Assembly (NCBI RefSeq): GCF_013403985.1
Contig: NZ_JABFDF010000006.1
Span: forward strand, 62,001-126,000
Source: Winogradskyella ludwigii
GTDB lineage: Bacteria; Bacteroidota; Bacteroidia; Flavobacteriales; Flavobacteriaceae
Length of the DNA: 64,000 nucleotides
Direction: 5' to 3'
Shown: positions 1-64,000 of the stretch, in pieces
Layout: the number at the start of each line of letters is the position of its first letter
Position numbering within the stretch: the first letter of the stretch is position 1
Made by a program: the position numbers and the translations under genes
The notes under the pieces: model-generated
Told to the model about the DNA's origin: nothing
Seen by the model: the letters and a program-made list of their open reading frames with translations, nothing else
Databases searched by the model: none

Positions 1-153
1 GAAGGCAAAAAATTACCTTCTGGTAAAAAGAGTTATGCTGTAAGTTTTACATTTCAAGACGAAAGAAAAACATTAAACGATAAGCAAATTGATAAAATTA
101 TGTCTAAGCTGCAATCTAATTTTGAAAGCAAGCTTGATGCAGAGTTGCGCTAG
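1..153 (+). CDS. pheT: Phenylalanine--tRNA ligase beta subunit, C-terminal end (partial)
   Basis: Only the last 50 codons lie in the window; the gene starts upstream. The reading frame is open from base 1 and stops at TAG 151-153. The peptide has the pattern of the C-terminal anticodon-binding (FDX-ACB) domain of the PheRS beta chain: a YAVSFTF strand, then DERKTLND and an amphipathic final helix. The enzyme charges tRNA-Phe in the cytoplasm as an alpha2-beta2 complex. A strong terminator follows 32 bases later. The identification rests on this short segment, so it is confident but not certain. Confidence 0.85.
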   Translation, partial: EGKKLPSGKKSYAVSFTFQDERKTLNDKQIDKIMSKLQSNFESKLDAELR

Positions 154-185
154 CTAAAGGTTTTTTTTATTTTAATTTCTCATAC

Positions 186-217
186 AAAACAGCCCTTAAA
201 ATTTTAAGGGCTGTTTT
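186..217. terminator. Perfect-stem terminator after pheT
   Basis: A 16-bp self-complementary stretch centred on AAATTT, with GC-rich arms AGCCC/GGGCT, is preceded by an A-run and followed by a long T-run. It can end transcription on both strands: pheT from the left and the convergent leucine-rich-repeat gene from the right. Confidence 0.85.
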
Positions 218-316
218 TTTTTTGTTTTAAACCATCTTATGGTTTATGTAGAAAATTTTGAATACCGATGTTTTACTCTACATATTAGCTTCTAATTCAA
301 ACTTATATCAGTTTAT

Positions 317-2338
317 CTATTGCTTAATAACTCGTTTTATAAGTTTTCCTTTATTAGATATAATCTCTAAAAGATACAATCCATTTTTTAATGATGCCAT
401 GTTGATTTGATTAGAATCGTTAAATGTATTTATTAACCTTCCCTCTATGTTATACATTTTAATATCTTTTATATCTATATCATTATTTACATCTATAGTA
501 ATAACTGTTGAAGCCGGATTTGGATATATACTAATACTATTTTTTAGACTAAAATCTGCAACAGCTAAAGTTGATTCACAATCTATGCTATAATTCGCCA
601 TATCATCTTTCTCCCAAGTTAATGGAATATCACCCATAATATCAGCATCAATTTGTATACATTCTAAAATAATATTGTTGTTCGCTATAACCTGCATATT
701 AACATTATTACCATTCGCAACATTTAAAGAGGAGAGTAGATCATTATTGTTACAATCTAAAAATTGTAAACTTGTAAGCTCCGTAATATCTATATGTTCT
801 AATAGATTTTCACTGACGTACAATGCTTGTAAGTTACTTAAGTTAGTATTCACTGTTGTGGTTTCGCCTGTACCTCTATTAGTTATAACAAGCGCGTTAC
901 CATTTAGTAATTCTGATAAGTCTGTAATATTATTTTCAGATAGATTTAAGGTTGAAATATTAGCAAATGAAGACACACCTGTTATGTCAGTTATATTTTG
1001 ATTACTCAAATCTAATACACCTGTATAATTTGAAGCTTCTGTGAAAGTGATAATACCATCATTATTTGTATCGATTCCTGTAACATTATATATAGCATTT
1101 TCCATATTTGTATCTGGCACATAAATCTCCCAAATACCTGAACAATCTTCACTAAATGACGCTTCTAAATCTATATTTACCCAATTTGTTGTGGCATAAT
1201 CTTCATCATCTACTTGTAAGCATTGTAAATCTGGATTACCTGTTACATCTAATTCTGTAATAACGCTATTATTACCATTTGCAATGTTTAAACGTTTTAA
1301 TTCATTATTTTGAACCATTAATTTATATATTGATGTGTGATTAGATAAATCAAGATTTTCAATTGCATTATCGCTTAAGGTAAGTTCTTGTAAAAGTGTA
1401 TTATCTTCTACATTTAACTCACTTAAATCACAACCATCTAACCATAGTGCCAATAAGTTAGGATTATTTGTAACGTCAATTGTAGTTAGATCAGTATCAA
1501 CCATATCAAGTCCTATTAATAGTGGGTTTTGAGTAACATCTATACTAGAAATAGCATTTTCATTACCTCTAAAATCCCATAGCAAAGGGTTGTTTGTAAT
1601 ATCTATACTTGTAATTAGGTTTTTTGAAACATATAAACGTTCTAAATTTGATAACATACTCACATCAATTGTAGAAATCAGATTATCATAAAAATGCAAT
1701 TTATATATTAAAACATTATTAGAAAGATCTAAATTTGTTAGTTGATTGGAATCCACATTTACATTACGTAAATTAATGTTGTTAGAAAGATCTATATTGG
1801 TTAGATTGTTTTGAAACACATATAAAGTTTCTAAGTTAACATTATTTGAAACATCAATGGTTGCTAAATCATTGCCTTGTATCCATAAACTTATTAAATT
1901 AGTGTTGCTACTCACATCTATTTCCGTAAAGCCATAACCCTCTTGCTGATAGTCTAATCCGAAATATTGTAGATTAGTATTATTTGAAACATCTATTGTC
2001 GTCAGCTTATTTTGACCTAAATACAATACGTTTAAACTATGATTCTGACTCACATCTATATAGGTTAAATCGTTGTAATTAGCGGCAAGGCTTGTCAAAT
2101 TTGTCATAGCTTCAATTCCTGTTAAATCTGTAATTTTATTATTTGCATCTAAAGTTTTATCTACATGTAATACCGTAACAGTTAAAGCATCACTAATTAA
2201 AATATTACCTGTAAGTCCGTTTGTATCGTAACCAAGATCAATTAAATCCTGTTCAAAATTAGAATCAGGAATATTAATAGTTTGAGAATAAATTTGTGTT
2301 CCGATAAGAACACACAACAGGAGTAAAATTTTTTTCAT
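317..2338 (-). CDS. Secreted leucine-rich-repeat protein with T9SS sorting domain
   Basis: The 673-residue product starts with a signal peptide (MKKILLLLCVLIG, cleaved near residue 19). Two similar modules follow. Each begins with a cap, IPDSNFE near residue 24 and VPDTNME near 405. Each continues with 21-residue leucine-rich repeats of the form L-x-x-I-D-V-S-x-N, about a dozen in the first module and fewer in the second, and ends with a Cys-containing segment (CLQVDD.. and CIQID..). The second cap contains an EF-hand-like loop, DTNNDGIITFTE (about 421-432). The last 70 residues (SIYPNP...) form a type A T9SS sorting domain, so the protein is probably exported across the outer membrane and anchored or released there. 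Such proteins are often adhesins; the ligand is unknown. The gene is monocistronic. Confidence 0.85.
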   Translation of the reverse strand: MKKILLLLCVLIGTQIYSQTINIPDSNFEQDLIDLGYDTNGLTGNILISDALTVTVLHVDKTLDANNKITDLTGIEAMTNLTSLAANYNDLTYIDVSQNHSLNVLYLGQNKLTTIDVSNNTNLQYFGLDYQQEGYGFTEIDVSSNTNLISLWIQGNDLATIDVSNNVNLETLYVFQNNLTNIDLSNNINLRNVNVDSNQLTNLDLSNNVLIYKLHFYDNLISTIDVSMLSNLERLYVSKNLITSIDITNNPLLWDFRGNENAISSIDVTQNPLLIGLDMVDTDLTTIDVTNNPNLLALWLDGCDLSELNVEDNTLLQELTLSDNAIENLDLSNHTSIYKLMVQNNELKRLNIANGNNSVITELDVTGNPDLQCLQVDDEDYATTNWVNIDLEASFSEDCSGIWEIYVPDTNMENAIYNVTGIDTNNDGIITFTEASNYTGVLDLSNQNITDITGVSSFANISTLNLSENNITDLSELLNGNALVITNRGTGETTTVNTNLSNLQALYVSENLLEHIDITELTSLQFLDCNNNDLLSSLNVANGNNVNMQVIANNNIILECIQIDADIMGDIPLTWEKDDMANYSIDCESTLAVADFSLKNSISIYPNPASTVITIDVNNDIDIKDIKMYNIEGRLINTFNDSNQINMASLKNGLYLLEIISNKGKLIKRVIKQ

Positions 2339-2706
2339 ATTGTATAAGTATTTAATTAAAAAAAATAAATTTAAAAATTAATCCTATAAAAACAAATACC
2401 TAATACTAGGTATTTTACGTAAAAAAAATCAAAAAGTATAAATGAAAAAAAATTATTGTCGCCTATTTAAATTAAATGATAAATATCTATCAGTTTTGCA
2501 AAAAACACATTCTACGGTTCTATACCTTTTCTACTACAATATATCTACAAGTTGATAGCAACTAATTTGTATAATTATAAATAACTTAGAGACGTATTCA
2601 TTTAATTAGAAAATCTATATCATAGATTTATTAATTTTTAATCTCAACTTAATTCTTTTTTATCAATGAATTCTTACTAAATTTATACCATTAAAAAAAA
2701 ATAGAT
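2339..2706. other. Divergent intergenic region with a 9-bp inverted repeat
   Basis: This 368-bp, very AT-rich gap separates the LRR gene and tpx, which diverge, so both promoters must lie here. No convincing ORF or RNA gene is visible. The only clear structure is an inverted repeat at 2394-2415. A weak -7-like TAAATTTA lies at 2678-2685, 22 bases before tpx. Confidence 0.5.
2394..2415. repeat. Inverted repeat AAATACCTA-N4-TAGGTATTT
   Basis: Perfect 9-bp arms are separated by ATAC, 56 bases upstream of the LRR gene start. There is no T-run after either arm long enough for a standard terminator, so an operator is more likely than a terminator. Its function is not known. Confidence 0.5.
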
Positions 2707-3207
2707 ATGGCAAATATAACATTGAAAGGAAATCCTATTGAAACAATAGGAAACTTACCTGCTGTAGGTAGCGAAGCACCAAGTTTTAACCTTACAGCAA
2801 CTGATTTAACTTCAAAAACCAAAGAAGATTACAAAGGTAGTAGATTGGTATTAAACATTTTTCCTAGTGTAGATACAGGGACTTGTGCACAATCTGTTAG
2901 AACTTTTAACGAAAAAGCAAGTGCATTAGAAAACACTAAAGTATTATGTGTTTCTAAAGATTTACCTTTTGCTTTAGCTCGTTTTTGTGGTGCAGAAGGT
3001 CTTGACAACGTAGAAAGTCTTTCAGATTTTAAAACAGGAGACTTTGGTAAAGATTACGGTATTACCTTTAAAACTGGTCCATTAGCACCATTACTATCGC
3101 GTTGTATTGTTGTTATTGACACAGATGGTAAGGTTTTATACACAGAACAAGTTTCTGAAATTGTAGACGAACCAAATTATGAAAATGCATTAGCAAGTTT
3201 AGCCTAA
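2707..3207 (+). CDS. tpx: Thiol peroxidase
   Basis: This 166-residue cytoplasmic peroxiredoxin of the Tpx (atypical 2-Cys) subfamily reduces hydroperoxides using thioredoxin. The peroxidatic cysteine is Cys60 in the signature SVDTGTC, and the resolving cysteine is Cys94 (RFCGAEG), matching the spacing of the family. The whole fold is present and the length is normal. The gene begins after a 368-bp intergenic region and is followed 9 bp later by the diacylglycerol kinase gene, so the two are probably co-transcribed. Confidence 0.95.
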   Translation: MANITLKGNPIETIGNLPAVGSEAPSFNLTATDLTSKTKEDYKGSRLVLNIFPSVDTGTCAQSVRTFNEKASALENTKVLCVSKDLPFALARFCGAEGLDNVESLSDFKTGDFGKDYGITFKTGPLAPLLSRCIVVIDTDGKVLYTEQVSEIVDEPNYENALASLA

Positions 3208-3216
3208 TTTCATTTC

Positions 3217-3582
3217 ATGCCAGAAAAGGAATCATTTATACTTAACAGAATAAAAAGTGTAGGCTTTGCTTTTAAAGGCATGTTTATACTTATTAGAACT
3301 GAAGCCAGTATTAAAGTACAACTATTCATCGCTTTAGTTGTTACCATTGCTGGCTTCTATTTTGATATTTCGAAAACAGAATGGATTGCCCAAATTACAA
3401 TGATTGGTTTAGTTATGAGTGTTGAAGGCATGAACACTGCAATTGAAGCCATTGCCGATTTTATTCACCCTGAATATCACGAAAAAATTGGTCTCATAAA
3501 AGATGTGGCTGCAGGAGCCGTTTTTATTGCTTCAGTTATCGCTGTCATTATTGCTGGCATTATATATATTCCTAAGTTTTAA
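3217..3582 (+). CDS. dgkA: Diacylglycerol kinase family membrane protein
   Basis: The 121-residue protein has three predicted membrane helices and the DgkA/undecaprenol kinase signature: VEGMNTAIE, followed by D at the end of the same helix and a second conserved region around HEKIGLIKDVAAGAV. Family members phosphorylate diacylglycerol or undecaprenol in the inner membrane and so recycle lipid carriers used for cell-envelope synthesis. It is 9 bp downstream of tpx. Which lipid is used cannot be told from the sequence. Confidence 0.9.
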   Translation: MPEKESFILNRIKSVGFAFKGMFILIRTEASIKVQLFIALVVTIAGFYFDISKTEWIAQITMIGLVMSVEGMNTAIEAIADFIHPEYHEKIGLIKDVAAGAVFIASVIAVIIAGIIYIPKF

Positions 3583-3710
3583 AAGACCTACAATTCTTAC
3601 CTTAACTTAGTTATAGATGATATAAAACAATCATTTTCAATTTTAGCAGTACGCTCAAATTTACAAGATGTTTACATACCAAAACCTATAGGTTTAACGT
3701 TTCATATTTG

Positions 3711-3718
3711 TATTTTTG
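3711..3718 (+). promoter_or_regulatory. Candidate -7 box (TATTTTTG) before the M15 peptidase
   Basis: The box matches the Bacteroidota -7 consensus TAnnTTTG and lies 35 bases before the start codon. No TTTG is found at the expected -33 position, so this is only a candidate. Confidence 0.35.
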
Positions 3719-3753
3719 TAACATTAAAATCCAACAACCCTTTTAAGACTCAA

Positions 3754-4530
3754 ATGAAATTATTAATTGCGACGTTATCTATTGTATTTACTATGTTAAG
3801 TTGCAACGTAAAGGATAAAAAAATCAGTCTTAATAGTGACGCTAAAACAATCAATACAGACACAATAAGCACATCTAAAGAACCGAGCTTAACCATTACA
3901 AAAACTCTTGTTCTTGGGAAGTTTGATTATAAGACAGATACAACATTTGTTAAAGTAAGTACCAAGCATGCAGCAAAAACATTATACCTAAATAAAACGG
4001 TATATGCTGCTTTTATTGAGATGCATAAAGCCGCTGAAAACGATGGTATAATTCTAACTATTTTATCTGGAACACGAAATTTCGCCGAACAAAAAGCTAT
4101 TTGGGAACGCAAATGGAACAAGTATTCTGACCTTAAACCATTACAGCGTGCTCAGAAAATTTTAGAATATAGTTCTATGCCTTCATCCTCTAGACATCAT
4201 TGGGGAACAGATCTAGATATAAATAGCTTAAGTAATTCGTATTTTAGCAGTGGAAAAGGAAAAGACATTTATAATTGGCTGAATGAAAATGCTAATAGTT
4301 TTGGATTTTATCAGGTTTACACTGAGAAAAACAATCTTAGATCAGGCTATAATTTAGAAAAATGGCACTGGTCTTATTTACCTTTAGCAAGTGAGTATTT
4401 AGAATTTTACAATTCTAATATTACCGTTAATGACATAAATACATTTAAAGGAGCCGAATTAGCAAAAGACCTCAATATAATTAACGATTATGTAAATGGT
4501 ATTTCGCAAAAAGCAAAAACGTATAAATAA
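3754..4530 (+). CDS. Lipoprotein M15-type D-alanyl-D-alanine carboxypeptidase (VanY family)
   Basis: The 258-residue product has a lipoprotein signal with lipobox MLSC (Cys17), so it is expected to be anchored in the envelope. The catalytic region has the metallopeptidase M15B pattern: SGTRNFAEQ, then RHHWGTDLDI near residues 147-156, which supplies zinc ligands His and Asp, and WHWSY near 204, which supplies the third ligand. Family members trim the terminal D-Ala from peptidoglycan peptides. It has its own 171-bp upstream region and precedes ftsK by 30 bp; a shared transcript with ftsK is possible. Function is inferred from the family. Confidence 0.87.
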   Translation: MKLLIATLSIVFTMLSCNVKDKKISLNSDAKTINTDTISTSKEPSLTITKTLVLGKFDYKTDTTFVKVSTKHAAKTLYLNKTVYAAFIEMHKAAENDGIILTILSGTRNFAEQKAIWERKWNKYSDLKPLQRAQKILEYSSMPSSSRHHWGTDLDINSLSNSYFSSGKGKDIYNWLNENANSFGFYQVYTEKNNLRSGYNLEKWHWSYLPLASEYLEFYNSNITVNDINTFKGAELAKDLNIINDYVNGISQKAKTYK

Positions 4531-4560
4531 AAGAGATTCCCACTTTTGTAGGAAGTAAGC

Positions 4561-7008
4561 ATGGCAAAAAAAGTAACAAAAAAGAAAGCAACAACTAAAG
4601 CTGCACCGAAAACAAAAACAAAGGCTAGATTAAAAAAACCTTCGTTAAAGTTATCGAGTCAACATAAACTGGTACTTGGAAGTTTCCTTATTATCATTGG
4701 TGTTCTACTTTTTATTTCATTTTTATCTTTCGTTTTCACAGGAAAAGAAGATCAAAGTGTACTTCAAAATTTCCCAGAACGCACCACCGAATACAAAAAC
4801 TGGGCAAGCCAACTTGGTGCTTGGCTTAGTGAGTTTTTTATTACTAAAGGTTTTGGTTTACCATCCTTTATTTTTGCTGGTTTATTATTTCTTTCTGGTG
4901 TTTATGTTACTCTAAATTTAAACAAAGCAAAACTTAGAAAACATTGGATTTGGGGCACATTAATTGTGGTTTGGCTATCCATCCTTTTCGGCTTTTTTAC
5001 ACATAAATTTGATTTTCTTGGAGGTATCATTGGCTTTGAAATCAATCAATTTCTACAAGATTACATAGGTAAAGTTGGTGTTATCCTTTTATTAATATTT
5101 GGCCTTATCGCCTATTTAGCCATTAGGTTTAAAATTACAGGCGAGCTTATTGTTAACTTTTTTAAGAGTGCAAAAAGTTCAATTAAAGAAGATTTACAAT
5201 CTGAAGAAAGTACAACCCAACCAATTGTAGCTTTTGACAATAGCTTAACTGAAGAAGCAGAAGCAATTAAATCTACGATAGAAGTACCTTTAGAAAATCT
5301 AGAACCTACTATTAGTAACCATTCTAAACCTAAGGTTGAACCTAAAAAGGATCCTATAGCTGAAGGTTTAAAAATGGAAGTTACAGAAAAACCTAAAGAA
5401 GAAACTATTGACACACCAGAATTAAAGATTGAAGTAGAAACTGTCCAAGAAGAAAAATCAGAATCAGATAATTTAGCGGATAAATTAGTAGAAGATTTTG
5501 GACAATTTGATCCTACGCTGGAATTAGGAAAATATCAATTTCCTACGTTAGATTTATTAAAAAAATATGATAACGAAGGGATTTCAATAGATCAAAACGA
5601 ACTTGAAGAGAACAAAAATAGAATTGTTGAAACCTTAAACAATTATAAAATTGGAATTGCAAGCATAAAAGCCACTATTGGCCCAACAGTTACTCTTTAT
5701 GAAATAGTACCAGATGCAGGAATCCGTATTTCAAAAATTAAGAATTTAGAAGACGATATCGCCTTATCACTTTCAGCTTTAGGGATTAGAATCATTGCTC
5801 CTATTCCTGGAAAAGGTACAATTGGTATTGAGGTGCCTAATAAAAATTCGACTATTGTATCAATGCGTTCTGTTATTGCTTCTCAAAAATTCCAAAAATC
5901 GGAGATGCATTTACCAATCGCATTTGGTAAAACAATTAGTAATGAAACCTTTGTCGTTGATTTAGCTAAAATGCCACACTTATTAATGGCTGGTGCAACA
6001 GGACAAGGTAAATCTGTTGGTTTAAACGCCGTGTTAACCTCGTTATTATATAAAAAACACCCAGCAGAAGTAAAATTTGTTCTTGTAGATCCTAAAAAAG
6101 TAGAATTAACGCTTTTCAATAAAATAGAACGTCATTATTTGGCAAAATTACCAGATAGTGAAGAAGCTATTATTACAGACAACACCAAAGTTATAAACAC
6201 CTTAAATTCACTCTGTATTGAAATGGATAACCGTTACGAAATGCTTAAAAATGCATTTTGTAGAAACATTGCAGAATACAACACCAAGTTTAAAGCCAGA
6301 AAACTAAACCCAAATGATGGTCATGCCTTTTTACCATACATTGTTTTAGTTGTAGATGAGTTTGCTGATTTAATTATGACTGCTGGTAAGGAGGTAGAAA
6401 CACCAATTGCAAGACTTGCGCAATTAGCACGTGCTATTGGCATTCACTTAATTGTGGCTACACAACGACCTTCGGTAAACGTTATTACAGGTATAATTAA
6501 AGCCAATTTCCCTGCGCGTATTGCATTTAGAGTAACGAGTAAAATAGATTCTCGTACTATTTTAGATGGTTCTGGTGCAGATCAATTAATTGGCCGTGGA
6601 GACATGTTATATACACAAGGTAACGAATTGATTAGAATACAGTGTGCTTTCGTAGACACACCAGAAGTTGAAAAAATCACCGAATTTATAGGCTCTCAGA
6701 AAGCATATCCCGATGCACATTTACTTCCTGAATACGTTGGTGAAGAAGGTGGCATAAATCTTGATGTAGACATATCAGATAGAGATAAATTATTTAGAGA
6801 TGCAGCAGAACTTATTGTAACAGCACAACAAGGTTCAGCTTCTTTATTGCAACGAAAATTAAAATTAGGCTACAACAGAGCTGGTAGAATTATAGATCAA
6901 TTAGAAGCCGCTGGAATTGTTGGTAATTTTGAAGGCAGTAAGGCTAGACAAGTTTTAGTACCCGATTTAACATCTTTAGATCAGTTACTAGAAAATGAGA
7001 AGCAATAG
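4561..7008 (+). CDS. ftsK: DNA translocase FtsK
   Basis: This 815-residue protein couples chromosome-dimer resolution and segregation to septation. A basic N-terminus rich in KK is followed by four membrane helices (about 34-60, 97-117, 128-147, 166-188), an acidic/proline-containing linker to about 300, and the motor domain. Walker A GATGQGKS is at about 478-485 and Walker B LVVDEFADL at about 596. The last 65 residues form the winged-helix gamma domain that reads KOPS sites on DNA (QRKLKLGYNRAGRIID). The length is typical for Bacteroidota. It leads a run with lolA-like and lptF/G-like genes, all concerned with the envelope. Confidence 0.96.
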   Translation: MAKKVTKKKATTKAAPKTKTKARLKKPSLKLSSQHKLVLGSFLIIIGVLLFISFLSFVFTGKEDQSVLQNFPERTTEYKNWASQLGAWLSEFFITKGFGLPSFIFAGLLFLSGVYVTLNLNKAKLRKHWIWGTLIVVWLSILFGFFTHKFDFLGGIIGFEINQFLQDYIGKVGVILLLIFGLIAYLAIRFKITGELIVNFFKSAKSSIKEDLQSEESTTQPIVAFDNSLTEEAEAIKSTIEVPLENLEPTISNHSKPKVEPKKDPIAEGLKMEVTEKPKEETIDTPELKIEVETVQEEKSESDNLADKLVEDFGQFDPTLELGKYQFPTLDLLKKYDNEGISIDQNELEENKNRIVETLNNYKIGIASIKATIGPTVTLYEIVPDAGIRISKIKNLEDDIALSLSALGIRIIAPIPGKGTIGIEVPNKNSTIVSMRSVIASQKFQKSEMHLPIAFGKTISNETFVVDLAKMPHLLMAGATGQGKSVGLNAVLTSLLYKKHPAEVKFVLVDPKKVELTLFNKIERHYLAKLPDSEEAIITDNTKVINTLNSLCIEMDNRYEMLKNAFCRNIAEYNTKFKARKLNPNDGHAFLPYIVLVVDEFADLIMTAGKEVETPIARLAQLARAIGIHLIVATQRPSVNVITGIIKANFPARIAFRVTSKIDSRTILDGSGADQLIGRGDMLYTQGNELIRIQCAFVDTPEVEKITEFIGSQKAYPDAHLLPEYVGEEGGINLDVDISDRDKLFRDAAELIVTAQQGSASLLQRKLKLGYNRAGRIIDQLEAAGIVGNFEGSKARQVLVPDLTSLDQLLENEKQ

Positions 7009-7055
7009 ATTTAGACACAGTATTAATATAAAAGAGTATTAAATAAATTTAAGAA

Positions 7056-7697
7056 ATGAAAAGATTATTAGTAATAGCATTTATCACACTAGGATTTTCT
7101 GCATTTGCGCAAAATGACGCTGAAGCAGAAGCATTGTTAAACGATGTTAGTGCAAAAATTAAGAGCTATAAAAACATTAGCTTAGACTTTAAATACGAAC
7201 TGAATAATGTTAGCGAAGGCATTAAACAAGAAACTCGAGGTGATGTCGTTATTGAAGATGAAAAATACAAACTTAACATTTTAGGCATTACACGTATCTT
7301 CGATGGTAAAACGTTGTATACTATTAGTCCTGAAGACGAAGAGGTTACTATTTCTTCTGACAATACTAATGACGAGAGCACAATTACACCAAGTAAGATG
7401 CTTTCTTTTTATGAAGATGGCTATAGTTATAAAATGGATATCATACAAACTATAAAAGGACGAAAAATACAATACATTAAATTAAATTCTATAGATACTG
7501 ATTCTGAAATTAAGCACGTATTATTAGGTATAGATGCTACAACAAAACACATTTATAACTTGATTGAAGTTGGCAAAAATGGAACTAAAACAACATTAAC
7601 TGTTAATTCTTTTAAAAGCGACCAACCTATTTCAAAAACCTTATTTACATTTGACAAAAGTAAATACAGCGATTACTTTATTAATAAAATAGATTAA
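7056..7697 (+). CDS. lolA: LolA-like outer-membrane lipoprotein carrier
   Basis: The 213-residue product has a signal peptide ending near residue 18 (SAFAQN) and then a LolA-type fold that binds lipoprotein acyl chains in the periplasm. Visible family features include the early helix ending in DVSAKIKSYKNISLDFKY, GDVVIEDEKYKL and the DGKTLYTISPEDEEV region. It lies 47 bp after ftsK and 17 bp before the LptF/G permease gene, a common arrangement in flavobacteria. It probably shuttles lipoproteins to the outer membrane, but divergent LolA-like proteins with other lipid cargo exist. Confidence 0.85.
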   Translation: MKRLLVIAFITLGFSAFAQNDAEAEALLNDVSAKIKSYKNISLDFKYELNNVSEGIKQETRGDVVIEDEKYKLNILGITRIFDGKTLYTISPEDEEVTISSDNTNDESTITPSKMLSFYEDGYSYKMDIIQTIKGRKIQYIKLNSIDTDSEIKHVLLGIDATTKHIYNLIEVGKNGTKTTLTVNSFKSDQPISKTLFTFDKSKYSDYFINKID

Positions 7698-7714
7698 CGC
7701 TAAATTTTAACGCT

Positions 7715-9718
7715 GTGAAAATATTAGATAGGTACATACTTATCACATTTTTAAGGACCTTTTTTAGCGTCTTTATTATATTCATGTTCATCTTTATTCT
7801 ACAAGGAGTATGGCTTTATATTGCTGAACTTGCTGGTAAGGATTTAGATGTCATTGTCACGGCAAAATTTATCTTGTATTACATGCCAAAGCTAATACCT
7901 TTGGTGGTGCCTTTAACCGTTTTATTATCTTCAATAATGGTTTTTGGAAATTTTGCAGAAAACTACGAGTTTGCCGCAATGAAATCTACAGGAATATCTT
8001 TACAACGTGCAATGCGTAGTTTAAGCGTATTTATTGTTGGTCTCGGTATTGCCTGCTTCTTTTTTGCGAACAACGTTATTCCATGGGGAGAATATAACTT
8101 TTACAATCTTAGACGAAATATTGCCAAGGTTAAACCAGCTCTCGCCATTGCTGAAGGTCAGTTTAACGAAATTGGAAACATAACGATTAAAGTAGATAAA
8201 AAATCTGGCGATAGAGGGCAATTTCTAGAAGGAGTTGTTATTCATCAAAAAAGTGATGTACGTAAAGGGAATTTCAAAGTTATTGTATCTGAAAAAGGAG
8301 AGTTAAAAAGTAGTCCTGACTCTAATATTCTTCAACTAGAATTAATAAATGGTAATTATTACGAAGAAATCGTGGATCGTGATACACGTAAAAACAAAAA
8401 TAAACCACACGTTAGAAGCTACTTTGAAAACTATATCTTTAATGTAGATTTAGAGATCTTAAATTCTGATGATTTAGACGAAAAAAATCATTCGGATAGA
8501 TATAACATGCTAAATTCTAGTCAACTTAGAAAAGTTATAGATACATTAAAAGAGAAAAGAAAGGACGATTACAAAACCCTATCAAAGACGCTTTATAACA
8601 GAAGTACATTCGAGGCTTTAAACACAAATATTGACGTTAATAAAACTATTGATTCTACACAAATAGACACCATTCCTTCTACAGAATATTTGTTAAGTCT
8701 GTATAATACAACTCAAAAAATTCAGATTGTTAAATTAGCACTAAATTCATCTAACAGTTCTAGGCAAGTTATAGATTCAAACATAAAATCGTTAAGAACA
8801 AAACAAATTGAACTTAACAAGCATGTTATTGTACTACATGACAAAATTGTTTTAGCATTTGCATGTGTTATTTTATTCTTTGTTGGTGCACCGTTAGGAG
8901 CGTTAATCCGTAAAGGTGGACTCGGATTACCAATGGTAATTGCTATTGTATTATTCTTAACCTATCACTTCTTTGGTATTTTCTCAAAAAATAGTGCTGA
9001 AAAAGGAAGTTTTAATCCCATCATTGGAGCCTGGCTGTCTACTGCAGTTATGCTTCCACTAAGTATTTACCTTACAACACGTGCTACTAATGATAAAGGT
9101 GTCTTTCAATTTGATGCTATTCTAGTTCCATTAAAACGCTTATTTAATCCGAATCAAAAACTTCAACTTTCAGAAAGCGATACTAAAGTTTATAACTTTT
9201 ATTCTAAATATTCTATTGAAGAATTAATTGCCATCATTAAGAAAGAAGATGAATTTGATATTGATAAAAAACCTAAAGAAATTGCACTTCACAATTTACT
9301 AGATAGAAAAATACCACTAGAGAATTTAAAAACTGAAGGTTTAGAAGTCCCAGATTCATTAATTGAAGGACGACTTTTACTCAAAGACTATAAAGATTAT
9401 TCAAAAACTAATTTGATAGCCTATTGTATTGGTGTAATCCTTCTAGTCTTACATTTTGTATTTAAAAACAACAAGCTACCAGAACTTGAGCAACCTGCTT
9501 TAAGTTTAAGCATCATTGCATTTATATTCTTTGGAATTTATGTTGTTGTAAATACATTAATTTATTCGAAATTTTATAAAATAATTAATATAACGAGAAA
9601 ACCTCTTAGTCAATTAGTCTTAATACTTTTGCTTCCTTTTTACCCATTAAAATACATTATTGTTAGAAGCAGAATCTCACAAGACTTTTATCTGAGTTGT
9701 CTTCAAAATATAAAATAG
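7715..9718 (+). CDS. LptF/LptG family permease
   Basis: This 667-residue membrane protein has the YjgP/YjgQ architecture: helices near the N-terminus (DRYILITFLRTFF), a jellyroll-like periplasmic section, and further helices around 385-460. An extended C-terminal part (about 470-667) carries two or three more hydrophobic segments, so it is longer than E. coli LptF/G, as is common in Bacteroidota. The family forms the membrane part of the ABC exporter that extracts lipopolysaccharide from the inner membrane and passes it to the Lpt bridge. LptF versus LptG cannot be decided from sequence alone. It sits 17 bp after the lolA-like gene. Confidence 0.88.
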   Translation: MKILDRYILITFLRTFFSVFIIFMFIFILQGVWLYIAELAGKDLDVIVTAKFILYYMPKLIPLVVPLTVLLSSIMVFGNFAENYEFAAMKSTGISLQRAMRSLSVFIVGLGIACFFFANNVIPWGEYNFYNLRRNIAKVKPALAIAEGQFNEIGNITIKVDKKSGDRGQFLEGVVIHQKSDVRKGNFKVIVSEKGELKSSPDSNILQLELINGNYYEEIVDRDTRKNKNKPHVRSYFENYIFNVDLEILNSDDLDEKNHSDRYNMLNSSQLRKVIDTLKEKRKDDYKTLSKTLYNRSTFEALNTNIDVNKTIDSTQIDTIPSTEYLLSLYNTTQKIQIVKLALNSSNSSRQVIDSNIKSLRTKQIELNKHVIVLHDKIVLAFACVILFFVGAPLGALIRKGGLGLPMVIAIVLFLTYHFFGIFSKNSAEKGSFNPIIGAWLSTAVMLPLSIYLTTRATNDKGVFQFDAILVPLKRLFNPNQKLQLSESDTKVYNFYSKYSIEELIAIIKKEDEFDIDKKPKEIALHNLLDRKIPLENLKTEGLEVPDSLIEGRLLLKDYKDYSKTNLIAYCIGVILLVLHFVFKNNKLPELEQPALSLSIIAFIFFGIYVVVNTLIYSKFYKIINITRKPLSQLVLILLLPFYPLKYIIVRSRISQDFYLSCLQNIK

Positions 9719-9721
9719 CAG

Positions 9722-9729
9722 TATCTTTA
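9722..9729 (+). promoter_or_regulatory. Candidate -7 box (TATCTTTA) before ribB
   Basis: The octamer differs by one base from TAnnTTTG and lies 20 bases before the ribB start. A GTTG lies 22 bp further upstream. This is a weak candidate for an internal promoter that would let ribB be expressed independently of the lpt gene. Confidence 0.3.
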
Positions 9730-9749
9730 CTACGCTTAAATAAAGTACC

Positions 9750-10898
9750 ATGATGACAGAAACCACTAATACAAGAACAAGCCTAAACTCTATTGAAGAT
9801 GCCATTGAAGACATTAAACAAGGCAAGGTTATTATTGTTGTAGATGATGAAAACAGAGAGAATGAAGGAGACTTTTTAGCAGCTGCTGAAAAGGTAACAC
9901 CAGAAATGATCAACTTTATGGCAACTCATGGTAGAGGACTAATTTGTGCTCCTCTTACAGAACACCGTTGTGAAGATTTAGATCTTAATATGATGGTGCG
10001 CAACAATACCGATCCTATGGAAACGGCTTTTACGATTTCTGTAGATTTAAGAGGAAATGGAGTAAGCACAGGTATTTCTGCAAGCGATAGAGCAAAAACG
10101 GTTAAAGCTTTAGTGAACCCAGATACTAAGCCTTTTGAATTAGCGAGACCAGGACATATTTTTCCTTTAGTTGCTAAAGAAGGTGGTGTTTTAAGACGTA
10201 CAGGACACACTGAAGCTGCAATAGATTTTGCACGTTTAGCTGGTTTTGAACCTGCAGGAGTGATTGTAGAAATCATGAATGAGGATGGAACCATGGCTAG
10301 ATTACCACAACTATTAAAAGTAGCTAAAAAGTTTGACTTAAAAATTGTGTCTATAGAAGATTTAGTGGCTTACCGAATGGAACACGATTCTTTAATTGAG
10401 AAAAAAGAAGACTTTACTATTGAAACCCGTTTTGGGAAGTTTAGGTTAAGAGCATTTCAACAAACAACAAATGATCAGGTTCATATTGCATTAACAAAAG
10501 GGACTTGGAAAGCTGATGAAGCTATAGTTACACGTGTGAATAACACTTTAGTAAATAGTGATATTTTGGGTGCATTGACTAATAATGCAGATCAAAAATT
10601 AGATGATATGTTCAATGTTATTAATAGTGAAGGAAAAGGTGCTATTATCTTTATTAATCAGCAACCGGAGTCCGTAAACTTATTAACGCGTCTCTCTATG
10701 TTAAAAGAGAGCCAAGTTGAAGGTGAGTTAATAAAAGCACCTAGCTTAAGTATGGATTCTAAAGATTTTGGGATTGGTGCTCAAATACTGCACGAATTAA
10801 AAGTTAGCAAGCTAAAACTATTATCTAATAGTCTCCAAACCAAACGTGTTGGGATGATTGGTTATGGTTTGGAGATTGTTGAATATGTAGAATATTAA
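9750..10898 (+). CDS. ribB: 3,4-dihydroxy-2-butanone-4-phosphate synthase with degenerate GTP cyclohydrolase II domain
   Basis: The N-terminal half (to about residue 205) is a complete RibB domain. It has the DDENRENEGD signature, MATHGRGLIC, and RRTGHTEAA, and would convert ribulose 5-phosphate to the four-carbon riboflavin precursor. The C-terminal half (about 210-382) aligns by pattern with GTP cyclohydrolase II (FGIGAQIL near the end) but lacks the three zinc-binding cysteines, which in active enzymes lie in an S-E-C...C-D-C segment; here the region reads RVNNTLVNSDILGAL. It also lacks the catalytic RQEGRGIGL segment. So the second domain is probably not catalytic, and an active RibA should be encoded elsewhere. 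Two adjacent ATGs (9750 and 9753) are possible starts. The gene overlaps the convergent GH16 gene by 4 bp. Confidence 0.92.
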   Translation: MMTETTNTRTSLNSIEDAIEDIKQGKVIIVVDDENRENEGDFLAAAEKVTPEMINFMATHGRGLICAPLTEHRCEDLDLNMMVRNNTDPMETAFTISVDLRGNGVSTGISASDRAKTVKALVNPDTKPFELARPGHIFPLVAKEGGVLRRTGHTEAAIDFARLAGFEPAGVIVEIMNEDGTMARLPQLLKVAKKFDLKIVSIEDLVAYRMEHDSLIEKKEDFTIETRFGKFRLRAFQQTTNDQVHIALTKGTWKADEAIVTRVNNTLVNSDILGALTNNADQKLDDMFNVINSEGKGAIIFINQQPESVNLLTRLSMLKESQVEGELIKAPSLSMDSKDFGIGAQILHELKVSKLKLLSNSLQTKRVGMIGYGLEIVEYVEY

Positions 10899-12454
10899 TT
10901 TATTAATACTTTTTTAATCGTTGCATTTGCCCCAGAATATATTTTTAGTATATATATTCCAGATTTTAAACGTTCAACATTTAATAGTTTTGTATGCTCT
11001 TTTTTCTCAAAGATTAACTGACCTATAGAATTATAAAGTGCTACGCTATCAATATTTTCTTCAGATGCAATTTTAATATAATCTGAAGTAGGGTTTGGAT
11101 AAACATTAAATTTATTAGCAAATGCCTCGTCTATACTCAATTCTGTATTCTGATAAACGCGTACATAATCAATAACCATATTGCTTTGAACAAAACTTGG
11201 GTCTATCGCTCCTGCGACGCCTCCCATCGCTATATTTAAAAGTAAATATTGATCTTGATAAAATGGCCAAGTACCATCATCTTTTAAAGCTGGGTTATAG
11301 GTATAGAAACCAATACCATCAATGAGAAATGTGATTTGATTCGGTGACCAATTCATGGAATAAACATGAAACTCATTGGAGACATCATTTAAAACGTACG
11401 ATTGAAAATTCATAGTATTACCAAAACAACCTGCGCAAGGTGTGTGTAATGCACTACTTACATGATTAGTGGTCCCTAATCCATGTTCCATAATATCTAT
11501 CTCACCACAAGCAGGCCATCCTACTGTACCATATTGGTTATCCCAGAAACCACCATCTTCATTTACATTTTTTCCTAATGTCCATATCGCGGGCCACGTA
11601 CCATCACCAAATGGTAATTTTGCTCTGACATCTACTCTACCATAAGTGAATGCAAATTTTGAATTTAATCTAGCAGATGTATATGGCTTTGTTTCACCTT
11701 GATCCGTATAATTTTCTTTTATTGCTGATATATTTAAAAAACCATTATCTACAAATGAGTTTTCAATTCGATTTGTATAATGCTGTTGTTCACCATTAAA
11801 CCAACTACCACCAGCTGGTAACTGTGTTTGATGAAACCAATTATTAGAATCAATGACTCCATTGGTATTAAATTCATCAGACCAAACTAAATCTTCATAT
11901 ATTATATCTAACTCGCTTGGGTCTGTTGGTAAGGAGCCATCATTAATATTATCTATTAAGTAAGTTCCTGGAGCTGCTACTCCATCATCGATAAAAATGG
12001 TTAATCTACTATAACTGCCTGTTGCATTTATTGCATTAGTCGTTCCACTAATTGTGGCATTAGCAAAATTAAAAGTAATATCATTTGTCCAACCTGCACC
12101 AGAATTACTCTGATTCACTTCTACATCCAAATCTGTACCATTTTCTAATTTTAATAATATAGTATGATTATTAGGATCAAATTGATAAAATGCCAATGTA
12201 ATTTCCTGTTGTACATTCAAATTTATTGGTTGGGATAAATCGATATAGAATCCTTGGGAAGCACTACTTCCATCATTAAAAAATTGACCAACGTCATTAC
12301 TAGAATCAACTGAATCTGTATTAAAGGAAAAAGCACTATTATTAAATGCACTGAAATTATCTGCACTGTCAGAAAAATCAATTGGCATTTCTTGTGCAAA
12401 TGAAAAAAGACGGAATAACAGACAAAGTATAGTTAAAGCGTAATTTAATTTCAT
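10895..12454 (-). CDS. Secreted GH16 beta-glucanase with T9SS sorting domain
   Basis: The 519-residue product starts with a signal peptide (to about residue 20). A beta-rich N-terminal domain of about 140 residues resembles a carbohydrate-binding module but is not assigned. The GH16 catalytic domain runs from about 185 to 430, with the nucleophile/acid-base motif EIDIMEHG near residues 316-322. WPAIWTLG and the final MVIDYVRVYQ are also typical of laminarinase-type GH16. The last 72 residues (NVYPNP...KKVLIN) are a T9SS type A sorting domain. It probably hydrolyses beta-1,3-glucan such as laminarin from algae. There are no SusC/SusD genes next to it, so it is an orphan rather than part of a utilisation locus. 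The substrate is inferred. Confidence 0.88.
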   Translation of the reverse strand: MKLNYALTILCLLFRLFSFAQEMPIDFSDSADNFSAFNNSAFSFNTDSVDSSNDVGQFFNDGSSASQGFYIDLSQPINLNVQQEITLAFYQFDPNNHTILLKLENGTDLDVEVNQSNSGAGWTNDITFNFANATISGTTNAINATGSYSRLTIFIDDGVAAPGTYLIDNINDGSLPTDPSELDIIYEDLVWSDEFNTNGVIDSNNWFHQTQLPAGGSWFNGEQQHYTNRIENSFVDNGFLNISAIKENYTDQGETKPYTSARLNSKFAFTYGRVDVRAKLPFGDGTWPAIWTLGKNVNEDGGFWDNQYGTVGWPACGEIDIMEHGLGTTNHVSSALHTPCAGCFGNTMNFQSYVLNDVSNEFHVYSMNWSPNQITFLIDGIGFYTYNPALKDDGTWPFYQDQYLLLNIAMGGVAGAIDPSFVQSNMVIDYVRVYQNTELSIDEAFANKFNVYPNPTSDYIKIASEENIDSVALYNSIGQLIFEKKEHTKLLNVERLKSGIYILKIYSGANATIKKVLIN

Positions 12455-12510
12455 AGAAATATATTTTTTTTTATAAAACTATGAATCTAAATAACGAGAA
12501 ACGAATTATC

Positions 12511-12531
12511 AACCTATACAAAACCTATACA
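12511..12531. repeat. Direct repeat of AACCTATACA, 11-bp period
   Basis: Two copies of the decamer AACCTATACA are separated by one A, so they repeat with about one helical turn. They lie 57 bp upstream of the GH16 start. On the coding strand the unit reads TGTATAGGTT. The spacing suits a regulator bound on one face of the helix; no regulator is known for it. Confidence 0.5.
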
Positions 12532-12568
12532 TTAGGATGATACCATCTACAAAAAAATTAATGAAATG

Positions 12569-12598
12569 AAAAAAGCCACTCTATACAGTGGCTTTTTT
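12569..12598 (-). terminator. Terminator after the DegT-family aminotransferase gene
   Basis: A 12-bp perfect stem AAAAAAGCCACT / AGTGGCTTTTTT with a 6-nt loop and flanking A/T runs. It lies 166 bp after the stop codon of the leftward aminotransferase gene. Confidence 0.75.
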
Positions 12599-12763
12599 AC
12601 AATTCGGTTTAATAAATCTTGCTTATGGTCTTTAGTAATTAATAAGATCTTAAATAAAAGCAAGGTGAAATCAAGATAGCTTTTCCTTACAACATAATAT
12701 TTACCTATTGCATATGCACTATTATATTAAAGATACTATTATGTAATTTACAATTAAGCTACT

Positions 12764-13957
12764 TTACAAAATAGATCTAATTCCTTTTACCATCTTTTCA
12801 GCACGCTCTCTAACTTCTTCTTCAGTCCAAGACAGTTTTATTAAGCATGAAATATTTCGAGCGATATAGCTATCTGACTGTTCAAAAGTTTTTGTCTTTA
12901 GATATTCTAATCCTTCCTTTACTTCTTTAGAAATTGGAAATAAAGATTTCTGATCCTTTAAATGATTCCATTCCTTAATGTAGTGCCAATTGTTTTGGTA
13001 GTAATTCCAGCAAACATCGACTCCTGTTATTTTAAAGGCTTCTATTACTTTTTGTGAAGATTCTAAATCTGGTAAAAAGAAATTTAAAAACGCATAACTC
13101 TCTTCTCCACCTTCTGGAACGGCTCTAAACGTTACTCCATCTATTTTAGACAATGCATCTCGTAAAATGGTGTAATTACGTTTTTGAATAGCAATAAACT
13201 CTGGTAAGCGTCTTACTTGCGCTAAACCAACTGCTGCATGTAATTCTGAAATTCTAAAGTTATAACCTAAAGTTGGATGTGTTTCTGCTCCTCTATCACT
13301 TCCTATATGATCATGACCATGATCACTGTAATGATCGGCATTGATGTAATACTCTTTATTGTTAGTGACCACAGCTCCACCTTCACCACAAGTAATAGTT
13401 TTTACAAAATCGAATGAAAAACAGCCCAAATCAGCAATACTTCCCAACGGTTTTCCTTTATAAGTACCACCAATAGCTTGACAAGCATCTTCAATAAACA
13501 GGAAATCATGCGAATTACAAATAGCTTGCAAGGCGTCCATATCTCCCATACTACCACACATTTGCACTACCATAACGGCTTTTGTTTTTGGTGTAATAGC
13601 AGCTTCAACAGCTTTTGGATCTAATGTTAAGGTATCATCAATATCTACTAAAATAGGAGTGGCTCCAAGCATCATTATAGCTTCAAAACTTGCTACAAAC
13701 GTAAAGGTTGGCATAATCACTTCATCTCCTGCACCAACTCCAGCCGAAGCTAAAGCAACAGATACAGCAGCAGTTCCACTAGATACCAATTGAACGTACT
13801 TAGATTGAAATGTAGTTGCCAATTCGGCTTCCAATTCTTTAGCTTTCCAATGGCCTTTTCGCATGCCATCAAAACCATAGCGCATTAATACTCCATTATC
13901 TAAAACATCATTAACTTCTTTACGTTCTAAATCGCTAAATAACTCGAATCCTGGCAT
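12764..13957 (-). CDS. DegT/DnrJ/EryC1/StrS family aminotransferase
   Basis: The 397-residue PLP enzyme has the sugar-aminotransferase fold. VSSGTAAVSVALASAGVGAGDEVIMP is split over the N-terminal part, EDACQA precedes the sheet, and the PLP-binding lysine is in SFDFVKT followed by CGEGGAVV (Lys near 187). GYNFRISELHAAVG follows. Such enzymes aminate keto-sugars for surface polysaccharide or glycoprotein synthesis. No sugar-biosynthesis neighbours are present, so the substrate is unknown. It has its own upstream region with a good -7 box and a terminator downstream, so it is probably transcribed alone. Confidence 0.9.
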   Translation of the reverse strand: MPGFELFSDLERKEVNDVLDNGVLMRYGFDGMRKGHWKAKELEAELATTFQSKYVQLVSSGTAAVSVALASAGVGAGDEVIMPTFTFVASFEAIMMLGATPILVDIDDTLTLDPKAVEAAITPKTKAVMVVQMCGSMGDMDALQAICNSHDFLFIEDACQAIGGTYKGKPLGSIADLGCFSFDFVKTITCGEGGAVVTNNKEYYINADHYSDHGHDHIGSDRGAETHPTLGYNFRISELHAAVGLAQVRRLPEFIAIQKRNYTILRDALSKIDGVTFRAVPEGGEESYAFLNFFLPDLESSQKVIEAFKITGVDVCWNYYQNNWHYIKEWNHLKDQKSLFPISKEVKEGLEYLKTKTFEQSDSYIARNISCLIKLSWTEEEVRERAEKMVKGIRSIL

Positions 13958-13997
13958 AGTGAATTTTGATTTTTATGGTATTTTTTCAGTCGAAAAA

Positions 13998-14005
13998 CAA
14001 AGATA
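13998..14005 (-). promoter_or_regulatory. -7 box (TATCTTTG) of the DegT-family gene
   Basis: The octamer is an exact match to TAnnTTTG on the minus strand, 40 bases before the start. No clear TTTG is seen at -33. Confidence 0.5.
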
Positions 14006-14037
14006 TGATTTTACATATTTGAAGCTGTTAAAAACGG

Positions 14038-14667
14038 TTATAATTCTATAACGGTTTTTGAAATAGGTTGTCTTACTTTTTTTAAGTCGGCAAACATATC
14101 ATCATCTGCCCTATAACCTACAGGCAACAATAAAACAGAATTAAGACCTAAATCTTCTAAGCCCAACACGGCATCCAATTCTCTAGGTAAAAATCCTTCC
14201 ATAGGACAACTATCTATCTGTTCTAAAGCACAGACAGTCATTAAATTTCCTAAGGCGATATAAGCTTGTCTAGTAGCCCAATCTGTTTTATTTGAATCCG
14301 CCATTTCAGATATGGTAGATTTCATTTGAGATTTAAAAGGTGCTAGAATTTCATTAGGTGTGTTTCGTGTGGCTTTAATCGTCTCAAAATGCGTATCAAC
14401 ATCATCTTCGTCAATTTTAGTTTGTATACAAAGCACCAATAAATAAGAGGAGTCAACAACTTGACGTTGTCCATAGGATAAAGCTACTAATTGTTCTCTA
14501 ACCTGTTTATTAGCTACAACAACCAATTTTAAGGTTTGTAGGCCGTAAGACAATGCGGTTAAATTAAATGCTTCTTTTAACGTGTCTAATTTCTCTTTAG
14601 AAAGTGTTTTAGTGGCATCAAACTTTTTGGTAGCATAGCGCCATTTTAATTTTTCAATTATAGACAT
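14038..14667 (-). CDS. NAD(P)H-dependent nitroreductase-family oxidoreductase
   Basis: The 209-residue protein matches the NfsB/Frp-like nitroreductase family. The N-terminal KWRYATKKFDATK segment binds FMN phosphate, ALSYGLQTLKLVVV follows, and the PMEGF segment near residue 156 and PVGYRADDD near the C-terminus are typical. Such homodimeric FMN enzymes reduce quinones or nitro-compounds in the cytoplasm. It has its own promoter candidate 19 bases upstream and no close partner gene. The substrate cannot be inferred. Confidence 0.88.
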   Translation of the reverse strand: MSIIEKLKWRYATKKFDATKTLSKEKLDTLKEAFNLTALSYGLQTLKLVVVANKQVREQLVALSYGQRQVVDSSYLLVLCIQTKIDEDDVDTHFETIKATRNTPNEILAPFKSQMKSTISEMADSNKTDWATRQAYIALGNLMTVCALEQIDSCPMEGFLPRELDAVLGLEDLGLNSVLLLPVGYRADDDMFADLKKVRQPISKTVIEL

Positions 14668-14685
14668 TTAAGTATGTTTTATTTA

Positions 14686-14693
14686 CAAAAATA
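14686..14693 (-). promoter_or_regulatory. -7 box (TATTTTTG) of the nitroreductase gene
   Basis: Exact TAnnTTTG match on the minus strand, 19 bases before the ATG and just past the tRNA-Ser terminator. A -33 TTTG is not seen at the standard distance. Confidence 0.45.
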
Positions 14694-14700
14694 AGCAATA

Positions 14701-14732
14701 AAAAAAGGCTCTATCATAATGATAAAGCCTTT
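14701..14732 (-). terminator. Terminator of tRNA-Ser
   Basis: Reading leftward, a GGCTTTATCA / TGATAGAGCC stem with one G-T pair and a 3-nt loop is followed by seven T. It starts 4 bases after the tRNA 3' end. Confidence 0.85.
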
Positions 14733-14735
14733 CAG

Positions 14736-14820
14736 CGGAGAGTAAGGGATTCGAACCCCTGGAGGTGTGACCCTCAACAGTTTTCAAGACTGCCGCATTC
14801 GACCACTCTGCCAACTCTCC
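14736..14820 (-). tRNA. tRNA-Ser (UGA)
   Basis: An 85-nt class II tRNA: acceptor stem GGAGAGT/ACTCTCC with G73, a D-arm, an anticodon loop CTTGAAA giving anticodon TGA, a long variable arm and a TTCGAAT loop. The 3' CCA is not encoded. A consensus promoter lies just upstream and a terminator just downstream, so it is a single transcription unit. Confidence 0.97.
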
Positions 14821-14831
14821 GTTAGCGGGTG

Positions 14832-14862
14832 CAAATATAAAAGCCTTTTTGTTCTCACCAAA
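14832..14862 (-). promoter_or_regulatory. Consensus Bacteroidota promoter of tRNA-Ser
   Basis: On the minus strand TTTG is followed by exactly 19 bases and TATATTTG. This is the full -33/-7 pattern, and the -7 box ends 11 bases before the tRNA 5' end. Confidence 0.88.
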
Positions 14863-14997
14863 GGTTTTTTTATAGTTTTTTGAAAAAAATTTTAATTAAC
14901 TGATTTATAGGATAAAATTTAGTCTCATTTTGAGAAAGCATTGTATTTTCGGCATAAAAATTGTCCAACATACTTTTTGATACCCAAATAAACCGCT

Positions 14998-15777
14998 ATG
15001 AAACATTATCTTTTTGTAATCTTTATACTTTTCACCGTAAAGTACCATGCGCAAAACACAACTATTGCCGCTGGAGAAAAATTAGTCTTTAGTGCGTCTT
15101 ATAATATGTCTGGGCTATTAACAAACATAGCAGAAGTAAAAATGGAGACTAGCGAAGTAAAAACCTCTAAAAGCACATTATTACGTTTAAAATGCTCTGC
15201 GACAACTTATAAAAAATGGGATGATTTTTTTAAAATTAGAGATTTATACGAAAGTTATGTCAACCCTAAGACATTAACACCATATCTCTATAAAAGAGAT
15301 ATAAGCGAAGGTGGTTATTATAAGTTTATGCAGTATAAATACAGCCACAAAGACAAACTTATTAGAAGTCTTAAACGCAAAAAGAATAAAGACGGTAAAA
15401 CTTGGGAAGAAAATAAAATTGTAAAAATTGGAGCTTCAAGTAAAGATATTATAAGTACCCTCTACGCTATTAGAAATTTAGATATACACAAAGCTAGTCC
15501 AGGAGACCAACAAGAGTTTACTATTCTATTTGATAATAAAGAGACTACCCTTATTGTAAAATACATCAATAAAGAGACGATAGATACAAAAATAGGACGC
15601 AAAGCATGCTATAAATTAGCCGTATCGCTTAAAGGAAGTGATTTGTTAAAAGGAAATAACTCTAACCTTATTTGGCTTACTGCAGACAAAAACAAAGTTC
15701 CAGTATATGCTAAGTTTAAAATACCAGTTGGTAGTGGCGAATTAAAAATTAGTTCTGCAACAGGTTTAAAAAATTAA
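14998..15777 (+). CDS. DUF3108 domain-containing exported protein
   Basis: The 259-residue protein has a signal peptide (to about residue 19, YHAQN) and then a DUF3108 domain. Typical features are GEKLVFSASYNMSG at the start of the mature protein, the YESYVNPKTLTPYLYKRD segment, and the conserved ATGLKN end. DUF3108 proteins in Bacteroidota are periplasmic beta-rich proteins of unknown function. A 177-bp gap containing the tRNA-Ser promoter separates it from upstream genes. It is followed 6 bp later by a small membrane protein gene, so the two are probably one operon. Confidence 0.85.
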   Translation: MKHYLFVIFILFTVKYHAQNTTIAAGEKLVFSASYNMSGLLTNIAEVKMETSEVKTSKSTLLRLKCSATTYKKWDDFFKIRDLYESYVNPKTLTPYLYKRDISEGGYYKFMQYKYSHKDKLIRSLKRKKNKDGKTWEENKIVKIGASSKDIISTLYAIRNLDIHKASPGDQQEFTILFDNKETTLIVKYINKETIDTKIGRKACYKLAVSLKGSDLLKGNNSNLIWLTADKNKVPVYAKFKIPVGSGELKISSATGLKN

Positions 15778-15783
15778 AAGACG

Positions 15784-16119
15784 ATGAAAAAAACAGTTAT
15801 TATTCTAGGCTTCATTAGCGCAATAATTGCGTTAATTCTCTCTGTAACTCCATTATATAATTTAACTATTTTACCTTTAGTTATTGCATTTATTTTGGGG
15901 TTAGTTCTATTCTTTATCTCTAAAAAAGACCTGTCAAAACCTAAAGCCATTCAATATATCTTCCTTTTGGTTATTATATCGTTGAGCTTAACGATTTACA
16001 AAAACGTATTTAATACTCCTGAAGTAGGTAATGTGGAACAATTAGAGCAAAGAGATGAAGAGAATCTAGAAGACTCAAAAGAAATCCTTGAGGATATTGA
16101 AATTGATGAAGAATTTTAA
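15784..16119 (+). CDS. Small membrane protein with acidic C-terminal tail
   Basis: The 111-residue product is not recognised. It has three hydrophobic segments (about 4-22, 27-45 and 58-74), then a soluble tail that is strongly acidic (QRDEENLEDSKEILEDIE). It follows the DUF3108 gene by 6 bp and starts with ATG, so it is likely co-translated with it. The acidic tail suggests an interaction surface rather than an enzyme. Confidence 0.75.
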   Translation: MKKTVIILGFISAIIALILSVTPLYNLTILPLVIAFILGLVLFFISKKDLSKPKAIQYIFLLVIISLSLTIYKNVFNTPEVGNVEQLEQRDEENLEDSKEILEDIEIDEEF

Positions 16120-16188
16120 AATAACGTTATAATTGAAAGTAAAATACAATTCAATTAATCTTATTTTTACACAAAATCAATCAGTTAC

Positions 16189-17223
16189 ATGAAATTACTC
16201 GTTGCATCGGCGCTTATTCTTGTTGGTTCCTGCTCCACTTTAAGATATAGTCAAAAAATTGATAATATAAAAAATAGCATCACTTATAAAGACGAAGTTG
16301 TCGTAACAAGATATATGAACACCATTACTTCCGAAGAATTAAAGGTACATTTAGAAGAGGTGGCTTCTGACAAATATAATGGAAGAATGACAGGTGAAGA
16401 TGGACATAATCAAGTTTGTGACTATCTTAGAACTGAGTATAAGATCCAAAATATAAGTGCTCCAGCATCTAACGAGGACTATTATCAAATTGTACCTAAA
16501 AGTGTCTTACCTGAACATCTTAATGCATCACAAAATGTTATAGCTTATATAGAAGGTTCCGAATATCCTGACGAATATGTTTACATCACTGCACATTCAG
16601 ATCACGTAGGTGTTACAGATAACCAAATATATAATGGTGCAGATGATAATGGCTCTGGCACATCTGCTGTTTTAGAAATCGCAGAAGCGTTTAACCAAGC
16701 GACTAAGGATGGCTATCGTCCCAAACGAAGTATTGTATTTTTACATGTTACAGCAGAAGAAGTTGGTTTACACGGTTCTAAATATTACACTGAGCATCCC
16801 ATTTTCCCTCTAGAAAATGCTGTTGCAAATTTAAATATAGACATGATTGGTCGTGTAGATAATAGACATAAAGGCAAGGATGAAAATTATATTTATCTCA
16901 TAGGTTCAGACAAAATAAGCAGCGAGCTATATTTTATTGCAGAAAAAGCTAATTCTACGTTTACTAACCTAAACCTTGATTATAAATATAATTTAAAAGG
17001 GGATCCTAATAAGTATTACTATCGCTCAGATCACTATAATTTTGCTGTAAAAGGCGTGCCTGTTATTTTCTTTTTTAATGGAGAGCATGAAGATTACCAT
17101 AAATCATCAGACACCGCAGATAAAATTAATTACTCACTGTTAGAAAAACGCACAAAATTAATATTTACTACAGCTTGGTATTTAGCGAACTCAGAGACCC
17201 GACTTAAGAAAGAAATTATCTGA
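16189..17223 (+). CDS. Lipoprotein M28 family metallopeptidase (short form)
   Basis: The 344-residue protein has a lipobox VGSC at residues 12-15. It then has an M28 aminopeptidase domain with di-zinc ligands in TAHSDHVG, GADDNGSGT, the catalytic pair in TAEEVG, DMIGR, and the final HYNF...H residues. Compared with the adjacent 526-residue paralogue, about 170 residues are missing between the N-terminal region and the metal-binding core, where that protein has a PA-like insert. It is likely an envelope aminopeptidase. It is transcribed in the same direction as its paralogue, 136 bp upstream of it. Confidence 0.9.
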   Translation: MKLLVASALILVGSCSTLRYSQKIDNIKNSITYKDEVVVTRYMNTITSEELKVHLEEVASDKYNGRMTGEDGHNQVCDYLRTEYKIQNISAPASNEDYYQIVPKSVLPEHLNASQNVIAYIEGSEYPDEYVYITAHSDHVGVTDNQIYNGADDNGSGTSAVLEIAEAFNQATKDGYRPKRSIVFLHVTAEEVGLHGSKYYTEHPIFPLENAVANLNIDMIGRVDNRHKGKDENYIYLIGSDKISSELYFIAEKANSTFTNLNLDYKYNLKGDPNKYYYRSDHYNFAVKGVPVIFFFNGEHEDYHKSSDTADKINYSLLEKRTKLIFTTAWYLANSETRLKKEII

Positions 17224-17359
17224 TGTTAAATTTTGTTAAAACTACTTAGACCTAGCTTAAAGGCTATTCTATTTCCGTAATTTTAAAGCTAATTTTATTT
17301 GAATTTGAGTTTATAATCATCTTCATTTTTATTCAAAAAACCCAATTACTCTTATTTAT

Positions 17360-18940
17360 ATGAAAAAACATCTACTCTTAGGCGTTGCATTTGCAATAGT
17401 AACGAGTTGTGGCACGTCTTCAAAAAGTAGTGCAAACGCATCTCAATCTAAACTATCTAAAAAAACAGATCCAACGGAATATGCTTCTACAATTACATCT
17501 GGAGAATTAAAAACCATGCTATACAAGTATGCTTCAGATGAGTTTGAAGGAAGAAACACAGGAGACAAAGGACAGAAAATGGCTGTGGAGTACTTAAAAC
17601 AAAAGTACGTAGATATGGGAATCCCAACACCTTTAGGTGGAGATGATTATTTTCAAGAAGTGCCTTTAGAAAAGAAAAAAGTAGCAGAAGCTAAAATTAC
17701 AGTCAATGGCAATTCATTTAATAATTTTGAAGATTATGTTGTTTTAGCAGTTTCAAAGAGCATAAATCTATCTATCAATGATATCGTTTATGTTGGTTAT
17801 GGTATTGATGACGATAACTATTCGGATTACAAGAACAGTGATGTAAAAGGAAAATTTGTTTTAGCAAAAGGAGGCGAACCTACTGATGCTGACGGTAATT
17901 TTGTGACTTCTGGAACCTCAGAAAACACAAAATGGAATAATGGTAGACAAGCCATATCTAGTAAAAGAGAAGCAGCCATAGCTAATGGAGCTAAAGGCCT
18001 TTTTTTAATGGATGATGCATTATTATCTAGATATGCACCTTTTTATCAGAGTCAAGCAGCATCAGGATCTGCAGGTCGCTTAACTTTAAAAAGTAATGCT
18101 GAAGGTATTACTATGTTACTAATAAACGAAAGTTTAGGAAAAGCACTACATCCTTCAATTATCGAAGACTCTTCACCAAAAACTATTAAAACAACACTGA
18201 GTTTAGAAATAGAGAACAAATCTGAATCTGTAATTTCTGAAAATGTAGTAGCCTATATTAAAGGTTCTGAAAAGCCAGAAGAAATCTTAGTAATATCTGC
18301 ACACTTAGATCACGAAGGCATAAAAAATGGTGAAATTTATAATGGTGCAGACGATGATGGTTCTGGTACTGTAGCACTTTTAGAAATTGCACAAGCATTT
18401 AAAATGGCCGAAAAAGCAGGTCATGGTCCAAAACGTTCTATTTTATTTTTACACGTTACAGGCGAAGAGAAAGGACTTTTAGGTTCTAAGCATTACGCTG
18501 ATAACGATCCTATTTTTCCTTTAGAAGACACTGTTGCCGATTTAAACATTGATATGATTGGTAGAACGGACCCAAAACGTACCATTGGCACAAGAAACTA
18601 CATTTACCTTATAGGAAGTGATAAATTAAGCACTGATTTGCATACTATCTCGGAAGAAGCCAATTCAAAATATATAAATATGGAATTGGATTACAAATTT
18701 AATGATGATAATGATCCTAACCGATTCTATTACAGGTCTGATCATTACAATTTTGCTAAAAATAACATTCCAGTAATATTTTATTTTAATGGTACACATG
18801 CAGATTACCATAAACCATCTGATACACCAGATAAAATAGAATACGATCTATTAGAAACAAGAACACGATTAGTTTTTTACACGGCTTGGGAAGTCGCAAA
18901 TAGAGACGAACGTCTCGTTGTTGATAAAGCTACTGAATAA
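17360..18940 (+). CDS. Lipoprotein M28 family metallopeptidase with PA-like domain
   Basis: The 526-residue lipoprotein (lipobox TSCG) is a longer paralogue of the upstream gene. Residues about 100-290 form a protease-associated-like domain with VYVGYGIDD and AKGLFLMDD. The M28 core then has SAHLDHEG, GADDDGSGT, TGEEKGLLGS, DMIGRTD and YRSDHYNF, supplying the metal ligands and catalytic glutamate. It would trim N-terminal residues from peptides at the cell surface or in the periplasm. A terminator follows 22 bp downstream. Confidence 0.92.
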   Translation: MKKHLLLGVAFAIVTSCGTSSKSSANASQSKLSKKTDPTEYASTITSGELKTMLYKYASDEFEGRNTGDKGQKMAVEYLKQKYVDMGIPTPLGGDDYFQEVPLEKKKVAEAKITVNGNSFNNFEDYVVLAVSKSINLSINDIVYVGYGIDDDNYSDYKNSDVKGKFVLAKGGEPTDADGNFVTSGTSENTKWNNGRQAISSKREAAIANGAKGLFLMDDALLSRYAPFYQSQAASGSAGRLTLKSNAEGITMLLINESLGKALHPSIIEDSSPKTIKTTLSLEIENKSESVISENVVAYIKGSEKPEEILVISAHLDHEGIKNGEIYNGADDDGSGTVALLEIAQAFKMAEKAGHGPKRSILFLHVTGEEKGLLGSKHYADNDPIFPLEDTVADLNIDMIGRTDPKRTIGTRNYIYLIGSDKLSTDLHTISEEANSKYINMELDYKFNDDNDPNRFYYRSDHYNFAKNNIPVIFYFNGTHADYHKPSDTPDKIEYDLLETRTRLVFYTAWEVANRDERLVVDKATE

Positions 18941-18961
18941 ATATAACGAACTAAACTATAT

Positions 18962-18993
18962 AAAAGGTCTTTCATTAATTTGATAGGCCTTTT
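18962..18993 (+). terminator. Terminator after the long M28 gene
   Basis: A 7-bp stem (AAAGGTC/GGCCTTT, one G-T pair) is followed by a T-run. The loop is long (16 nt), so this is a moderate-strength prediction. Confidence 0.6.
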
Positions 18994-19121
18994 TTGTATT
19001 TTATACACAAAGCAAGAAAAGGTTTCAAGAGATATAGTTCCAATAAGAGTCTAAACCTATTAAGATAGCGATAAAGCTAAAAATCTGTGCTTAGCATGTT
19101 TTTTTTGATAACAATAGGCAC

Positions 19122-19151
19122 AAAAAAAGCTCCTCATTTCTGAGAAGCTTT
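19122..19151 (-). terminator. Terminator of tRNA-His
   Basis: Reading leftward, AAGCTTCTCA-GAAA-TGAGGAGCTT followed by seven T: a 10-bp stem with one G-T pair and a GAAA tetraloop. It lies 10 bases after the tRNA 3' end. Confidence 0.88.
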
Positions 19152-19160
19152 GTATTTCTG

Positions 19161-19235
19161 GGTGGAAGACCGGGTTCGAACCGGCGACTTTCGGTACCAC
19201 AAACCGACGCTCTAACCAGCTGAGCTACAACCACC
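19161..19235 (-). tRNA. tRNA-His (GUG), with two U-U mismatches in the acceptor stem
   Basis: The 75-nt tRNA includes the encoded G-1 and C73 typical of tRNA-His. The D-arm TAGCTCAGCTGG, the anticodon loop TTGTGGT (anticodon GTG) and the T-arm GCCGG-TTCGAAC-CCGGT are normal. CCA is not encoded. The acceptor strands read GTGGTTG and CTTCCAC, so the fifth and sixth pairs are U-U. Consensus promoter and terminator flank it, so the gene looks functional. Confidence 0.93.
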
Positions 19236-19251
19236 ATTTTAAATTGGATTG

Positions 19252-19282
19252 CAAAGATAATTTATTTGTTATCTTTTGCAAA
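19252..19282 (-). promoter_or_regulatory. Consensus Bacteroidota promoter of tRNA-His
   Basis: On the minus strand TTTG-N19-TATCTTTG matches both elements with the same 19-bp spacing as the tRNA-Ser promoter. The -7 box ends 16 bases before the tRNA. Confidence 0.88.
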
Positions 19283-19294
19283 CAGTTTTTAATA

Positions 19295-20017
19295 TTATTT
19301 TAAATCAAATAACGATTCCACAGCCACAAATCTTTCAACTGTGTAACCCTCAGCGTGTTCCACACCAATTAATCTTCCTAAATTTCTTGCTCTATAATCA
19401 ATACTGTCCGTAAAGTTCTTGCTAGAGATCGGAGTTTCGGGTTCTTTGCTGCTAGGATCAAAAAATTGTGTCTTATAAGCGAGGACAGATTCTTCTTTTT
19501 TATCCATAAAACCAGAAACATCCACAACAACATCTGGCTCTATTTCTTTCCATTGTATATAGTGGTACACAACTTTTGGCCTCCAAGGTTCTTGAGGCTC
19601 ACTATCGTCCTTATAAATTGTTTCTACCTTCTTTAATCCGCTTAAAAAACAAGCGTCACTAACTAATTGACTTCCTTTTGGATGATCAATATGTCTATCG
19701 TCAATTGCATTACAAATTATGATTTCTGGCTTATAATAACGAATCATTTTTATAATCTCAAGCTGATGAACTTTATTATTAATAAAGAAACCATCTGCAA
19801 ACCTCATGTTAACTCGTGATTGTACTCCTAATATTTTAGCTGCATTAAAAGCCTCTTCATCTCTAGTTTCTGCTGTACCTCTTGTCCCCAACTCACCTCG
19901 CGTTAAATCTATAATACCTACTTTTTTACCATTTGATACTTCTTTGGCTAAAGTTGCACCACAACCTAACTCTACATCGTCTGGATGAGCTCCAATCGCT
20001 AATATGTCTAATTTCAT
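19295..20017 (-). CDS. bshB1: Bacillithiol biosynthesis deacetylase BshB1
   Basis: The 240-residue zinc hydrolase of the LmbE/PIG-L family removes acetate from GlcNAc-malate, the second step of bacillithiol synthesis in the cytoplasm. The zinc site is AHPDDVELG near residues 9-17, with a later HIDHPKG supplying His. The BshB1 type is indicated by the LTRGELGTRGT segment and the RNLGRLIGVEHAEGY end. Bacillithiol is the main low-molecular-weight thiol of many Bacteroidota. It is transcribed alone, divergently from pckA. Confidence 0.93.
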   Translation of the reverse strand: MKLDILAIGAHPDDVELGCGATLAKEVSNGKKVGIIDLTRGELGTRGTAETRDEEAFNAAKILGVQSRVNMRFADGFFINNKVHQLEIIKMIRYYKPEIIICNAIDDRHIDHPKGSQLVSDACFLSGLKKVETIYKDDSEPQEPWRPKVVYHYIQWKEIEPDVVVDVSGFMDKKEESVLAYKTQFFDPSSKEPETPISSKNFTDSIDYRARNLGRLIGVEHAEGYTVERFVAVESLFDLK

Positions 20018-20060
20018 GTTTTACTTTTAATGATTAAAAAACAATAAACTTATATTCCTT

Positions 20061-20090
20061 TAATGTGTTTTCATGACAAAAAACACATTA
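20061..20090. repeat. Hairpin TAATGTGTTTT-N8-AAAACACATTA
   Basis: Perfect 11-bp arms with loop CATGACAA, 44-73 bases upstream of bshB1. Neither side has the T-run of a terminator. It could be an operator or a structured leader. Confidence 0.6.
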
Positions 20091-20245
20091 TTTACTTCTT
20101 ATTACTAATTATTTAATGTCAAAAATATCAAAAATAAGATGGATTACCGATTTCTTTTTATTTCGCAAACGCTTTCGATTGTATAATCTTTAGAAATCTA
20201 TAATAATTAGCACTTATAATTGAAAAATCCTCAAAAGTCTCAAAG

Positions 20246-20261
20246 TATGACATTCGTCATA
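20246..20261. promoter_or_regulatory. Palindrome TATGAC-N4-GTCATA upstream of pckA
   Basis: A 16-bp perfect hyphenated palindrome sits 22 bp upstream of a candidate -7 box. The size and symmetry suit a dimeric regulator. Its identity is unknown; control by carbon status is only a guess from the target gene. Confidence 0.45.
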
Positions 20262-20427
20262 ATAATTACTTTCTTATCCATATAACTTTACATTATTAAT
20301 AAGAACAAAATGTAACTAACTTGTTAATAACCGTTTCAACATCTATAATGAGCTTATTTTCAATCATTATTTAAAATATTAATAAGTCCATATTAAAATT
20401 AAACGTCGAATTATAATTTATAGAATC

Positions 20428-22065
20428 ATGGAAAACACTTTAAAACAACCAAATATGAAAACTAGAGATCTCACAAAGTACGGATTAAAAGACACTAATG
20501 CCCATTGGAATCTTTCTCCAGAAAAACTGCAAGCCATTACCATTGAAAAAGGTATGGGTAAAGAAACTAAAAATGGAACATTAGCTGTTAATACAGGAAA
20601 ATACACAGGTCGTTCTCCTCAAGACCGTTTCATTGTAAAAGATGACTACACTAAAGATCGTGTTTGGTGGGGAAAAACAAACAAACCTATTTCTCCTGAA
20701 AACTTTGAAGCTTTAAAATCTGAAATCACGAACTACTTAAGCGGAAAAGAAATCTATGTAAGAGATGCTTATGTTTGTGCAGATCCTGAATATAAAACAA
20801 ACGTTAGAACTGTTACTGAATTACCTTGGTCTAACATGTTTACTTATAATATGTTTTTAAGATCTGACGAATCTGAATTAGAAAATTTTAAAGAAGATTG
20901 GTTGGTACTTTGTGCACCAGGTTACGAAGCTCCGGATCCTAAAAAATACGGTCTTCGTCAAGGGAATTTTTCAATTTTAAATTTCACAGATAAAATAGCC
21001 TTAATTGGAGGTTCTGCTTATACAGGTGAAATTAAAAAAGGGATCTTTTCTTCTTTAAACTTTGTTCTTCCTGTTGAAAAAAATGTTTTACCAATGCACT
21101 GTTCTGCTAACGTTGGTGAAGATGGTGATACAGCTATTTTCTTCGGATTATCAGGAACTGGAAAAACAACCTTATCTGCAGATCCAACTCGTAAATTAAT
21201 TGGTGATGATGAACATGGATGGACAGCAGATAATAATATCTTTAATTTTGAAGGAGGTTGTTACGCTAAAGTAATTGACCTTTCTGAAGAAAAAGAGCCA
21301 GATATTTTTAGAGCTATTAAACCAGGTGCCATTTTAGAAAATGTGATTTTTAAAGACAATGGTGATGTAGATTATATGGATAGCAGTATAACACAAAACA
21401 CACGTGTAAGTTACCCTATTTATAATATTGATAACATTCAGGTACCATCTTACGCTGGAAACCCTAAAAATATATTTTTCTTAACTGCAGATGCTTTTGG
21501 TGTATTACCTCCCGTATCTAAGTTAACTCCAGGACAGGCTGCATACCACTTTATTTCTGGTTATACTGCAAAAGTTGCTGGTACAGAAGCCGGAATTACA
21601 GAACCAGTACCTTCATTCTCTGCTTGTTTTGGTGAGCCTTTTATGCCATTACACCCAACAGTATATGCTGAGATGTTGAGTAAAAAAATGCAAGATGCTG
21701 GAGTAAACGTTTGGTTAATTAATACTGGTTGGAGCGCAGGACCTTACGGAACTGGTTCTCGTATTAAACTAAAATATACTAGAGCAATGATTACAGCGAT
21801 TCTAAACGGCGAATTAGATAATGTAGAATTTGCACAACACCCAATATTTGGCTTATTTATGCCAAAAACGTGTCCTAATGTTCCTAATGAAATATTAGAT
21901 CCTATGAACACTTGGGCAGATAAAGGAAATTATATCAGTAAATCAATTCAGTTAGCACATTCTTTCCACTTAAACTTTGAGAAATTTGCAAGTGAAGCTT
22001 CTGATCAAATCATTGAAGGCGGTCCATTAATTGATGAACATCACCATTTAAATGACCACATTTAA
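20428..22065 (+). CDS. pckA: Phosphoenolpyruvate carboxykinase (ATP)
   Basis: The 545-residue enzyme converts oxaloacetate and ATP to PEP, CO2 and ADP, the entry step of gluconeogenesis. Seen in order are GRSPQDRFIV, the substrate-binding RQGNFSILNFTDKIALIGGSAY region, the kinase-type P-loop GLSGTGKTTLS, the metal-binding LIGDDEHGW, and the adenine-binding RTRV-like TQNTRVSYP. Residue ranges match the E. coli enzyme. An alternative start at Met10 (20455, MKTRDL) is possible. A strong terminator follows. A long upstream region with a palindrome suggests regulation. Confidence 0.96.
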   Translation: MENTLKQPNMKTRDLTKYGLKDTNAHWNLSPEKLQAITIEKGMGKETKNGTLAVNTGKYTGRSPQDRFIVKDDYTKDRVWWGKTNKPISPENFEALKSEITNYLSGKEIYVRDAYVCADPEYKTNVRTVTELPWSNMFTYNMFLRSDESELENFKEDWLVLCAPGYEAPDPKKYGLRQGNFSILNFTDKIALIGGSAYTGEIKKGIFSSLNFVLPVEKNVLPMHCSANVGEDGDTAIFFGLSGTGKTTLSADPTRKLIGDDEHGWTADNNIFNFEGGCYAKVIDLSEEKEPDIFRAIKPGAILENVIFKDNGDVDYMDSSITQNTRVSYPIYNIDNIQVPSYAGNPKNIFFLTADAFGVLPPVSKLTPGQAAYHFISGYTAKVAGTEAGITEPVPSFSACFGEPFMPLHPTVYAEMLSKKMQDAGVNVWLINTGWSAGPYGTGSRIKLKYTRAMITAILNGELDNVEFAQHPIFGLFMPKTCPNVPNEILDPMNTWADKGNYISKSIQLAHSFHLNFEKFASEASDQIIEGGPLIDEHHHLNDHI

Positions 22066-22081
22066 TAATTCCATGACGGAT

Positions 22082-22109
22082 AAAGAGCCCTAATAAGGGC
22101 TCTTTTTTT
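22082..22109. terminator. Bidirectional terminator between pckA and the trans-sulfuration gene
   Basis: Perfect 10-bp stem AAAGAGCCCT-AATA-AGGGCTCTTT followed by a T-run. It serves the two convergent genes. Confidence 0.9.
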
Positions 22110-22154
22110 GTTTAAAAACTATGATTCTATTTTATAGACTCTAATCGACTACAA

Positions 22155-23306
22155 CTACTTTAATGCAGCTATCGCTTGCTTAATATCTCGTTTTAAATCT
22201 TTTGTTTCTTCAATACCAACGGAAAAACGAATTAGTTGATTACTAATCCCAACAGAATCTCGTTCCTCTTGTGTTAATAAAGCATGAGATGTTAAATATG
22301 GAGAAAGCATTGTACTCTCTACTCCTGCCAAACTCATAGACGATTTTATAAGTTTTAATTCTTTTTGAAATTGAAGCGCGTCTAAATCACTTGATAATTC
22401 AAAAGACATCATGGCTCCAAAGCCTGACATTTGAGATTTAGCTAATTGATATTCTGGATGCGATTTTAACCCTGGATAATATACTTTAGATACTTTAGGA
22501 TGCTTATCTAACCATTTTGCCATCTTCATAGCATTTTTAGTTTGTGCTTTAACTCTAAGTCCTAACGTTTTCATGCTGCGTTCTAACATCCAAACCGTCA
22601 TATCACTTAGACTTCCACCTAAATTTTTACCAACGTTCCAAATACGAAGCATATGCTCTTCTGAACTTGCAACAGCACCTGCACAAATATCGCTATGACC
22701 ACCAAAATATTTGGTTGCAGAATGCATGACCATATCAATTCCTAAATCCATAGGTTTTTGATTTACAGGAGAAGCAAACGTATTGTCTATAGATGTAAAA
22801 ATCCCTTTAGACTTCCCAAGCTTGGCAATGGCTTTAATATCTGTAACGGTTAATAATGGGTTTGAAGGGGTTTCAATATGAATCAGTTTAGTATTTTCTT
22901 GAAGTGCTGCTTCAAAATCTTCAACCTTATAACCATTGGTAAACGTATATTCTATACCATATTTAGGAAATTCTTCCTTTATAAAATTAACAGTTCCGCC
23001 ATACAACGTGTTTTGAACCACTATATGATCCCCTTGTTTTAAAAAGGCTAAAAACATTGTGCTTATAGCTGCCATTCCTGATCCGAAAATCATAGCCGCT
23101 TCTGTATGTTCTAAAGCTGCAATTTTTTTGGCTAAGAATTCTTGATTTGGTGTATTAAAATATCTTGGATAGCGTTTGACTTCAACATCTAAAAACTCGT
23201 AAGATGAACTTAAATACATTGGCGAAACGGCCCCTTTAAATTGTTCGTCTTTAACCTCGCCTACATGAGCGCAAATGGTATTTAACCCTTGTTTTTTCTT
23301 TGACAT
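22155..23306 (-). CDS. Trans-sulfuration family PLP enzyme (cystathionine synthase/lyase or methionine gamma-lyase type)
   Basis: The 383-residue PLP enzyme of the Cys/Met metabolism family has YGGTVNF, ETPSNPLL, the D in SIDNTFASP and the PLP lysine in MHSATKYFGGH (motif S-A-T-K-Y). VESTMLSPYLTSH and SVGIEETKDL complete the family pattern. It either joins O-succinyl-/acetyl-homoserine with a sulfur donor or cleaves cystathionine or methionine; sequence alone does not decide. A longer frame extends 28 codons upstream, but that part is not conserved-looking and the Met at 23306 (MSKKKQGLNTI) fits the family start, so that start was chosen. Confidence 0.88.
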   Translation of the reverse strand: MSKKKQGLNTICAHVGEVKDEQFKGAVSPMYLSSSYEFLDVEVKRYPRYFNTPNQEFLAKKIAALEHTEAAMIFGSGMAAISTMFLAFLKQGDHIVVQNTLYGGTVNFIKEEFPKYGIEYTFTNGYKVEDFEAALQENTKLIHIETPSNPLLTVTDIKAIAKLGKSKGIFTSIDNTFASPVNQKPMDLGIDMVMHSATKYFGGHSDICAGAVASSEEHMLRIWNVGKNLGGSLSDMTVWMLERSMKTLGLRVKAQTKNAMKMAKWLDKHPKVSKVYYPGLKSHPEYQLAKSQMSGFGAMMSFELSSDLDALQFQKELKLIKSSMSLAGVESTMLSPYLTSHALLTQEERDSVGISNQLIRFSVGIEETKDLKRDIKQAIAALK

Positions 23307-23449
23307 AATAATTTCTGATTTAATAAAAGCTAAATTGAGAATTACAGCTAAGGTTTTATAATGACTGAATAAAAAAGTGTAGTAATCCAATTGAGGATTG
23401 CCATGACCTTTAATAAAAAGGCATAGTTATCCTAAAATATTTCAATTAA

Positions 23450-26400
23450 CTACTTATAATATTTCTTATATTTTCTGAAAGAGAAAAATCCAAGTATAGC
23501 AACTATAACTAGAGTAATAGCTATAAACTGAAAACTCACTATTTGATCTCCACTAGCATAAGCATGTAAACCTGATAAATAGAAGTTAACACCAAAATAA
23601 GTCATTAGGATACTCGCAAAGGCTAAAATTGACATTAAGTTATAAATCCAACGACTTCTTAAACCAGGTACCAAGCGCATATGAATTACAAAAGCATAAA
23701 TCATAATACTAATTAAAGCCCAAGTTTCCTTTGGATCCCAGCCCCAATATCGTCCCCAACTTTCGTTTGCCCACATACCACCAAGAAAGTTTCCGATGGT
23801 TAACATTACCAAACCAACTGTTAGAGCCATTTCATTAATAATAGTTAACTCTTTAATATTAATAAGCATGCGCTCTTTATTCTCTTTTGTTGTTAAAATC
23901 ATTAATAATAATGAAACCACTCCTAAAATCATTCCTATTGCAAATGGACCATAACTAGCAACGATTACCGAAACGTGAATCATTAACCAATAGCCTTGTA
24001 AAACAGGTTGAAGGTTACCAATTGCAGGATCCATCCAATTCCAATGCGCTACCATTAAAATCATAGAACAAACAAATGCAGAAGCTGCAATTGTTAGAGA
24101 ACTCTTCTTAAGACCTAATAGAAAACCAAATAGCATTACTGACCAAGCAATATAAATCATAGATTCATAAGCATTACTCCAAGGTGCATGTCCTGATAAA
24201 TACCAACGTAGTATTAAACCTCCTAAATGGAATACAAATAAGAGTGCTATAATACCAATAAGCACATTAATTGCTGTTTTTAACCATGGACTTTTATACT
24301 TAAAAATTTGCACCACAATGAGTATCATAAGCAATGTACTTGCATACATGTACCAACTGAATAATCTTTTAAAAATATCGTAATCGTTATATAAAATTTC
24401 AGCTTTTATTTTATCGTCAGATAGCATGACTTCACTACCAAATTTTTGTTGTGTCTTTTTAATACCGTTAAGTAATTCTTCTGCTTTAGAATAATCACCT
24501 GTTTGTTTCGCATTATTTAAAGTCACTAAATACGCACTAAAGCCATTGTTAATAAAATTACCGTAAAGTGTATCTTCAATTTTTTCTCTTATCCCTTCTT
24601 CTCTAAACTCTAATGCCGAAATCCATTTGTTATTTTCATCATCAGGAATAGGAAATATTTTATTAGAACGACCTTCTATAGAATTATACAATAGGTTAAC
24701 TCTAGAATCGGCTTCTTTTACCTCCTTCTGAAAACCATTAGGAACCTGTGCCTTATAAGCTTCTTCTAAATATGGTGCTAATTTATATCTCCCTTCAGGA
24801 GTAAAATAATCTACAAGTCTCGAATATTGTTGGTCGTAATCAATACCTATTATTGTTCTTATAGAATCTGCTTTCCTTGTTTTTAAATAGATAATTGGCA
24901 CATTGTACCAAAGCATTGGACTTTCTTGTATAGATAGAAATACCTGATCTGAATTAAAATCTTCATACGTATCACTTTTACTCAATTTACGAAGCATCTC
25001 TGACGTGTAAGTATGCATTGGCATCATACGACCTCCATAATCTTGAATAACCATTTCTGAAAATTTCGCAGCATGCTCCTTTGGTGTAATATGCACCCTT
25101 AGAATAGAATCAATTTGTGCTTTTTCCGTTTGCTTTGTGTGATCGTGACCATCATCTCCAGAGTGTTCTTGAGCAAAACCAGCAACACTTACTAAAAGCA
25201 AAATCATGGTCATCATTTTTGCTTTCTTCTTTTTTATCTTATCTAATCGACTTCTTATTTCATCAAAACGAGTGTGTTTAGCAAAAAGAATAGCCATAAG
25301 TCCGAAGTATAATAACATGTAACCTGCATATGTGATATAAGTGCCCCAAAAATCATGGTTTACAGAAAGAACTGTTCTTGTTTCATTAGAGTCAAAACCC
25401 GATTGAAAAAAGCGGTAACCTCTATAATCTAAAACATGGTTCATGTAAATACGATAATCAAAATCACCTTTCTCTTTATCAAAAACCGTTACTCTACTTT
25501 CATAAGAAGAATATGCTTTTTCTGTACCAGGATATTTTTCTGCAATAAAATCATTGAGTTTAATCTCAAACGGTAGTTTTAATATTTTTGGACCGTATTG
25601 CAAGGCTATTTCTAAACCTCCAACTTCAATTTCTTCCAAACTACCATAATTCCCTTTACCACCTAGAAGACCTAATTTTTTAGTCTCACCGTTTGCTGTT
25701 ACGCTTAATATAATACCATCTTCATCATTTTTTAAGAATGCTGCTTTTTTTATAACTCCAAAATCACCTTTTACAATAGGTTTTGGCATTACAATTTGCA
25801 TATTACCAATAATGTATCTAGATCTTAAAATTAATGGTTGTAAACTATCTTTTATTAATTTACCAGTAGCACGCGTTGCCATAGTCATATAGTCTCCGTC
25901 GTAAGGTGAATGGATAAAAAGGCGTTGCTCTTTTTCTATAATATTTATAGCTCCTTCTTGAAAATTATTAAGAGAAAATAAAATATTATGTAGACTAACT
26001 GTTTTGCCATCTTCTAAAAAGTGATTATGTGGACCACTATCAGTTCCTTCTACCATTTTTAAATAGCGTTTTCCGGACTCATTTGGAATGACATCTTTTT
26101 CTGCCCCTTCAATAAACTCTTCGACTTTAATGTTAACTTCAGTATCACCATAATCAAAGGTCTTATCGAAATCATTATCTAATCGACTAGAAAAATCCAC
26201 TTCTTCCTCTACTCGACGTTGTTGTAATTGCCCATTAATTTCGTAATCTCCAATAATCCGACCTCCTATATATGTTTTTTGAGAGAAGAATTCACTTTCG
26301 GTTTCGCCTTCAACAATTGGCATCATACCTTCAAAACCAACATAACGCGTAATAAAAGCACCTAAGAGAATAAAAACAAAAGATAAATGCAAAATTAAAG

Positions 26401-26644
26401 TTGCCCATTTTTCTTTTTTATACAAACGGTATCTAAAAATATTACCTGCAAAATTGATGACAAAAAACACCATTATTGTTTCAAACCACCATGCATTATA
26501 AATTAACGTTCTAGTGTATGGTGTTGGAGACGTTCCCATGTTTCTATCTAAAATAGTACCAACTGCCATAGCAACGGCAAAGGCAATAAATAAAAACGCG
26601 GTAAGTTTTGTAGAGAATAGGAAATTAGCGATTTTCTTTTGCAT
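23450..26644 (-). CDS. ccsA: ResB-CcsA fusion, cytochrome c biogenesis protein
   Basis: The 1064-residue membrane protein carries both halves of the System II haem-delivery and ligation machinery. Residues 1-460 are ResB-like: three early helices and a large periplasmic part with a fourth helix near 445. A second hydrophobic stretch near 478 (MILLLVSVAGFAQE) looks like a signal peptide and precedes a His-rich linker. The C-terminal third has eight helices of CcsA with the haem-handling WWD motif WGRYWGWDPKE near residue 965. Such fusions act as complete cytochrome c synthases. It has its own -7 box 25 bases upstream. Confidence 0.95.
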   Translation of the reverse strand: MQKKIANFLFSTKLTAFLFIAFAVAMAVGTILDRNMGTSPTPYTRTLIYNAWWFETIMVFFVINFAGNIFRYRLYKKEKWATLILHLSFVFILLGAFITRYVGFEGMMPIVEGETESEFFSQKTYIGGRIIGDYEINGQLQQRRVEEEVDFSSRLDNDFDKTFDYGDTEVNIKVEEFIEGAEKDVIPNESGKRYLKMVEGTDSGPHNHFLEDGKTVSLHNILFSLNNFQEGAINIIEKEQRLFIHSPYDGDYMTMATRATGKLIKDSLQPLILRSRYIIGNMQIVMPKPIVKGDFGVIKKAAFLKNDEDGIILSVTANGETKKLGLLGGKGNYGSLEEIEVGGLEIALQYGPKILKLPFEIKLNDFIAEKYPGTEKAYSSYESRVTVFDKEKGDFDYRIYMNHVLDYRGYRFFQSGFDSNETRTVLSVNHDFWGTYITYAGYMLLYFGLMAILFAKHTRFDEIRSRLDKIKKKKAKMMTMILLLVSVAGFAQEHSGDDGHDHTKQTEKAQIDSILRVHITPKEHAAKFSEMVIQDYGGRMMPMHTYTSEMLRKLSKSDTYEDFNSDQVFLSIQESPMLWYNVPIIYLKTRKADSIRTIIGIDYDQQYSRLVDYFTPEGRYKLAPYLEEAYKAQVPNGFQKEVKEADSRVNLLYNSIEGRSNKIFPIPDDENNKWISALEFREEGIREKIEDTLYGNFINNGFSAYLVTLNNAKQTGDYSKAEELLNGIKKTQQKFGSEVMLSDDKIKAEILYNDYDIFKRLFSWYMYASTLLMILIVVQIFKYKSPWLKTAINVLIGIIALLFVFHLGGLILRWYLSGHAPWSNAYESMIYIAWSVMLFGFLLGLKKSSLTIAASAFVCSMILMVAHWNWMDPAIGNLQPVLQGYWLMIHVSVIVASYGPFAIGMILGVVSLLLMILTTKENKERMLINIKELTIINEMALTVGLVMLTIGNFLGGMWANESWGRYWGWDPKETWALISIMIYAFVIHMRLVPGLRSRWIYNLMSILAFASILMTYFGVNFYLSGLHAYASGDQIVSFQFIAITLVIVAILGFFSFRKYKKYYK

Positions 26645-26669
26645 AACTAAAGGCTTTTTTAAGCTCGTG

Positions 26670-26677
26670 CAAAGGTA
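26670..26677 (-). promoter_or_regulatory. -7 box (TACCTTTG) of the ResB-CcsA gene
   Basis: Exact TAnnTTTG match on the minus strand, followed by CA as is common in this phylum, 25 bases before the start codon. The -33 element is degenerate (TTTC at slightly short spacing). Confidence 0.6.
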
Positions 26678-26746
26678 TGGTTTTTTAGTGATTTGAAAAT
26701 TAGATTAAATTGCCAAAACATGTTAAAATTACACGTATTAAGTAAC

Positions 26747-27196
26747 CTATTTACCCATGCTAGACTTAAGCATTTTGTTTTGCTCTTCCATTAACACTTT
26801 TAAATCTGATAATAACTGAATATCTTTTGGTGTAACTACCGTTTTATCATCTGTATCTTGTGCTTTATTTCGAAGTCTGTTCATGAATTTTACAATGATA
26901 AAAACTGTAAACCCTATAATAATGAAGTCTAAAAACACTTCAGAAAGTTTTCCGTAAGCTACAGCAACTTCACTTGTAGTAATTTCTCCAGTAGCATCTA
27001 TAATGGCATCTCTTAAAACCAGTTTCTTATCCCCTAAATTTACATCGTCTGTTAATAAAGATAAAGGTGGTAAAAGCACTTGTTTTGCCAAGACATCAAT
27101 TACCTTATTAAATGCAGCTCCAATGATAATACCAATGGCCATATCCATCATATTTCCTTTGACTGCAAATTCTTTAAATTCTGTAAGTAGTTTCAT
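26747..27196 (-). CDS. mscL: Large-conductance mechanosensitive channel MscL
   Basis: The 149-residue inner-membrane protein opens under membrane tension in osmotic downshock. The N-terminal helix (LTEFKEFAVKGNMMDMAIGIIIGAAF) and TM1 match the family signature; TM2 is about 91-109 and is followed by a cytoplasmic helix. Length is typical. It lies between the globin and the cytochrome assembly genes, 53 bp after the globin stop and 102 bp before the next gene, so it may be read with the globin gene. Confidence 0.96.
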   Translation of the reverse strand: MKLLTEFKEFAVKGNMMDMAIGIIIGAAFNKVIDVLAKQVLLPPLSLLTDDVNLGDKKLVLRDAIIDATGEITTSEVAVAYGKLSEVFLDFIIIGFTVFIIVKFMNRLRNKAQDTDDKTVVTPKDIQLLSDLKVLMEEQNKMLKSSMGK

Positions 27197-27249
27197 TTAT
27201 CTGTTGGTTTAGGTTTTAAAAGTCAATAATTTTTGAAGTAGGTTGCGTT

Positions 27250-27642
27250 TTAATCTTTATTTCTAGCAGCAAAAATATTCATATACATAAATGTGCCCAT
27301 TTTACGCGCGCGACGTTTGGCATTTTCGGCATAGTCTCCTTCAAATAATTCGTCTATAGTTTGAAACCATAAGTTTAACCAAATTCCAAAATGTAGCTCT
27401 GTAATACTATGATTAAAGGCTTTATCTACTCTAGTGTGCGCTTCTAATGGGTTGCCATGAAATTTAGTTTTTAGAAACAAACTCGATTCCCAAAAGGTAG
27501 TTAAATGCTCTAAATGGGCTTCCCAATCTGTTATGGTTTCATTGAAAAATGGTCCTAGTTTTTCGTCTTTCCTAACTTTATCGTAAAATTTGGAAACTAA
27601 CTGAAAAACATCTTCTCTAGTTTTTATGTCTTTTTTGTTCAT
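27250..27642 (-). CDS. Group III truncated haemoglobin
   Basis: The 130-residue protein fits the group III truncated globins: LVSKFYDKVRKDEKLGPFF at the N-terminus, WEAHLEHLTTFWESSLF in the distal region, and the proximal His in LEAHTRVDKAFN. Group III lacks the glycine motifs of groups I and II, as here. These small haem proteins bind oxygen or NO; the role here is unknown. It is divergent from the DUF2520 gene with only 69 bp between starts, and a -7 box lies just before its ATG. Confidence 0.9.
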   Translation of the reverse strand: MNKKDIKTREDVFQLVSKFYDKVRKDEKLGPFFNETITDWEAHLEHLTTFWESSLFLKTKFHGNPLEAHTRVDKAFNHSITELHFGIWLNLWFQTIDELFEGDYAENAKRRARKMGTFMYMNIFAARNKD

Positions 27643-27647
27643 TGATT

Positions 27648-27655
27648 CAAAGTTA
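27648..27655 (-). promoter_or_regulatory. -7 box (TAACTTTG) of the globin gene, close to the start codon
   Basis: Exact TAnnTTTG match on the minus strand, only 5 bases before the ATG, which would give a leaderless or nearly leaderless mRNA. No TTTG at -33. Confidence 0.4.
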
Positions 27656-27680
27656 TTCTTTTAATCGCTTTCTTGTGATT

Positions 27681-27699
27681 CTAAGATAAGAAATCTTAG
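27681..27699. repeat. Inverted repeat CTAAGAT-N5-ATCTTAG in the globin/DUF2520 divergent region
   Basis: Perfect 7-bp arms are placed between the two divergent starts and abut a -7-like TATTTTTA at 27700-27707 on the + strand. It is a candidate operator; no regulator is assigned. Confidence 0.45.
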
Positions 27700-27711
27700 T
27701 ATTTTTACAGC

Positions 27712-28509
27712 ATGATATCAGTTGTATTACTAGGTGCTGGCAATGTAGCCACACATTTATATAAAGCATTTTTAAATTCGGAAACCGTTTCGGTTACCCA
27801 ATGGTATAATCGTACGCGAGCTTCTATTTCGTCTTATGCGAATGCTGTTGACATAACGGATTCGTTAGATGAGTTAAAAACTGCAGACATTTACATCATG
27901 GCAGTTAGCGATGATAGCATTGCACAATTATCTTCAGACTTACCATTTACAAACCGATTGGTTGTACATACCTCTGGAAGTGTTGCTATGCACGATTTAA
28001 ATAAGAAAAACAAAATTGGTGTATTCTACCCTTTGCAAACCTTTACTAAAGACGCAGATATTGATTTTACCGAAGTCCCAATCTGTATTGAAGTCTATGA
28101 AAAAGAGAATCTTCAGCTTTTAAAAGATTTAGCAAAAGCTGTAGGTTGCAAACCTCATAAAATCACGACAGAGCAACGACAAACACTTCATCTTGCGGCC
28201 GTTTTTGTAAATAATTTTACGAATCAACTCTATAGGATTGGTCATGAAATTTGTGAAACAAAGAATATAGAATTCGAAATTTTACACCCTTTAATAGAGG
28301 AAACGGCAAAGAAAATTCAGCAGATGTCTCCTTTTATGGCACAAACAGGTCCTGCAAAACGGAATGATAAAAAAACCATAAAGCGACAGTTAAAGTTAAT
28401 TGAAAAGGAAGAGCACGAAACCATTTATAAAATGCTAACCTCTTCTATTAAAAAGACGCATAATGTTTCAACCTTTAAACCAAGAAAGGATAAAGCAAAA
28501 ACCAACTAA
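27712..28509 (+). CDS. Rossmann-fold protein with DUF2520 domain
   Basis: The 265-residue protein begins with a dinucleotide-binding pattern (LLGAGNVATHL) like NADP-dependent F420 reductase or prephenate dehydrogenase-like proteins. DUF2520 follows (about 130-250) with LAAVFVNNFTNQLY and TGPAKRND. The family is widespread and uncharacterised biochemically. It heads an operon with the HAD phosphatase, a small membrane protein, UbiA and Maf genes (gaps of 1-14 bp). Confidence 0.88.
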   Translation: MISVVLLGAGNVATHLYKAFLNSETVSVTQWYNRTRASISSYANAVDITDSLDELKTADIYIMAVSDDSIAQLSSDLPFTNRLVVHTSGSVAMHDLNKKNKIGVFYPLQTFTKDADIDFTEVPICIEVYEKENLQLLKDLAKAVGCKPHKITTEQRQTLHLAAVFVNNFTNQLYRIGHEICETKNIEFEILHPLIEETAKKIQQMSPFMAQTGPAKRNDKKTIKRQLKLIEKEEHETIYKMLTSSIKKTHNVSTFKPRKDKAKTN

Positions 28510-28523
28510 AAGTAAAACAACCA

Positions 28524-29057
28524 ATGAACGACGATAAAAGCTACAAAGAATATTTAGCAGACATTACTACCTTTATTTTTGATGTAGATGGTGTTTTAAC
28601 CGACGGAACCATTACAGTTACTACAGATGGCGAAATGCTAAGAACCATGAATATTAAAGACGGCTTTGCACTAAAAACAGCTATTGATGCTGGTTTTAAT
28701 TTGTGTATTATTTCTGGTGGTTCTAATGAAGGTGTGCGTAAACGTTTAGCTGCTTTAGGTATAAAAGATATTTTTTTAGGTGCTCACAATAAAATTGAGC
28801 AATTAAATACCTACTTAGATCAGCACCAAGTTTCTAAATCTCAAGTCTTATATATGGGAGATGATATCCCTGATTATCCTGTAATGAAATTGGTTGGTTT
28901 ACCGTGTTGTCCACAAGATGCAGTACCGGAGATTAAAGCGGTTTCAAAATATATTTCACATAAAAATGGTGGAAAAGGTGCTGTTAGAGATATTATTGAA
29001 CAAGTATTAAAAGTTCAGGACAAATGGAATGGTAACTTTAATGCTAAATACGATTAA
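28524..29057 (+). CDS. HAD-type KdsC-like phosphatase
   Basis: The 177-residue HAD hydrolase has DVDGVLTDG (nucleophile Asp near residue 20), then SGGSNEGVRKR (motif II), and MGDDIPDYPVM (motif IV). The absence of a cap domain and its size match 3-deoxy-D-manno-octulosonate-8-phosphate phosphatase KdsC, which supplies Kdo for LPS. Related cap-less HADs with other substrates exist, so the substrate is likely but not proven. It lies 14 bp after the DUF2520 gene. Confidence 0.85.
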   Translation: MNDDKSYKEYLADITTFIFDVDGVLTDGTITVTTDGEMLRTMNIKDGFALKTAIDAGFNLCIISGGSNEGVRKRLAALGIKDIFLGAHNKIEQLNTYLDQHQVSKSQVLYMGDDIPDYPVMKLVGLPCCPQDAVPEIKAVSKYISHKNGGKGAVRDIIEQVLKVQDKWNGNFNAKYD

Positions 29058-29063
29058 TTAAAC

Positions 29064-29375
29064 ATGTCAGGCAGAAGAAGACATAGTACAGGTTTTGGTT
29101 ATATTGGTTTTGGTAACAGCCAAGCTACCTTTAATCAAAAATCATCGTCTCCATTTTCTAAATACAAAGAGAAATTGGATAACGAAGCGCATCTGCACTA
29201 CAAAATGCACTTTTTGCATAAAGATTTATCCAAAGAAGATAAGCAAAAAATTAAAGATAACATTCGGCTACAAGAGCGTAAACTTTTAAAGAAAACAGCA
29301 ATTATTAGTATCATTGTATTTTTTATGGTTGCTTATGTTGCCTATTATCTAATAACTAAAATATTATCACACTAA
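29064..29375 (+). CDS. Small single-pass membrane protein of unknown function
   Basis: The 103-residue product is not recognised. It has a basic, Ser-rich N-terminus (MSGRRRHSTGFGY), a charged helical middle, and one membrane helix near the C-terminus (about 78-98). It is packed between the HAD and UbiA genes (6-bp and 8-bp gaps), which supports it as a real gene; other frames here are not conserved-looking. Confidence 0.75.
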   Translation: MSGRRRHSTGFGYIGFGNSQATFNQKSSSPFSKYKEKLDNEAHLHYKMHFLHKDLSKEDKQKIKDNIRLQERKLLKKTAIISIIVFFMVAYVAYYLITKILSH

Positions 29376-29383
29376 TTCCTTTA

Positions 29384-30313
29384 ATGATTCACGTTCTAAA
29401 TTTAATCCGTTGGAAAAATCTACTAATGATTGCATTTACGCAATACTTAGTAAAATATGCCCTTTTATTACCTTTTCGCGAAAGTCATAGTGTTTTAGTT
29501 ACACTTAGCGATTTCCACTTTTTCCTTTTGGTTTTAGCAACCGTTTTAATTGCTGCAGGAGGCTATGTTATTAACGATGTCTATGATGTTGAAACTGATA
29601 GAATTAATAAGCCAGAGAAACTCATTATAAATAAATATATTTCTGAGAAGAATGCGTCTACCCTATTTATTATTCTTAATATTATAGGAGTTGGTATTGG
29701 ATTTTATCTCGCTAATGGCATTGGTAAATCTGCATTTTTCAGCATCTTTTTTATCGCCTCTGCGTTACTCTATATTTACTCATCGTCTTTAAAACAAATT
29801 CCTGTTGTTGGTAATGTTGTGGTTTCAATAGTTGTTGCTTTAAGTATTTTATTAGTTGGTCTTTTTGAATTAGTTCCTGCTATGAATTTCTATAATAAAG
29901 CGATACAAACTACCTTTTTAAAAATTATTATAGATTATGCTGTGTTTGCTTTTATGATTAATTTGGTAAGAGAAATGGTTAAGGATCTCGAAGATATTGA
30001 GGGAGACCAACAAGCCGAAATCCAAACACTTCCTGTTCTTTTAGGAAGAGAACGTGCCAACAAAATAGTATTCTTTACTTCGCTAGTTCCTATTCTTTTT
30101 ATAACTTATTACGTGGTTACGTATTTATTTAAACAACAACTAGTCGTTGGTTATTTCTTAATCTTGGTTATTGCTCCTTTAATTTATGTCAGTATAAAAT
30201 TACTTGGTGCTAAAGAAAAAACAGATTACAAACACATCAGTCTAATTTTAAAATTAGTGATGCTTACAGGTATGCTCTCCTTATTACTCTATAAATTTAT
30301 AATTCTGAATTAA
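29384..30313 (+). CDS. UbiA-family geranylgeranylglycerol-phosphate geranylgeranyltransferase-type prenyltransferase
   Basis: The 309-residue membrane enzyme has eight or nine helices and the two Asp-rich UbiA motifs: NDVYDVETDRINKP and DLEDIEGDQ. In Bacteroidota this UbiA group is annotated as digeranylgeranylglyceryl phosphate synthase-like, transferring a prenyl chain to a lipid or aromatic acceptor. The acceptor is not known here. It lies in an operon with Maf 2 bp downstream. Confidence 0.82.
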   Translation: MIHVLNLIRWKNLLMIAFTQYLVKYALLLPFRESHSVLVTLSDFHFFLLVLATVLIAAGGYVINDVYDVETDRINKPEKLIINKYISEKNASTLFIILNIIGVGIGFYLANGIGKSAFFSIFFIASALLYIYSSSLKQIPVVGNVVVSIVVALSILLVGLFELVPAMNFYNKAIQTTFLKIIIDYAVFAFMINLVREMVKDLEDIEGDQQAEIQTLPVLLGRERANKIVFFTSLVPILFITYYVVTYLFKQQLVVGYFLILVIAPLIYVSIKLLGAKEKTDYKHISLILKLVMLTGMLSLLLYKFIILN

Positions 30314-30314
30314 A

Positions 30315-30908
30315 ATGCTAAACGATAAGCTTAAAGATTTTCATATTATTTTGGCTTCGGCATCTCCACGTCGTCATGCTTTTTTAAAAACTATGAATTT
30401 GGATTTCGATATTCAACTTAAACCTGTTGAAGAAATCTATCCTGATTATTTAAAAAGTTTTGAAATCACAGATTATTTAGCAAAATTAAAAGCAGAACCT
30501 TTTATAGAAAACCTTCAAAATAAAGACATTTTAATTACTAGTGATACTATTGTTTGGCTTGATAATACTGCAATTGGCAAACCAAAAGATGAAGCCGATG
30601 CTTTTAAAATGATTAAATCGTTAAGCAATAAAACTCACGAGGTTGTTACCTCTATCTGTTTCACATTAAAATCTGAACAGCGCCTCGTTAATACCATAAC
30701 CAAAGTGACGTTTAAAAGTTTAACAGATGAAGAAATTCAGTATTACGTTAACACCTTTAAACCATTAGACAAAGCAGGTGCCTATGGCATACAAGAATGG
30801 ATTGGTGCTATCGGAATTACATCTATCGAAGGCTCTTACAATAACGTTGTTGGCTTGCCCACACATTTACTTTACGAAACGTTAAATAACATTGCCAAAG
30901 GTGTTTAA
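30315..30908 (+). CDS. maf: Maf family nucleotide pyrophosphatase
   Basis: The 197-residue protein starts with the Maf signature LASASPRR. It has TSDTIVWLD in the middle and DKAGAYGIQEW near residue 155, and ends with VGLPTHLL. Maf proteins hydrolyse non-canonical or selected nucleoside triphosphates (dTTP/UTP) and can restrain cell division. It is the last gene of the 27712-30908 operon. Confidence 0.93.
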   Translation: MLNDKLKDFHIILASASPRRHAFLKTMNLDFDIQLKPVEEIYPDYLKSFEITDYLAKLKAEPFIENLQNKDILITSDTIVWLDNTAIGKPKDEADAFKMIKSLSNKTHEVVTSICFTLKSEQRLVNTITKVTFKSLTDEEIQYYVNTFKPLDKAGAYGIQEWIGAIGITSIEGSYNNVVGLPTHLLYETLNNIAKGV

Positions 30909-31051
30909 GACCTTAACTTTGCCTTATTAAATTTAATAACGTTTATTTAGTCAATCGTGATTCTAGCATAGTAACAAATTGAAACACAACCACAGTTTCA
31001 ACTACAAACTATAATTCAGAATATTGACTCCAAACATAAACCAATGACATT

Positions 31052-31993
31052 ATGATAAGACAATTTAAAAGTACTGTAATTTTAGCCATAGGTATCGTTA
31101 GCCTTTCAGTTTTAAACTCTTGTGCAAAGAACACCGAAAAAGCACCAGAAACTTTGGCCCTTTCAGAATCTAAACCAGAAGTAATTGCACCAAAAAAAGC
31201 CTTATCACAAGAATTTAAAGATTATTGGTATAACGGAGACGCAGAAATAACAACTTACAAATTAGAACAAGCACGTTATGGTGAAATCCGAGAAGGCAAG
31301 GCTGTATTGGTCTTTGTAACCGAAGATTTTTTACCTGATGCACAAGTAAAAGCAGATAATTATAACCAGACTAATATTCCGGTTTTAAAAGTTAATGCGA
31401 CTAAGAATTTTAACACCGGTATTTATCCGTATTCTATAATGCAGAGTACCTTTTATCCTGTTGCAGACAATCAAAATGCTTTAAAGATTTCGATTTCTGT
31501 GCAAGAATGGTGTGGCCAAACCTATATGCAACTTAACAATCGTGAAGATTTTGAAATACAATCGCACTCTTACTTTCAAGGTCAAGCTGATCAAGAATTT
31601 AAAATAGAAAAAGGATTAACTGAAAATGAATTGTGGGCTAAATTAAGAATCAACCCAAAACGTCTTCCTGTTGGTCAATTAGATATTATTCCTGCTATAG
31701 AACATATTAGATTAAATCACGAAGAATTCAAACCTCTTAAGGCTTTTGCTAGTTTAGAAAGCAACAGTTACACCTTGTCTTATGAAGATTCTAATCGTAC
31801 TTTAAAAATAAATTTTAATCCTGAATTCCCTTATAATATTCTAGGTTGGGAAGAAACTACAACCAGTGGTTATGGTGATTCTAAAAAAACATTAACCACC
31901 AAAGCAACAAAGTTAGAAAGCATTAAATCTGACTATTGGAACAAAAAAAGTATTGCAGACGAATCGCTTAGAGAAACTTTAAAATTACAATAG
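31052..31993 (+). CDS. Lipoprotein of unknown function
   Basis: The 313-residue product has a lipobox SVLNSC (Cys24) and then a soluble, mostly beta-rich domain. It contains an aromatic-rich section (EFKDYWYNGDAEITTYKLEQARYGE) and a WCGQTY motif. It is not a Maf protein although close homologues are sometimes labelled septum inhibitor Maf, perhaps because they lie next to maf. It is 143 bp downstream of maf with its own upstream region. No function is assigned. Confidence 0.8.
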   Translation: MIRQFKSTVILAIGIVSLSVLNSCAKNTEKAPETLALSESKPEVIAPKKALSQEFKDYWYNGDAEITTYKLEQARYGEIREGKAVLVFVTEDFLPDAQVKADNYNQTNIPVLKVNATKNFNTGIYPYSIMQSTFYPVADNQNALKISISVQEWCGQTYMQLNNREDFEIQSHSYFQGQADQEFKIEKGLTENELWAKLRINPKRLPVGQLDIIPAIEHIRLNHEEFKPLKAFASLESNSYTLSYEDSNRTLKINFNPEFPYNILGWEETTTSGYGDSKKTLTTKATKLESIKSDYWNKKSIADESLRETLKLQ

Positions 31994-32013
31994 TAATTTT
32001 ATGGAATGTCTAC

Positions 32014-32021
32014 TATATTTG
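32014..32021 (+). promoter_or_regulatory. -7 box (TATATTTG) that decides the mscS start
   Basis: Exact TAnnTTTG match 21 bases before the ATG at 32042. It lies inside the longer frame that begins at 32006, so an mRNA from this promoter could not use that upstream ATG. No TTTG is seen at -33. Confidence 0.55.
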
Positions 32022-32041
32022 TAGTACACAAAAAGCTTAAT

Positions 32042-32575
32042 ATGAGCGTTTATTTCTCTAATTACCAAGACGAGATTATTAATACTATAATTTTACTAAT
32101 TATTTTATTTATAATTAGATCTATTATAGTAATTACTGTAAAGAAAATTGGAAAAAAAAGTGGTACAACTGAAGCTCGTGCTGGTTTAATAGGTCGTTAT
32201 GCTACTGTAACTTTAGTGCTTATTGCTATTCTGATTGAAGTCTTTATTCTAGGAGCTAAAACGGCTGATGTTACGCTAGTGTTTTCATCTGTATTTGCTG
32301 TAATTGGTGTCGCTCTTTTTGCCATATGGTCTATTTTAAGTAATGTTACATCTGGTGTAATTATGTTTTTCTCTTTCCCATATAAGGTGGGAGATAAAAT
32401 TAGAATTCACGACAAAGACTTCCCTATAGACGCCATTATCGAGGATATTAGAGCATTTCAAATTCATCTTAGAGACGATTATGGTAACTTAGTTACCTAC
32501 CCTAACAATCTTATTCTTCAAAAAGCTGTAACTTTATTGCAAAAGGATGCACTGGATGATACCAGTATTTTATAA
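32042..32575 (+). CDS. MscS-family mechanosensitive ion channel, small form
   Basis: The protein is 177 residues from the chosen start (MSVYFSNYQ). It has two or three membrane helices and an MscS core: the pore helix region AVIGVALFAIWSILSNVTSGVIMFF and the beta domain PYKVGDKIRI, followed by DDYGNLVTYPNNLI. It lacks the long C-terminal cage of E. coli MscS. A frame start 12 codons earlier (32006) is rejected because a promoter box lies between the two. It precedes corA by 3 bp, so the two are co-transcribed. Confidence 0.88.
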   Translation: MSVYFSNYQDEIINTIILLIILFIIRSIIVITVKKIGKKSGTTEARAGLIGRYATVTLVLIAILIEVFILGAKTADVTLVFSSVFAVIGVALFAIWSILSNVTSGVIMFFSFPYKVGDKIRIHDKDFPIDAIIEDIRAFQIHLRDDYGNLVTYPNNLILQKAVTLLQKDALDDTSIL

Positions 32576-32578
32576 AGG

Positions 32579-33655
32579 ATGAAGAAAAGAACAAAAAAAC
32601 GCACACAAGATTTCAAAAAACATATTGGTCAGGTTCCTGGCACTTTAGTTTATACAGGAAAAAAATCAGATAAAGATTTTCACGTAGAATGTTTCGATTT
32701 CACCAAAGAATTTATAACAGAATCTGTTCTCTTAAATATTGAAGATGCGGTTAATTATAAACTTACCGATTCTGTAACATGGATAAACGTCGATGGATTA
32801 AAGCATATTGAGCAAATTGAAAATATCGGAAAACAATATGATCTTCACCCACTTGTACTAGAAGATATTGTAAACACCTCGCAACGTCCAAAAATAGATG
32901 AATACGAAGGCTACATTTTTATTGTACTAAAAATGCTTTATTATGATGCCGATGAAAACATTGTTATCGAGCAAGTGAGTTTTGTCCTCGGTAAAAATTA
33001 CGTGCTTACCTTCCAAGAATCCGAAGGTGATGTTTTTGACACTATAAGAGAACGATTACGTTTAGCTAACGGAAGAATTAGAGGTCTGAAATCTGATTAT
33101 TTAATGTATGCCCTTATTGACGCTGTGGTAGATAACTACTTTAGTATCATAGAGGTACTTGGTAATAAAATTGAGGATTTAGAAACAGAACTATTTGCAG
33201 GACAAGCCAGAGATAACATTAGTATTGAAGTGCAGCAACTAAAGCGTGAAATCTTAAAAGTGAGACGTGCTATTTTTCCGCTTCGAGAAATTATAAACCG
33301 CATAGAGAAAGCAGAGCACCCTTTAATCCTTAAACGCACAATAACCTACTATAGAGACATTTATGATCATTTAATTCAGGTATCAGAAAATATAGATATT
33401 TACCGCGAAATGATCTGGAGTTTAATGGACATGTACATGACAACCATTAGCAACCGCATGAACGAAGTAATGAAAGTCCTTACAATTATGTCTTCAATTT
33501 TTATTCCTTTAACTTTTCTTGCTGGTATCTACGGAATGAATTTTGAGTTTATCCCAGAACTTAGATACAGATATGGTTATTTTGTTCTTTTAGGAGTGAT
33601 GCTGGTAATGTTTATAGCATTGGTGTTTTATTTTAAACGTAAAAAATGGTTATAG
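32579..33655 (+). CDS. corA: CorA magnesium/cobalt transport protein
   Basis: The 358-residue protein is a pentameric inner-membrane channel for Mg2+. The N-terminal domain is cytoplasmic; two helices lie at the C-terminus with the selectivity signature YGMNFEFIPE between them (about 317-326). VNVDGL and DIVNTSQRPKID are typical of the cytoplasmic part. It follows mscS by 3 bp, giving an osmotic/ionic transport pair. A further membrane-protein gene starts 19 bp downstream. Confidence 0.95.
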   Translation: MKKRTKKRTQDFKKHIGQVPGTLVYTGKKSDKDFHVECFDFTKEFITESVLLNIEDAVNYKLTDSVTWINVDGLKHIEQIENIGKQYDLHPLVLEDIVNTSQRPKIDEYEGYIFIVLKMLYYDADENIVIEQVSFVLGKNYVLTFQESEGDVFDTIRERLRLANGRIRGLKSDYLMYALIDAVVDNYFSIIEVLGNKIEDLETELFAGQARDNISIEVQQLKREILKVRRAIFPLREIINRIEKAEHPLILKRTITYYRDIYDHLIQVSENIDIYREMIWSLMDMYMTTISNRMNEVMKVLTIMSSIFIPLTFLAGIYGMNFEFIPELRYRYGYFVLLGVMLVMFIALVFYFKRKKWL

Positions 33656-33674
33656 GTAATAAATCTTAATAAAA

Positions 33675-34364
33675 ATGATGACTAGACAAGAACACCTAAG
33701 GTTTTGTAAAAATTGTACTAACCGTGATATGGACCTTAAAGTTGGCCTCATTTGCAAACTTACAGGTGAAATAGCTGATTTTGAAAACGAATGCCCTTCT
33801 TATACAATAGACGAAGTTTCAGTCGCTCGGATGGATAATGAAGAACCAGTGGAACGTCACCAAATCACAGGGCAGTTATCTGAAAGGAATTTACAAGAAC
33901 TAAAAAAAGAACAAAGTTTACCAGCCGCTATATTTGTGGGTATATTCATAGGCATTTTAGCTGCAATAGGTTGGGCAATACTAACAGTTCTTACAGGTAT
34001 GCAAATAGGATTAGTCGCCATAGCTATTGGTGCTGCTGTTGGACTAGGAATAGGTCATTTTGGTAAAGGTTTAGATTCTATTTTTGGTATTTGTGGTGCC
34101 ATTATCGCTGTTTTTAGTTGTGTTTTAGGAAACTTTCTTAGTATTATTGGTTTTGTCGCTAATGCAGAAAATTATGGTTATTTTGAAACACTACTCTACT
34201 TCGATTATTCGTATACTTTTGAAGTCCTCAAAGAATCTGCAAGTGTCATGGATTTTTTCTTTTATGCCATTGCTGCAGCTGAAGGTTATAAGTTTTCGTT
34301 TAGAAAAATCACAGAGAAAGAGCTTCACGATTTAGAAAACAATAAACAGTTAAACAAAACCTAA
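33675..34364 (+). CDS. Four-helix membrane protein with N-terminal cysteine cluster
   Basis: The 229-residue protein is not assigned to a characterised family. The first 45 residues contain four cysteines (CKNC, LIC, ECP) that could form a small zinc site. After a polar linker it has membrane segments near 83-103, 105-125, 132-158 and 193-210. It follows corA by 19 bp, so may be in its operon. Function unknown. Confidence 0.75.
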   Translation: MMTRQEHLRFCKNCTNRDMDLKVGLICKLTGEIADFENECPSYTIDEVSVARMDNEEPVERHQITGQLSERNLQELKKEQSLPAAIFVGIFIGILAAIGWAILTVLTGMQIGLVAIAIGAAVGLGIGHFGKGLDSIFGICGAIIAVFSCVLGNFLSIIGFVANAENYGYFETLLYFDYSYTFEVLKESASVMDFFFYAIAAAEGYKFSFRKITEKELHDLENNKQLNKT

Positions 34365-34380
34365 AAAAAGGTCGAAAACT

Positions 34381-34409
34381 AGTAACTTTTCTATATTTGA
34401 AAAGTAACT
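34381..34409. repeat. Imperfect palindrome around the PIG-L gene -7 box
   Basis: Arms AGTAACTTTT and AAAAGTAACT (one mismatch in 10) flank CTATATTTG, so the -7 element TATATTTG is inside the symmetric site. Confidence 0.4.
34392..34399 (+). promoter_or_regulatory. -7 box (TATATTTG) of the PIG-L deacetylase gene
   Basis: Exact TAnnTTTG match, 23 bases before the start codon. The -33 element is not clear. Confidence 0.5.
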
Positions 34410-34422
34410 AACTTAGAACCTC

Positions 34423-36942
34423 ATGTACCAACTTAGACTCTGTCTATTGCTTTTTATAAGCTCCATCGTTTCATTACAAGCACAACAACCCAAAAAATAC
34501 AATTCTTCCGAAATTTACGAAGCCGTTCAAAAACTCAACGTTTTAGGATCTGTACTTTATATTGCTGCACATCCAGATGATGAAAACACACGACTTATTT
34601 CATACATGTCTAATCAGGTTAAAGCACGAACCGCGTATTTATCGTTAACGCGTGGAGATGGAGGACAAAATCTTATTGGCCCAGAAATTAGAGAACTTTT
34701 AGGTGTTATAAGAACCCAAGAATTATTAGCCGCCAGACGTGTAGATGGAGGAGAACAACGTTTTACAAGAGCTAATGATTTTGGCTATTCAAAACATCCA
34801 GACGAAACTTTAGAAATTTGGAATAAAGACAAAGTCTTATCTGACGTGGTTTGGGCCATTCGAGAGTTTAAACCAGATGTTATAATCAACAGATTCGATC
34901 ATAGAACACCAGGAACAACACACGGTCATCACACCACTTCTGCAATGTTAAGTATGGAAGCTTTTGATTTAGCTAATGATGCTACAAAATATCCATCACA
35001 ATTAGAACTCACTAAAACATGGCAACCAAAACGCTTATTCTATAATACCTCATGGTGGCGTTACGGAAGTCAAGAAGAATTTGATAAATTAGACAAAAGC
35101 AATATGCTTAATTTAGATGTTGGAGTCTATTACCCAAGTAAAGGCATGTCCAATAATGAAGTTGCTTCGTTAGCAAGCAGTCAGCATCTTTGTCAAGGTT
35201 TTGGTCGCTTATCGCAACGCGGTTCTCAAGATGAATATATTGAGTTTTTAAAAGGTGAACCTTTAAATGATAGTAAATCCGTTTTTTCTGGTATTGATAT
35301 TTCATGGAATAGAATCAAAGGAGGAAAAGCCATTGGTAACATATTAAATACAGTCGAAAACAACTTCAATTTTAAAAATCCATCTTCTCATTTACCACAA
35401 CTATTAGAAGCTTACAAATTACTTCAAAATGTAAAAGACGACCATTGGAAAACCGTTAAGACCAAAGAAATAAAAATTATTATTGAAGCTTGTGCTGGTT
35501 TATATTTAGAAGTTTCTGCAAAAAGTCCAAATGCCGCTCCAAACTCTGAAGTAGGCCTTAATATGGAAGTTCTTAACCGAAGTTCTGCCAACATTAATTT
35601 ACTTTCTTATCAATTATCAACGTTACAAAAAGGAATATCAAAAAATATGCCCTTAGCTTCTAATCAACGTTTAAATTTTGAAGAAGCATTTACCATTCCT
35701 AATAATAGTAACTATACTGCGCCTTATTGGCTGAATAATAAAAGTACATTAGGCATGTATAATGTTAAAGATCAAAGTTTAATTGGTTTACCTGAAACAC
35801 CTAGAGCTGTTTTTGTAGATTTTAACCTATTGATCGAAGGCACTCCAATTACGTTTACAAAACCTGTGGTGTATCGTTATTCTAAACCAGATAAAGGTGA
35901 ATTATATCGTCCTTTTGAAATTATTCCTATCGTTTCAGCTAGCCTAAGTGATAAAGTTTACATTTTTGAAAACGACCAACAAAAAGAAATTGAGGTAACT
36001 GTAAAAGCAGGTAAAAACACACTTGAAGGTTTTGTACAAATGGCATATCCTGAAGGTTGGAGTGTTTATCCTGAAAAACAAAAAATTGAAATCGCCAATA
36101 AAGGTGATATTCAAAAAGTAATATTTACCGTTATTCCACCAAAAAATCAAAGTGAAGGTTTAATGACGCCAATGGTAAATATTGATGGTGAGTTTTATAC
36201 CGATGAACTCATAGAAATCGATTATGCACACATTCCTTTTCAAACGGTTTTAATGCCAAGCGAAAGTAAAGTTGTCCGTTTAGATATCGAAAAACGAGGC
36301 AATAATATTGGATACATTGAAGGCGCTGGAGATGTGGTTCCTGAAAGTTTAAGACAAATTGGTTACAACGTTACCATTATTAATCCTGAACAAATTTCGC
36401 CAGAAAACCTCTCTAATTTTGACGCTATTGTTATGGGAATTAGAGCTTATAATATTGTTGAAGAATTAAAATTCAAACAAAAATTCTTATTAGACTATGT
36501 TAATGACGGTGGAAATTTGATTGTTCAATACAACACTAATAGAAGACTGAAAGTAGATAATTTGGCACCTTACAATTTAAAATTATCACGAGACCGTGTG
36601 ACAGACGAAAATGCCGAAATTAGAATTCTAAACTCTAATCATCCAATTTTAAACTTCCCAAATAAAATTGGACAGCAAGATTTTGAAGGTTGGGTACAAG
36701 AACGTGGTTTATACTTCCCTAATGAATGGTCAACAGAATTTACACCATTATTAGCTGCAAACGATAAAGACGAAAATTCAAAAGAAGGCGCATTATTAGT
36801 CGCAAAGTACGGTAAAGGTAACTACATTTATACAGGCCTGAGTTTCTTTAGGGAATTTCCAGCAGGAGTTTCTGGTGCTTACAGACTCTTCGCTAATTTG
36901 CTTTCTGCAGGTAAAGAAGATAATACACCTTTAAAAAACTAA
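34423..36942 (+). CDS. Exported PIG-L family deacetylase with ThuA-like C-terminal part
   Basis: The 839-residue protein has a signal peptide (to about residue 21, LQAQQ). The LmbE/PIG-L zinc domain has AAHPDDENTRLI near residue 48 and later THGHHTTS. A beta-rich linker and a C-terminal region (about 620-830) with a flavodoxin/ThuA-like GATase fold follow (MGIRAYN, GGNLIVQYN). The family de-N-acetylates sugars or related molecules. It is larger than BshB1 and secreted, so the substrate is probably external. It is followed by a small ORF and the symporter gene, which suggests a nutrient-related role. Confidence 0.85.
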   Translation: MYQLRLCLLLFISSIVSLQAQQPKKYNSSEIYEAVQKLNVLGSVLYIAAHPDDENTRLISYMSNQVKARTAYLSLTRGDGGQNLIGPEIRELLGVIRTQELLAARRVDGGEQRFTRANDFGYSKHPDETLEIWNKDKVLSDVVWAIREFKPDVIINRFDHRTPGTTHGHHTTSAMLSMEAFDLANDATKYPSQLELTKTWQPKRLFYNTSWWRYGSQEEFDKLDKSNMLNLDVGVYYPSKGMSNNEVASLASSQHLCQGFGRLSQRGSQDEYIEFLKGEPLNDSKSVFSGIDISWNRIKGGKAIGNILNTVENNFNFKNPSSHLPQLLEAYKLLQNVKDDHWKTVKTKEIKIIIEACAGLYLEVSAKSPNAAPNSEVGLNMEVLNRSSANINLLSYQLSTLQKGISKNMPLASNQRLNFEEAFTIPNNSNYTAPYWLNNKSTLGMYNVKDQSLIGLPETPRAVFVDFNLLIEGTPITFTKPVVYRYSKPDKGELYRPFEIIPIVSASLSDKVYIFENDQQKEIEVTVKAGKNTLEGFVQMAYPEGWSVYPEKQKIEIANKGDIQKVIFTVIPPKNQSEGLMTPMVNIDGEFYTDELIEIDYAHIPFQTVLMPSESKVVRLDIEKRGNNIGYIEGAGDVVPESLRQIGYNVTIINPEQISPENLSNFDAIVMGIRAYNIVEELKFKQKFLLDYVNDGGNLIVQYNTNRRLKVDNLAPYNLKLSRDRVTDENAEIRILNSNHPILNFPNKIGQQDFEGWVQERGLYFPNEWSTEFTPLLAANDKDENSKEGALLVAKYGKGNYIYTGLSFFREFPAGVSGAYRLFANLLSAGKEDNTPLKN

Positions 36943-36970
36943 TGACTAAAAACTAACTAAAACCAAAAGC

Positions 36971-37090
36971 ATGAACAACCAAAACCAGCCGCAGCCAAAA
37001 CAAAAATGGAAAAAAATGTATACTGCTGTTCTCATAGCTAATGCGATTTATATTGTTTTATTTTATTTTATAACTGCTTCATTCGCTTAA
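36971..37090 (+). CDS. 39-residue single-pass membrane peptide
   Basis: This short ORF was found by eye. It encodes a basic, Gln-rich N-terminus (MNNQNQPQPKQKWKKMY) and one hydrophobic helix (AVLIANAIYIVLFYF). It lies 28 bp after the PIG-L gene and ends 1 bp before the symporter start, which fits a co-translated accessory subunit. Its function is unknown; the context and the good membrane helix are the only support. Confidence 0.65.
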   Translation: MNNQNQPQPKQKWKKMYTAVLIANAIYIVLFYFITASFA

Positions 37091-37091
37091 C

Positions 37092-38909
37092 ATGCCACAA
37101 ACTTTAGATTGGATTGACTGGACGGTTTTAATAGCCACATTAGCAACAATTGTAGGCTATGGAACTTGGAAAACAAGAGGCCGTAAGAATGCAGAAGATT
37201 ACATAAAAGGCGGAAGCACGACTAAATGGTGGACCATTGGTTTATCTGTAATGGCAACACAAGCTAGTGCTATAACATTCCTGTCTACAACAGGTCAGGC
37301 ATTTTCTGATGGTATGGGATTTGTTCAATTTTATTTTGGACTTCCAATTGCCATGGTTATTATTTGCTTGGTATTTATTCCACTTTATCATCGGCTTAAA
37401 GTTTATACGGCTTATGAATTTTTAGAAAATCGGTTTGATTTAAAAACTAGAAGTTTAACAGCCATTCTATTTTTAATTCAGCGTGGACTAGCAGCAGGAA
37501 TTACCATTTTTGCACCTGCTATTATTCTCTCTGTAGTTCTTGGCTGGAATATTATAACACTGAATATTGTTATTGGAGTCCTAGTTATTGTCTACACTGT
37601 TTCAGGTGGAACAAAAGCCGTAACCGTTACTCAAAAACAACAAATGTTTGTGATTTTCGCAGGTATGTTGGCGGCATTATTTATCATCATCAATTTAATT
37701 CCTGAAGAGGTATCATTTAAAGATGCTATAGATATTGCTGGTGCTACTGGCAAAATGAAAGTTCTGGATTTTTCATTCGATTTAGAAAATAGATATACCG
37801 TTTGGACAGGTCTTATTGGAGGTACATTTTTAATGCTCTCTTATTTTGGAACAGACCAAAGCCAAGTGCAACGTTATCTATCAGGTAAATCCATGAAGGA
37901 AATGCAAATGGGTTTATTGTTTAACGGCATGCTTAAAGTACCAATGCAATTCTTCATATTACTTGTTGGTGTTATGGTATTTGTATTTTATCAATTTAAT
38001 CCTTCTCCTTTAAACTTTATTGACGCTTCAACTCAAACAGTTTTAAATTCAGAATATGGTGATGAATATAGAACACTTCAAGAGAAACAAAATGTATTAT
38101 TTACCGAAAAGCAAAAAGTAAGTTTAGCATTAGCAAAAAATAAAGATTCTAGTTTAAAAACGGATTTATTCAAACTAGATAGTATTGAAAAAACGTATCG
38201 TGTAGAATCTAAATTCTTAATCAAAAAAGCAGTTGATCCAGAATATACTTCTGAATATAACAAACTTCAAAACGAAGTAATTGCACTAAAATCTAATCCT
38301 GAAAGCGAAGATTATCTTACTAAATCAGCAGAACTTACAACGCTTTATAAAGATGCAGCAAAGGATACGCAGACCAATGACAGAGATTACATGTTTATTC
38401 GGTTTATTCTGAATAATCTTCCAACAGGATTGATTGGATTATTGCTTGCCGTAATCTTATCGGCAGCGATGTCATCTACAGCATCAGAAATTAATGCGCT
38501 TGCCACTATAACGTCTATTGATTTATACGGAAGAAACCAAAAAGAAGACAAAGGAGAAGCACACATGGTAAAAATGACCAAGTGGTTTACATTTGGTTGG
38601 GGAATTATTGCCATAATCATTGCTTGTTTTGCGGATCTCGCAGAGAATTTAATCCAGCTCGTTAATATCATTGGTTCTATTTTCTACGGAAATGTTTTAG
38701 GTATTTTCTTATTAGCCTTTTTCTTTAAATACATTAAAGGAAATGCGGTTTTTATTGGAGCATTAATCACACAAGCCATTGTAGTCATTGGTTGGTGGTT
38801 TGATTGGATGCCTTATCTATGGCTAAATTTATTTGGTTGTGTAGTCGTCATTTCTATAGCTAATCTATTACAATTAGTATTACCTAAAAAATCACAAATT
38901 GAAATCTAA
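37092..38909 (+). CDS. Sodium:solute symporter family protein
   Basis: The 605-residue protein has 13-15 membrane helices and the SSS-family features VGYGTWKTRGR, GGSTTKWWTIGLSVMATQASA near residues 37-56, and the SYFGTDQSQVQRY motif near 254. Between about 335 and 430 it has a long charged insert in a loop (EEKQ/KSL-rich), absent from the shorter members. It likely takes up a sugar, amino acid or inositol with Na+; the substrate is unknown. The 39-residue peptide precedes it by 1 bp and the oxidoreductase overlaps its end by 11 bp. Confidence 0.9.
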   Translation: MPQTLDWIDWTVLIATLATIVGYGTWKTRGRKNAEDYIKGGSTTKWWTIGLSVMATQASAITFLSTTGQAFSDGMGFVQFYFGLPIAMVIICLVFIPLYHRLKVYTAYEFLENRFDLKTRSLTAILFLIQRGLAAGITIFAPAIILSVVLGWNIITLNIVIGVLVIVYTVSGGTKAVTVTQKQQMFVIFAGMLAALFIIINLIPEEVSFKDAIDIAGATGKMKVLDFSFDLENRYTVWTGLIGGTFLMLSYFGTDQSQVQRYLSGKSMKEMQMGLLFNGMLKVPMQFFILLVGVMVFVFYQFNPSPLNFIDASTQTVLNSEYGDEYRTLQEKQNVLFTEKQKVSLALAKNKDSSLKTDLFKLDSIEKTYRVESKFLIKKAVDPEYTSEYNKLQNEVIALKSNPESEDYLTKSAELTTLYKDAAKDTQTNDRDYMFIRFILNNLPTGLIGLLLAVILSAAMSSTASEINALATITSIDLYGRNQKEDKGEAHMVKMTKWFTFGWGIIAIIIACFADLAENLIQLVNIIGSIFYGNVLGIFLLAFFFKYIKGNAVFIGALITQAIVVIGWWFDWMPYLWLNLFGCVVVISIANLLQLVLPKKSQIEI

Positions 38910-39876
38910 AACTATCAATTGGGGAATTATTGGTGCTGGTAAAATTGCCACCAAATTTGCAACGGACTTAAATACGGTTTCGAATTCTAATTTTTATGCT
39001 ATTGCTTCTAGAAATCTCGAAAAAGCAAAAGCTTTTGGAAAAGAGTTTCACGCAGATATTGCCTACGGAAGTTATGAAGACTTAGTCTCAGATTCAAAAA
39101 TTGATGCTATTTACATTGCTACGCCCCATAGTTTTCATAAAGAGCACACTATGTTATGCTTAAACCATAATAAAGCTGTGTTGTGCGAAAAACCATTTGC
39201 AATGAATTTGAAGGACGTTGAAGATATGATTCAGCTTTCAAAACAAAAAGACATCCTTTTAATGGAAGCCATGTGGACCATTTTCCTTCCACATTATAGA
39301 TATGTTTTAGATTTACTTCAAAAAAAGCATTTTGGTAAAGTTATAAAACTTGAAGCCGATTTTGGTTTCCACCCAACATATGATGAAACCTCTAGAGTGT
39401 TTGACAAATCTCTTGGAGGAGGAAGTTTACTAGATATTGGAATTTATCCTGTTTTTGCTGCATTGTCTACATTAGGTCAACCCAATTCAATAGACGCTAA
39501 AGCTGAGTTTTATGCTTCAGGAACAGATTCCGAATGCACTATTGTTTTTAATTATGATAATGTTAAAGCCTATTTAAAAAGCACCTTATTAGAAAAAACA
39601 AATACTGAAGCTATTTTTCATTGTGAAAATGGTACCATAAAAATTAATGGTCGTTTTCACCAACCTTCATCTATTACTTTAATTGACAATCAAGGCCAAT
39701 CTGAGTTAAAAACCTTCGACAATAAAACAATCGGTTACAGTTTTGAAATTGAACATTTTAGCCAATTGCTTAGAGATGGTAAGACAGAAAGTGATATTAT
39801 GACTTTTGAGAAGAGCAAACAATTGATTGGAACTCTAGATCATATCAGAAGTTTAATCGGTTTGGAATACAAATAA
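38899..39876 (+). CDS. Gfo/Idh/MocA family oxidoreductase
   Basis: The 325-residue NAD(P)-dependent dehydrogenase has the Rossmann motif GIIGAGKIATKF and the family signature CEKPFAMNLKD (Lys in the EKP motif near 97). It uses a TTG start that overlaps the end of the symporter gene by 11 bp, so translation is probably coupled. The substrate could be the sugar or polyol carried by the symporter, but this is inference. A terminator follows. Confidence 0.9.
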   Translation: MKSKTINWGIIGAGKIATKFATDLNTVSNSNFYAIASRNLEKAKAFGKEFHADIAYGSYEDLVSDSKIDAIYIATPHSFHKEHTMLCLNHNKAVLCEKPFAMNLKDVEDMIQLSKQKDILLMEAMWTIFLPHYRYVLDLLQKKHFGKVIKLEADFGFHPTYDETSRVFDKSLGGGSLLDIGIYPVFAALSTLGQPNSIDAKAEFYASGTDSECTIVFNYDNVKAYLKSTLLEKTNTEAIFHCENGTIKINGRFHQPSSITLIDNQGQSELKTFDNKTIGYSFEIEHFSQLLRDGKTESDIMTFEKSKQLIGTLDHIRSLIGLEYK

Positions 39877-39912
39877 AAAAAGCGCAACTAATAAATTAGC
39901 TGCGCTTTTAAG
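39876..39912. terminator. Bidirectional terminator between the oxidoreductase and DUF2911 genes
   Basis: A long hairpin: AAAAGCGCA...TGCGCTTTT with an inner CTAAT/ATTAG stem, flanked by A- and T-runs. The two genes converge. Confidence 0.85.
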
Positions 39913-39931
39913 ACTTATTTTATATTAAAAA

Positions 39932-40777
39932 TTACTTCGCTCCCCATTCTTTTAGAGAGTCTTCATTCATTTTAACGTAATCAGCATTTCCTGCTTCTTT
40001 AGATTTTGCTAAAGACTCCTTAGCTGTTGCAATAGCATTCTTTTTATCTCCTAATGCAGCATATAATAAAGACTGTTTTCTTAATTGGTAAAACATAGGC
40101 TCTTTAATCATAGACATTGCTTTATCCATCCATTCTTTTGCTTTTTCTAAATCTTTTCCTTCAGATAAGTTATAAACAGCAGCAGCATAATAATCATTAG
40201 CAGATGGTCCTGCCATAACTTTTTCTATAGAAGCTGTAACGGTTTTAGCTGTTGGCACCTCAATTTTTACAGCAACATAAGTATTTTCCCAAATAAAGCC
40301 TAAATCTGTAGATCCACTAGTTAAATTATCAAAACCAATTGTCCAAGTTTCAATATCCATTGGTACATTATAAGTTTTAGCAGAAACTTTTGCAGAAACT
40401 TTTGCAGCATCAATTGTTTCTGGTGTTCCCCAGTTATTAGTATCACTATAAAAAATCACTTCCCAAGATTTTGCAGCAGGTGTCACAAAAATAGCATAAG
40501 ATCCAGCTTTTAATTCGTTACCAGCGATAACAACATCGTCACTAAACGTAATCATAGTATTTTTGTTAGCTCCTGCTCTCCATACTTTACCATAAGGCAC
40601 TAAGCTTCCAAAAATGGCTCTCCCATTCATACTTGGTCTTGAGTACTCTAAAGTAACATCTGTTAATCCTACCACCTGTTCTACTTTAGTAAAAGAACTT
40701 GGTTGAGGCGTTTCAATCTGTGCATTTACCGAAAACATTAAAGTTAAAGCAAATGTAAAAAGTACTAATTTCTTCAT
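39932..40777 (-). CDS. DUF2911 domain-containing exported protein
   Basis: The 281-residue protein has a signal peptide (to about residue 19, SVNAQI). The DUF2911 domain has the conserved VTLEYSRPSMNGRAIFG and YGKVWRAGANKNT motifs. The C-terminal 90 residues are helical and resemble tetratricopeptide repeats (AAAVYNLSEGKDLEKAKEW). Its function is not known; DUF2911 proteins are common periplasmic proteins in Bacteroidota. A perfect 12-bp tandem duplication lies inside it at 40380-40403, giving AKVSAKVSAK. It is transcribed alone. Confidence 0.85.
   Translation of the reverse strand: MKKLVLFTFALTLMFSVNAQIETPQPSSFTKVEQVVGLTDVTLEYSRPSMNGRAIFGSLVPYGKVWRAGANKNTMITFSDDVVIAGNELKAGSYAIFVTPAAKSWEVIFYSDTNNWGTPETIDAAKVSAKVSAKTYNVPMDIETWTIGFDNLTSGSTDLGFIWENTYVAVKIEVPTAKTVTASIEKVMAGPSANDYYAAAVYNLSEGKDLEKAKEWMDKAMSMIKEPMFYQLRKQSLLYAALGDKKNAIATAKESLAKSKEAGNADYVKMNEDSLKEWGAK
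40380..40403. repeat. 12-bp tandem repeat within the DUF2911 gene
   Basis: Two perfect copies of GCAGAAACTTTT, in frame, encode a repeated four-residue unit (KVSA). This is a likely replication-slippage site; gain or loss would keep the frame. Confidence 0.7.
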
Positions 40778-40818
40778 TTTTTATTATGTTAAGTGTTGAT
40801 TTAATTAAATGTAAAATT

Positions 40819-40857
40819 ACAACTTAAGGAAAGTTGTATATGTTAAGGAATCCTTAA
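40819..40857. repeat. Overlapping inverted repeats upstream of the DUF2911 gene
   Basis: ACAACTT-N5-AAGTTGT (40819-40837) is followed by TTAAGG-AAT-CCTTAA (40843-40857). TTAAGGAA also repeats directly with 19-bp spacing. The cluster lies 42-80 bases upstream of the DUF2911 start and looks like a regulator binding region. Confidence 0.45.
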
Positions 40858-40928
40858 AAAGAAATAAAAACAACGAGCAATTTGGAAGTATTCGTTAAAA
40901 CTATTTGAATTATTATTTATTCATCGTA

Positions 40929-40940
40929 ATATTGCAATAT
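40929..40940 (+). promoter_or_regulatory. Probable ArsR operator
   Basis: The perfect 12-bp palindrome ATATTGCAATAT lies 16 bases before the arsR start, the usual place for autoregulation by ArsR-family repressors, which bind AT-rich dyads. Binding is inferred. Confidence 0.65.
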
Positions 40941-40956
40941 AATAATACAAGAGATT

Positions 40957-41289
40957 ATGGGTTTAACTAAATCAGAAATATTTACAACAGAACAGAATGA
41001 GATTTCAAGCATTGCGAAAGTCTTTGGTCATCCAGCAAGAGTGGCTATTCTTCAGCATTTATTTAAAATTAATTCTTGTATTTGTGGTGATTTGGTTGAA
41101 GAAATTGGTTTAGCTCAACCTACAATTTCTCAGCATTTAAAAGAATTAAAGAAAATTGGACTTATAAAAGGAAACATTACAGGCACTAGTATTTGTTATT
41201 GTATAGACAAAGAGAATTGGACGAATATGAAAACAACGTTATCCGTTTTTCTTAATCAAGATCTTAACGACAACAGCAACTGCTGTTAA
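40957..41289 (+). CDS. arsR: ArsR-family arsenic-responsive repressor
   Basis: The 110-residue winged-helix protein has KVFGHPARVAILQHL, a metalloid-binding-type CICGDL at the start of a helix, and the recognition helix AQPTISQHLKELKKIG. Cys residues 43 and 45 would bind As(III) and release the DNA. The protein ends in NSNCC, an unusual Cys pair also found at the end of the next protein. It heads a four-gene arsenic operon with a palindromic operator just upstream. Confidence 0.92.
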   Translation: MGLTKSEIFTTEQNEISSIAKVFGHPARVAILQHLFKINSCICGDLVEEIGLAQPTISQHLKELKKIGLIKGNITGTSICYCIDKENWTNMKTTLSVFLNQDLNDNSNCC

Positions 41290-41313
41290 ATAAAATTATA
41301 AAAACATAGATTT

Positions 41314-41784
41314 ATGAAACTTTCAGAAATTAAATCAGAATTAAAAACATTAAAAACCATAGCGTTTCAATTACCAAACGGAACTTTAGTACCAAATCAC
41401 TTTCACGTTACCGAAGTGGGAAAAATATCAAAACACTTTATTGATTGTGGTGGAACCGTTAGAACTGAAAACGTTGCCAACTTTCAACTTTGGGAAGCAG
41501 ACGATTATGACCATAGATTACATCCTGAAAAACTACTCGATATTATTGAACTTTCTGAAAAAGTTTTAAATATTGAAGATTTAGAAATTGAAGTGGAATA
41601 CCAAGGAGATACTATTGGAAAATATGGGTTGGACTTTGACGGCAAAAACTTTTTATTGACCAACAAGCTTACAGATTGCTTAGCGAAAGACAAATGTGGT
41701 ATTCCTACAGAAAAACCAAAACTTAAGTTTTCTGATTTACAAAATGAAGCTCCATCATGTGCTCCAGGTTCTGGATGTTGCTAA
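41314..41784 (+). CDS. DUF6428 family protein of the arsenic operon
   Basis: The 156-residue protein resembles the DUF6428 family found in Bacteroidota ars operons. It has LPNGTLVPNHFHVTEVG at residues 19-35 and a conserved middle, WEADDYDHRLHPEK. The C-terminal tail is Cys-rich (CLAKDKCG, then SCAPGSGCC). The six C-terminal cysteines suggest metalloid or metal binding. It lies between arsR (24 bp) and the phosphatase-like gene (19 bp). No activity is known. Confidence 0.8.
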   Translation: MKLSEIKSELKTLKTIAFQLPNGTLVPNHFHVTEVGKISKHFIDCGGTVRTENVANFQLWEADDYDHRLHPEKLLDIIELSEKVLNIEDLEIEVEYQGDTIGKYGLDFDGKNFLLTNKLTDCLAKDKCGIPTEKPKLKFSDLQNEAPSCAPGSGCC

Positions 41785-41803
41785 CTATTAAAACATAAAC
41801 ACT

Positions 41804-42418
41804 ATGATATTTCAACTAATAAACACGCAAATAGATCAATTACATATTGATTCTATTTCTGAAGAACGTAAAACGATATTACAACCACTCATCGATTACA
41901 TTCAACTTAAAACAACAGAAAACAAAGCTGTTAATTTAAACTTTATCTGTACTCACAATTCCCGTCGTAGCCATTTATCTCAAGTTTGGGCACAGACCTT
42001 GGCATCGCATTTTGAAATAAACAATGTATTTTGTTATTCTGGCGGAACCGAAGCCACAGCATTATTTCCTGTTGCAGCTAAAACACTTGAAAATACAGGG
42101 TTTCAGATTGAAATGCTTTCAAATGGAGACAATCCTGTTTACAGCATAAAATATTCAGGAAACGCACATCCAATTATTGGTTTTTCTAAAACATTTGATG
42201 CCTCTTTTAATCCGACTTCAGGTTTCACTGCAATTATGACGTGTTCTAGTGCAGATAAAGGGTGTCCATTTATTGCAGGTGCAGAAAAACGGATTCCTAT
42301 TACTTATGAAGATCCAAAAGCATTTGATAATACACCACAACAATTAGAAAAATATAATGAACGTAGTCTTCAAATTGCTACAGAAATGAAATATGTATTT
42401 TCTAACATCGTAAACTAA
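41804..42418 (+). CDS. arsC: LMW-phosphatase-fold arsenate reductase-like protein
   Basis: The 204-residue protein has the low-molecular-weight phosphatase P-loop CTHNSRR (CX5R, Cys near residue 49), and later [10 protein letters not shown] near the C-terminus. The [10 protein letters not shown] segment adds cysteines that could relay electrons in arsenate reduction. The position between DUF6428 and the arsenite exporter supports arsenate reduction to arsenite in the cytoplasm. A phosphatase role is the alternative. Gap to acr3 is 5 bp. Confidence 0.82.
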
Positions 42419-42423
42419 TTACA

Positions 42424-43476
42424 ATGACTGCAATCAAAAAAAAATTAAGCTTCTTAGATAGTTACCTAACATTATGGATCTTTATTGCCATGGTAATTGG
42501 TGTTGGTATCGGCTTTTTTGTACCATCATTCCCTAAACTTATAGAATCATTTAGTAGCGGAACCACGAATATTCCCATAGCGATCGGACTTATTTTAATG
42601 ATGTATCCGCCACTCGCTAAAGTGAATTATGCGTTACTTCCAAAAGTATTTAAGGATGTAAAAATCTTATCGATTTCTTTAGTTTTAAATTGGATTATTG
42701 GTCCTGTATTAATGTTCATTTTAGCGATTACCTTTCTACAAGATTATCCAGAATATATGGTGGGCTTAATCTTAATTGGTTTGGCGCGTTGCATTGCTAT
42801 GGTTTTAGTTTGGAATGATTTAGCAGAAGGTAGTAGCGAATATGGAGCCGGTTTAGTCGCTTTAAATAGTATTTTTCAAGTTTTTGCTTATAGTTTTTAT
42901 GCGTATTTATTTATTACAGTACTTCCACCCTATTTTGGTTTTGAAGGTGCAATTGTAGATATTTCTATTGGAACGATTGCAGAAAGTGTAGCTATTTATT
43001 TAGGGATTCCATTTTTATTAGGCATCCTTTCTCGTTTAATATTAGTGAAACTAAAAGGAGAAGTTTGGTACACTACCAAATTTATTCCAACGATTTCACC
43101 CATGACTTTAATTGCTTTATTATTTACCATTGTGGTTATGTTTTCGCTTAAAGGGGAATTGATTGTAGAAATACCAATGGATGTACTGATTATTGCAGTG
43201 CCTTTATTAATATACTTTACACTGATGTTTGTTATTGGCTTTTTTGTTAGTAAAGCCATGGGAACAACTTACGATAAAACCGCAGCCATAGCATTTACCG
43301 CAGCTGGTAATAACTTTGAATTAGCTATTGCTGTAGCAATCTCTGTTTTTGGGTTAAACTCTGGTCAAGCCTTTGCAGGTGTGGTTGGTCCATTAGTAGA
43401 AGTGCCAGCATTAATTCTTTTAGTACGTGTCGTATTTTGGCTTCGAAAAAAATATTATTTACCACAAAAAGCATAA
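42424..43476 (+). CDS. acr3: ACR3-type arsenite efflux transporter
   Basis: The 350-residue protein has ten membrane helices and the ACR3 signatures [13 protein letters not shown] at the start, [18 protein letters not shown] (with the conserved Cys of TM4) near residue 118, and [13 protein letters not shown] in TM9. It exports arsenite from the cytoplasm. It is the last gene of the arsenic operon. A 97-bp region then separates it from the photolyase region. Confidence 0.95.
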
Positions 43477-43512
43477 CTGTTAGTTGTTTTTCCTTTAATG
43501 ATGTTAAAGTTT

Positions 43513-43554
43513 GTTTAACTTTACATAAATATAGTTAAACATAACGTATCTTTA
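43513..43554 (+). promoter_or_regulatory. Operator/promoter A of the photolyase region (GTTTAAC-N14-GTTAAAC, then -7 box)
   Basis: A perfect inverted repeat of 7-bp arms (43513-43519 and 43534-43540) is followed after 6 bp by a -7-like box TATCTTTA (43547-43554), 19 bases before the TetR-like gene. The same arms, same 14-bp spacer and same 6-bp distance recur at 52121-52162. Arm-to-arm distance is 21 bp, two helical turns. No TTTG is found at -33, so expression may depend on the factor bound here or be blocked by it. Confidence 0.75.
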
Positions 43555-43573
43555 CATTGTAAAAACAATTACA

Positions 43574-44230
43574 ATGGCAAAAAAGAAAAACATAAAAGAA
43601 TCAGATCTTATATCATTTTATATGGATTATGTACTTACACATAACCATAAACCAAAAACGGTATATGCATTTGCTAAAGACAACAATTTTGAAGAACAAA
43701 AATTCTATGAATTCTTCAGTTCTTTTGAAACTTTAGAACAATCTATATTTAAAATATTTTTTGATAACACCTTCGCTATTTTAGAGAAAAGCGAAGACTA
43801 TCATTCATTTGATGTACGCAATAAACTTCTAAGCTTTTATTTCACATTCTTCGAGATACTTACAGCCAACAGAAGTTATGTTGTACATGCATTAAGTATG
43901 GATAAAAACAAACTAAAATCTCTCAAAACACTTTCCCATTTAAAGCAAAGTTTTAGTCACTACATAGAGCATTTAGATATTCAAACTATAGATCTTAAAC
44001 AAGAAAAGCTTGAAAAAATAAAAAGTAAAGCGCTCAAAGAATCGGCTTGGTTTCAATTATTAGTTACCATGAAATTTTGGTTAGACGACACGTCAACATC
44101 ATTCGAAAAAACAGACATTTTTATTGAAAAATCTGTTCAGGCAAGTTTCGACTTAATAGACACTACACCTTTAAAAAGCATCATTGACTTTGGTAAATTC
44201 TTATACAAAGAAAAAATGCAAACTAAATAG
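43574..44230 (+). CDS. TetR-like transcriptional regulator
   Basis: The 218-residue, all-helical protein has an N-terminal DNA-binding part with the TetR-type layout (KPKTVYAFAKDNNFEEQKFYEFFSS as helix-turn-helix, about 27-51) and a larger C-terminal ligand/dimer domain with an uncharged core. The helix-turn-helix is divergent from classical TetR. It is the first gene of operon A, just after the inverted repeat, and sits 5 bp before the ABC1 kinase gene, as commonly found in Bacteroidota. It is the obvious candidate to bind the repeats at 43513 and 52121, though direct proof is lacking. Ligand unknown. Confidence 0.75.
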   Translation: MAKKKNIKESDLISFYMDYVLTHNHKPKTVYAFAKDNNFEEQKFYEFFSSFETLEQSIFKIFFDNTFAILEKSEDYHSFDVRNKLLSFYFTFFEILTANRSYVVHALSMDKNKLKSLKTLSHLKQSFSHYIEHLDIQTIDLKQEKLEKIKSKALKESAWFQLLVTMKFWLDDTSTSFEKTDIFIEKSVQASFDLIDTTPLKSIIDFGKFLYKEKMQTK

Positions 44231-44235
44231 AGCTT

Positions 44236-45546
44236 ATGAAAACTATAGACAGCATACCAATGACCAAAATATCTAGAGCAACTAAATTAGTTTCTACTGG
44301 AGCCAAAGTTGGTGTGAATTACCTAAAGTATTATGGAGATAAAATGGTAAACTCTAAAGAAGATGCCAAAGAACGTCTCAATAAAAATAATGCAGAAGAT
44401 ATTTACGACAGCCTTAAAACATTAAAAGGTAGCGCACTTAAAGTTGCACAAATGTTAAGCATGGAAAAAAGCATATTGCCACAAGCTTATGTAGAGAAAT
44501 TTTCGTTATCTCAATTTTCCGTACCACCATTATCACCACCTTTAGTTATAAAAACATTTAAAAAATACTTTGGTAAACATCCCGAAGATATATTTGACAC
44601 TTTCAACGCAACTTCAGTAAATGCTGCCAGTATTGGCCAAGTCCATATTGCAGAGAAGAATGGGAAAAAATTTGCTGTGAAAATCCAATATCCTGGAGTT
44701 GCAGAAAGTATCGCGTCAGATTTAGCTTTGGTTAAACCCATTGCAATTAAAATGTTTAATATTAAAGGAAAAGATTCTGATAAATATTTTAAAGAGGTTG
44801 AAAACAAACTTACCGAAGAAACTAATTACATCCTAGAAATAGAACAAAGTAAAGCAGTTGCTGAAGCTTGCGAACATATTCCTAATCTTAAATTTCCAAA
44901 ATATTATGAGGAATTTTCTTCTGAGCGTATTATCACAATGGATTACATGAAAGGCGAACACCTTTCGGAATTTGTAGCACATAATACTAGTCAAGAACTT
45001 TCGAATCAATTAGGGCAAGCACTTTGGGATTTTTACATGTTTCAAATTCATAACCTTCGTAAGGTACATGCTGATCCTCATCCTGGTAATTTCTTAATAT
45101 CTGAATCTGGTGATTTAATTGCACTCGATTTTGGTTGTATGAAAACGATTCCAGAAGATTTTTACATTCCATATTTTGAATTAGCAGAAAAAGAATGCAT
45201 TGAAAACCCGAAGTTATTTACTGAAAAACTCTATGAATTAGAAATTTTAAGAACCGATGATTCTGAAGAAGAAATAAAATTCTTCAGCGCCATGTTTCAT
45301 GAATTATTAAGCTTGTTTACAACACCTTTCCATGTTGAAGAATTCGATTTTTCAGATCCTGAATTTTTCAATCGTATTTCAGAAATGGGACAACGCTATT
45401 CAAAAAGTACAGAATTAAAGAATATGAATGGTAACAGAGGCTCTAAACACTTTATTTATATCAATAGAACCTTCTTTGGATTGTATAATTTAATGTTCGA
45501 TTTAAAAGCTGAAAATGTGCAAATAAACAATTTCAAAAATTTATAG
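44236..45546 (+). CDS. ABC1 (AarF/UbiB) family atypical kinase
   Basis: The 436-residue protein has the ABC1 kinase-like fold. The family KxGQ motif is present as KVAQMLS (near 75-81), with Ala in place of Gly. Then come AASIGQVH, the ATP lysine in FAVKIQYPG, HADPHPGNFL and LDFG. There are no clear membrane helices at the C-terminus, unlike UbiB of proteobacteria. In eukaryotes ABC1 proteins support quinone synthesis; here it is in a photolyase operon, which suggests a role in lipid, quinone or cofactor metabolism under light stress. Substrate unknown. Confidence 0.88.
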   Translation: MKTIDSIPMTKISRATKLVSTGAKVGVNYLKYYGDKMVNSKEDAKERLNKNNAEDIYDSLKTLKGSALKVAQMLSMEKSILPQAYVEKFSLSQFSVPPLSPPLVIKTFKKYFGKHPEDIFDTFNATSVNAASIGQVHIAEKNGKKFAVKIQYPGVAESIASDLALVKPIAIKMFNIKGKDSDKYFKEVENKLTEETNYILEIEQSKAVAEACEHIPNLKFPKYYEEFSSERIITMDYMKGEHLSEFVAHNTSQELSNQLGQALWDFYMFQIHNLRKVHADPHPGNFLISESGDLIALDFGCMKTIPEDFYIPYFELAEKECIENPKLFTEKLYELEILRTDDSEEEIKFFSAMFHELLSLFTTPFHVEEFDFSDPEFFNRISEMGQRYSKSTELKNMNGNRGSKHFIYINRTFFGLYNLMFDLKAENVQINNFKNL

Positions 45547-46185
45547 ATGTTAGAATTCAGCAGTGAAGACATTGACGAAATGGAGCATTTATACAGAATA
45601 AACCTAATTAATAGTTGTTCTGGTTACAAGTCTGCCAACCTCATTGGCACAAAAAGCGAAGATGGTTTTAGTAACCTTGCTATATTTAGTTCAATCACAC
45701 ACTTAGGTTCTAATCCTGCTTTGTTAGGTTTCTTTTTAAGACCAACAACTGTGATACGCAACACCTATTCTAATATTAAAGCAACAGGAAAATACACGAT
45801 TAATCATGTGCATTCTGAAATTATAGAAGATGCACATCACACATCTGCCAAATACGATTCAGATATTTCAGAATTTGATGTGACACGATTAACCGAAGAT
45901 TATAAGGATGATTTTTTAGCACCATTTGTAAAGAACTCACCTGTGCAAATGGCCATGCAATTTGTAGAAGAATATCCAATTGCTGCAAACAATACCATTC
46001 TTGTTATCGGTAAAATTGAAAAATTATTCATTGACAATACGCTCATTGAAGACGATGGTTTTGTAAATTTATCTAAAGGTAATATAGCGACCATAAATGG
46101 TTTAGATGGTTACGCTATACCTCAATTAAAAACACGTTTAGAATACCAACGACCAAAATCACAATTTGCAAATCTTACAGACTAA
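45547..46185 (+). CDS. Flavin reductase-like FMN-binding protein
   Basis: The 212-residue protein has a split-barrel flavin-reductase domain: SCSGYKSANLIGT, SNLAIFSSITHLGSNPALLGFFLRP split over residues 40-65, and NTYSNIKATGKYTINHV. Homologues reduce or bind FMN. It follows the kinase gene with no gap and overlaps the SDR gene by 1 bp. Reduced flavin is what photolyases need, so it might help keep FAD or FMN reduced, but that is inference. Confidence 0.85.
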   Translation: MLEFSSEDIDEMEHLYRINLINSCSGYKSANLIGTKSEDGFSNLAIFSSITHLGSNPALLGFFLRPTTVIRNTYSNIKATGKYTINHVHSEIIEDAHHTSAKYDSDISEFDVTRLTEDYKDDFLAPFVKNSPVQMAMQFVEEYPIAANNTILVIGKIEKLFIDNTLIEDDGFVNLSKGNIATINGLDGYAIPQLKTRLEYQRPKSQFANLTD

Positions 46186-47603
46186 TGAAAATACTCATCA
46201 CAGGCACAACTGGTTACATCGCTAAAAGATTAGCGCTTCAACTATTAGAAGACAAGCACGAGTTGGTGTGTTGCGTCCGTGATTTAAGTCGTATTCCAGA
46301 TGAAATTGAAGACAATCCCTTGTGTTCTTTTATAAAAGTAGACTTTTTAGAGCCAGAAGCTGCTGAGATTCCAAAAGATATAGATGCCGCGTATTATCTC
46401 ATTCACTCTATGTCTACAGGTTCTGATGATTTTGAAGATTTAGAACAAAAATGTGCTCAAAATTTTAAAAATTTAGTAGAACCAACGCAATGCAAACAAG
46501 TTATTTATTTAAGTGGAATTGTAAATGACACATCACTTTCTAAACACTTAAAATCGAGATTACAAGTAGAAAACACTTTACAATCTGATAAATATGCTTT
46601 AACAACATATAGAGCAGGAATTATTGTAGGTAGCGGAAGTGCTTCTTTTGAAATTATAAGAGATATCGTAGAAAAGTTGCCTTTTATGATTACACCAAAA
46701 TGGCTCAACACAAAAACACAACCTTTAGCCATTAGAGATGTTTTAAACTTTTTAGCTGGTGGCTTAGGCAAAGAAGAGTTATATAACCATTCTTTTGATA
46801 TTTTCGGTCCAGAGGTTTTGACTTACAAAGAAATGCTACTTCAATTTGCAGAAGTAAGAGGCTTTAAACGATATATCGTAACGCTTCCTGTTTTAACACC
46901 CAAACTCTCTTCGTATTGGTTATACTTTGTAACCTCTACATCTTTTAAATTAGCTGCAGCTTTAGTAGATAGTATGAAGGTTGAAGTCATTGGGAAACCA
47001 AGTAAAATCAATGAAATTATTGGCATAAAACCCATGGATTATAAAACGGCTGTGGATTTAGCTTTTCAAAAAATAGAACAAAATGCTGTCATATCTAGCT
47101 GGAAAGATGCTGTAAGTAGCGGACGCTTTAAAGACCAACTATCTAAACATATAGAGCTACCACAATACGGTTGTTTTACAGATGAAAAAAAACGCCCTGT
47201 CACAGATGAAGAATATACTTTAAATAAAATTTGGGGTATTGGAGGACGAAACGGCTGGTACAGTTTTAATGGACTCTGGAAAATTAGAGGCTACATGGAT
47301 AAACTATTTGGTGGTGTAGGTTTGAGACGAGGACGTACAAGCGACACGTATTTAGAAGCTGGTGATGCATTAGATTTTTGGCGTGTATTATACGCTAGTA
47401 AAGAAGAAAAAAGACTTTTACTTTTTGCAGAAATGCGATTACCAGGCGAAGCTTGGCTCGAGTTTAAAATTGTAAAAGGCCAATTACACCAACGTGCCGT
47501 TTTTAGACCAAAAGGACTTTGGGGACGCTTATACTGGTATGCTGTTTTACCGTTTCATGCTTTTGTATTTAATGGTATGATTAACGCCTTGGTAAAAAAA
47601 TGA
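46185..47603 (+). CDS. Atypical SDR with C-terminal DUF2867 domain
   Basis: The 472-residue protein has an NAD(P)-binding Rossmann domain of the extended/atypical SDR type at the N-terminus ([32 protein letters not shown]). A second half (about 320-472) matches DUF2867 with [12 protein letters not shown] and the [11 protein letters not shown] pattern. Such proteins are common in photolyase/carotenoid regions and are thought to act on lipids or isoprenoids; no activity is proven. It overlaps the preceding gene by 1 bp and the DUF2256 gene by 4 bp. Confidence 0.87.
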
Positions 47604-47749
47604 AAGGTGTAAAAAAAGCTAATCTTCCCACAAAATTATGTCCTGTTTGTAACCGACCTTTCTCTTGGCGCAAAAAATGGGAAAAGAACTGGAACGATGT
47701 AAAATATTGTAGTGAAAAATGCAGAAGACAAAAAACAATAGCAATTTAG
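47600..47749 (+). CDS. DUF2256 zinc-finger-like small protein
   Basis: This 49-residue ORF was found by eye. It contains [14 protein letters not shown] and YCSEKCRR, two CxxC-type pairs that match DUF2256 and could bind one zinc. DUF2256 genes often lie next to photolyases and cryptochromes. The ATG overlaps the SDR stop (ATGA). It overlaps the DASH cryptochrome gene by 31 bp in another frame, so the three genes look translationally coupled. Role unknown. Confidence 0.85.
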
Positions 47750-49026
47750 TATGGTTTAGAAATGATTTAAGAACCATTGATAATGCCGTTTTAATTGAAG
47801 CTCAAAAAAATGGCACCAAAGTTATTGCTGTCTATTGTTTTAACCCGCTTCACTTCTCTTTTGATAAATTCGGGTTTAAAAAAACAGAAAAATTTAGAGC
47901 TAAATTCTTGATAGAAACTGTAACTGATTTAAAAACTCAATTAAAAAAATTCAATATTGAATTATTAGTTTTTCATGCCCAACCAGAAGAGGTTATTCCA
48001 AAAGTATGCGAAACTCACAACGTTAATCACATTTTTCTTCAAAAGGAATGGACAGAAGAGGAAATTAGCACTGAAAATGGAGTAAAATCTAAGCTTAAAA
48101 ATATAAACTGGCATTCTATCTACAATCAGTTTTTGTACCATCCTGATGATATAAATTTTGATATTTCAGAAATACCACAAGTATTCACAAACTTTAGAAA
48201 AGCTGTTGAAAAGCAAAGTAAAATTCAAACAGAATTAAGTTTAAAAAAGTTACCTGAATCAAACCGAATTGAGAATAACACCAGCATACCAACACTTAAA
48301 GATTTAGGGTTTGAAGATTTTGAAATAAATACTAACTCTGCTTTTCCATTTAAAGGAGGAGAAACTGAAGCTCATAAACGACTAAACGATTATTTTTTCA
48401 ATACTAAAAAACTAGGATTTTATAAAAAGACGAGAAATGGATTAGTTGGTATTGACTATAGCTCAAAGTTTTCTGCATGGCTTGCAAATGGTAGTCTTTC
48501 TGCTAAAACAATTTACTGGCAAGTCAAACAATTTGAGAAAGAGCATTATAAAAACCAGTCGACCTATTGGTTAATTTTTGAATTGATTTGGCGCGATTAT
48601 TTTAAATACATTTCATTAAAACATGGCAGTCATATTTTTAAATTAGAAGGGATTCTTCAAAAAGAGTACACTTGGAAAACTGACCAAAATTCTATTCAAA
48701 ACTGGATAAATGGAGAAACAGCATCTGATTTTGTAAATGCCAACATGCTCGAATTAAAAAACACAGGTTGGATGAGCAACAGAGGACGACAGAACGTAGC
48801 ATCCTATTTTGCCAAATCCTTAGAGCTCGATTGGCGTATTGGTGCTGCTTATTTTGAGTCACTCCTACTCGATTATGACGTGCATAGTAATTATGGCAAT
48901 TGGATGTATGTTGCAGGAGTTGGCAATGACCCAAGAGACAGAACATTCAATGTTCAATTGCAAGCAGAACGTTACGATCCCAATGGAAAATTTAGAAACT
49001 TATGGCTACAACCTCGTTTATTTTAA
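47719..49026 (+). CDS. DASH-type cryptochrome
   Basis: The 435-residue protein has the photolyase alpha/beta domain ([12 protein letters not shown] at the N-terminus) and the FAD-binding domain with [30 protein letters not shown] and the [11 protein letters not shown][12 protein letters not shown] stretch typical of Cry-DASH. Cry-DASH repairs pyrimidine dimers in single-stranded DNA and may signal blue light; its antenna is usually methenyltetrahydrofolate. The start overlaps DUF2256 by 31 bp and the next gene follows after 25 bp. Confidence 0.93.
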
Positions 49027-49051
49027 TTAAAAAAGTAAAAAGCTACAATCA

Positions 49052-50584
49052 ATGAAAACATTAAGACTCATACTAGGTGACCAACTCAATTCTAAACACT
49101 CATGGTTTACAGAAACCAATGAGAACGTTACCTATTGCCTATTTGAAATGCGACAAGAAACAGATTATGTAACGCATCATATTCAAAAAGTAATTGGCTT
49201 TTTTGCTGCTATGAGAAGTTTTGCTGAAGAACTTCAATCCAATGGTCACAATGTGATTTACTTCAAAATTAATGATACAAATAACACTCAGAGTTTAGTC
49301 GAAAATCTTTCAAAATTAATTAAAGACTACACTATTCAATGTTTTGAATATCAATTACCTGATGAATACCGTTTAGATGAACAATTAACCACATTTTGCA
49401 AATCATTAGGTATTGAAACGAATACTTATGATTCCGAACATTTTTACACTTCTAGATACGAACTAAAAGAATTCTTTGAAGGTAAAAAGACGTATCTCAT
49501 GGAAAACTTTTATCGCAACATGCGTAAAAAGCATGAAGTATTAATGGAAGGTAAACAACCTGAAGGAGGCAAGTGGAATTACGATAAAAGCAACAGAAAA
49601 AAATGGAAAGGCAAGCCCGAAATCCCACATTACAAATGGTTTATTAATGATGTTTCAGAAATTGTTTCAGACATTAAGAAAGCCGGCATAAAAACCATTG
49701 GTCGCTTTAAAACAGAGACGTTTAGTTATCCTATAAACAGAAATCAAGCTCTTGAGCAGCTCAATTATTTCTGTGAGCATTTATTAATTCGTTTTGGTGA
49801 TTACCAAGATGCGATGCATACAGACCAAGTTTATTTATTTCATTCGCGTATTTCCTTTGCTATGAATATTAAACTGATTAGTCCCAAGGAAGTTATAGAC
49901 ACTGTGATTGATTATTACTACGACCATAAATCTGAAATAGACATCTCTCAAGTCGAAGGTTTTGTGCGACAAATTATTGGCTGGCGAGAATATATGCGAG
50001 GTATGTATTGGACATTAATGCCAGATTACAAATCTGAAAATCACTTAAAAAACACCAATAAACTTCCAGATTTTTTCTGGACAGGCAACACAAAAATGAA
50101 TTGCCTAAAGCAGAGCATCAATAATTCTTTAGATAATGCTTATGCGCATCACATACAGCGTTTAATGATAACAGGAAATTATGTCTTATTAACTCAAATT
50201 CATCCAGACGAAGTAGACGCTTGGTATTTGGGTATCTATGCAGATGCTATAGAATGGGTGCAATTAACCAATACTAGAGGTATGAGTCAATTTGCAGATG
50301 GCGGAAAAATTGCGACAAAACCCTATGTCTCTTCAGGCAGTTACATTGACAAAATGAGTAACTATTGCGATAAATGTCACTACAACAAAAAAGAAAAAAC
50401 AACAGACAATGCGTGTCCTTTTAATAGCTTGTATTGGAATTTCTTAGATGATAAACGCTCTATTTTAGGAAATAACAGACGCATGGCAATTATGTATAGT
50501 TTATTAGACAAAATGGACAAAAGTCAACTCAATAGTATGAAAGAACGTGCCGCTGCCATTATAGAAAATCCAGATGAATACTAA
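49052..50584 (+). CDS. Iron-sulfur bacterial cryptochrome/photolyase (FeS-BCP, (6-4) photolyase type)
   Basis: The 510-residue protein belongs to the prokaryotic (6-4) photolyase group like Agrobacterium PhrB. LRLILGDQLN is the N-terminal signature, and the FAD domain has IGWREYMRGMYW and TNTRGMSQFADGG. The four [4Fe-4S] ligands are clearly present: Cys351, Cys439, Cys442 and Cys455, each one residue higher than C350, C438, C441 and C454 of PhrB. The group repairs (6-4) photoproducts and carries a lumazine antenna. It overlaps the next photolyase gene by 11 bp. Confidence 0.95.
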   Translation: MKTLRLILGDQLNSKHSWFTETNENVTYCLFEMRQETDYVTHHIQKVIGFFAAMRSFAEELQSNGHNVIYFKINDTNNTQSLVENLSKLIKDYTIQCFEYQLPDEYRLDEQLTTFCKSLGIETNTYDSEHFYTSRYELKEFFEGKKTYLMENFYRNMRKKHEVLMEGKQPEGGKWNYDKSNRKKWKGKPEIPHYKWFINDVSEIVSDIKKAGIKTIGRFKTETFSYPINRNQALEQLNYFCEHLLIRFGDYQDAMHTDQVYLFHSRISFAMNIKLISPKEVIDTVIDYYYDHKSEIDISQVEGFVRQIIGWREYMRGMYWTLMPDYKSENHLKNTNKLPDFFWTGNTKMNCLKQSINNSLDNAYAHHIQRLMITGNYVLLTQIHPDEVDAWYLGIYADAIEWVQLTNTRGMSQFADGGKIATKPYVSSGSYIDKMSNYCDKCHYNKKEKTTDNACPFNSLYWNFLDDKRSILGNNRRMAIMYSLLDKMDKSQLNSMKERAAAIIENPDEY

Positions 50585-52067
50585 CAGAGAACATATCAAT
50601 GTGGTTTGGTTAAAACGCGATTTGCGTCTTCAGGATAATGAAGCTATTTCTAATGCTTTAAAATCTGGTAAACGCACACTAATTATCTATGTCTTTGAGC
50701 ATTTATTATTAAACGATGTGCATTATAGCGAACGTCATTTTAATTTCATAAAAGAATCTATTCAAGATATCAATAAACAACTTTCAGCATATAATTCTAA
50801 AGTGCTAACCGTTACTAGCGACATTTCAAGTACATTTAATCAGTTACAAGAATTTTATAGAATTAAAACCATTTATTCTCATGTTGAAACAGGCTTATTA
50901 GTGACCTACGATAGAGATAAAGAATTTATACGCTATTGCAGAAATAATTTCATCACTTGGAAAGAATCTAAGAACAATGGTGTTGAACGTGGCATTGTAA
51001 ACAGAGACCATTGGTTTGATAATTGGGAAACCTATATGACGAGTCATTTGGAAGTGTTTCAACCTTCAGAAAATCAACTGTTGAATATTTCTGAAATTGA
51101 ACACTTAGAACAGTTGTTTTCCGTAACAGATTTACACACACCTGACGTTACAAAGTTTCAAAAAGGAGGAACAACTATAGGTTGGAAATACGCAAATTCA
51201 TTTTTTGAAAGTCGACATAAAAATTACATGTCTAATATTTCAAAACCAGAAGCCTCAAGAAGCAGTTGCAGTCGTATTTCACCTTATATAGCTTGGGGAA
51301 ATTTATCTATTCGTCAAGTTTTTCAAAAAGCACAAGAATTAAAAGTCAAAACATCAAACCATAAACATATTGGTGCTTTTATTTCACGTTTACGTTGGCA
51401 AGCGCATTTTATTCAGAAGTTTGAAATGGAACATACCATGGAAAACGCAAGTGTTAACAAAGGCTATCATAAACTCAAAAAAACATTATCTATAAATTAC
51501 CAAAATGCTTGGAAAGAAGGTCAGACTGGTTTCCCATTAGTAGATGCTTCAATGCGTTGTTTAATTGAAACTGGTTACGTTAATTTTAGAATGCGTGCCA
51601 TGTTGGCATCTTTCTTTACTCACATACTTTGGCAACCATGGCAGTTTGCAACCACACACCTATCTCAACAGTTCTTAGATTTTGAACCTGGTATTCATTT
51701 TCCGCAATTGCAAATGCAAGCGGGCGAAACTGGTATTAATAATCTAAGAATTTATAACCCAACACTCAATGGATTAAAGCACGATCCTGAAGCTTTATTT
51801 ATTAAAAAATGGGTTCCAGAATTAGCACATTTAGACACACCATTTATCCATGAACCTTATCTAATGACTGTGTTAGAGCAAGGACTGTACAACTTTAAAC
51901 TTGGTGAAGATTATCCGTTGCCAATAGTAGACATAAAGGAAAACCGTAAACTCGCCAGCGATATTCTTTGGAATATGAAAAACGATTCGGAAGTGATGAG
52001 TGAAAGTTTCAGAATATTAAAACGACATACCTTACAGGACAGAAAGCGTATGTTAAGAAGCGATTAA
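50574..52067 (+). CDS. Cryptochrome/photolyase family protein of unassigned class
   Basis: The 497-residue protein has the photolyase architecture: VVWLKRDLRLQDNEA at the N-terminus, then a FAD-binding half with SRLRWQAHF, GFPLVDASMRCL, RMRAMLASFF and NNLRIYNPT. It is distinct from the DASH, FeS and CPD paralogues in this region, and I cannot place it in a named class. It could be a photolyase or a light sensor. It starts inside the end of the FeS-type gene (11-bp overlap) and ends operon A; 102 bp later operon B begins. Confidence 0.85.
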   Translation: MNTNREHINVVWLKRDLRLQDNEAISNALKSGKRTLIIYVFEHLLLNDVHYSERHFNFIKESIQDINKQLSAYNSKVLTVTSDISSTFNQLQEFYRIKTIYSHVETGLLVTYDRDKEFIRYCRNNFITWKESKNNGVERGIVNRDHWFDNWETYMTSHLEVFQPSENQLLNISEIEHLEQLFSVTDLHTPDVTKFQKGGTTIGWKYANSFFESRHKNYMSNISKPEASRSSCSRISPYIAWGNLSIRQVFQKAQELKVKTSNHKHIGAFISRLRWQAHFIQKFEMEHTMENASVNKGYHKLKKTLSINYQNAWKEGQTGFPLVDASMRCLIETGYVNFRMRAMLASFFTHILWQPWQFATTHLSQQFLDFEPGIHFPQLQMQAGETGINNLRIYNPTLNGLKHDPEALFIKKWVPELAHLDTPFIHEPYLMTVLEQGLYNFKLGEDYPLPIVDIKENRKLASDILWNMKNDSEVMSESFRILKRHTLQDRKRMLRSD

Positions 52068-52120
52068 ATACCTTACCACATAGGCTTAAGCCTTATAGTC
52101 ATAATTATCTGTTAATTTTT

Positions 52121-52162
52121 GTTTAACTATATAAGTGTATCGTTAAACATTCTGTATATTTG
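52121..52162 (+). promoter_or_regulatory. Operator/promoter B of the photolyase region (GTTTAAC-N14-GTTAAAC, then -7 box)
   Basis: The arms at 52121-52127 and 52142-52148 are identical to those of site A, with the same spacer length. A perfect -7 box TATATTTG (52155-52162) follows after 6 bp and ends 7 bases before the start of the next gene. The spacer sequence differs from that of site A, so the shared arms are not just a copied segment. This strongly suggests one regulator for both operons. Confidence 0.8.
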
Positions 52163-52169
52163 AACAGAT

Positions 52170-52601
52170 ATGATACTGAACACCACACATTCTAACACCG
52201 AACACAAACAGATTATTGCTGACTTAGTTGGCAGTTCTTTTAGTTTGGTACAGAAATTGAAAATGAATGGTATAGGTTCTAAACGGATGATTATTGATAA
52301 AGTGAGTCCAAATATGCAATCGATGATGAATTTGGTTTCTGATATTAATTACGGAAATATTGAATTGAGACCTAAAGGCATTTTGGTAAGAATTAACAAA
52401 GGATTAAAAAACTTTACGTGGATTATTCCTTATTACCATCTCGTTATATATAAAATCAATGGATCTAGCATACATGCACAAGGAAAATTTGTGCATTTTA
52501 GAGCGAGTAAAACTTTTAAAGAAAACAAAAAGTTTTTTGACAAGTTAATGGATGAGAAGATAAAGTACGATATGCAATACGCAATGCCTCAAGACCTATG
52601 A
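52170..52601 (+). CDS. Photolyase-region conserved protein of unknown function
   Basis: The 143-residue soluble protein is not recognised. It has no signal or membrane helix. Visible features are an N-terminal helix with IADLVGSSFSLVQKL and a beta-rich middle (YYHLVIYKINGSSIHAQGKF-like, about 86-105). It is the first gene after operator B, and its stop overlaps the next start by 4 bp. Its position as leader gene of operon B suggests it matters to the light/stress response. Confidence 0.75.
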   Translation: MILNTTHSNTEHKQIIADLVGSSFSLVQKLKMNGIGSKRMIIDKVSPNMQSMMNLVSDINYGNIELRPKGILVRINKGLKNFTWIIPYYHLVIYKINGSSIHAQGKFVHFRASKTFKENKKFFDKLMDEKIKYDMQYAMPQDL

Positions 52602-52870
52602 ATTTAGAACTAAAAGACATTGATAGAATTATTGAAATGGCATGGGAAGATAGAACACCCTTTGATGCTATTACTTTTCAATTCAAATTAAAAGAACAAG
52701 AGGTTATTAATTTAATGAGACGTGAATTAAAGCCAAGTAGTTTTAGATTGTGGCGCAAACGCGTGCAAGGCAGAGCTACTAAACACAGTAAAAAAAGAAC
52801 GTTTGACGAAGGCAGATTTAAATGCTCTAGACAAAGAACAATATCAAATAACTCTATTTCAAAACGTTAA
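52598..52870 (+). CDS. TIGR03643 family protein
   Basis: The 90-residue protein matches TIGR03643: DIDRIIEMAWEDRTPFDAI, then LMRRELKPSSFRLWRKRV, and a very basic tail. It resembles a small helix-turn-helix-like DNA-binding domain, but no target is known. The family is repeatedly found near photolyase genes. It overlaps the previous gene by 4 bp. A -7-like TAAGTTTG lies at 52885-52892, before folE. Confidence 0.85.
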   Translation: MNLELKDIDRIIEMAWEDRTPFDAITFQFKLKEQEVINLMRRELKPSSFRLWRKRVQGRATKHSKKRTFDEGRFKCSRQRTISNNSISKR

Positions 52871-52925
52871 ACCGTGCTTTGATTTAAGTTTGGAGTACTT
52901 AAAGACAGCACATTAAAAAGATTTT

Positions 52926-53618
52926 ATGATTAAAGAAATCATTTCCAAAAAAAATAATCAAAACCTAGACTCTTTTAGTAATGAAGACATAGGAGACGAT
53001 CATTTAAGTACAGGTATAGACACACCTATGAAGCCCAATGCTTTTGAAATGTCTAATACAGAAAAAAAAGAACGGATCTCAATATTATTTTCAGAAATAA
53101 TGGATGTTATGGGTCTAGATTTAACCGACGATTCATTAAAAGGCACACCAGATCGTGTTGCTAAAATGTATGTTGAAGAAATATTTTCTGGTTTAGATCC
53201 CGAAAATAAACCTAAAGTTACACTTTTTGATAATAAGTATAAGTACAACCAAATGCTTTTAGAAAAAAACATTACTTTTTATTCTAATTGCGAGCATCAT
53301 TTTGTTCCGATCATAGGAAAAGCACATATTGCATACAAATCTTCAGGAAAAATCATTGGATTGTCAAAAATAAATCGTATTGTGCAATATTATGCAAAAC
53401 GACCTCAAGTTCAGGAGCGTTTAACAAATCAAATTGCAAACGAACTTAAAACTGTTTTAGAAACAGAAGATGTTGCTGTAATTATTGATGCAAAACACTT
53501 ATGCGTCTCTTCAAGAGGTGTACAAGATGATACGTCAACTACAGTAACAACATATTATGGAGGAGAATTTGATAATGCCTCAAAAATTTTAGAATTACAA
53601 AACTATTTAAACAATTAA
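52926..53618 (+). CDS. folE: GTP cyclohydrolase I
   Basis: The 230-residue enzyme converts GTP to dihydroneopterin triphosphate, the start of folate and pterin synthesis. Zinc ligands are seen in CEHHFVP (Cys and His) and HLCVSSRG (Cys). The substrate residues in KINRIVQYYAKRPQVQERL are normal. The N-terminal 40 residues are less conserved. Its presence in a photolyase operon suggests supply of the folate antenna (methenyltetrahydrofolate) or of pterins; this is inference, and the housekeeping copy may be elsewhere. Confidence 0.93.
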   Translation: MIKEIISKKNNQNLDSFSNEDIGDDHLSTGIDTPMKPNAFEMSNTEKKERISILFSEIMDVMGLDLTDDSLKGTPDRVAKMYVEEIFSGLDPENKPKVTLFDNKYKYNQMLLEKNITFYSNCEHHFVPIIGKAHIAYKSSGKIIGLSKINRIVQYYAKRPQVQERLTNQIANELKTVLETEDVAVIIDAKHLCVSSRGVQDDTSTTVTTYYGGEFDNASKILELQNYLNN

Positions 53619-53621
53619 GCT

Positions 53622-53852
53622 ATGGATATATTAGAGAAAGCTTCAGAATTTGAAAACAGAAAATTTTCATTTAAAACAACAAGTGACAGAATTTTAGCGG
53701 CTAGAGAGGCTAAAGATTTAATATTAGAAGTCAACGAATTATATAAGAAAGAGAAGGATGCTAAACTTATGGATATAATGAAACGTCTTACTGTTATAAA
53801 GCAAAAAATTGAAAAACGATTAAAAGGCAGACCTTTAACAGCAACATCTTAA
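53622..53852 (+). CDS. Small helical protein of unknown function
   Basis: The 76-residue product is predicted to be almost entirely helical, with many charged residues and a basic C-terminus (IEKRLKGRPLTATS). No family is recognised. It sits 3 bp after folE and 10 bp before the SDR gene, so it is co-transcribed and likely real. Confidence 0.7.
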   Translation: MDILEKASEFENRKFSFKTTSDRILAAREAKDLILEVNELYKKEKDAKLMDIMKRLTVIKQKIEKRLKGRPLTATS

Positions 53853-53862
53853 GATATACAAG

Positions 53863-54549
53863 ATGAAAAGATTAATAGTTATCGGAGGAAGCAAAGGTAT
53901 TGGTAATGCCATTATCTCATCTTTGCTTTCTTCCTATGATGAAATTGTAAACATTAGCCGTACAGCACCAGAGGAGTCACATCCCAATTTAAAACATTAT
54001 AGCTGTGACATTCTCAATGACGAATTACCAGAACTAGATGAAGCTGATGGCTTAGTATATTGTCCAGGAAGCATTAATCTTAAACCCATCAATCGCTTAA
54101 GTGTTGATGATTTTAAAAATGACTTTGACATTAATGTCATTGGTGCAGTTAAAGCAATTCAGAAATATATACCTGCTTTAAAAAACGGAAACAAACCTTC
54201 AATAGTTCTCTTTAGTACTGTTGCTGCCAAATTAGGAATGCCTTTTCACGCAAGTGTAGCCGCTTCTAAATCTGCAGTAGAAGGATTAACTAAATCTTTG
54301 GGTGCAGAATTAGCACCAGGAATACGAGTAAATGCTATAGCACCAACAGTAACAGATACTGAGTTAGCTTCAAAATTACTGCGTAACGAAAGGATGATTG
54401 AGAACATGAATGAACGTCATCCTCTAAAAAAGTTCCTACAACCAAAAGAAGTTGCAGATATGGCTGGTTTTTTATTATCAGAAAAGGCGGCTTCTATGTC
54501 AGGTCAAATATTTGAAATGGACTGCGGAATCGTAAGTTTCAAATTGTAA
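53863..54549 (+). CDS. SDR-fold protein lacking the catalytic tyrosine
   Basis: The 228-residue short-chain dehydrogenase-like protein has the coenzyme motif GGSKGIGNA, a Ser at the active-site position in LFSTVAAK, and the lysine of YxxxK, but the tyrosine is Val (VAASK, encoded by GTA). The rest of the fold and the C-terminal FEMDCG are intact. Classical SDR catalysis needs this Tyr, so it may act differently or only bind NAD(P). It lies in the middle of operon B. Confidence 0.85.
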   Translation: MKRLIVIGGSKGIGNAIISSLLSSYDEIVNISRTAPEESHPNLKHYSCDILNDELPELDEADGLVYCPGSINLKPINRLSVDDFKNDFDINVIGAVKAIQKYIPALKNGNKPSIVLFSTVAAKLGMPFHASVAASKSAVEGLTKSLGAELAPGIRVNAIAPTVTDTELASKLLRNERMIENMNERHPLKKFLQPKEVADMAGFLLSEKAASMSGQIFEMDCGIVSFKL

Positions 54550-54579
54550 AACACACATAATTTATTTTAAAATAACGAT

Positions 54580-55068
54580 ATGATAGCTACTGCTACGCAA
54601 TCCGTGTACAATATAAAGATTGATAGCCTTCAAGGTGATCCCATAGATTTAGGACGCTTTAAAGGTAAAAAAATACTGATTGTAAATGTGGCTTCAAAAT
54701 GTGGATTTACATCTCAATATAGAGACCTACAAGCGCTTCAAGATAAGTATATAGAATCGTTAGTTATTATTGGTGTTCCATGTAATCAATTTGGAGAACA
54801 AGAGCTAGGCAGTGCGAGTGACATACAAGAGTTTTGTAAAGTTAACTATGGTGTTTCTTTTTTAATGACAGAAAAAATTAATGTGAAAGGTGCTCATAAA
54901 CACCCTTTGTATACTTGGCTAACAGAGAAATCTCTAAACGGTAAACAAACCACTACTATCAAATGGAACTTTCAAAAATATTTAATAGATGAAAATGGTA
55001 ATTTTTTAGATTACTTCTATTCTATTACAAACCCTTCGAGTTCTCGATTATTAAAATATTTAAAATAA
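54580..55068 (+). CDS. Glutathione peroxidase-family protein
   Basis: The 162-residue thioredoxin-fold peroxidase has the catalytic Cys in VASKCGFT, the Gln in PCNQFGEQE, and the Trp/Asn in KWNFQKYL, which complete the GPx tetrad. It uses Cys rather than selenocysteine and probably takes electrons from thioredoxin. It would detoxify lipid and other hydroperoxides formed under light stress. There is no signal peptide. Confidence 0.92.
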   Translation: MIATATQSVYNIKIDSLQGDPIDLGRFKGKKILIVNVASKCGFTSQYRDLQALQDKYIESLVIIGVPCNQFGEQELGSASDIQEFCKVNYGVSFLMTEKINVKGAHKHPLYTWLTEKSLNGKQTTTIKWNFQKYLIDENGNFLDYFYSITNPSSSRLLKYLK

Positions 55069-55074
55069 AAAATT

Positions 55075-55245
55075 ATGTTCGGACTTTTTAAGAAAACAAC
55101 TGAAGTAGAAAAGCTTTCAAAACAATATGAAAAACTGATGGCAGATTGGCATAAGCTCTCTACAACTAACAGAGGCGAGAGCGACAAAAAATATGCTGAA
55201 GCTCAAATAATTATGGATAAAATTGAACAACTAAAAAAAGCTTAG
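55075..55245 (+). CDS. Lacal_2735-like small helical protein
   Basis: This 56-residue ORF was found by eye. It starts MFGLFKKTTEVEKL and continues with a single long charged helix (YEKLMADWHKLSTTNR...AEAQIIMDKIEQL), matching the small Lacal_2735 family of flavobacteria. It lies 6 bp after the GPx gene and 1 bp before tspO. Its role is unknown. Confidence 0.75.
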   Translation: MFGLFKKTTEVEKLSKQYEKLMADWHKLSTTNRGESDKKYAEAQIIMDKIEQLKKA

Positions 55246-55246
55246 C

Positions 55247-55711
55247 TTGAAAAACATTTATCTTGTTTTACTATTTCTTTTCATAAATTTTGGCGGCCTT
55301 GCCCTTGGACGATGGTTTATGGGAGACGCTGTGACAGGCGTATGGTATACCAACTTAAACAAAGCCCCTTGGACACCACCTGGTTGGGTTTTTGGTGCAG
55401 CATGGACCTTAATAATGGTTTGCTTTTCAGTGTATTTAAGTTATTTATTTTCTATTAGAAACTCAAAAGTTGTCATCACGTTATATGTTATTGCAGTGAT
55501 TCTTAATGTGAGTTGGAATTACCTATTTTTTAATCAGCATTTAACAACATTGGCATTTATTAATATTATCTGTTTAACGTTGCTTATCACCTACTTCTTC
55601 ATCACGTTTGGAGACGACAAATTATGCCACTTAAAATATCTATTAATGCCTTATATCATTTGGCTGTGTATTGCAACATCGCTAAACGGTTACGTTCTGT
55701 TTAATAATTAG
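55247..55711 (+). CDS. tspO: TspO/MBR family membrane protein
   Basis: The 154-residue protein has five membrane helices and TspO signatures: WYTNLNKAPWTPPGWVFGAAWTLI (residues 37-60 in part) and NVSWNYLFF. The start is a TTG codon at 55247, 1 bp after the previous stop. TspO proteins bind porphyrins and other tetrapyrroles and respond to light or oxidative stress in other bacteria; this fits a photolyase regulon. No ligand is shown here. Confidence 0.93.
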   Translation: MKNIYLVLLFLFINFGGLALGRWFMGDAVTGVWYTNLNKAPWTPPGWVFGAAWTLIMVCFSVYLSYLFSIRNSKVVITLYVIAVILNVSWNYLFFNQHLTTLAFINIICLTLLITYFFITFGDDKLCHLKYLLMPYIIWLCIATSLNGYVLFNN

Positions 55712-55774
55712 TATTTATAACAATCCACAACGCTAACACACATTTTTAATTTATTTACTTCAATTATCTAGGAA

Positions 55775-56236
55775 ATGAAAATATACACGTTACACAAGAA
55801 ACAAAATTTACCAATCACAATAGATCAGGCTTGGGAATTTTTATCGAGTCCTGCAAACTTAAAAACCATCACACCAGATTATATGAGTTTCGACATCCTT
55901 TCTGGTGCAGACAGACCTATGTTTCCAGGTCAAATTATTCAATATATAGTGACACCTGTTTTAGGTATAAAAACAAAATGGGTAACAGAAATCACGCATG
56001 TTAAAGACAAAGAATATTTTGTAGACGAGCAACGTTTTGGACCTTATGCACTTTGGCATCACAAACATTTTATAAAAGAAATTGAAGGTGGTGTAGAAAT
56101 GGAAGATATTATAGATTACAAAGTACCAATGGGTATTTTAGGACAGCTTGTGCATCCTATTATCGTTAAACCTAAATTGGAAGAAATTTTTAAATACAGA
56201 ACAACAAAGTTGGAAGAACTATTTGGCAAATATTAA
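55775..56236 (+). CDS. SRPBCC (START-like) family protein
   Basis: The 153-residue protein has the START/Bet v 1-like fold: LPITIDQAWEFLSSPANLKTITP at the N-terminus, DEQRFGPYALWHHKHFIKE in the middle, and a long C-terminal helix. It binds an unknown hydrophobic ligand in a cavity. Such proteins commonly sit next to photolyase genes in Bacteroidota and proteobacteria. It is followed 45 bp later by the CPD photolyase. Confidence 0.85.
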   Translation: MKIYTLHKKQNLPITIDQAWEFLSSPANLKTITPDYMSFDILSGADRPMFPGQIIQYIVTPVLGIKTKWVTEITHVKDKEYFVDEQRFGPYALWHHKHFIKEIEGGVEMEDIIDYKVPMGILGQLVHPIIVKPKLEEIFKYRTTKLEELFGKY

Positions 56237-56281
56237 ATCAATAGTAACAAATCGTTTAAAGTTGAAATTAGAGTAGATATT

Positions 56282-57586
56282 ATGAGTAAAAAAATAAACA
56301 TTTTCTGGTTTAGGAGAGATTTAAGATTAGATGATAATCTAGGTTTTTTTGAAGCCTTAAAAGCCGAACATCCAGTACTTCCTATTTTCATATTTGATAC
56401 TAAAATTTTAGATCAGCTACCAAAAGATGATGCTCGTGTTACTTTTATTCATGAAACACTTCAACACTTAAGACAAACACTACAAGACGAACATAAAAGT
56501 AGCATTGCTTTATACAAAGGTGAACCCATAGAAATCTATAAACAGTTAGTTCAAGATTATGATATTGAAACTGTTTTTACAAATCACGATTACGAACCTT
56601 ACGCAACCGAACGTGATACCGAGATTAAAACACTTTTAGGTGATAATAATATTGAGTTTAAAACTTACAAAGATCAAGTCATTTTTGAAAAAAGCGAGAT
56701 TGTAAAAAAAGATGGAAAGCCTTATATGGTTTACACACCTTACATGCGTAAATGGAAAGAAAAGTTTAGAACCATTGATTTAGAAATTTTCTATACCAAT
56801 TCCTATTTAAGTAATTTAATAGAGCATAGCAGATTACCTAATTTAACCTTATCTGATATTGGATTTGAAAAATCGAATCAAGACGTGTTAGATTACGACG
56901 TTACACCAACTTTAATTCAAACCTACGAAGCCACACGAAACTTTCCGGCTCAAGATTCCACATCGCGTTTAGGGCCGCATTTGAGATTTGGAACGGTAAG
57001 TATTAGAAAAATGGTTAAAAAAGCTATTGCTGAAGAGAATGAAATATTTTGGCAAGAGCTAATTTGGCGGGAATTTTTCACACAAATACTTTGGCATTTT
57101 CCACATACAAAAAATGAAGCCTTTAAACCTAAGTACGACAGAATTGAATGGCGTTATAACGAAACCGAATTTAAAGCGTGGTGTAAAGGTGAAACTGGAT
57201 ATCCTTTGGTAGATGCGGGAATGCGCGAACTGAATGCCACTGGTTTTATGCACAACAGAATACGAATGCTTGTAGGTAGTTTTCTTTGCAAACACTTATT
57301 AATGGATTGGAGATTAGGTGAAGCTTATTTTGCTGAAAAATTACACGATTATGATATGGCCAGCAATGTTGGCAACTGGCAATGGGTTGCGGGTTCTGGA
57401 GTAGATGCTTCGCCTTATTTTAGAATTTTTAATCCTACAACACAGATTGATAAATTTGACAAAAATCATGAATACATAAAGCAATGGGTTCCAGATTACC
57501 AAGAACTCACCTATCCTAAACCTATTGTAGAACACAAAGCAGCACGTGAGCGTTGCTTAAAAACCTACAAAGCGGCCTTAAATTAA
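56282..57586 (+). CDS. phr: Deoxyribodipyrimidine (CPD) photolyase, class I type
   Basis: The 434-residue protein has the photolyase antenna domain (IFWFRRDLRLDDNLG) and a FAD domain with TSRLGPHLRFGTVSIR, WQELIWREFFTQILWHFP, NATGFMHNRIRMLVGSFL and NVGNWQWVAGSGVD. These match class I CPD photolyases, which split cyclobutane pyrimidine dimers in double-stranded DNA using blue light. It lies at the end of operon B. Length is near the usual 440-480. Confidence 0.93.
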   Translation: MSKKINIFWFRRDLRLDDNLGFFEALKAEHPVLPIFIFDTKILDQLPKDDARVTFIHETLQHLRQTLQDEHKSSIALYKGEPIEIYKQLVQDYDIETVFTNHDYEPYATERDTEIKTLLGDNNIEFKTYKDQVIFEKSEIVKKDGKPYMVYTPYMRKWKEKFRTIDLEIFYTNSYLSNLIEHSRLPNLTLSDIGFEKSNQDVLDYDVTPTLIQTYEATRNFPAQDSTSRLGPHLRFGTVSIRKMVKKAIAEENEIFWQELIWREFFTQILWHFPHTKNEAFKPKYDRIEWRYNETEFKAWCKGETGYPLVDAGMRELNATGFMHNRIRMLVGSFLCKHLLMDWRLGEAYFAEKLHDYDMASNVGNWQWVAGSGVDASPYFRIFNPTTQIDKFDKNHEYIKQWVPDYQELTYPKPIVEHKAARERCLKTYKAALN

Positions 57587-57726
57587 AGAACGGCATCAAC
57601 AAACAACTTAAAAAGACTTCGCAGTATTGTTAATTTTTTGATTTTAATTTAAAACATTACTTTTATTTTAACAAAGCACTGAAGTTTTTGTTAACTTTAA
57701 AGCACTAATCTTAAATTAATACGACT

Positions 57727-58089
57727 ATGAATACTTGGGGAGTTGCAAGAAAATGGAAAGAGATGTGCGAACAAGGTAAAAACCTAGAATGCATTAACGA
57801 ACTCTACGCCGAAAATGTCGTTAGCAAAGAAATGCCAGGTATGCCTGGAGAAGTCGTTTCTGGGAGACAGAACGTGTGGAACAAGAGTAAAGAATGGTTA
57901 GAAAGTGTTGAAGATTTTCATGCAAGTAGCATCAGTGATCCTTTAGTTGCAGGGAATTTTTTTACGGCCAAAATGGATTTTGATTGTACTTTTAAGGAAC
58001 GTGGAAGACAGAAAATGGAAGAGGTTTGTGTGTACGAAGTAAAAGACGGAAAAATTACGAGTGAACAATATTTTTATTCCATGGAATAA
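57727..58089 (+). CDS. SnoaL-like (NTF2-fold) protein
   Basis: The 120-residue protein has a cone-shaped NTF2-like fold pattern: LECINELYAENVVSKE at the start, SGRQNVWNKSKEWLE, and the FDCTFKERGR strand pair. Such domains bind small hydrophobic molecules or act as isomerases; the role is unknown. It has its own 140-bp upstream region, in which no consensus promoter is convincing. A convergent terminator follows. Confidence 0.8.
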   Translation: MNTWGVARKWKEMCEQGKNLECINELYAENVVSKEMPGMPGEVVSGRQNVWNKSKEWLESVEDFHASSISDPLVAGNFFTAKMDFDCTFKERGRQKMEEVCVYEVKDGKITSEQYFYSME

Positions 58090-58119
58090 TAATTATTATA
58101 GGTTTTAATTACAGAAACT

Positions 58120-58153
58120 AAAAAAGCTTCAAGATAAACTTGAAGCTTTTTTT
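58120..58153. terminator. Bidirectional terminator between the SnoaL-like gene and murA
   Basis: A 13-bp perfect stem AAAAAGCTTCAAG/CTTGAAGCTTTTT with loop ATAAA and flanking A/T runs serves the two convergent genes. Confidence 0.9.
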
Positions 58154-58175
58154 ATATACTTATAGAAAAAGAATT

Positions 58176-59492
58176 TTAGTTTCCTTCTACACGTTCAATC
58201 TTAGCACCAATGGCTCTTAAACGCTCATCAATGTTTTCGTAACCACGATCTATTTGTTCAATATTATGAATTATAGAAGTTCCCTTTGCAGATAAAGCTG
58301 CAATTAATAATGAAACTCCGGCTCTAATATCTGGTGAAGTCATTGTTGTCGCTTTCAACGTAGATTTAAAATCATACCCAATAACCGTTGCTCTATGCGG
58401 ATCACAAAGAATAACCTTGGCTCCCATGTCAATTAATTTATCGACAAAGAACAAACGACTTTCAAACATTTTCTGATGCACAATCGCTTCGCCTCTCGCT
58501 TGTGTTAAAACGGTAAGGATAATACTTAACAAATCTGGTGTAAATCCAGGCCATGGAGCATCTGAAATGGTTAAAATTGAACCATCGATATAATTTTGAA
58601 CTTCGTAACCATCTGTATGTGCAGGAATATGAATATCATCTCCCTGACGTTCCACTGTAATTCCTATTTTTCTAAAAACACTTGGTATTACACCAAGATC
58701 ATCCCAACTTACATTGGTAATCGTTAACTCACTCTTGGTCATTGCAGCTAAACCAATCCAGCTACCAATTTCAATCATGTCTGGTAACATTCTGTGTTCT
58801 GTTCCGCCAAGAGAATCCACTCCTTCTATGGTTAGTAAATTTGAACCAACACCAGAAATCTTAGCTCCCATGCGATTCAACATTTTACAAAGCTGTTGTA
58901 AATAAGGCTCGCATGCCGCATTATAAATTGTTGTTGTACCTTCAGCTAAAACAGCCGCCATTACAATATTAGCTGTTCCTGTTACTGAAGCTTCATCTAA
59001 GAGCATATAAGTTCCTTTCAGCTTATCTGCTTCAACACCATAAAATAAATCTTCTTTGTTATAACGGAATTTAGCTCCTAAGTCAATAAACCCCTGGAAA
59101 TGCGTATCTAAACGTCTTCGCCCTATTTTATCACCACCTGGTTTTGGAATATACCCTTTACCAAAACGTGCCAATAATGGACCAACAATCATGATAGAGC
59201 CTCTTAAGCCTTTTCCGTCTTCCTTGAATTCTGCAGATTCTAAATATTTTAGATTAACATCGTCTGCCTTAAATGTGTAAGATCCTTTACCTACTTTATT
59301 GATTTTTACACCTAGCTTTTTTAATAAAGCGATAAGTTTATTGACATCAATAATATCTGGAATGTTATCTATTTTAATTTCTTCTGCAGTTAACAGTACG
59401 GCACACAAGATTTGTAACGCTTCGTTTTTTGCTCCTTGTGGCTGAATTTTACCTTTTAATCTGTGGCCACCTTCAATTTTAAATGTACTCAT
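58176..59492 (-). CDS. murA: UDP-N-acetylglucosamine 1-carboxyvinyltransferase
   Basis: The 438-residue enzyme transfers enolpyruvate from PEP to UDP-GlcNAc, the first committed step of peptidoglycan synthesis. Features seen are GAKNEALQILCAVLLT (Lys-Asn pair), RRLDTHFQGFIDLG and the IDGSILTISDAPWPGFTPD loop. The fosfomycin-target Cys of most enzymes (in the loop near residue 115, R-A-S-I/C) cannot be located in that form here: the sequence around RGSIMIVGPLLARFG has no Cys, which suggests a Cys-to-Asp-type variant or a shift; fosfomycin sensitivity should not be assumed. It follows the DUF4290 gene by 5 bp. Confidence 0.93.
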   Translation of the reverse strand: MSTFKIEGGHRLKGKIQPQGAKNEALQILCAVLLTAEEIKIDNIPDIIDVNKLIALLKKLGVKINKVGKGSYTFKADDVNLKYLESAEFKEDGKGLRGSIMIVGPLLARFGKGYIPKPGGDKIGRRRLDTHFQGFIDLGAKFRYNKEDLFYGVEADKLKGTYMLLDEASVTGTANIVMAAVLAEGTTTIYNAACEPYLQQLCKMLNRMGAKISGVGSNLLTIEGVDSLGGTEHRMLPDMIEIGSWIGLAAMTKSELTITNVSWDDLGVIPSVFRKIGITVERQGDDIHIPAHTDGYEVQNYIDGSILTISDAPWPGFTPDLLSIILTVLTQARGEAIVHQKMFESRLFFVDKLIDMGAKVILCDPHRATVIGYDFKSTLKATTMTSPDIRAGVSLLIAALSAKGTSIIHNIEQIDRGYENIDERLRAIGAKIERVEGN

Positions 59493-59497
59493 GCGTA

Positions 59498-60157
59498 TTA
59501 GTAACGTTTTCTATTACTGGTATATTTTTTCTTAGAGGAAGACGTATTCTTTTTATTAGAATTGCTTTTACTGCCATACTTAGATTTAGTACGCATTAAG
59601 CTTGTAGAATCACTTAGGTCTTCTTTACTATTCTTAAGGTCAATTTTACCATCTGACAATTCAAACAAATGTCTAAAAATCAGAGAATCTTCAACAGTGT
59701 CTTTATTCCAATTAAGGAAACACTTTTTCATGTGATTTGCAATGGTATATGTTAGCGCTTCTTTTAGCTCTCCATCTTCCCAACTTACAGCAACATCGAT
59801 CATAGTTTTTATGTTATTACCATAGAAACGATATTTAGGAAAATTCTGAGGATATTCTAAAGGTTCTGGTCGCGCTTGAATTTCTTCTTTGGACGGCTCT
59901 CCATAAGGAGAATCTACATCAATTTCAAAATTGGCCATAATAAACAACTGATCCCATAATTTATGCTGAAAATCTGCTACATCTCTAAGATGTGGCTGTA
60001 AATTTCCCATTACGGCAATGATTGCTTTAGCAACTTTATTGCGTTCTTCTTTTGTTTCGCGAGACTTAGCGTAATTAATCATCTTTTGTAGATGACGTCC
60101 GTATTCAGGTATAATTAAATGCTCGCGCTCTGTATTGTATTCTAATTCGTCGATCAA
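59498..60157 (-). CDS. DUF4290 domain-containing protein
   Basis: The 219-residue cytoplasmic protein matches DUF4290, a Bacteroidota-specific family of unknown function, often next to murA. The typical start IDELEYNTEREHLIIPEYGRH is preceded in this frame by a longer extension; the TTG codon at 60157 puts Met directly before this sequence and is chosen as the start, against the upstream ATG at 60223. Helical core with SREKKEERNK-like charged region; the C-terminus is Lys/Ser-rich (SSSKKKYTSNRKR). It lies 5 bp before murA, so the two form an operon. Confidence 0.8.
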   Translation of the reverse strand: MIDELEYNTEREHLIIPEYGRHLQKMINYAKSRETKEERNKVAKAIIAVMGNLQPHLRDVADFQHKLWDQLFIMANFEIDVDSPYGEPSKEEIQARPEPLEYPQNFPKYRFYGNNIKTMIDVAVSWEDGELKEALTYTIANHMKKCFLNWNKDTVEDSLIFRHLFELSDGKIDLKNSKEDLSDSTSLMRTKSKYGSKSNSNKKNTSSSKKKYTSNRKRY

Positions 60158-60388
60158 AATTGTAAAATGTGTAGTATATAGTTTATAAAACCTGTAGTCT
60201 ATAGGTTTTGTTGCAAAGTACAAAAAAATACGAAGCCTAAAAGAAATTTAAACTCAAATTTAACGATTAGGACAGCCCAACAAATATTTAGGCAACAATA
60301 ACACCTTAATAAGGTTACTATCACTTTAGTGTACTAGAAGAATACTAGAATCTTCACCTGTTAGAAGTCGTTTTGGATAGACTGTTTT
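60158..60388. other. Intergenic region upstream of DUF4290, after DUF493
   Basis: The 231 bp hold the promoter region of the DUF4290-murA operon. A direct repeat TACTAGAA-N3-TACTAGAA (60332-60350) and the small dyad ACCTT-N3-AAGGT are visible; neither has a known role. No ORF is seen. Confidence 0.4.
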
Positions 60389-60682
60389 TTAAAGTGAAAT
60401 TACACCTTCAACGTTTTCTGATACTTCTTTATATTTCGCAATTACAGCTTCAGGATTTTTTAATCTCACATTTATAGAAACACTAGTATATTTTCCGTTT
60501 TTAGACTCTTTAGTAGTCATAACGGCTCCTAAATTATCAAAAAGAGCCTCAATATGATTAACTCCTGAACTTTCTGTAAGTACAATAAACTTATATAAAT
60601 ATTCCGATGGCCAAGTAGCTGTATCGTAAAGTTGTGCTTTTAATTTCTCGTAAAACTCGTCTGTTTTTTCTGAATTATCCAT
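60389..60682 (-). CDS. DUF493 family protein
   Basis: The 97-residue protein belongs to the small alpha/beta DUF493 (YbeD-like) family, with a ferredoxin-like fold (YLYKFIVLTESSGVNHIEALFD and YTSVSINVRLKNPEAVIAKYK). Function unknown; a ligand-binding or regulatory role is suspected in E. coli. A longer frame begins at 60769, but a -7 box at 60701-60708 lies within that extension, and MDNSEKTDEFY matches the family start, so 60682 is chosen. Confidence 0.85.
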   Translation of the reverse strand: MDNSEKTDEFYEKLKAQLYDTATWPSEYLYKFIVLTESSGVNHIEALFDNLGAVMTTKESKNGKYTSVSINVRLKNPEAVIAKYKEVSENVEGVISL

Positions 60683-60700
60683 AATGAAATTTTTCAATTG

Positions 60701-60708
60701 CAAAGATA
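60701..60708 (-). promoter_or_regulatory. -7 box (TATCTTTG) of the DUF493 gene, decides its start
   Basis: Exact TAnnTTTG match on the minus strand followed by CA, 18 bases before the ATG at 60682. Transcription from here would exclude the upstream frame extension. No TTTG is seen at -33. Confidence 0.55.
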
Positions 60709-60759
60709 CGCTTAACTTTACATTTTTATCTTTTATTTTTAAATCAAAATATAGGCAAT

Positions 60760-61302
60760 TTGAATTCAAAAAAAGTAGTTATCGCTGGAGGTCCAGGAAC
60801 TGGAAAAACCACAATTATTAATGAATTAAAAAAACGTGGCTTTATTTGTTACGATGAAATCTCTAGAGAAATCACCTTAAAAGCAAGAAAAGATGGTATA
60901 GAACAACTTTTTTTAACCGAGCCACTTTTGTTTAGCGAAAAACTCCTAGAAGGCAGAACAAAACAATTTAATGATGCTGCAAAAGAATCTGAAGCTGTTG
61001 TGTTTTTAGATAGAGGTTTACCAGATGTTATTGCTTACATGGATTATATTGGAGACAAATATCCATTGCCATTTATAGAGACTTGCGAATCTCATAAATA
61101 CGATTCCATTTTTGTTTTAGCACCTTGGCAAGAAATTTTTACAAGTGATAGTGAACGTTATGAAAGCTTTGAAGAAGCTATAGATATTCACGATCATTTA
61201 TTGGAAACCTACAAACGCTTTGGCTATCAATTAATTGATGTTCCTTTTGGCAGTGTAGCGTCTAGAACCGATTTTATTCTAGAGTCCTTAAATTCAAAGT
61301 AA
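60760..61302 (+). CDS. Small AAA-type ATP-binding protein
   Basis: The 180-residue protein has a Walker A IAGGPGTGKTTIINEL near residues 8-23, and a DRGLPDVIAYMDY segment resembling the acceptor side of small P-loop kinases. It looks like a nucleotide kinase or ATPase of the TTD14/AAA-like group. The start is a TTG codon at 60760, divergent from DUF493. Substrate unknown. Confidence 0.82.
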   Translation: MNSKKVVIAGGPGTGKTTIINELKKRGFICYDEISREITLKARKDGIEQLFLTEPLLFSEKLLEGRTKQFNDAAKESEAVVFLDRGLPDVIAYMDYIGDKYPLPFIETCESHKYDSIFVLAPWQEIFTSDSERYESFEEAIDIHDHLLETYKRFGYQLIDVPFGSVASRTDFILESLNSK

Positions 61303-61404
61303 TATTACTAAAATCATGTGATTTCTCTAATTTAGATTCATATGAGTTCAGTTTAAAAATAAGCTAATACATGAAATGTAATATTAAATAGTTAAATTGG
61401 TATA

Positions 61405-63306
61405 ATGCATCCTATAGAAGTTTTAGAGCGATACTGGAATCATACATCCTTTAGACCGTTTCAAGAAGAAATTATAACATCGGTTTTAGAACGCGATGAT
61501 ACGTTTGCGTTATTACCAACTGGAGGTGGAAAATCGATTTGTTTTCAAATTCCGGCTTTAATTCAAGATGGTATTTGTATTGTTGTTTCTCCTTTAGTGG
61601 CTTTAATGAAAGACCAAGTTAATACCTTAAAAGTTAAAGGCATTAAAGCAATAGCATTAACTTCTGGTATATCTTACAAAGATCTAGACACCCAATTAGA
61701 CAATTGTATTTACGGCAATTACAAATTTTTATACCTCTCACCAGAACGCTTACAACAAACGTTAGTACAAGAGCGGATTCAGCAAATGAAAGTGAACTTA
61801 ATTGCTGTAGACGAAGCGCACTGTATAAGTCAGTGGGGAAATGATTTCAGGCCAGCTTACAAGAATATTTCAATATTACGAGAAATGCATCCGCATGTGA
61901 ATTGTATTGCTTTAACAGCTACTGCAAAACATAATGTGGTTGAAGATATTGTTGAAAATCTAGACTTCATCAATCCCAAAATCTATAAAGCGTCTTTTGC
62001 GAGACCAAATATTGCATATAATGTTAAGCATACTGATGATAAATTATTTCAGCTAGAACACCTTTTAACAACCTATTCTGGATCTTCAATTGTATATGTC
62101 AGAAACAGAAGAGCAACTACTGATATTCATAATTTCTTAACTGCTAAAGGGTTTTCTTCCACGTTTTATCATGGAGGTATTACCAATAAAGAAAAGCAAG
62201 ACCGTTTGCATCAATGGACCAATGGCCAGAAAGAAATTATGGTGGCAACAACCGCTTTTGGAATGGGTATTGACAAAGCCAACGTAAAAACGGTTATTCA
62301 TTTTAATTTACCCGAAAGTTTAGAAAGCTATTACCAAGAAGCTGGTAGAGCTGGTAGAAATGGCGAATTAGCACATGCCATTATTTTAAAACAACATATA
62401 GATGAAGACCGGCTTCGAAGTCAGTTTCTAAGTACACTCCCTTCCGTTGCTTTTGTAAAAACGGTTTATAATAGGCTTTGTAATTATTTTCAAATATCTT
62501 ATGGTGAAGGAGAAAATACCTTACATCAATTCGATTTTAAATCCTTTTGTAGTCATTATAAATTAAAAGCAAGTATTACTTATAATGCGTTACTACTATT
62601 AGATAGAAATGCAATTATTACACTCACACAACACTTTAATTTTAGAACCAAAATTCAGTTTATAACCACTAATGCTGTTTTGTTTAAGTATTTAGAAACA
62701 CATAAGGATTTAAATATTTTAACCAAAGTACTGTTAAGAACTTATGGCGGAATTTTTGATTATGAAACGAAAGTAAATCTTGGTTTAGTAACAAAAAAAG
62801 CCAATTTACCAGAACAACAAGCTATAACTCAATTACAACGTTTAGAAAAAGACGAAGTCATCAGTTTACAAATGGCAAATACAGATTCTGAAATTACGTT
62901 TTTAAAACCTAGAGAAGATGCTATTACTATAAACCCGATTGCAAAAACTATTGAACAGCAACATATGTTGAAACACCAACAAATTGAATCTGTTTTACAT
63001 TATATACAAAATGATTCGGTTTGTAGAAGTCTTCAACTCCTACTTTATTTTGGAGAAAAATCGAACAAAACCTGTGGTAAATGTTCGGTTTGTATCGCAA
63101 AAGCTTCAAAAACAGCCAATACTTCAACAGCACCTGTTTCACTTCAAATTATAAAACAATTAGAAACGCAAGCATTATCTTCGCGACAATTATTGCAGCT
63201 TATTTCATGTTCTGAACAAGCGCTTCTTAAAAGTATTTCAGAATTAATAGAACTCAGAAAAATAGAATTAACACCAGCTAACACTTACATATTGCATGAC
63301 AAATAA
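61405..63306 (+). CDS. recQ: RecQ-family ATP-dependent DNA helicase
   Basis: The 633-residue superfamily 2 helicase has motif I PTGGGKSICFQ, the DEAH box VDEAHCISQWG, motif V-VI in TTAFGMGIDKANVKTVIHF and YYQEAGRAGRNG, and a zinc site with cysteines in CRSLQ and CGKCSVC. It unwinds DNA 3' to 5' in repair and recombination. The C-terminus is short and no HRDC domain is evident, unlike the longer RecQ found in many relatives, so a second RecQ may exist elsewhere. It overlaps fmt by 11 bp. Confidence 0.94.
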   Translation: MHPIEVLERYWNHTSFRPFQEEIITSVLERDDTFALLPTGGGKSICFQIPALIQDGICIVVSPLVALMKDQVNTLKVKGIKAIALTSGISYKDLDTQLDNCIYGNYKFLYLSPERLQQTLVQERIQQMKVNLIAVDEAHCISQWGNDFRPAYKNISILREMHPHVNCIALTATAKHNVVEDIVENLDFINPKIYKASFARPNIAYNVKHTDDKLFQLEHLLTTYSGSSIVYVRNRRATTDIHNFLTAKGFSSTFYHGGITNKEKQDRLHQWTNGQKEIMVATTAFGMGIDKANVKTVIHFNLPESLESYYQEAGRAGRNGELAHAIILKQHIDEDRLRSQFLSTLPSVAFVKTVYNRLCNYFQISYGEGENTLHQFDFKSFCSHYKLKASITYNALLLLDRNAIITLTQHFNFRTKIQFITTNAVLFKYLETHKDLNILTKVLLRTYGGIFDYETKVNLGLVTKKANLPEQQAITQLQRLEKDEVISLQMANTDSEITFLKPREDAITINPIAKTIEQQHMLKHQQIESVLHYIQNDSVCRSLQLLLYFGEKSNKTCGKCSVCIAKASKTANTSTAPVSLQIIKQLETQALSSRQLLQLISCSEQALLKSISELIELRKIELTPANTYILHDK

Positions 63307-64000
63307 ACGTGATTTACGCATTGTATTCATGGGAACACCAGATTTTGCTGTTGCCACTTTAAAAACTCTTATAGACCACAATTATAAAGTTGTTGGTGTT
63401 ATTACTGCGCCAGATAAACCTGCAGGACGTGGACAAAAATTACGGGCTTCTGCAGTAAAACAATTTGCTTTAGACAACGATTTAAACATTTTACAACCTA
63501 CAAATTTAAAAGCTGAATCTTTTTTAAGTGAGTTGAAAGCTTTAAACGCCAATTTACAAATTATAGTGGCATTTAGAATGTTACCAAAAGTAGTTTGGCA
63601 AATGCCAGCGTTTGGTACGTTTAATCTTCACGCGTCTCTATTACCGCAATATAGAGGTGCTGCACCAATTCATTGGGCTATAATTAATGGTGAAACAAAA
63701 ACAGGAGTGACAACATTTTTTATTGATGAAAAAATTGATACTGGAGCCATTATACAACATCAGGAAACTGAAATAGGAACAAATACGACTGTTGGCGAAT
63801 TGCATGACGAATTAATGGCTATAGGAAGTGAACTCGTTGTTAAAACCGTTGCGCAAATTGAAAACGATGCTGTAGCCACCGTAATTCAGCCTCAAACAGA
63901 AGATTTAAAGACCGCTTACAAGCTTAACAGAGATAATTGTAAAATAGATTGGTCGCTTCCTATTGATACGGTATTTAATAAAATTAGAGGATTAAATCCA
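63296..64000 (+). CDS. fmt: Methionyl-tRNA formyltransferase (partial, 5' part)
   Basis: The first 235 codons are present; the gene runs off the window end. The N-terminus RIVFMGTPDFAVATL is the formyltransferase signature, and FNLHASLLPQYRGAAPIHWAI with Asn, His and the later Asp (IDTGAII) forms the active site that transfers a formyl group from 10-formyl-THF to Met-tRNA. The start overlaps the recQ end by 11 bp, which suggests coupled translation. Confidence 0.96.
   Translation, partial: MTNKRDLRIVFMGTPDFAVATLKTLIDHNYKVVGVITAPDKPAGRGQKLRASAVKQFALDNDLNILQPTNLKAESFLSELKALNANLQIIVAFRMLPKVVWQMPAFGTFNLHASLLPQYRGAAPIHWAIINGETKTGVTTFFIDEKIDTGAIIQHQETEIGTNTTVGELHDELMAIGSELVVKTVAQIENDAVATVIQPQTEDLKTAYKLNRDNCKIDWSLPIDTVFNKIRGLNP

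Follow-up and report, generated by a model that had tools for sequence, protein, structure and literature searches.

Both photolyase transcription units in the stretch analysed here (the window, 64,000 nucleotides of Winogradskyella ludwigii) are headed by the same inverted repeat, GTTTAAC-N14-GTTAAAC, and comparison with related genomes makes it very probable that these two operators, A and B, belong to CarH/LitR, a MerR-type photoreceptor-repressor that uses adenosyl-B12. The best reading of the sequences is a single B12/light regulon, in which a CarH operator would join photolyase, cryptochrome, folate, carotenoid and fasciclin genes. Operators, predicted promoters and genes are as follows.

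43502..43507, + strand: third half-site TGTTAA at operator A, preceding its left arm by exactly 10 bp
43513..43540, + strand: operator A, inverted repeat GTTTAAC-N14-GTTAAAC, exact match
43547..43554, + strand: putative -7 box TATCTTTA of promoter A, TAnnTTTR-like, similar in relatives at equal offset
43574..44230, + strand: TetR_C_23 protein (TetR-like), 218 aa, first gene behind operator A (Pfam PF17931, E 6.9e-46)
44236..45546, + strand: ABC1/AarF atypical kinase (Pfam PF03109)
45547..46185, + strand: flavin reductase-like protein (Pfam PF01613)
46185..47603, + strand: NAD-binding SDR plus DUF2867 protein (Pfam PF11066, PF13460)
47719..49026, + strand: DASH-family cryptochrome (NCBIfam TIGR02765, above cut-off)
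49052..50584, + strand: deoxyribodipyrimidine photolyase-related protein, DPRP (Pfam PF04244)
50574..52067, + strand: photolyase/cryptochrome family protein (Pfam PF03441, PF00875)
52110..52115, + strand: third half-site TGTTAA at operator B, preceding its left arm by exactly 10 bp
52121..52148, + strand: operator B, inverted repeat GTTTAAC-N14-GTTAAAC, exact match
52155..52162, + strand: putative -7 box TATATTTG of promoter B, TAnnTTTR-like, similar in relatives at equal offset
52170..52601, + strand: 143-aa orphan, the first gene after operator B, behind the site in 50/50 loci
52598..52870, + strand: DUF2805/TIGR03643 protein (Pfam, NCBIfam)
52926..53618, + strand: GTP cyclohydrolase I, FolE (Pfam PF01227)
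53863..57586, + strand: SDR, glutathione peroxidase, TspO/MBR, 153-aa protein and a further photolyase (56282-57586), likely the remainder of unit B (Pfam, NCBIfam)

The extent of unit B is judged from gene order and strand, and its order is largely preserved in relatives. Its 143-aa and 153-aa proteins gave no family match in Pfam or NCBIfam.

Operator A reads GTTTAAC-TTTACATAAATATA-GTTAAAC and operator B GTTTAAC-TATATAAGTGTATC-GTTAAAC. With flanking bases the arms become TGTTTA (43512-43517) and TAAACA (43536-43541) at A, and TGTTTA (52120-52125) and TAAACA (52144-52149) at B, that is, TGTnnA ... TnnACA. An earlier note on this DNA had reported two identical sites at these positions, each separated by 6 bp from a -7 box and lacking the canonical -33 TTTG, with no further complete copy in the window; all of this was reproduced exactly, the exact matches being two only. 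That note overlooked that the symmetry of the arms reaches beyond seven bases, to TGTTTAAC...GTTAAACA; the third half-sites upstream of A and B had also escaped it. The absence of a canonical -33 element could mean that an activator is required.

Exact copies of the element are rare. First-order Markov simulation of the window gave a mean of ~0.001 exact copies against the two observed, a number attained in none of 3,000 simulations, and the two are the only exact copies in the whole 4.0 Mb genome. At lower stringency the window holds nine matches (seven besides A and B, each with 3 mismatches; shuffled expectation, 9.23). The genome yields 32 matches at ≤2 mismatches, fewer than the 78 of a reversed-pattern control; information therefore resides in exact or near-exact sites only.

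The element is conserved at the same two promoters in relatives. It precedes the orthologues of the TetR-like gene in 54/55 promoters and those of the 143-aa orphan gene in 50/50 (≤2 mismatches), as well as all 79 counted named loci of the TetR-like gene at ≤3 mismatches (80 originally, one being dropped because its flank was lacking). It was found in 0/584 promoters of 13 other genes of the cluster. The left-arm core TGTnnA is present in 79/79 TetR, 49/50 orphan-gene and 16/16 crtI promoters, and the right-arm core TnnACA in 79/79, 48/50 and 16/16, respectively. The third half-site TGTnnA occurs at the same offset in 49/79 TetR and 43/50 orphan-gene promoters of relatives and, at that offset, in 0/16 crtI promoters. 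Single or few sites also precede genes of the FAS1, FolE, DASH-cryptochrome and Porph_ging families. The claim of the earlier note that a real regulatory site heads both units is borne out by its conservation (54/55 and 50/50). The genome-wide search it had called for produced no additional exact copies in the own genome, whereas in relatives sites precede carotenoid and other genes, so that the element is likely part of a small regulon.

Across the family the site accompanies CarH. We surveyed 249 Flavobacteriaceae genomes, counting the site at ≤1 mismatch and CarH as a strong hit: 172 had both, 11 the site only, 14 CarH only and 52 neither (p=1e-29), the odds ratios for the site being 58 for CarH and 10 for the TetR-like gene. 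Among genomes with the TetR-like gene, the site was present in 136/144 with strong CarH versus 6/15 without (p=6e-7); among those lacking it, in 36/42 versus 5/48 (p=1e-13). Without strong CarH the rate (11/63) is near chance, as judged by the reversed-pattern control (50/249 genomes). Four of the 11 genomes with the site and no strong hit have a weak-hit type of CarH. In 25 of the best-scoring 30 carH loci, a site with 0 or 1 mismatch lies 12-24 bp behind the carH stop codon and before the next gene, which was crtI in 7/7 cases tested by BLAST; the remainder show matching starts.

The own genome has two MerR_1 matches, one of them a MerR plus B12-binding_2 protein of the CarH/LitR type, whose gene shares a contig with operator A and lies about 82-83 kb upstream of it. 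As expected of CarH/LitR, the gene is linked to carotenoid genes, being directly followed by crtI (TIGR02734, above cut-off) and then a crtB-like phytoene/squalene synthase gene (SQS_PSY). The protein has a MerR-type DNA-binding domain (PF13411, E 4.1e-16), whose sequence matches include TnrA in the PDB, and a B12-binding domain (PF02607, E 4.5e-9). Aligned to Thermus CarH (5c8d), it retains W131, E141, H142 and H177 (the W-x9-EH motif and lower-ligand His), which are kept in 30/30 strong-hit relatives, and it has Gln at the position of H132. Its best NCBIfam match, NF052513, scores 66 bits, under the CarH equivalog cut-off of 400; the protein is a divergent relative rather than an equivalog as NCBI defines it. 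The inverted repeat was absent behind carH in the own genome and in its genus mates (0/30 same-genus loci inspected, out of 57 matches), so the link to CarH rests on other genera and on a nearly identical recognition helix. The carH promoter of this genome and its genus mates contains other conserved half-sites, TTGTTAAT and TGTTTAAACA, about 39 bp apart.

Changes in the arms accompany a single residue of CarH. Recognition-helix position 26 is Ile in all 30 strong-hit proteins inspected; among 17 weak-hit CarH-like proteins it is Lys in 14 and Ile in 3. Where CarH has Lys26 rather than Ile26, the arms tend toward GTCTAA/TTAGAC: GTCTAA arms were found at TetR promoters in 4/6 Lys26 genomes versus 0/56 others (p=2.7e-5), neither arm form being clear in the remaining two. 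GTC/GAC-type repeats occur within the 220 bp that precede the carH-like gene in 11/14 Lys26 genomes (≤3 mismatches; one of the 11 matches is weak) and in 0/3 weak-hit genomes with Ile26. TetR divergence stays similar meanwhile.

The published CarH half-site is TnnACA (PMC9304148), also given in a longer form (PMC8156234), and each arm of A and B contains it as TAAACA. Like CarH/LitR of Thermus thermophilus, Bacillus (Priestia) megaterium and myxobacteria, the system described here combines a MerR and a B12-binding domain, W-x9-EH, the lower-ligand His, crt linkage and TnnACA half-sites in the operator, which overlaps the promoter in the known systems and may do so here. Known CarH operators consist of 11-bp direct repeats, three or four in tandem (PMC9304148), in contrast to the inverted repeat TGTnnA-N18-TnnACA found here, whose sole tandem part is the extra TGTnnA 10 bp upstream at photolyase promoters; the regulon also differs in taking in photolyase and cryptochrome genes, folE and FAS1. 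In Pseudomonas putida and P. mendocina, class II LitR (PplR/PmlR) is described as repressing clusters of phrB photolyase, cryB, folE and SDR genes through sites TGTACA-N12-TGTACA, acting in P. mendocina via a LOV protein (PMC9758184). As far as that description goes, the TGTnnA/TnnACA core and the kinds of target gene are similar, whereas the flavobacterial protein retains the B12-ligand residues and the spacer is N18, not N12.

We infer from these comparisons that the regulator would act as follows. In the dark, oligomers of AdoCbl-loaded CarH would occupy the inverted TnnACA half-sites, probably together with the third, upstream half-site, covering the -33 region and blocking RNA polymerase. 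In light, AdoCbl would be cleaved and CarH would disassemble and release the DNA, allowing transcription of unit A (TetR-like, ABC1, flavin reductase, SDR, DASH cryptochrome, photolyases) and unit B (orphan, DUF2805, FolE, SDR, GPx, TspO, photolyase). At predicted photolyase promoters the dyad coincides with the -33 region; at predicted crtI promoters it adjoins the start of the -7 box, which falls inside the spacer. Both positions would fit the expectation for a blocking repressor.

The earlier note had instead proposed the TetR-like protein as the natural binder of both sites and as an autorepressor, which we regard as improbable. Operator A does end 33 bp before its start codon, a position kept in 54/55 loci, and the AF2 model of the protein (mean pLDDT 85.6) shows the TetR fold, its three N-terminal helices forming an HTH; yet a Pfam search gave no TetR_N match, and Foldseek returned COQ9 (weakly, E 0.02-0.05) beside TetR repressors. 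COQ9 is a lipid binder of the TetR fold. The correlation of the TetR-like gene with the site (odds ratio 10) is weak among CarH-positive genomes (136/144 versus 36/42, p=0.09) and nominal among CarH-negative ones (6/15 versus 5/48, p=0.016). The operator is not confined to genomes with the gene: it occurs in 36/42 CarH-positive genomes without it, for example before crtI in three and before FAS1 in another, and is missing from 9/15 genomes that have it without strong CarH. Six genomes with the TetR-like gene had no CarH hit at all; in 4 of the 5 fetched, no site at ≤2 mismatches precedes the gene. The stronger association with CarH, the site behind carH in 25/30 loci and the arm changes, which track CarH residue 26 and not TetR divergence, likewise speak against it. 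An ABC1 kinase gene directly follows the TetR-like gene in 66/66 loci examined, and TetR paralogues and homologues keep this pairing even where the full site before the gene is missing. The TetR-like protein may bind DNA elsewhere or additionally.

Marginally less probable still is that another regulator correlated with carH, such as the own second short MerR or a co-inherited factor, binds the site. The second MerR hit is an open frame of 116 aa, and TnrA and GlnR, which are MerR relatives, read inverted repeats with a similar TGTNA/TNACA core; their spacer is shorter (N7), and their sensing domain and regulon differ. Another short MerR protein, MliR of Bizionia argentinensis (109 residues), is described as acting in iron homeostasis (PMC9478572). 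Any such factor must also account for the site behind carH, the residue-26 arm change and the near-chance rate in carH-less genomes. The 6-bp distance to the -7 box and the missing -33 might suggest that an alternative, ECF-type sigma factor uses the repeats as a promoter element instead of an operator. This is very improbable, because the predicted -7 box lies at two different places with respect to the site, and because the symmetric arms are often altered on both sides in Lys26 genomes.

With CarH as the preferred regulator, we lean towards a family-wide light regulon in Flavobacteriaceae, in which one CarH, acting through an inverted-repeat operator, would control carotenoid genes, several photolyase/cryptochrome genes, FolE, and surface proteins of the fasciclin and Porph_ging kinds, residue 26 (Ile/Lys) switching between TAAACA and TAGACA. 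Its half-sites stand about one helical turn wider apart than those of classical MerR dimers. Going by the literature consulted, this binding mode would be new for CarH. Light regulation in Flavobacteriia looks largely to lack an assigned regulator in the searchable literature: a study of carotenoids induced by light in Chryseobacterium detected neither car nor lit genes and did not assign the regulator (PMC7064467). Marine strains that carry proteorhodopsin are described as having a cluster of photolyase genes among their marks (PMC5932025). A defined operator and a named photoreceptor make such regulation testable in few experiments. If the proposal is true, it would test how far CarH operators can vary, the specificity switch would be useful for light-controlled gene switches, and the repair of sunlight damage in these sea bacteria would depend on B12.

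The inverted repeat GTTTAAC-N14-GTTAAAC is present at the heads of both photolyase operons, exactly as the earlier note had claimed. The sites and the genes that they precede are as follows:

43513-43540, + strand: operator A
43574-44230: gene of the TetR-like (TetR_C_23) protein, headed by operator A; together with the neighbouring ABC1/AarF kinase gene it spans 43574-45546
52121-52148, + strand: operator B
52170-52601: orphan gene, headed by operator B

The 6-bp distance between the right arm and a -7 box of the TAnnTTTR type was confirmed at A and B alike, and the canonical -33 element is missing at the photolyase promoters. At both sites the arms are longer than first stated (TGTTTAAC...GTTAAACA), and the left arm has TGTTAA 10 bp upstream of it. 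As the inspection by eye had indicated, the window holds no further complete copy; the 4.0 Mb genome as a whole has no exact copy besides A and B. In a first-order Markov simulation, the chance expectation was 0.001 exact copies per window and two copies were never reached in 3000 trials. At ≤2 mismatches the search of this genome was uninformative, with 32 matches, fewer than for the reversed site pattern used as control (78). Three one-mismatch copies were found (contig positions C22:364579, C22:531934 and C28:155684), the second of them inside a coding region.

Upstream of operator B lies a CATAATTATC block (52100-52109). Its TAATT is kept across the promoters of the orphan gene, at 0.84-1.00 per base, and is not conserved at operator A. 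An arsenic-type cluster (40957-43476), encoding an ArsR-family repressor and an SBF-family transporter with two genes between, immediately precedes operator A; it is partly retained in many relatives.

The site is real and conserved. An exact copy occurs in 52 of 99 genomes (own genome included) versus 9 of 99 for the reversed control, and with ≤1 mismatch the site occurs in 183 of 249 Flavobacteriaceae versus 50 of 249 for that control. It also has a strict address, before the TetR-like and the orphan genes. Placement was examined in 66 fetched loci with the TetR-like gene, whose closest named relatives are from Winogradskyella (93% protein identity), which places the window in or close to this genus. 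Promoters were counted for genes at least 60% identical to the window's protein, with 130 bp of upstream DNA (DPRP being thus represented by only three). The minimum mismatch was 0, 1, 2 and 3 in 40, 13, 1 and 1 of 55 TetR-like promoters, respectively, and 0, 1 and 2 in 27, 18 and 5 of 50 orphan-gene promoters. None of the 584 promoters of 13 other cluster genes had a site at ≤2 mismatches (seven did at 3). The start codon follows at 29-38 bp (TetR-like gene) or 17-22 bp (orphan gene). In the promoter alignment, from which one of 80 loci (L337) was dropped for its short flank, the spacer is variable apart from a tendency to symmetric TT...AA, and almost no variation is seen in the arms and in the T and A next to them. 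The orphan 143-aa protein has no Pfam or NCBIfam match, yet its gene is among the two most tightly linked to the operator. A second TetR-like/ABC1 pair, 49-53% identical and lacking the full operator, is present in three same-genus genomes (L135, L136 and L137).

The TetR-like protein had been proposed to bind these sites as an autoregulator. We rejected this as the main reading since the site follows CarH, a MerR protein with a B12-binding domain, when the TetR-like protein is held fixed. One of the two MerR_1 matches in the own genome is such a MerR-B12 protein. In the PDB this protein matches Thermus CarH best, it retains the B12-pocket tryptophan, glutamate and two histidines, and its gene is followed by crtI and then a phytoene/squalene synthase gene. 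A total of 249 evenly drawn Flavobacteriaceae were searched for the site (≤1 mismatch), the TetR-like protein and CarH, 17 weak CarH matches (E about 1e-39 to 1e-48) being scored as absent. Site and strong CarH were both present in 172 genomes, the site alone in 11, CarH alone in 14 and neither in 52 (odds ratio 58, p=1e-29); the corresponding numbers for the TetR-like protein were 142, 41, 17 and 49 (odds ratio 10). Scoring the weak matches as present gave 176, 7, 27 and 39 for CarH. The site was found with versus without CarH in 136/144 versus 6/15 genomes having the TetR-like protein, and in 36/42 versus 5/48 lacking it. Once CarH was held fixed, the effect of the TetR-like protein was small (136/144 versus 36/42 with CarH, p=0.09; 6/15 versus 5/48 without, p=0.016). 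The site rate without strong CarH (11/63) is close to that of the reversed control (50/249), so that much of it may be chance; four of these 11 genomes (G123, G164, G196 and G327) hold the weak-hit CarH type. On these sequence comparisons, CarH and not the TetR-like protein very probably reads both operators.

The TetR-like protein may still bind DNA itself, elsewhere or additionally. Its predicted model has a TetR fold with helix-turn-helix helices at 9-23, 30-36 and 41-47, and its structural neighbours are TetR repressors, with a single PDB match at E<0.001. Pfam gave no TetR_N match, and a PDB sequence search yielded nothing useful. Human COQ9 appears among the structural neighbours at ranks 17, 19, 33 and 45 (E 0.02-0.05); the NCBIfam COQ9 match, at 15.8 bits, is far under the cut-off of 74.55. 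The ABC1/AarF kinase gene comes directly after it in 66/66 loci, and the pairing also exists in loci of other families that have no site before the gene. In quinone synthesis, COQ9 is the partner of COQ8, an ABC1 protein. The COQ9 resemblance and the ABC1 neighbour make a lipid or quinone role at least as likely as repression, and the two proteins are possibly a COQ9/COQ8-like pair. Elsewhere in the operons, a short unlisted ORF (47600-47749) of roughly 49 residues, which contains C-x2-C and C-x3-C and looks DUF2256-like, overlaps the DASH cryptochrome gene at its start.

The arms themselves also point to CarH. Published CarH operators have TnnACA half-sites (PMC9304148, PMC8156234). The right arm here contains TAAACA and the left arm its complement. 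TnnACA is retained in 79/79 TetR-like, 48/50 orphan-gene and 16/16 crtI promoters, and TGTnnA in 79/79, 49/50 and 16/16, respectively. A further tandem TGTnnA, 10 bp upstream, is found in 49/79 TetR-like and 43/50 orphan-gene promoters; of the tandem half-sites tested, only this outer one at -10 is real. A full tandem array through the spacer was rejected, as TnnACA/TGTnnA 10-11 bp inside the arms occurs in 0-1 promoter per set. CarH operators elsewhere are tandem 11-bp repeats (PMC9304148), whereas those described here are inverted, with 18 bp between cores.

The 17 genomes with only a weaker match encode a more distant MerR-B12 type (33-39% identity). At residue 26, in the recognition helix, 14 of these proteins have Lys and three Ile, and Ile was found in 30/30 strong-hit CarH proteins. 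Repeats related to GTCTAAC-N14-GTTAGAC, in which the half-site is TAGACA instead of TAAACA, lie upstream of 11/14 Lys26 genes (≤3 mismatches; weakly in G126) and 0/3 Ile26 genes, a comparison of few, possibly related genomes under a loose match criterion. The left arm at the TetR-like gene is GTCTAA in four (G136, G138, G164 and G327) of the six Lys26 genomes having that gene (the six may share ancestry), versus 0/56 strong-CarH or Ile26 genomes (Fisher p=2.7e-5; 53 strong-hit genomes, residue 26 itself being read in 30 strong-hit loci). Five genomes with the TetR-like protein and no CarH match were omitted from this table; none of them has a GTCTAA arm. G136 and G138 have changed arms on both sides, with a 15-bp spacer in G138. 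The Ile26 genome G123 has perfect GTTTAAC/GTTAAAC arms at the TetR-like gene, and a mixed GTCTAAC/TTTAAAC repeat near, not upstream of, its carH-like gene. The TetR-like proteins of the four GTCTAA genomes (57-59% identity) show no greater divergence than several that have standard arms; G100 and G266 have exact sites at 57% and 54% identity.

The site also occurs at carotenoid genes. In 25 of the 30 best-scoring carH loci, a site with 0-1 mismatch starts 12-24 bp behind the carH stop; the own genome and G011, of the same genus, are among the five that lack it. The gene behind the site was crtI in the seven cases compared by BLAST. At crtI promoters, a set restricted to the 16 site-bearing loci in + orientation, the -7 box TATATTTG is inside the spacer, whereas at photolyase promoters it is 6 bp outside. 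The site thus keeps no single place relative to the promoter, as one would expect of a blocking repressor, and a sigma-factor promoter element was rejected on the same ground.

Among 42 site-bearing loci scanned, the targets also included fasciclin-domain and Porph_ging-family proteins, beyond the TetR-like, crtI and orphan genes; FolE, a DASH cryptochrome (137 bp off) and a 153-aa protein behind the site appeared once each, and several matches had no convincing target. The own copy at C22:364579 (L003:1501-1528/L151), between a fasciclin-domain gene (Pfam) and a divergent MORN-like gene, is plausibly an operator before the former; G011, G030 and G032 have exact copies at that place. Exact or one-mismatch sites precede related, secreted-looking proteins in L030, L146, L148, L149 and L177; that of L148 belongs to Porph_ging (Pfam) and the other four look similar in sequence. 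G013 has one exact site (L133:7149), in a gap with no obvious target; this site and those in L044 and L150, with no assigned target, indicate that a few exact matches may be chance.

In Winogradskyella, the inverted repeat was found behind carH in 0/30 same-genus loci. The carH promoter of the genus has a conserved TTGTTAAT, about 39 bp and TATTTTTGTTTAAACA (30 loci) and, judged by these motifs, is another arrangement of CarH-like half-sites. In most of the 30 loci (L153:1400-1490, L215, L405-L432), TTGTTAAT is followed about 39 bp on by TATTTTTGTTTAAACATTTT (a TGTTTAAACA palindrome).

Among the open-access papers listed, judged mostly by titles and abstract openings, no title describes a CarH operator for Bacteroidetes. 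The photolyases, cryptochrome, FolE and SDR resemble the LitR gene sets that are induced by light in Pseudomonas (PMC9758184). Both operators are predicted to be light-switch operators of the CarH type: in the dark, AdoCbl-CarH would most likely block both photolyase-operon promoters, and in the light it would most likely be released from both.
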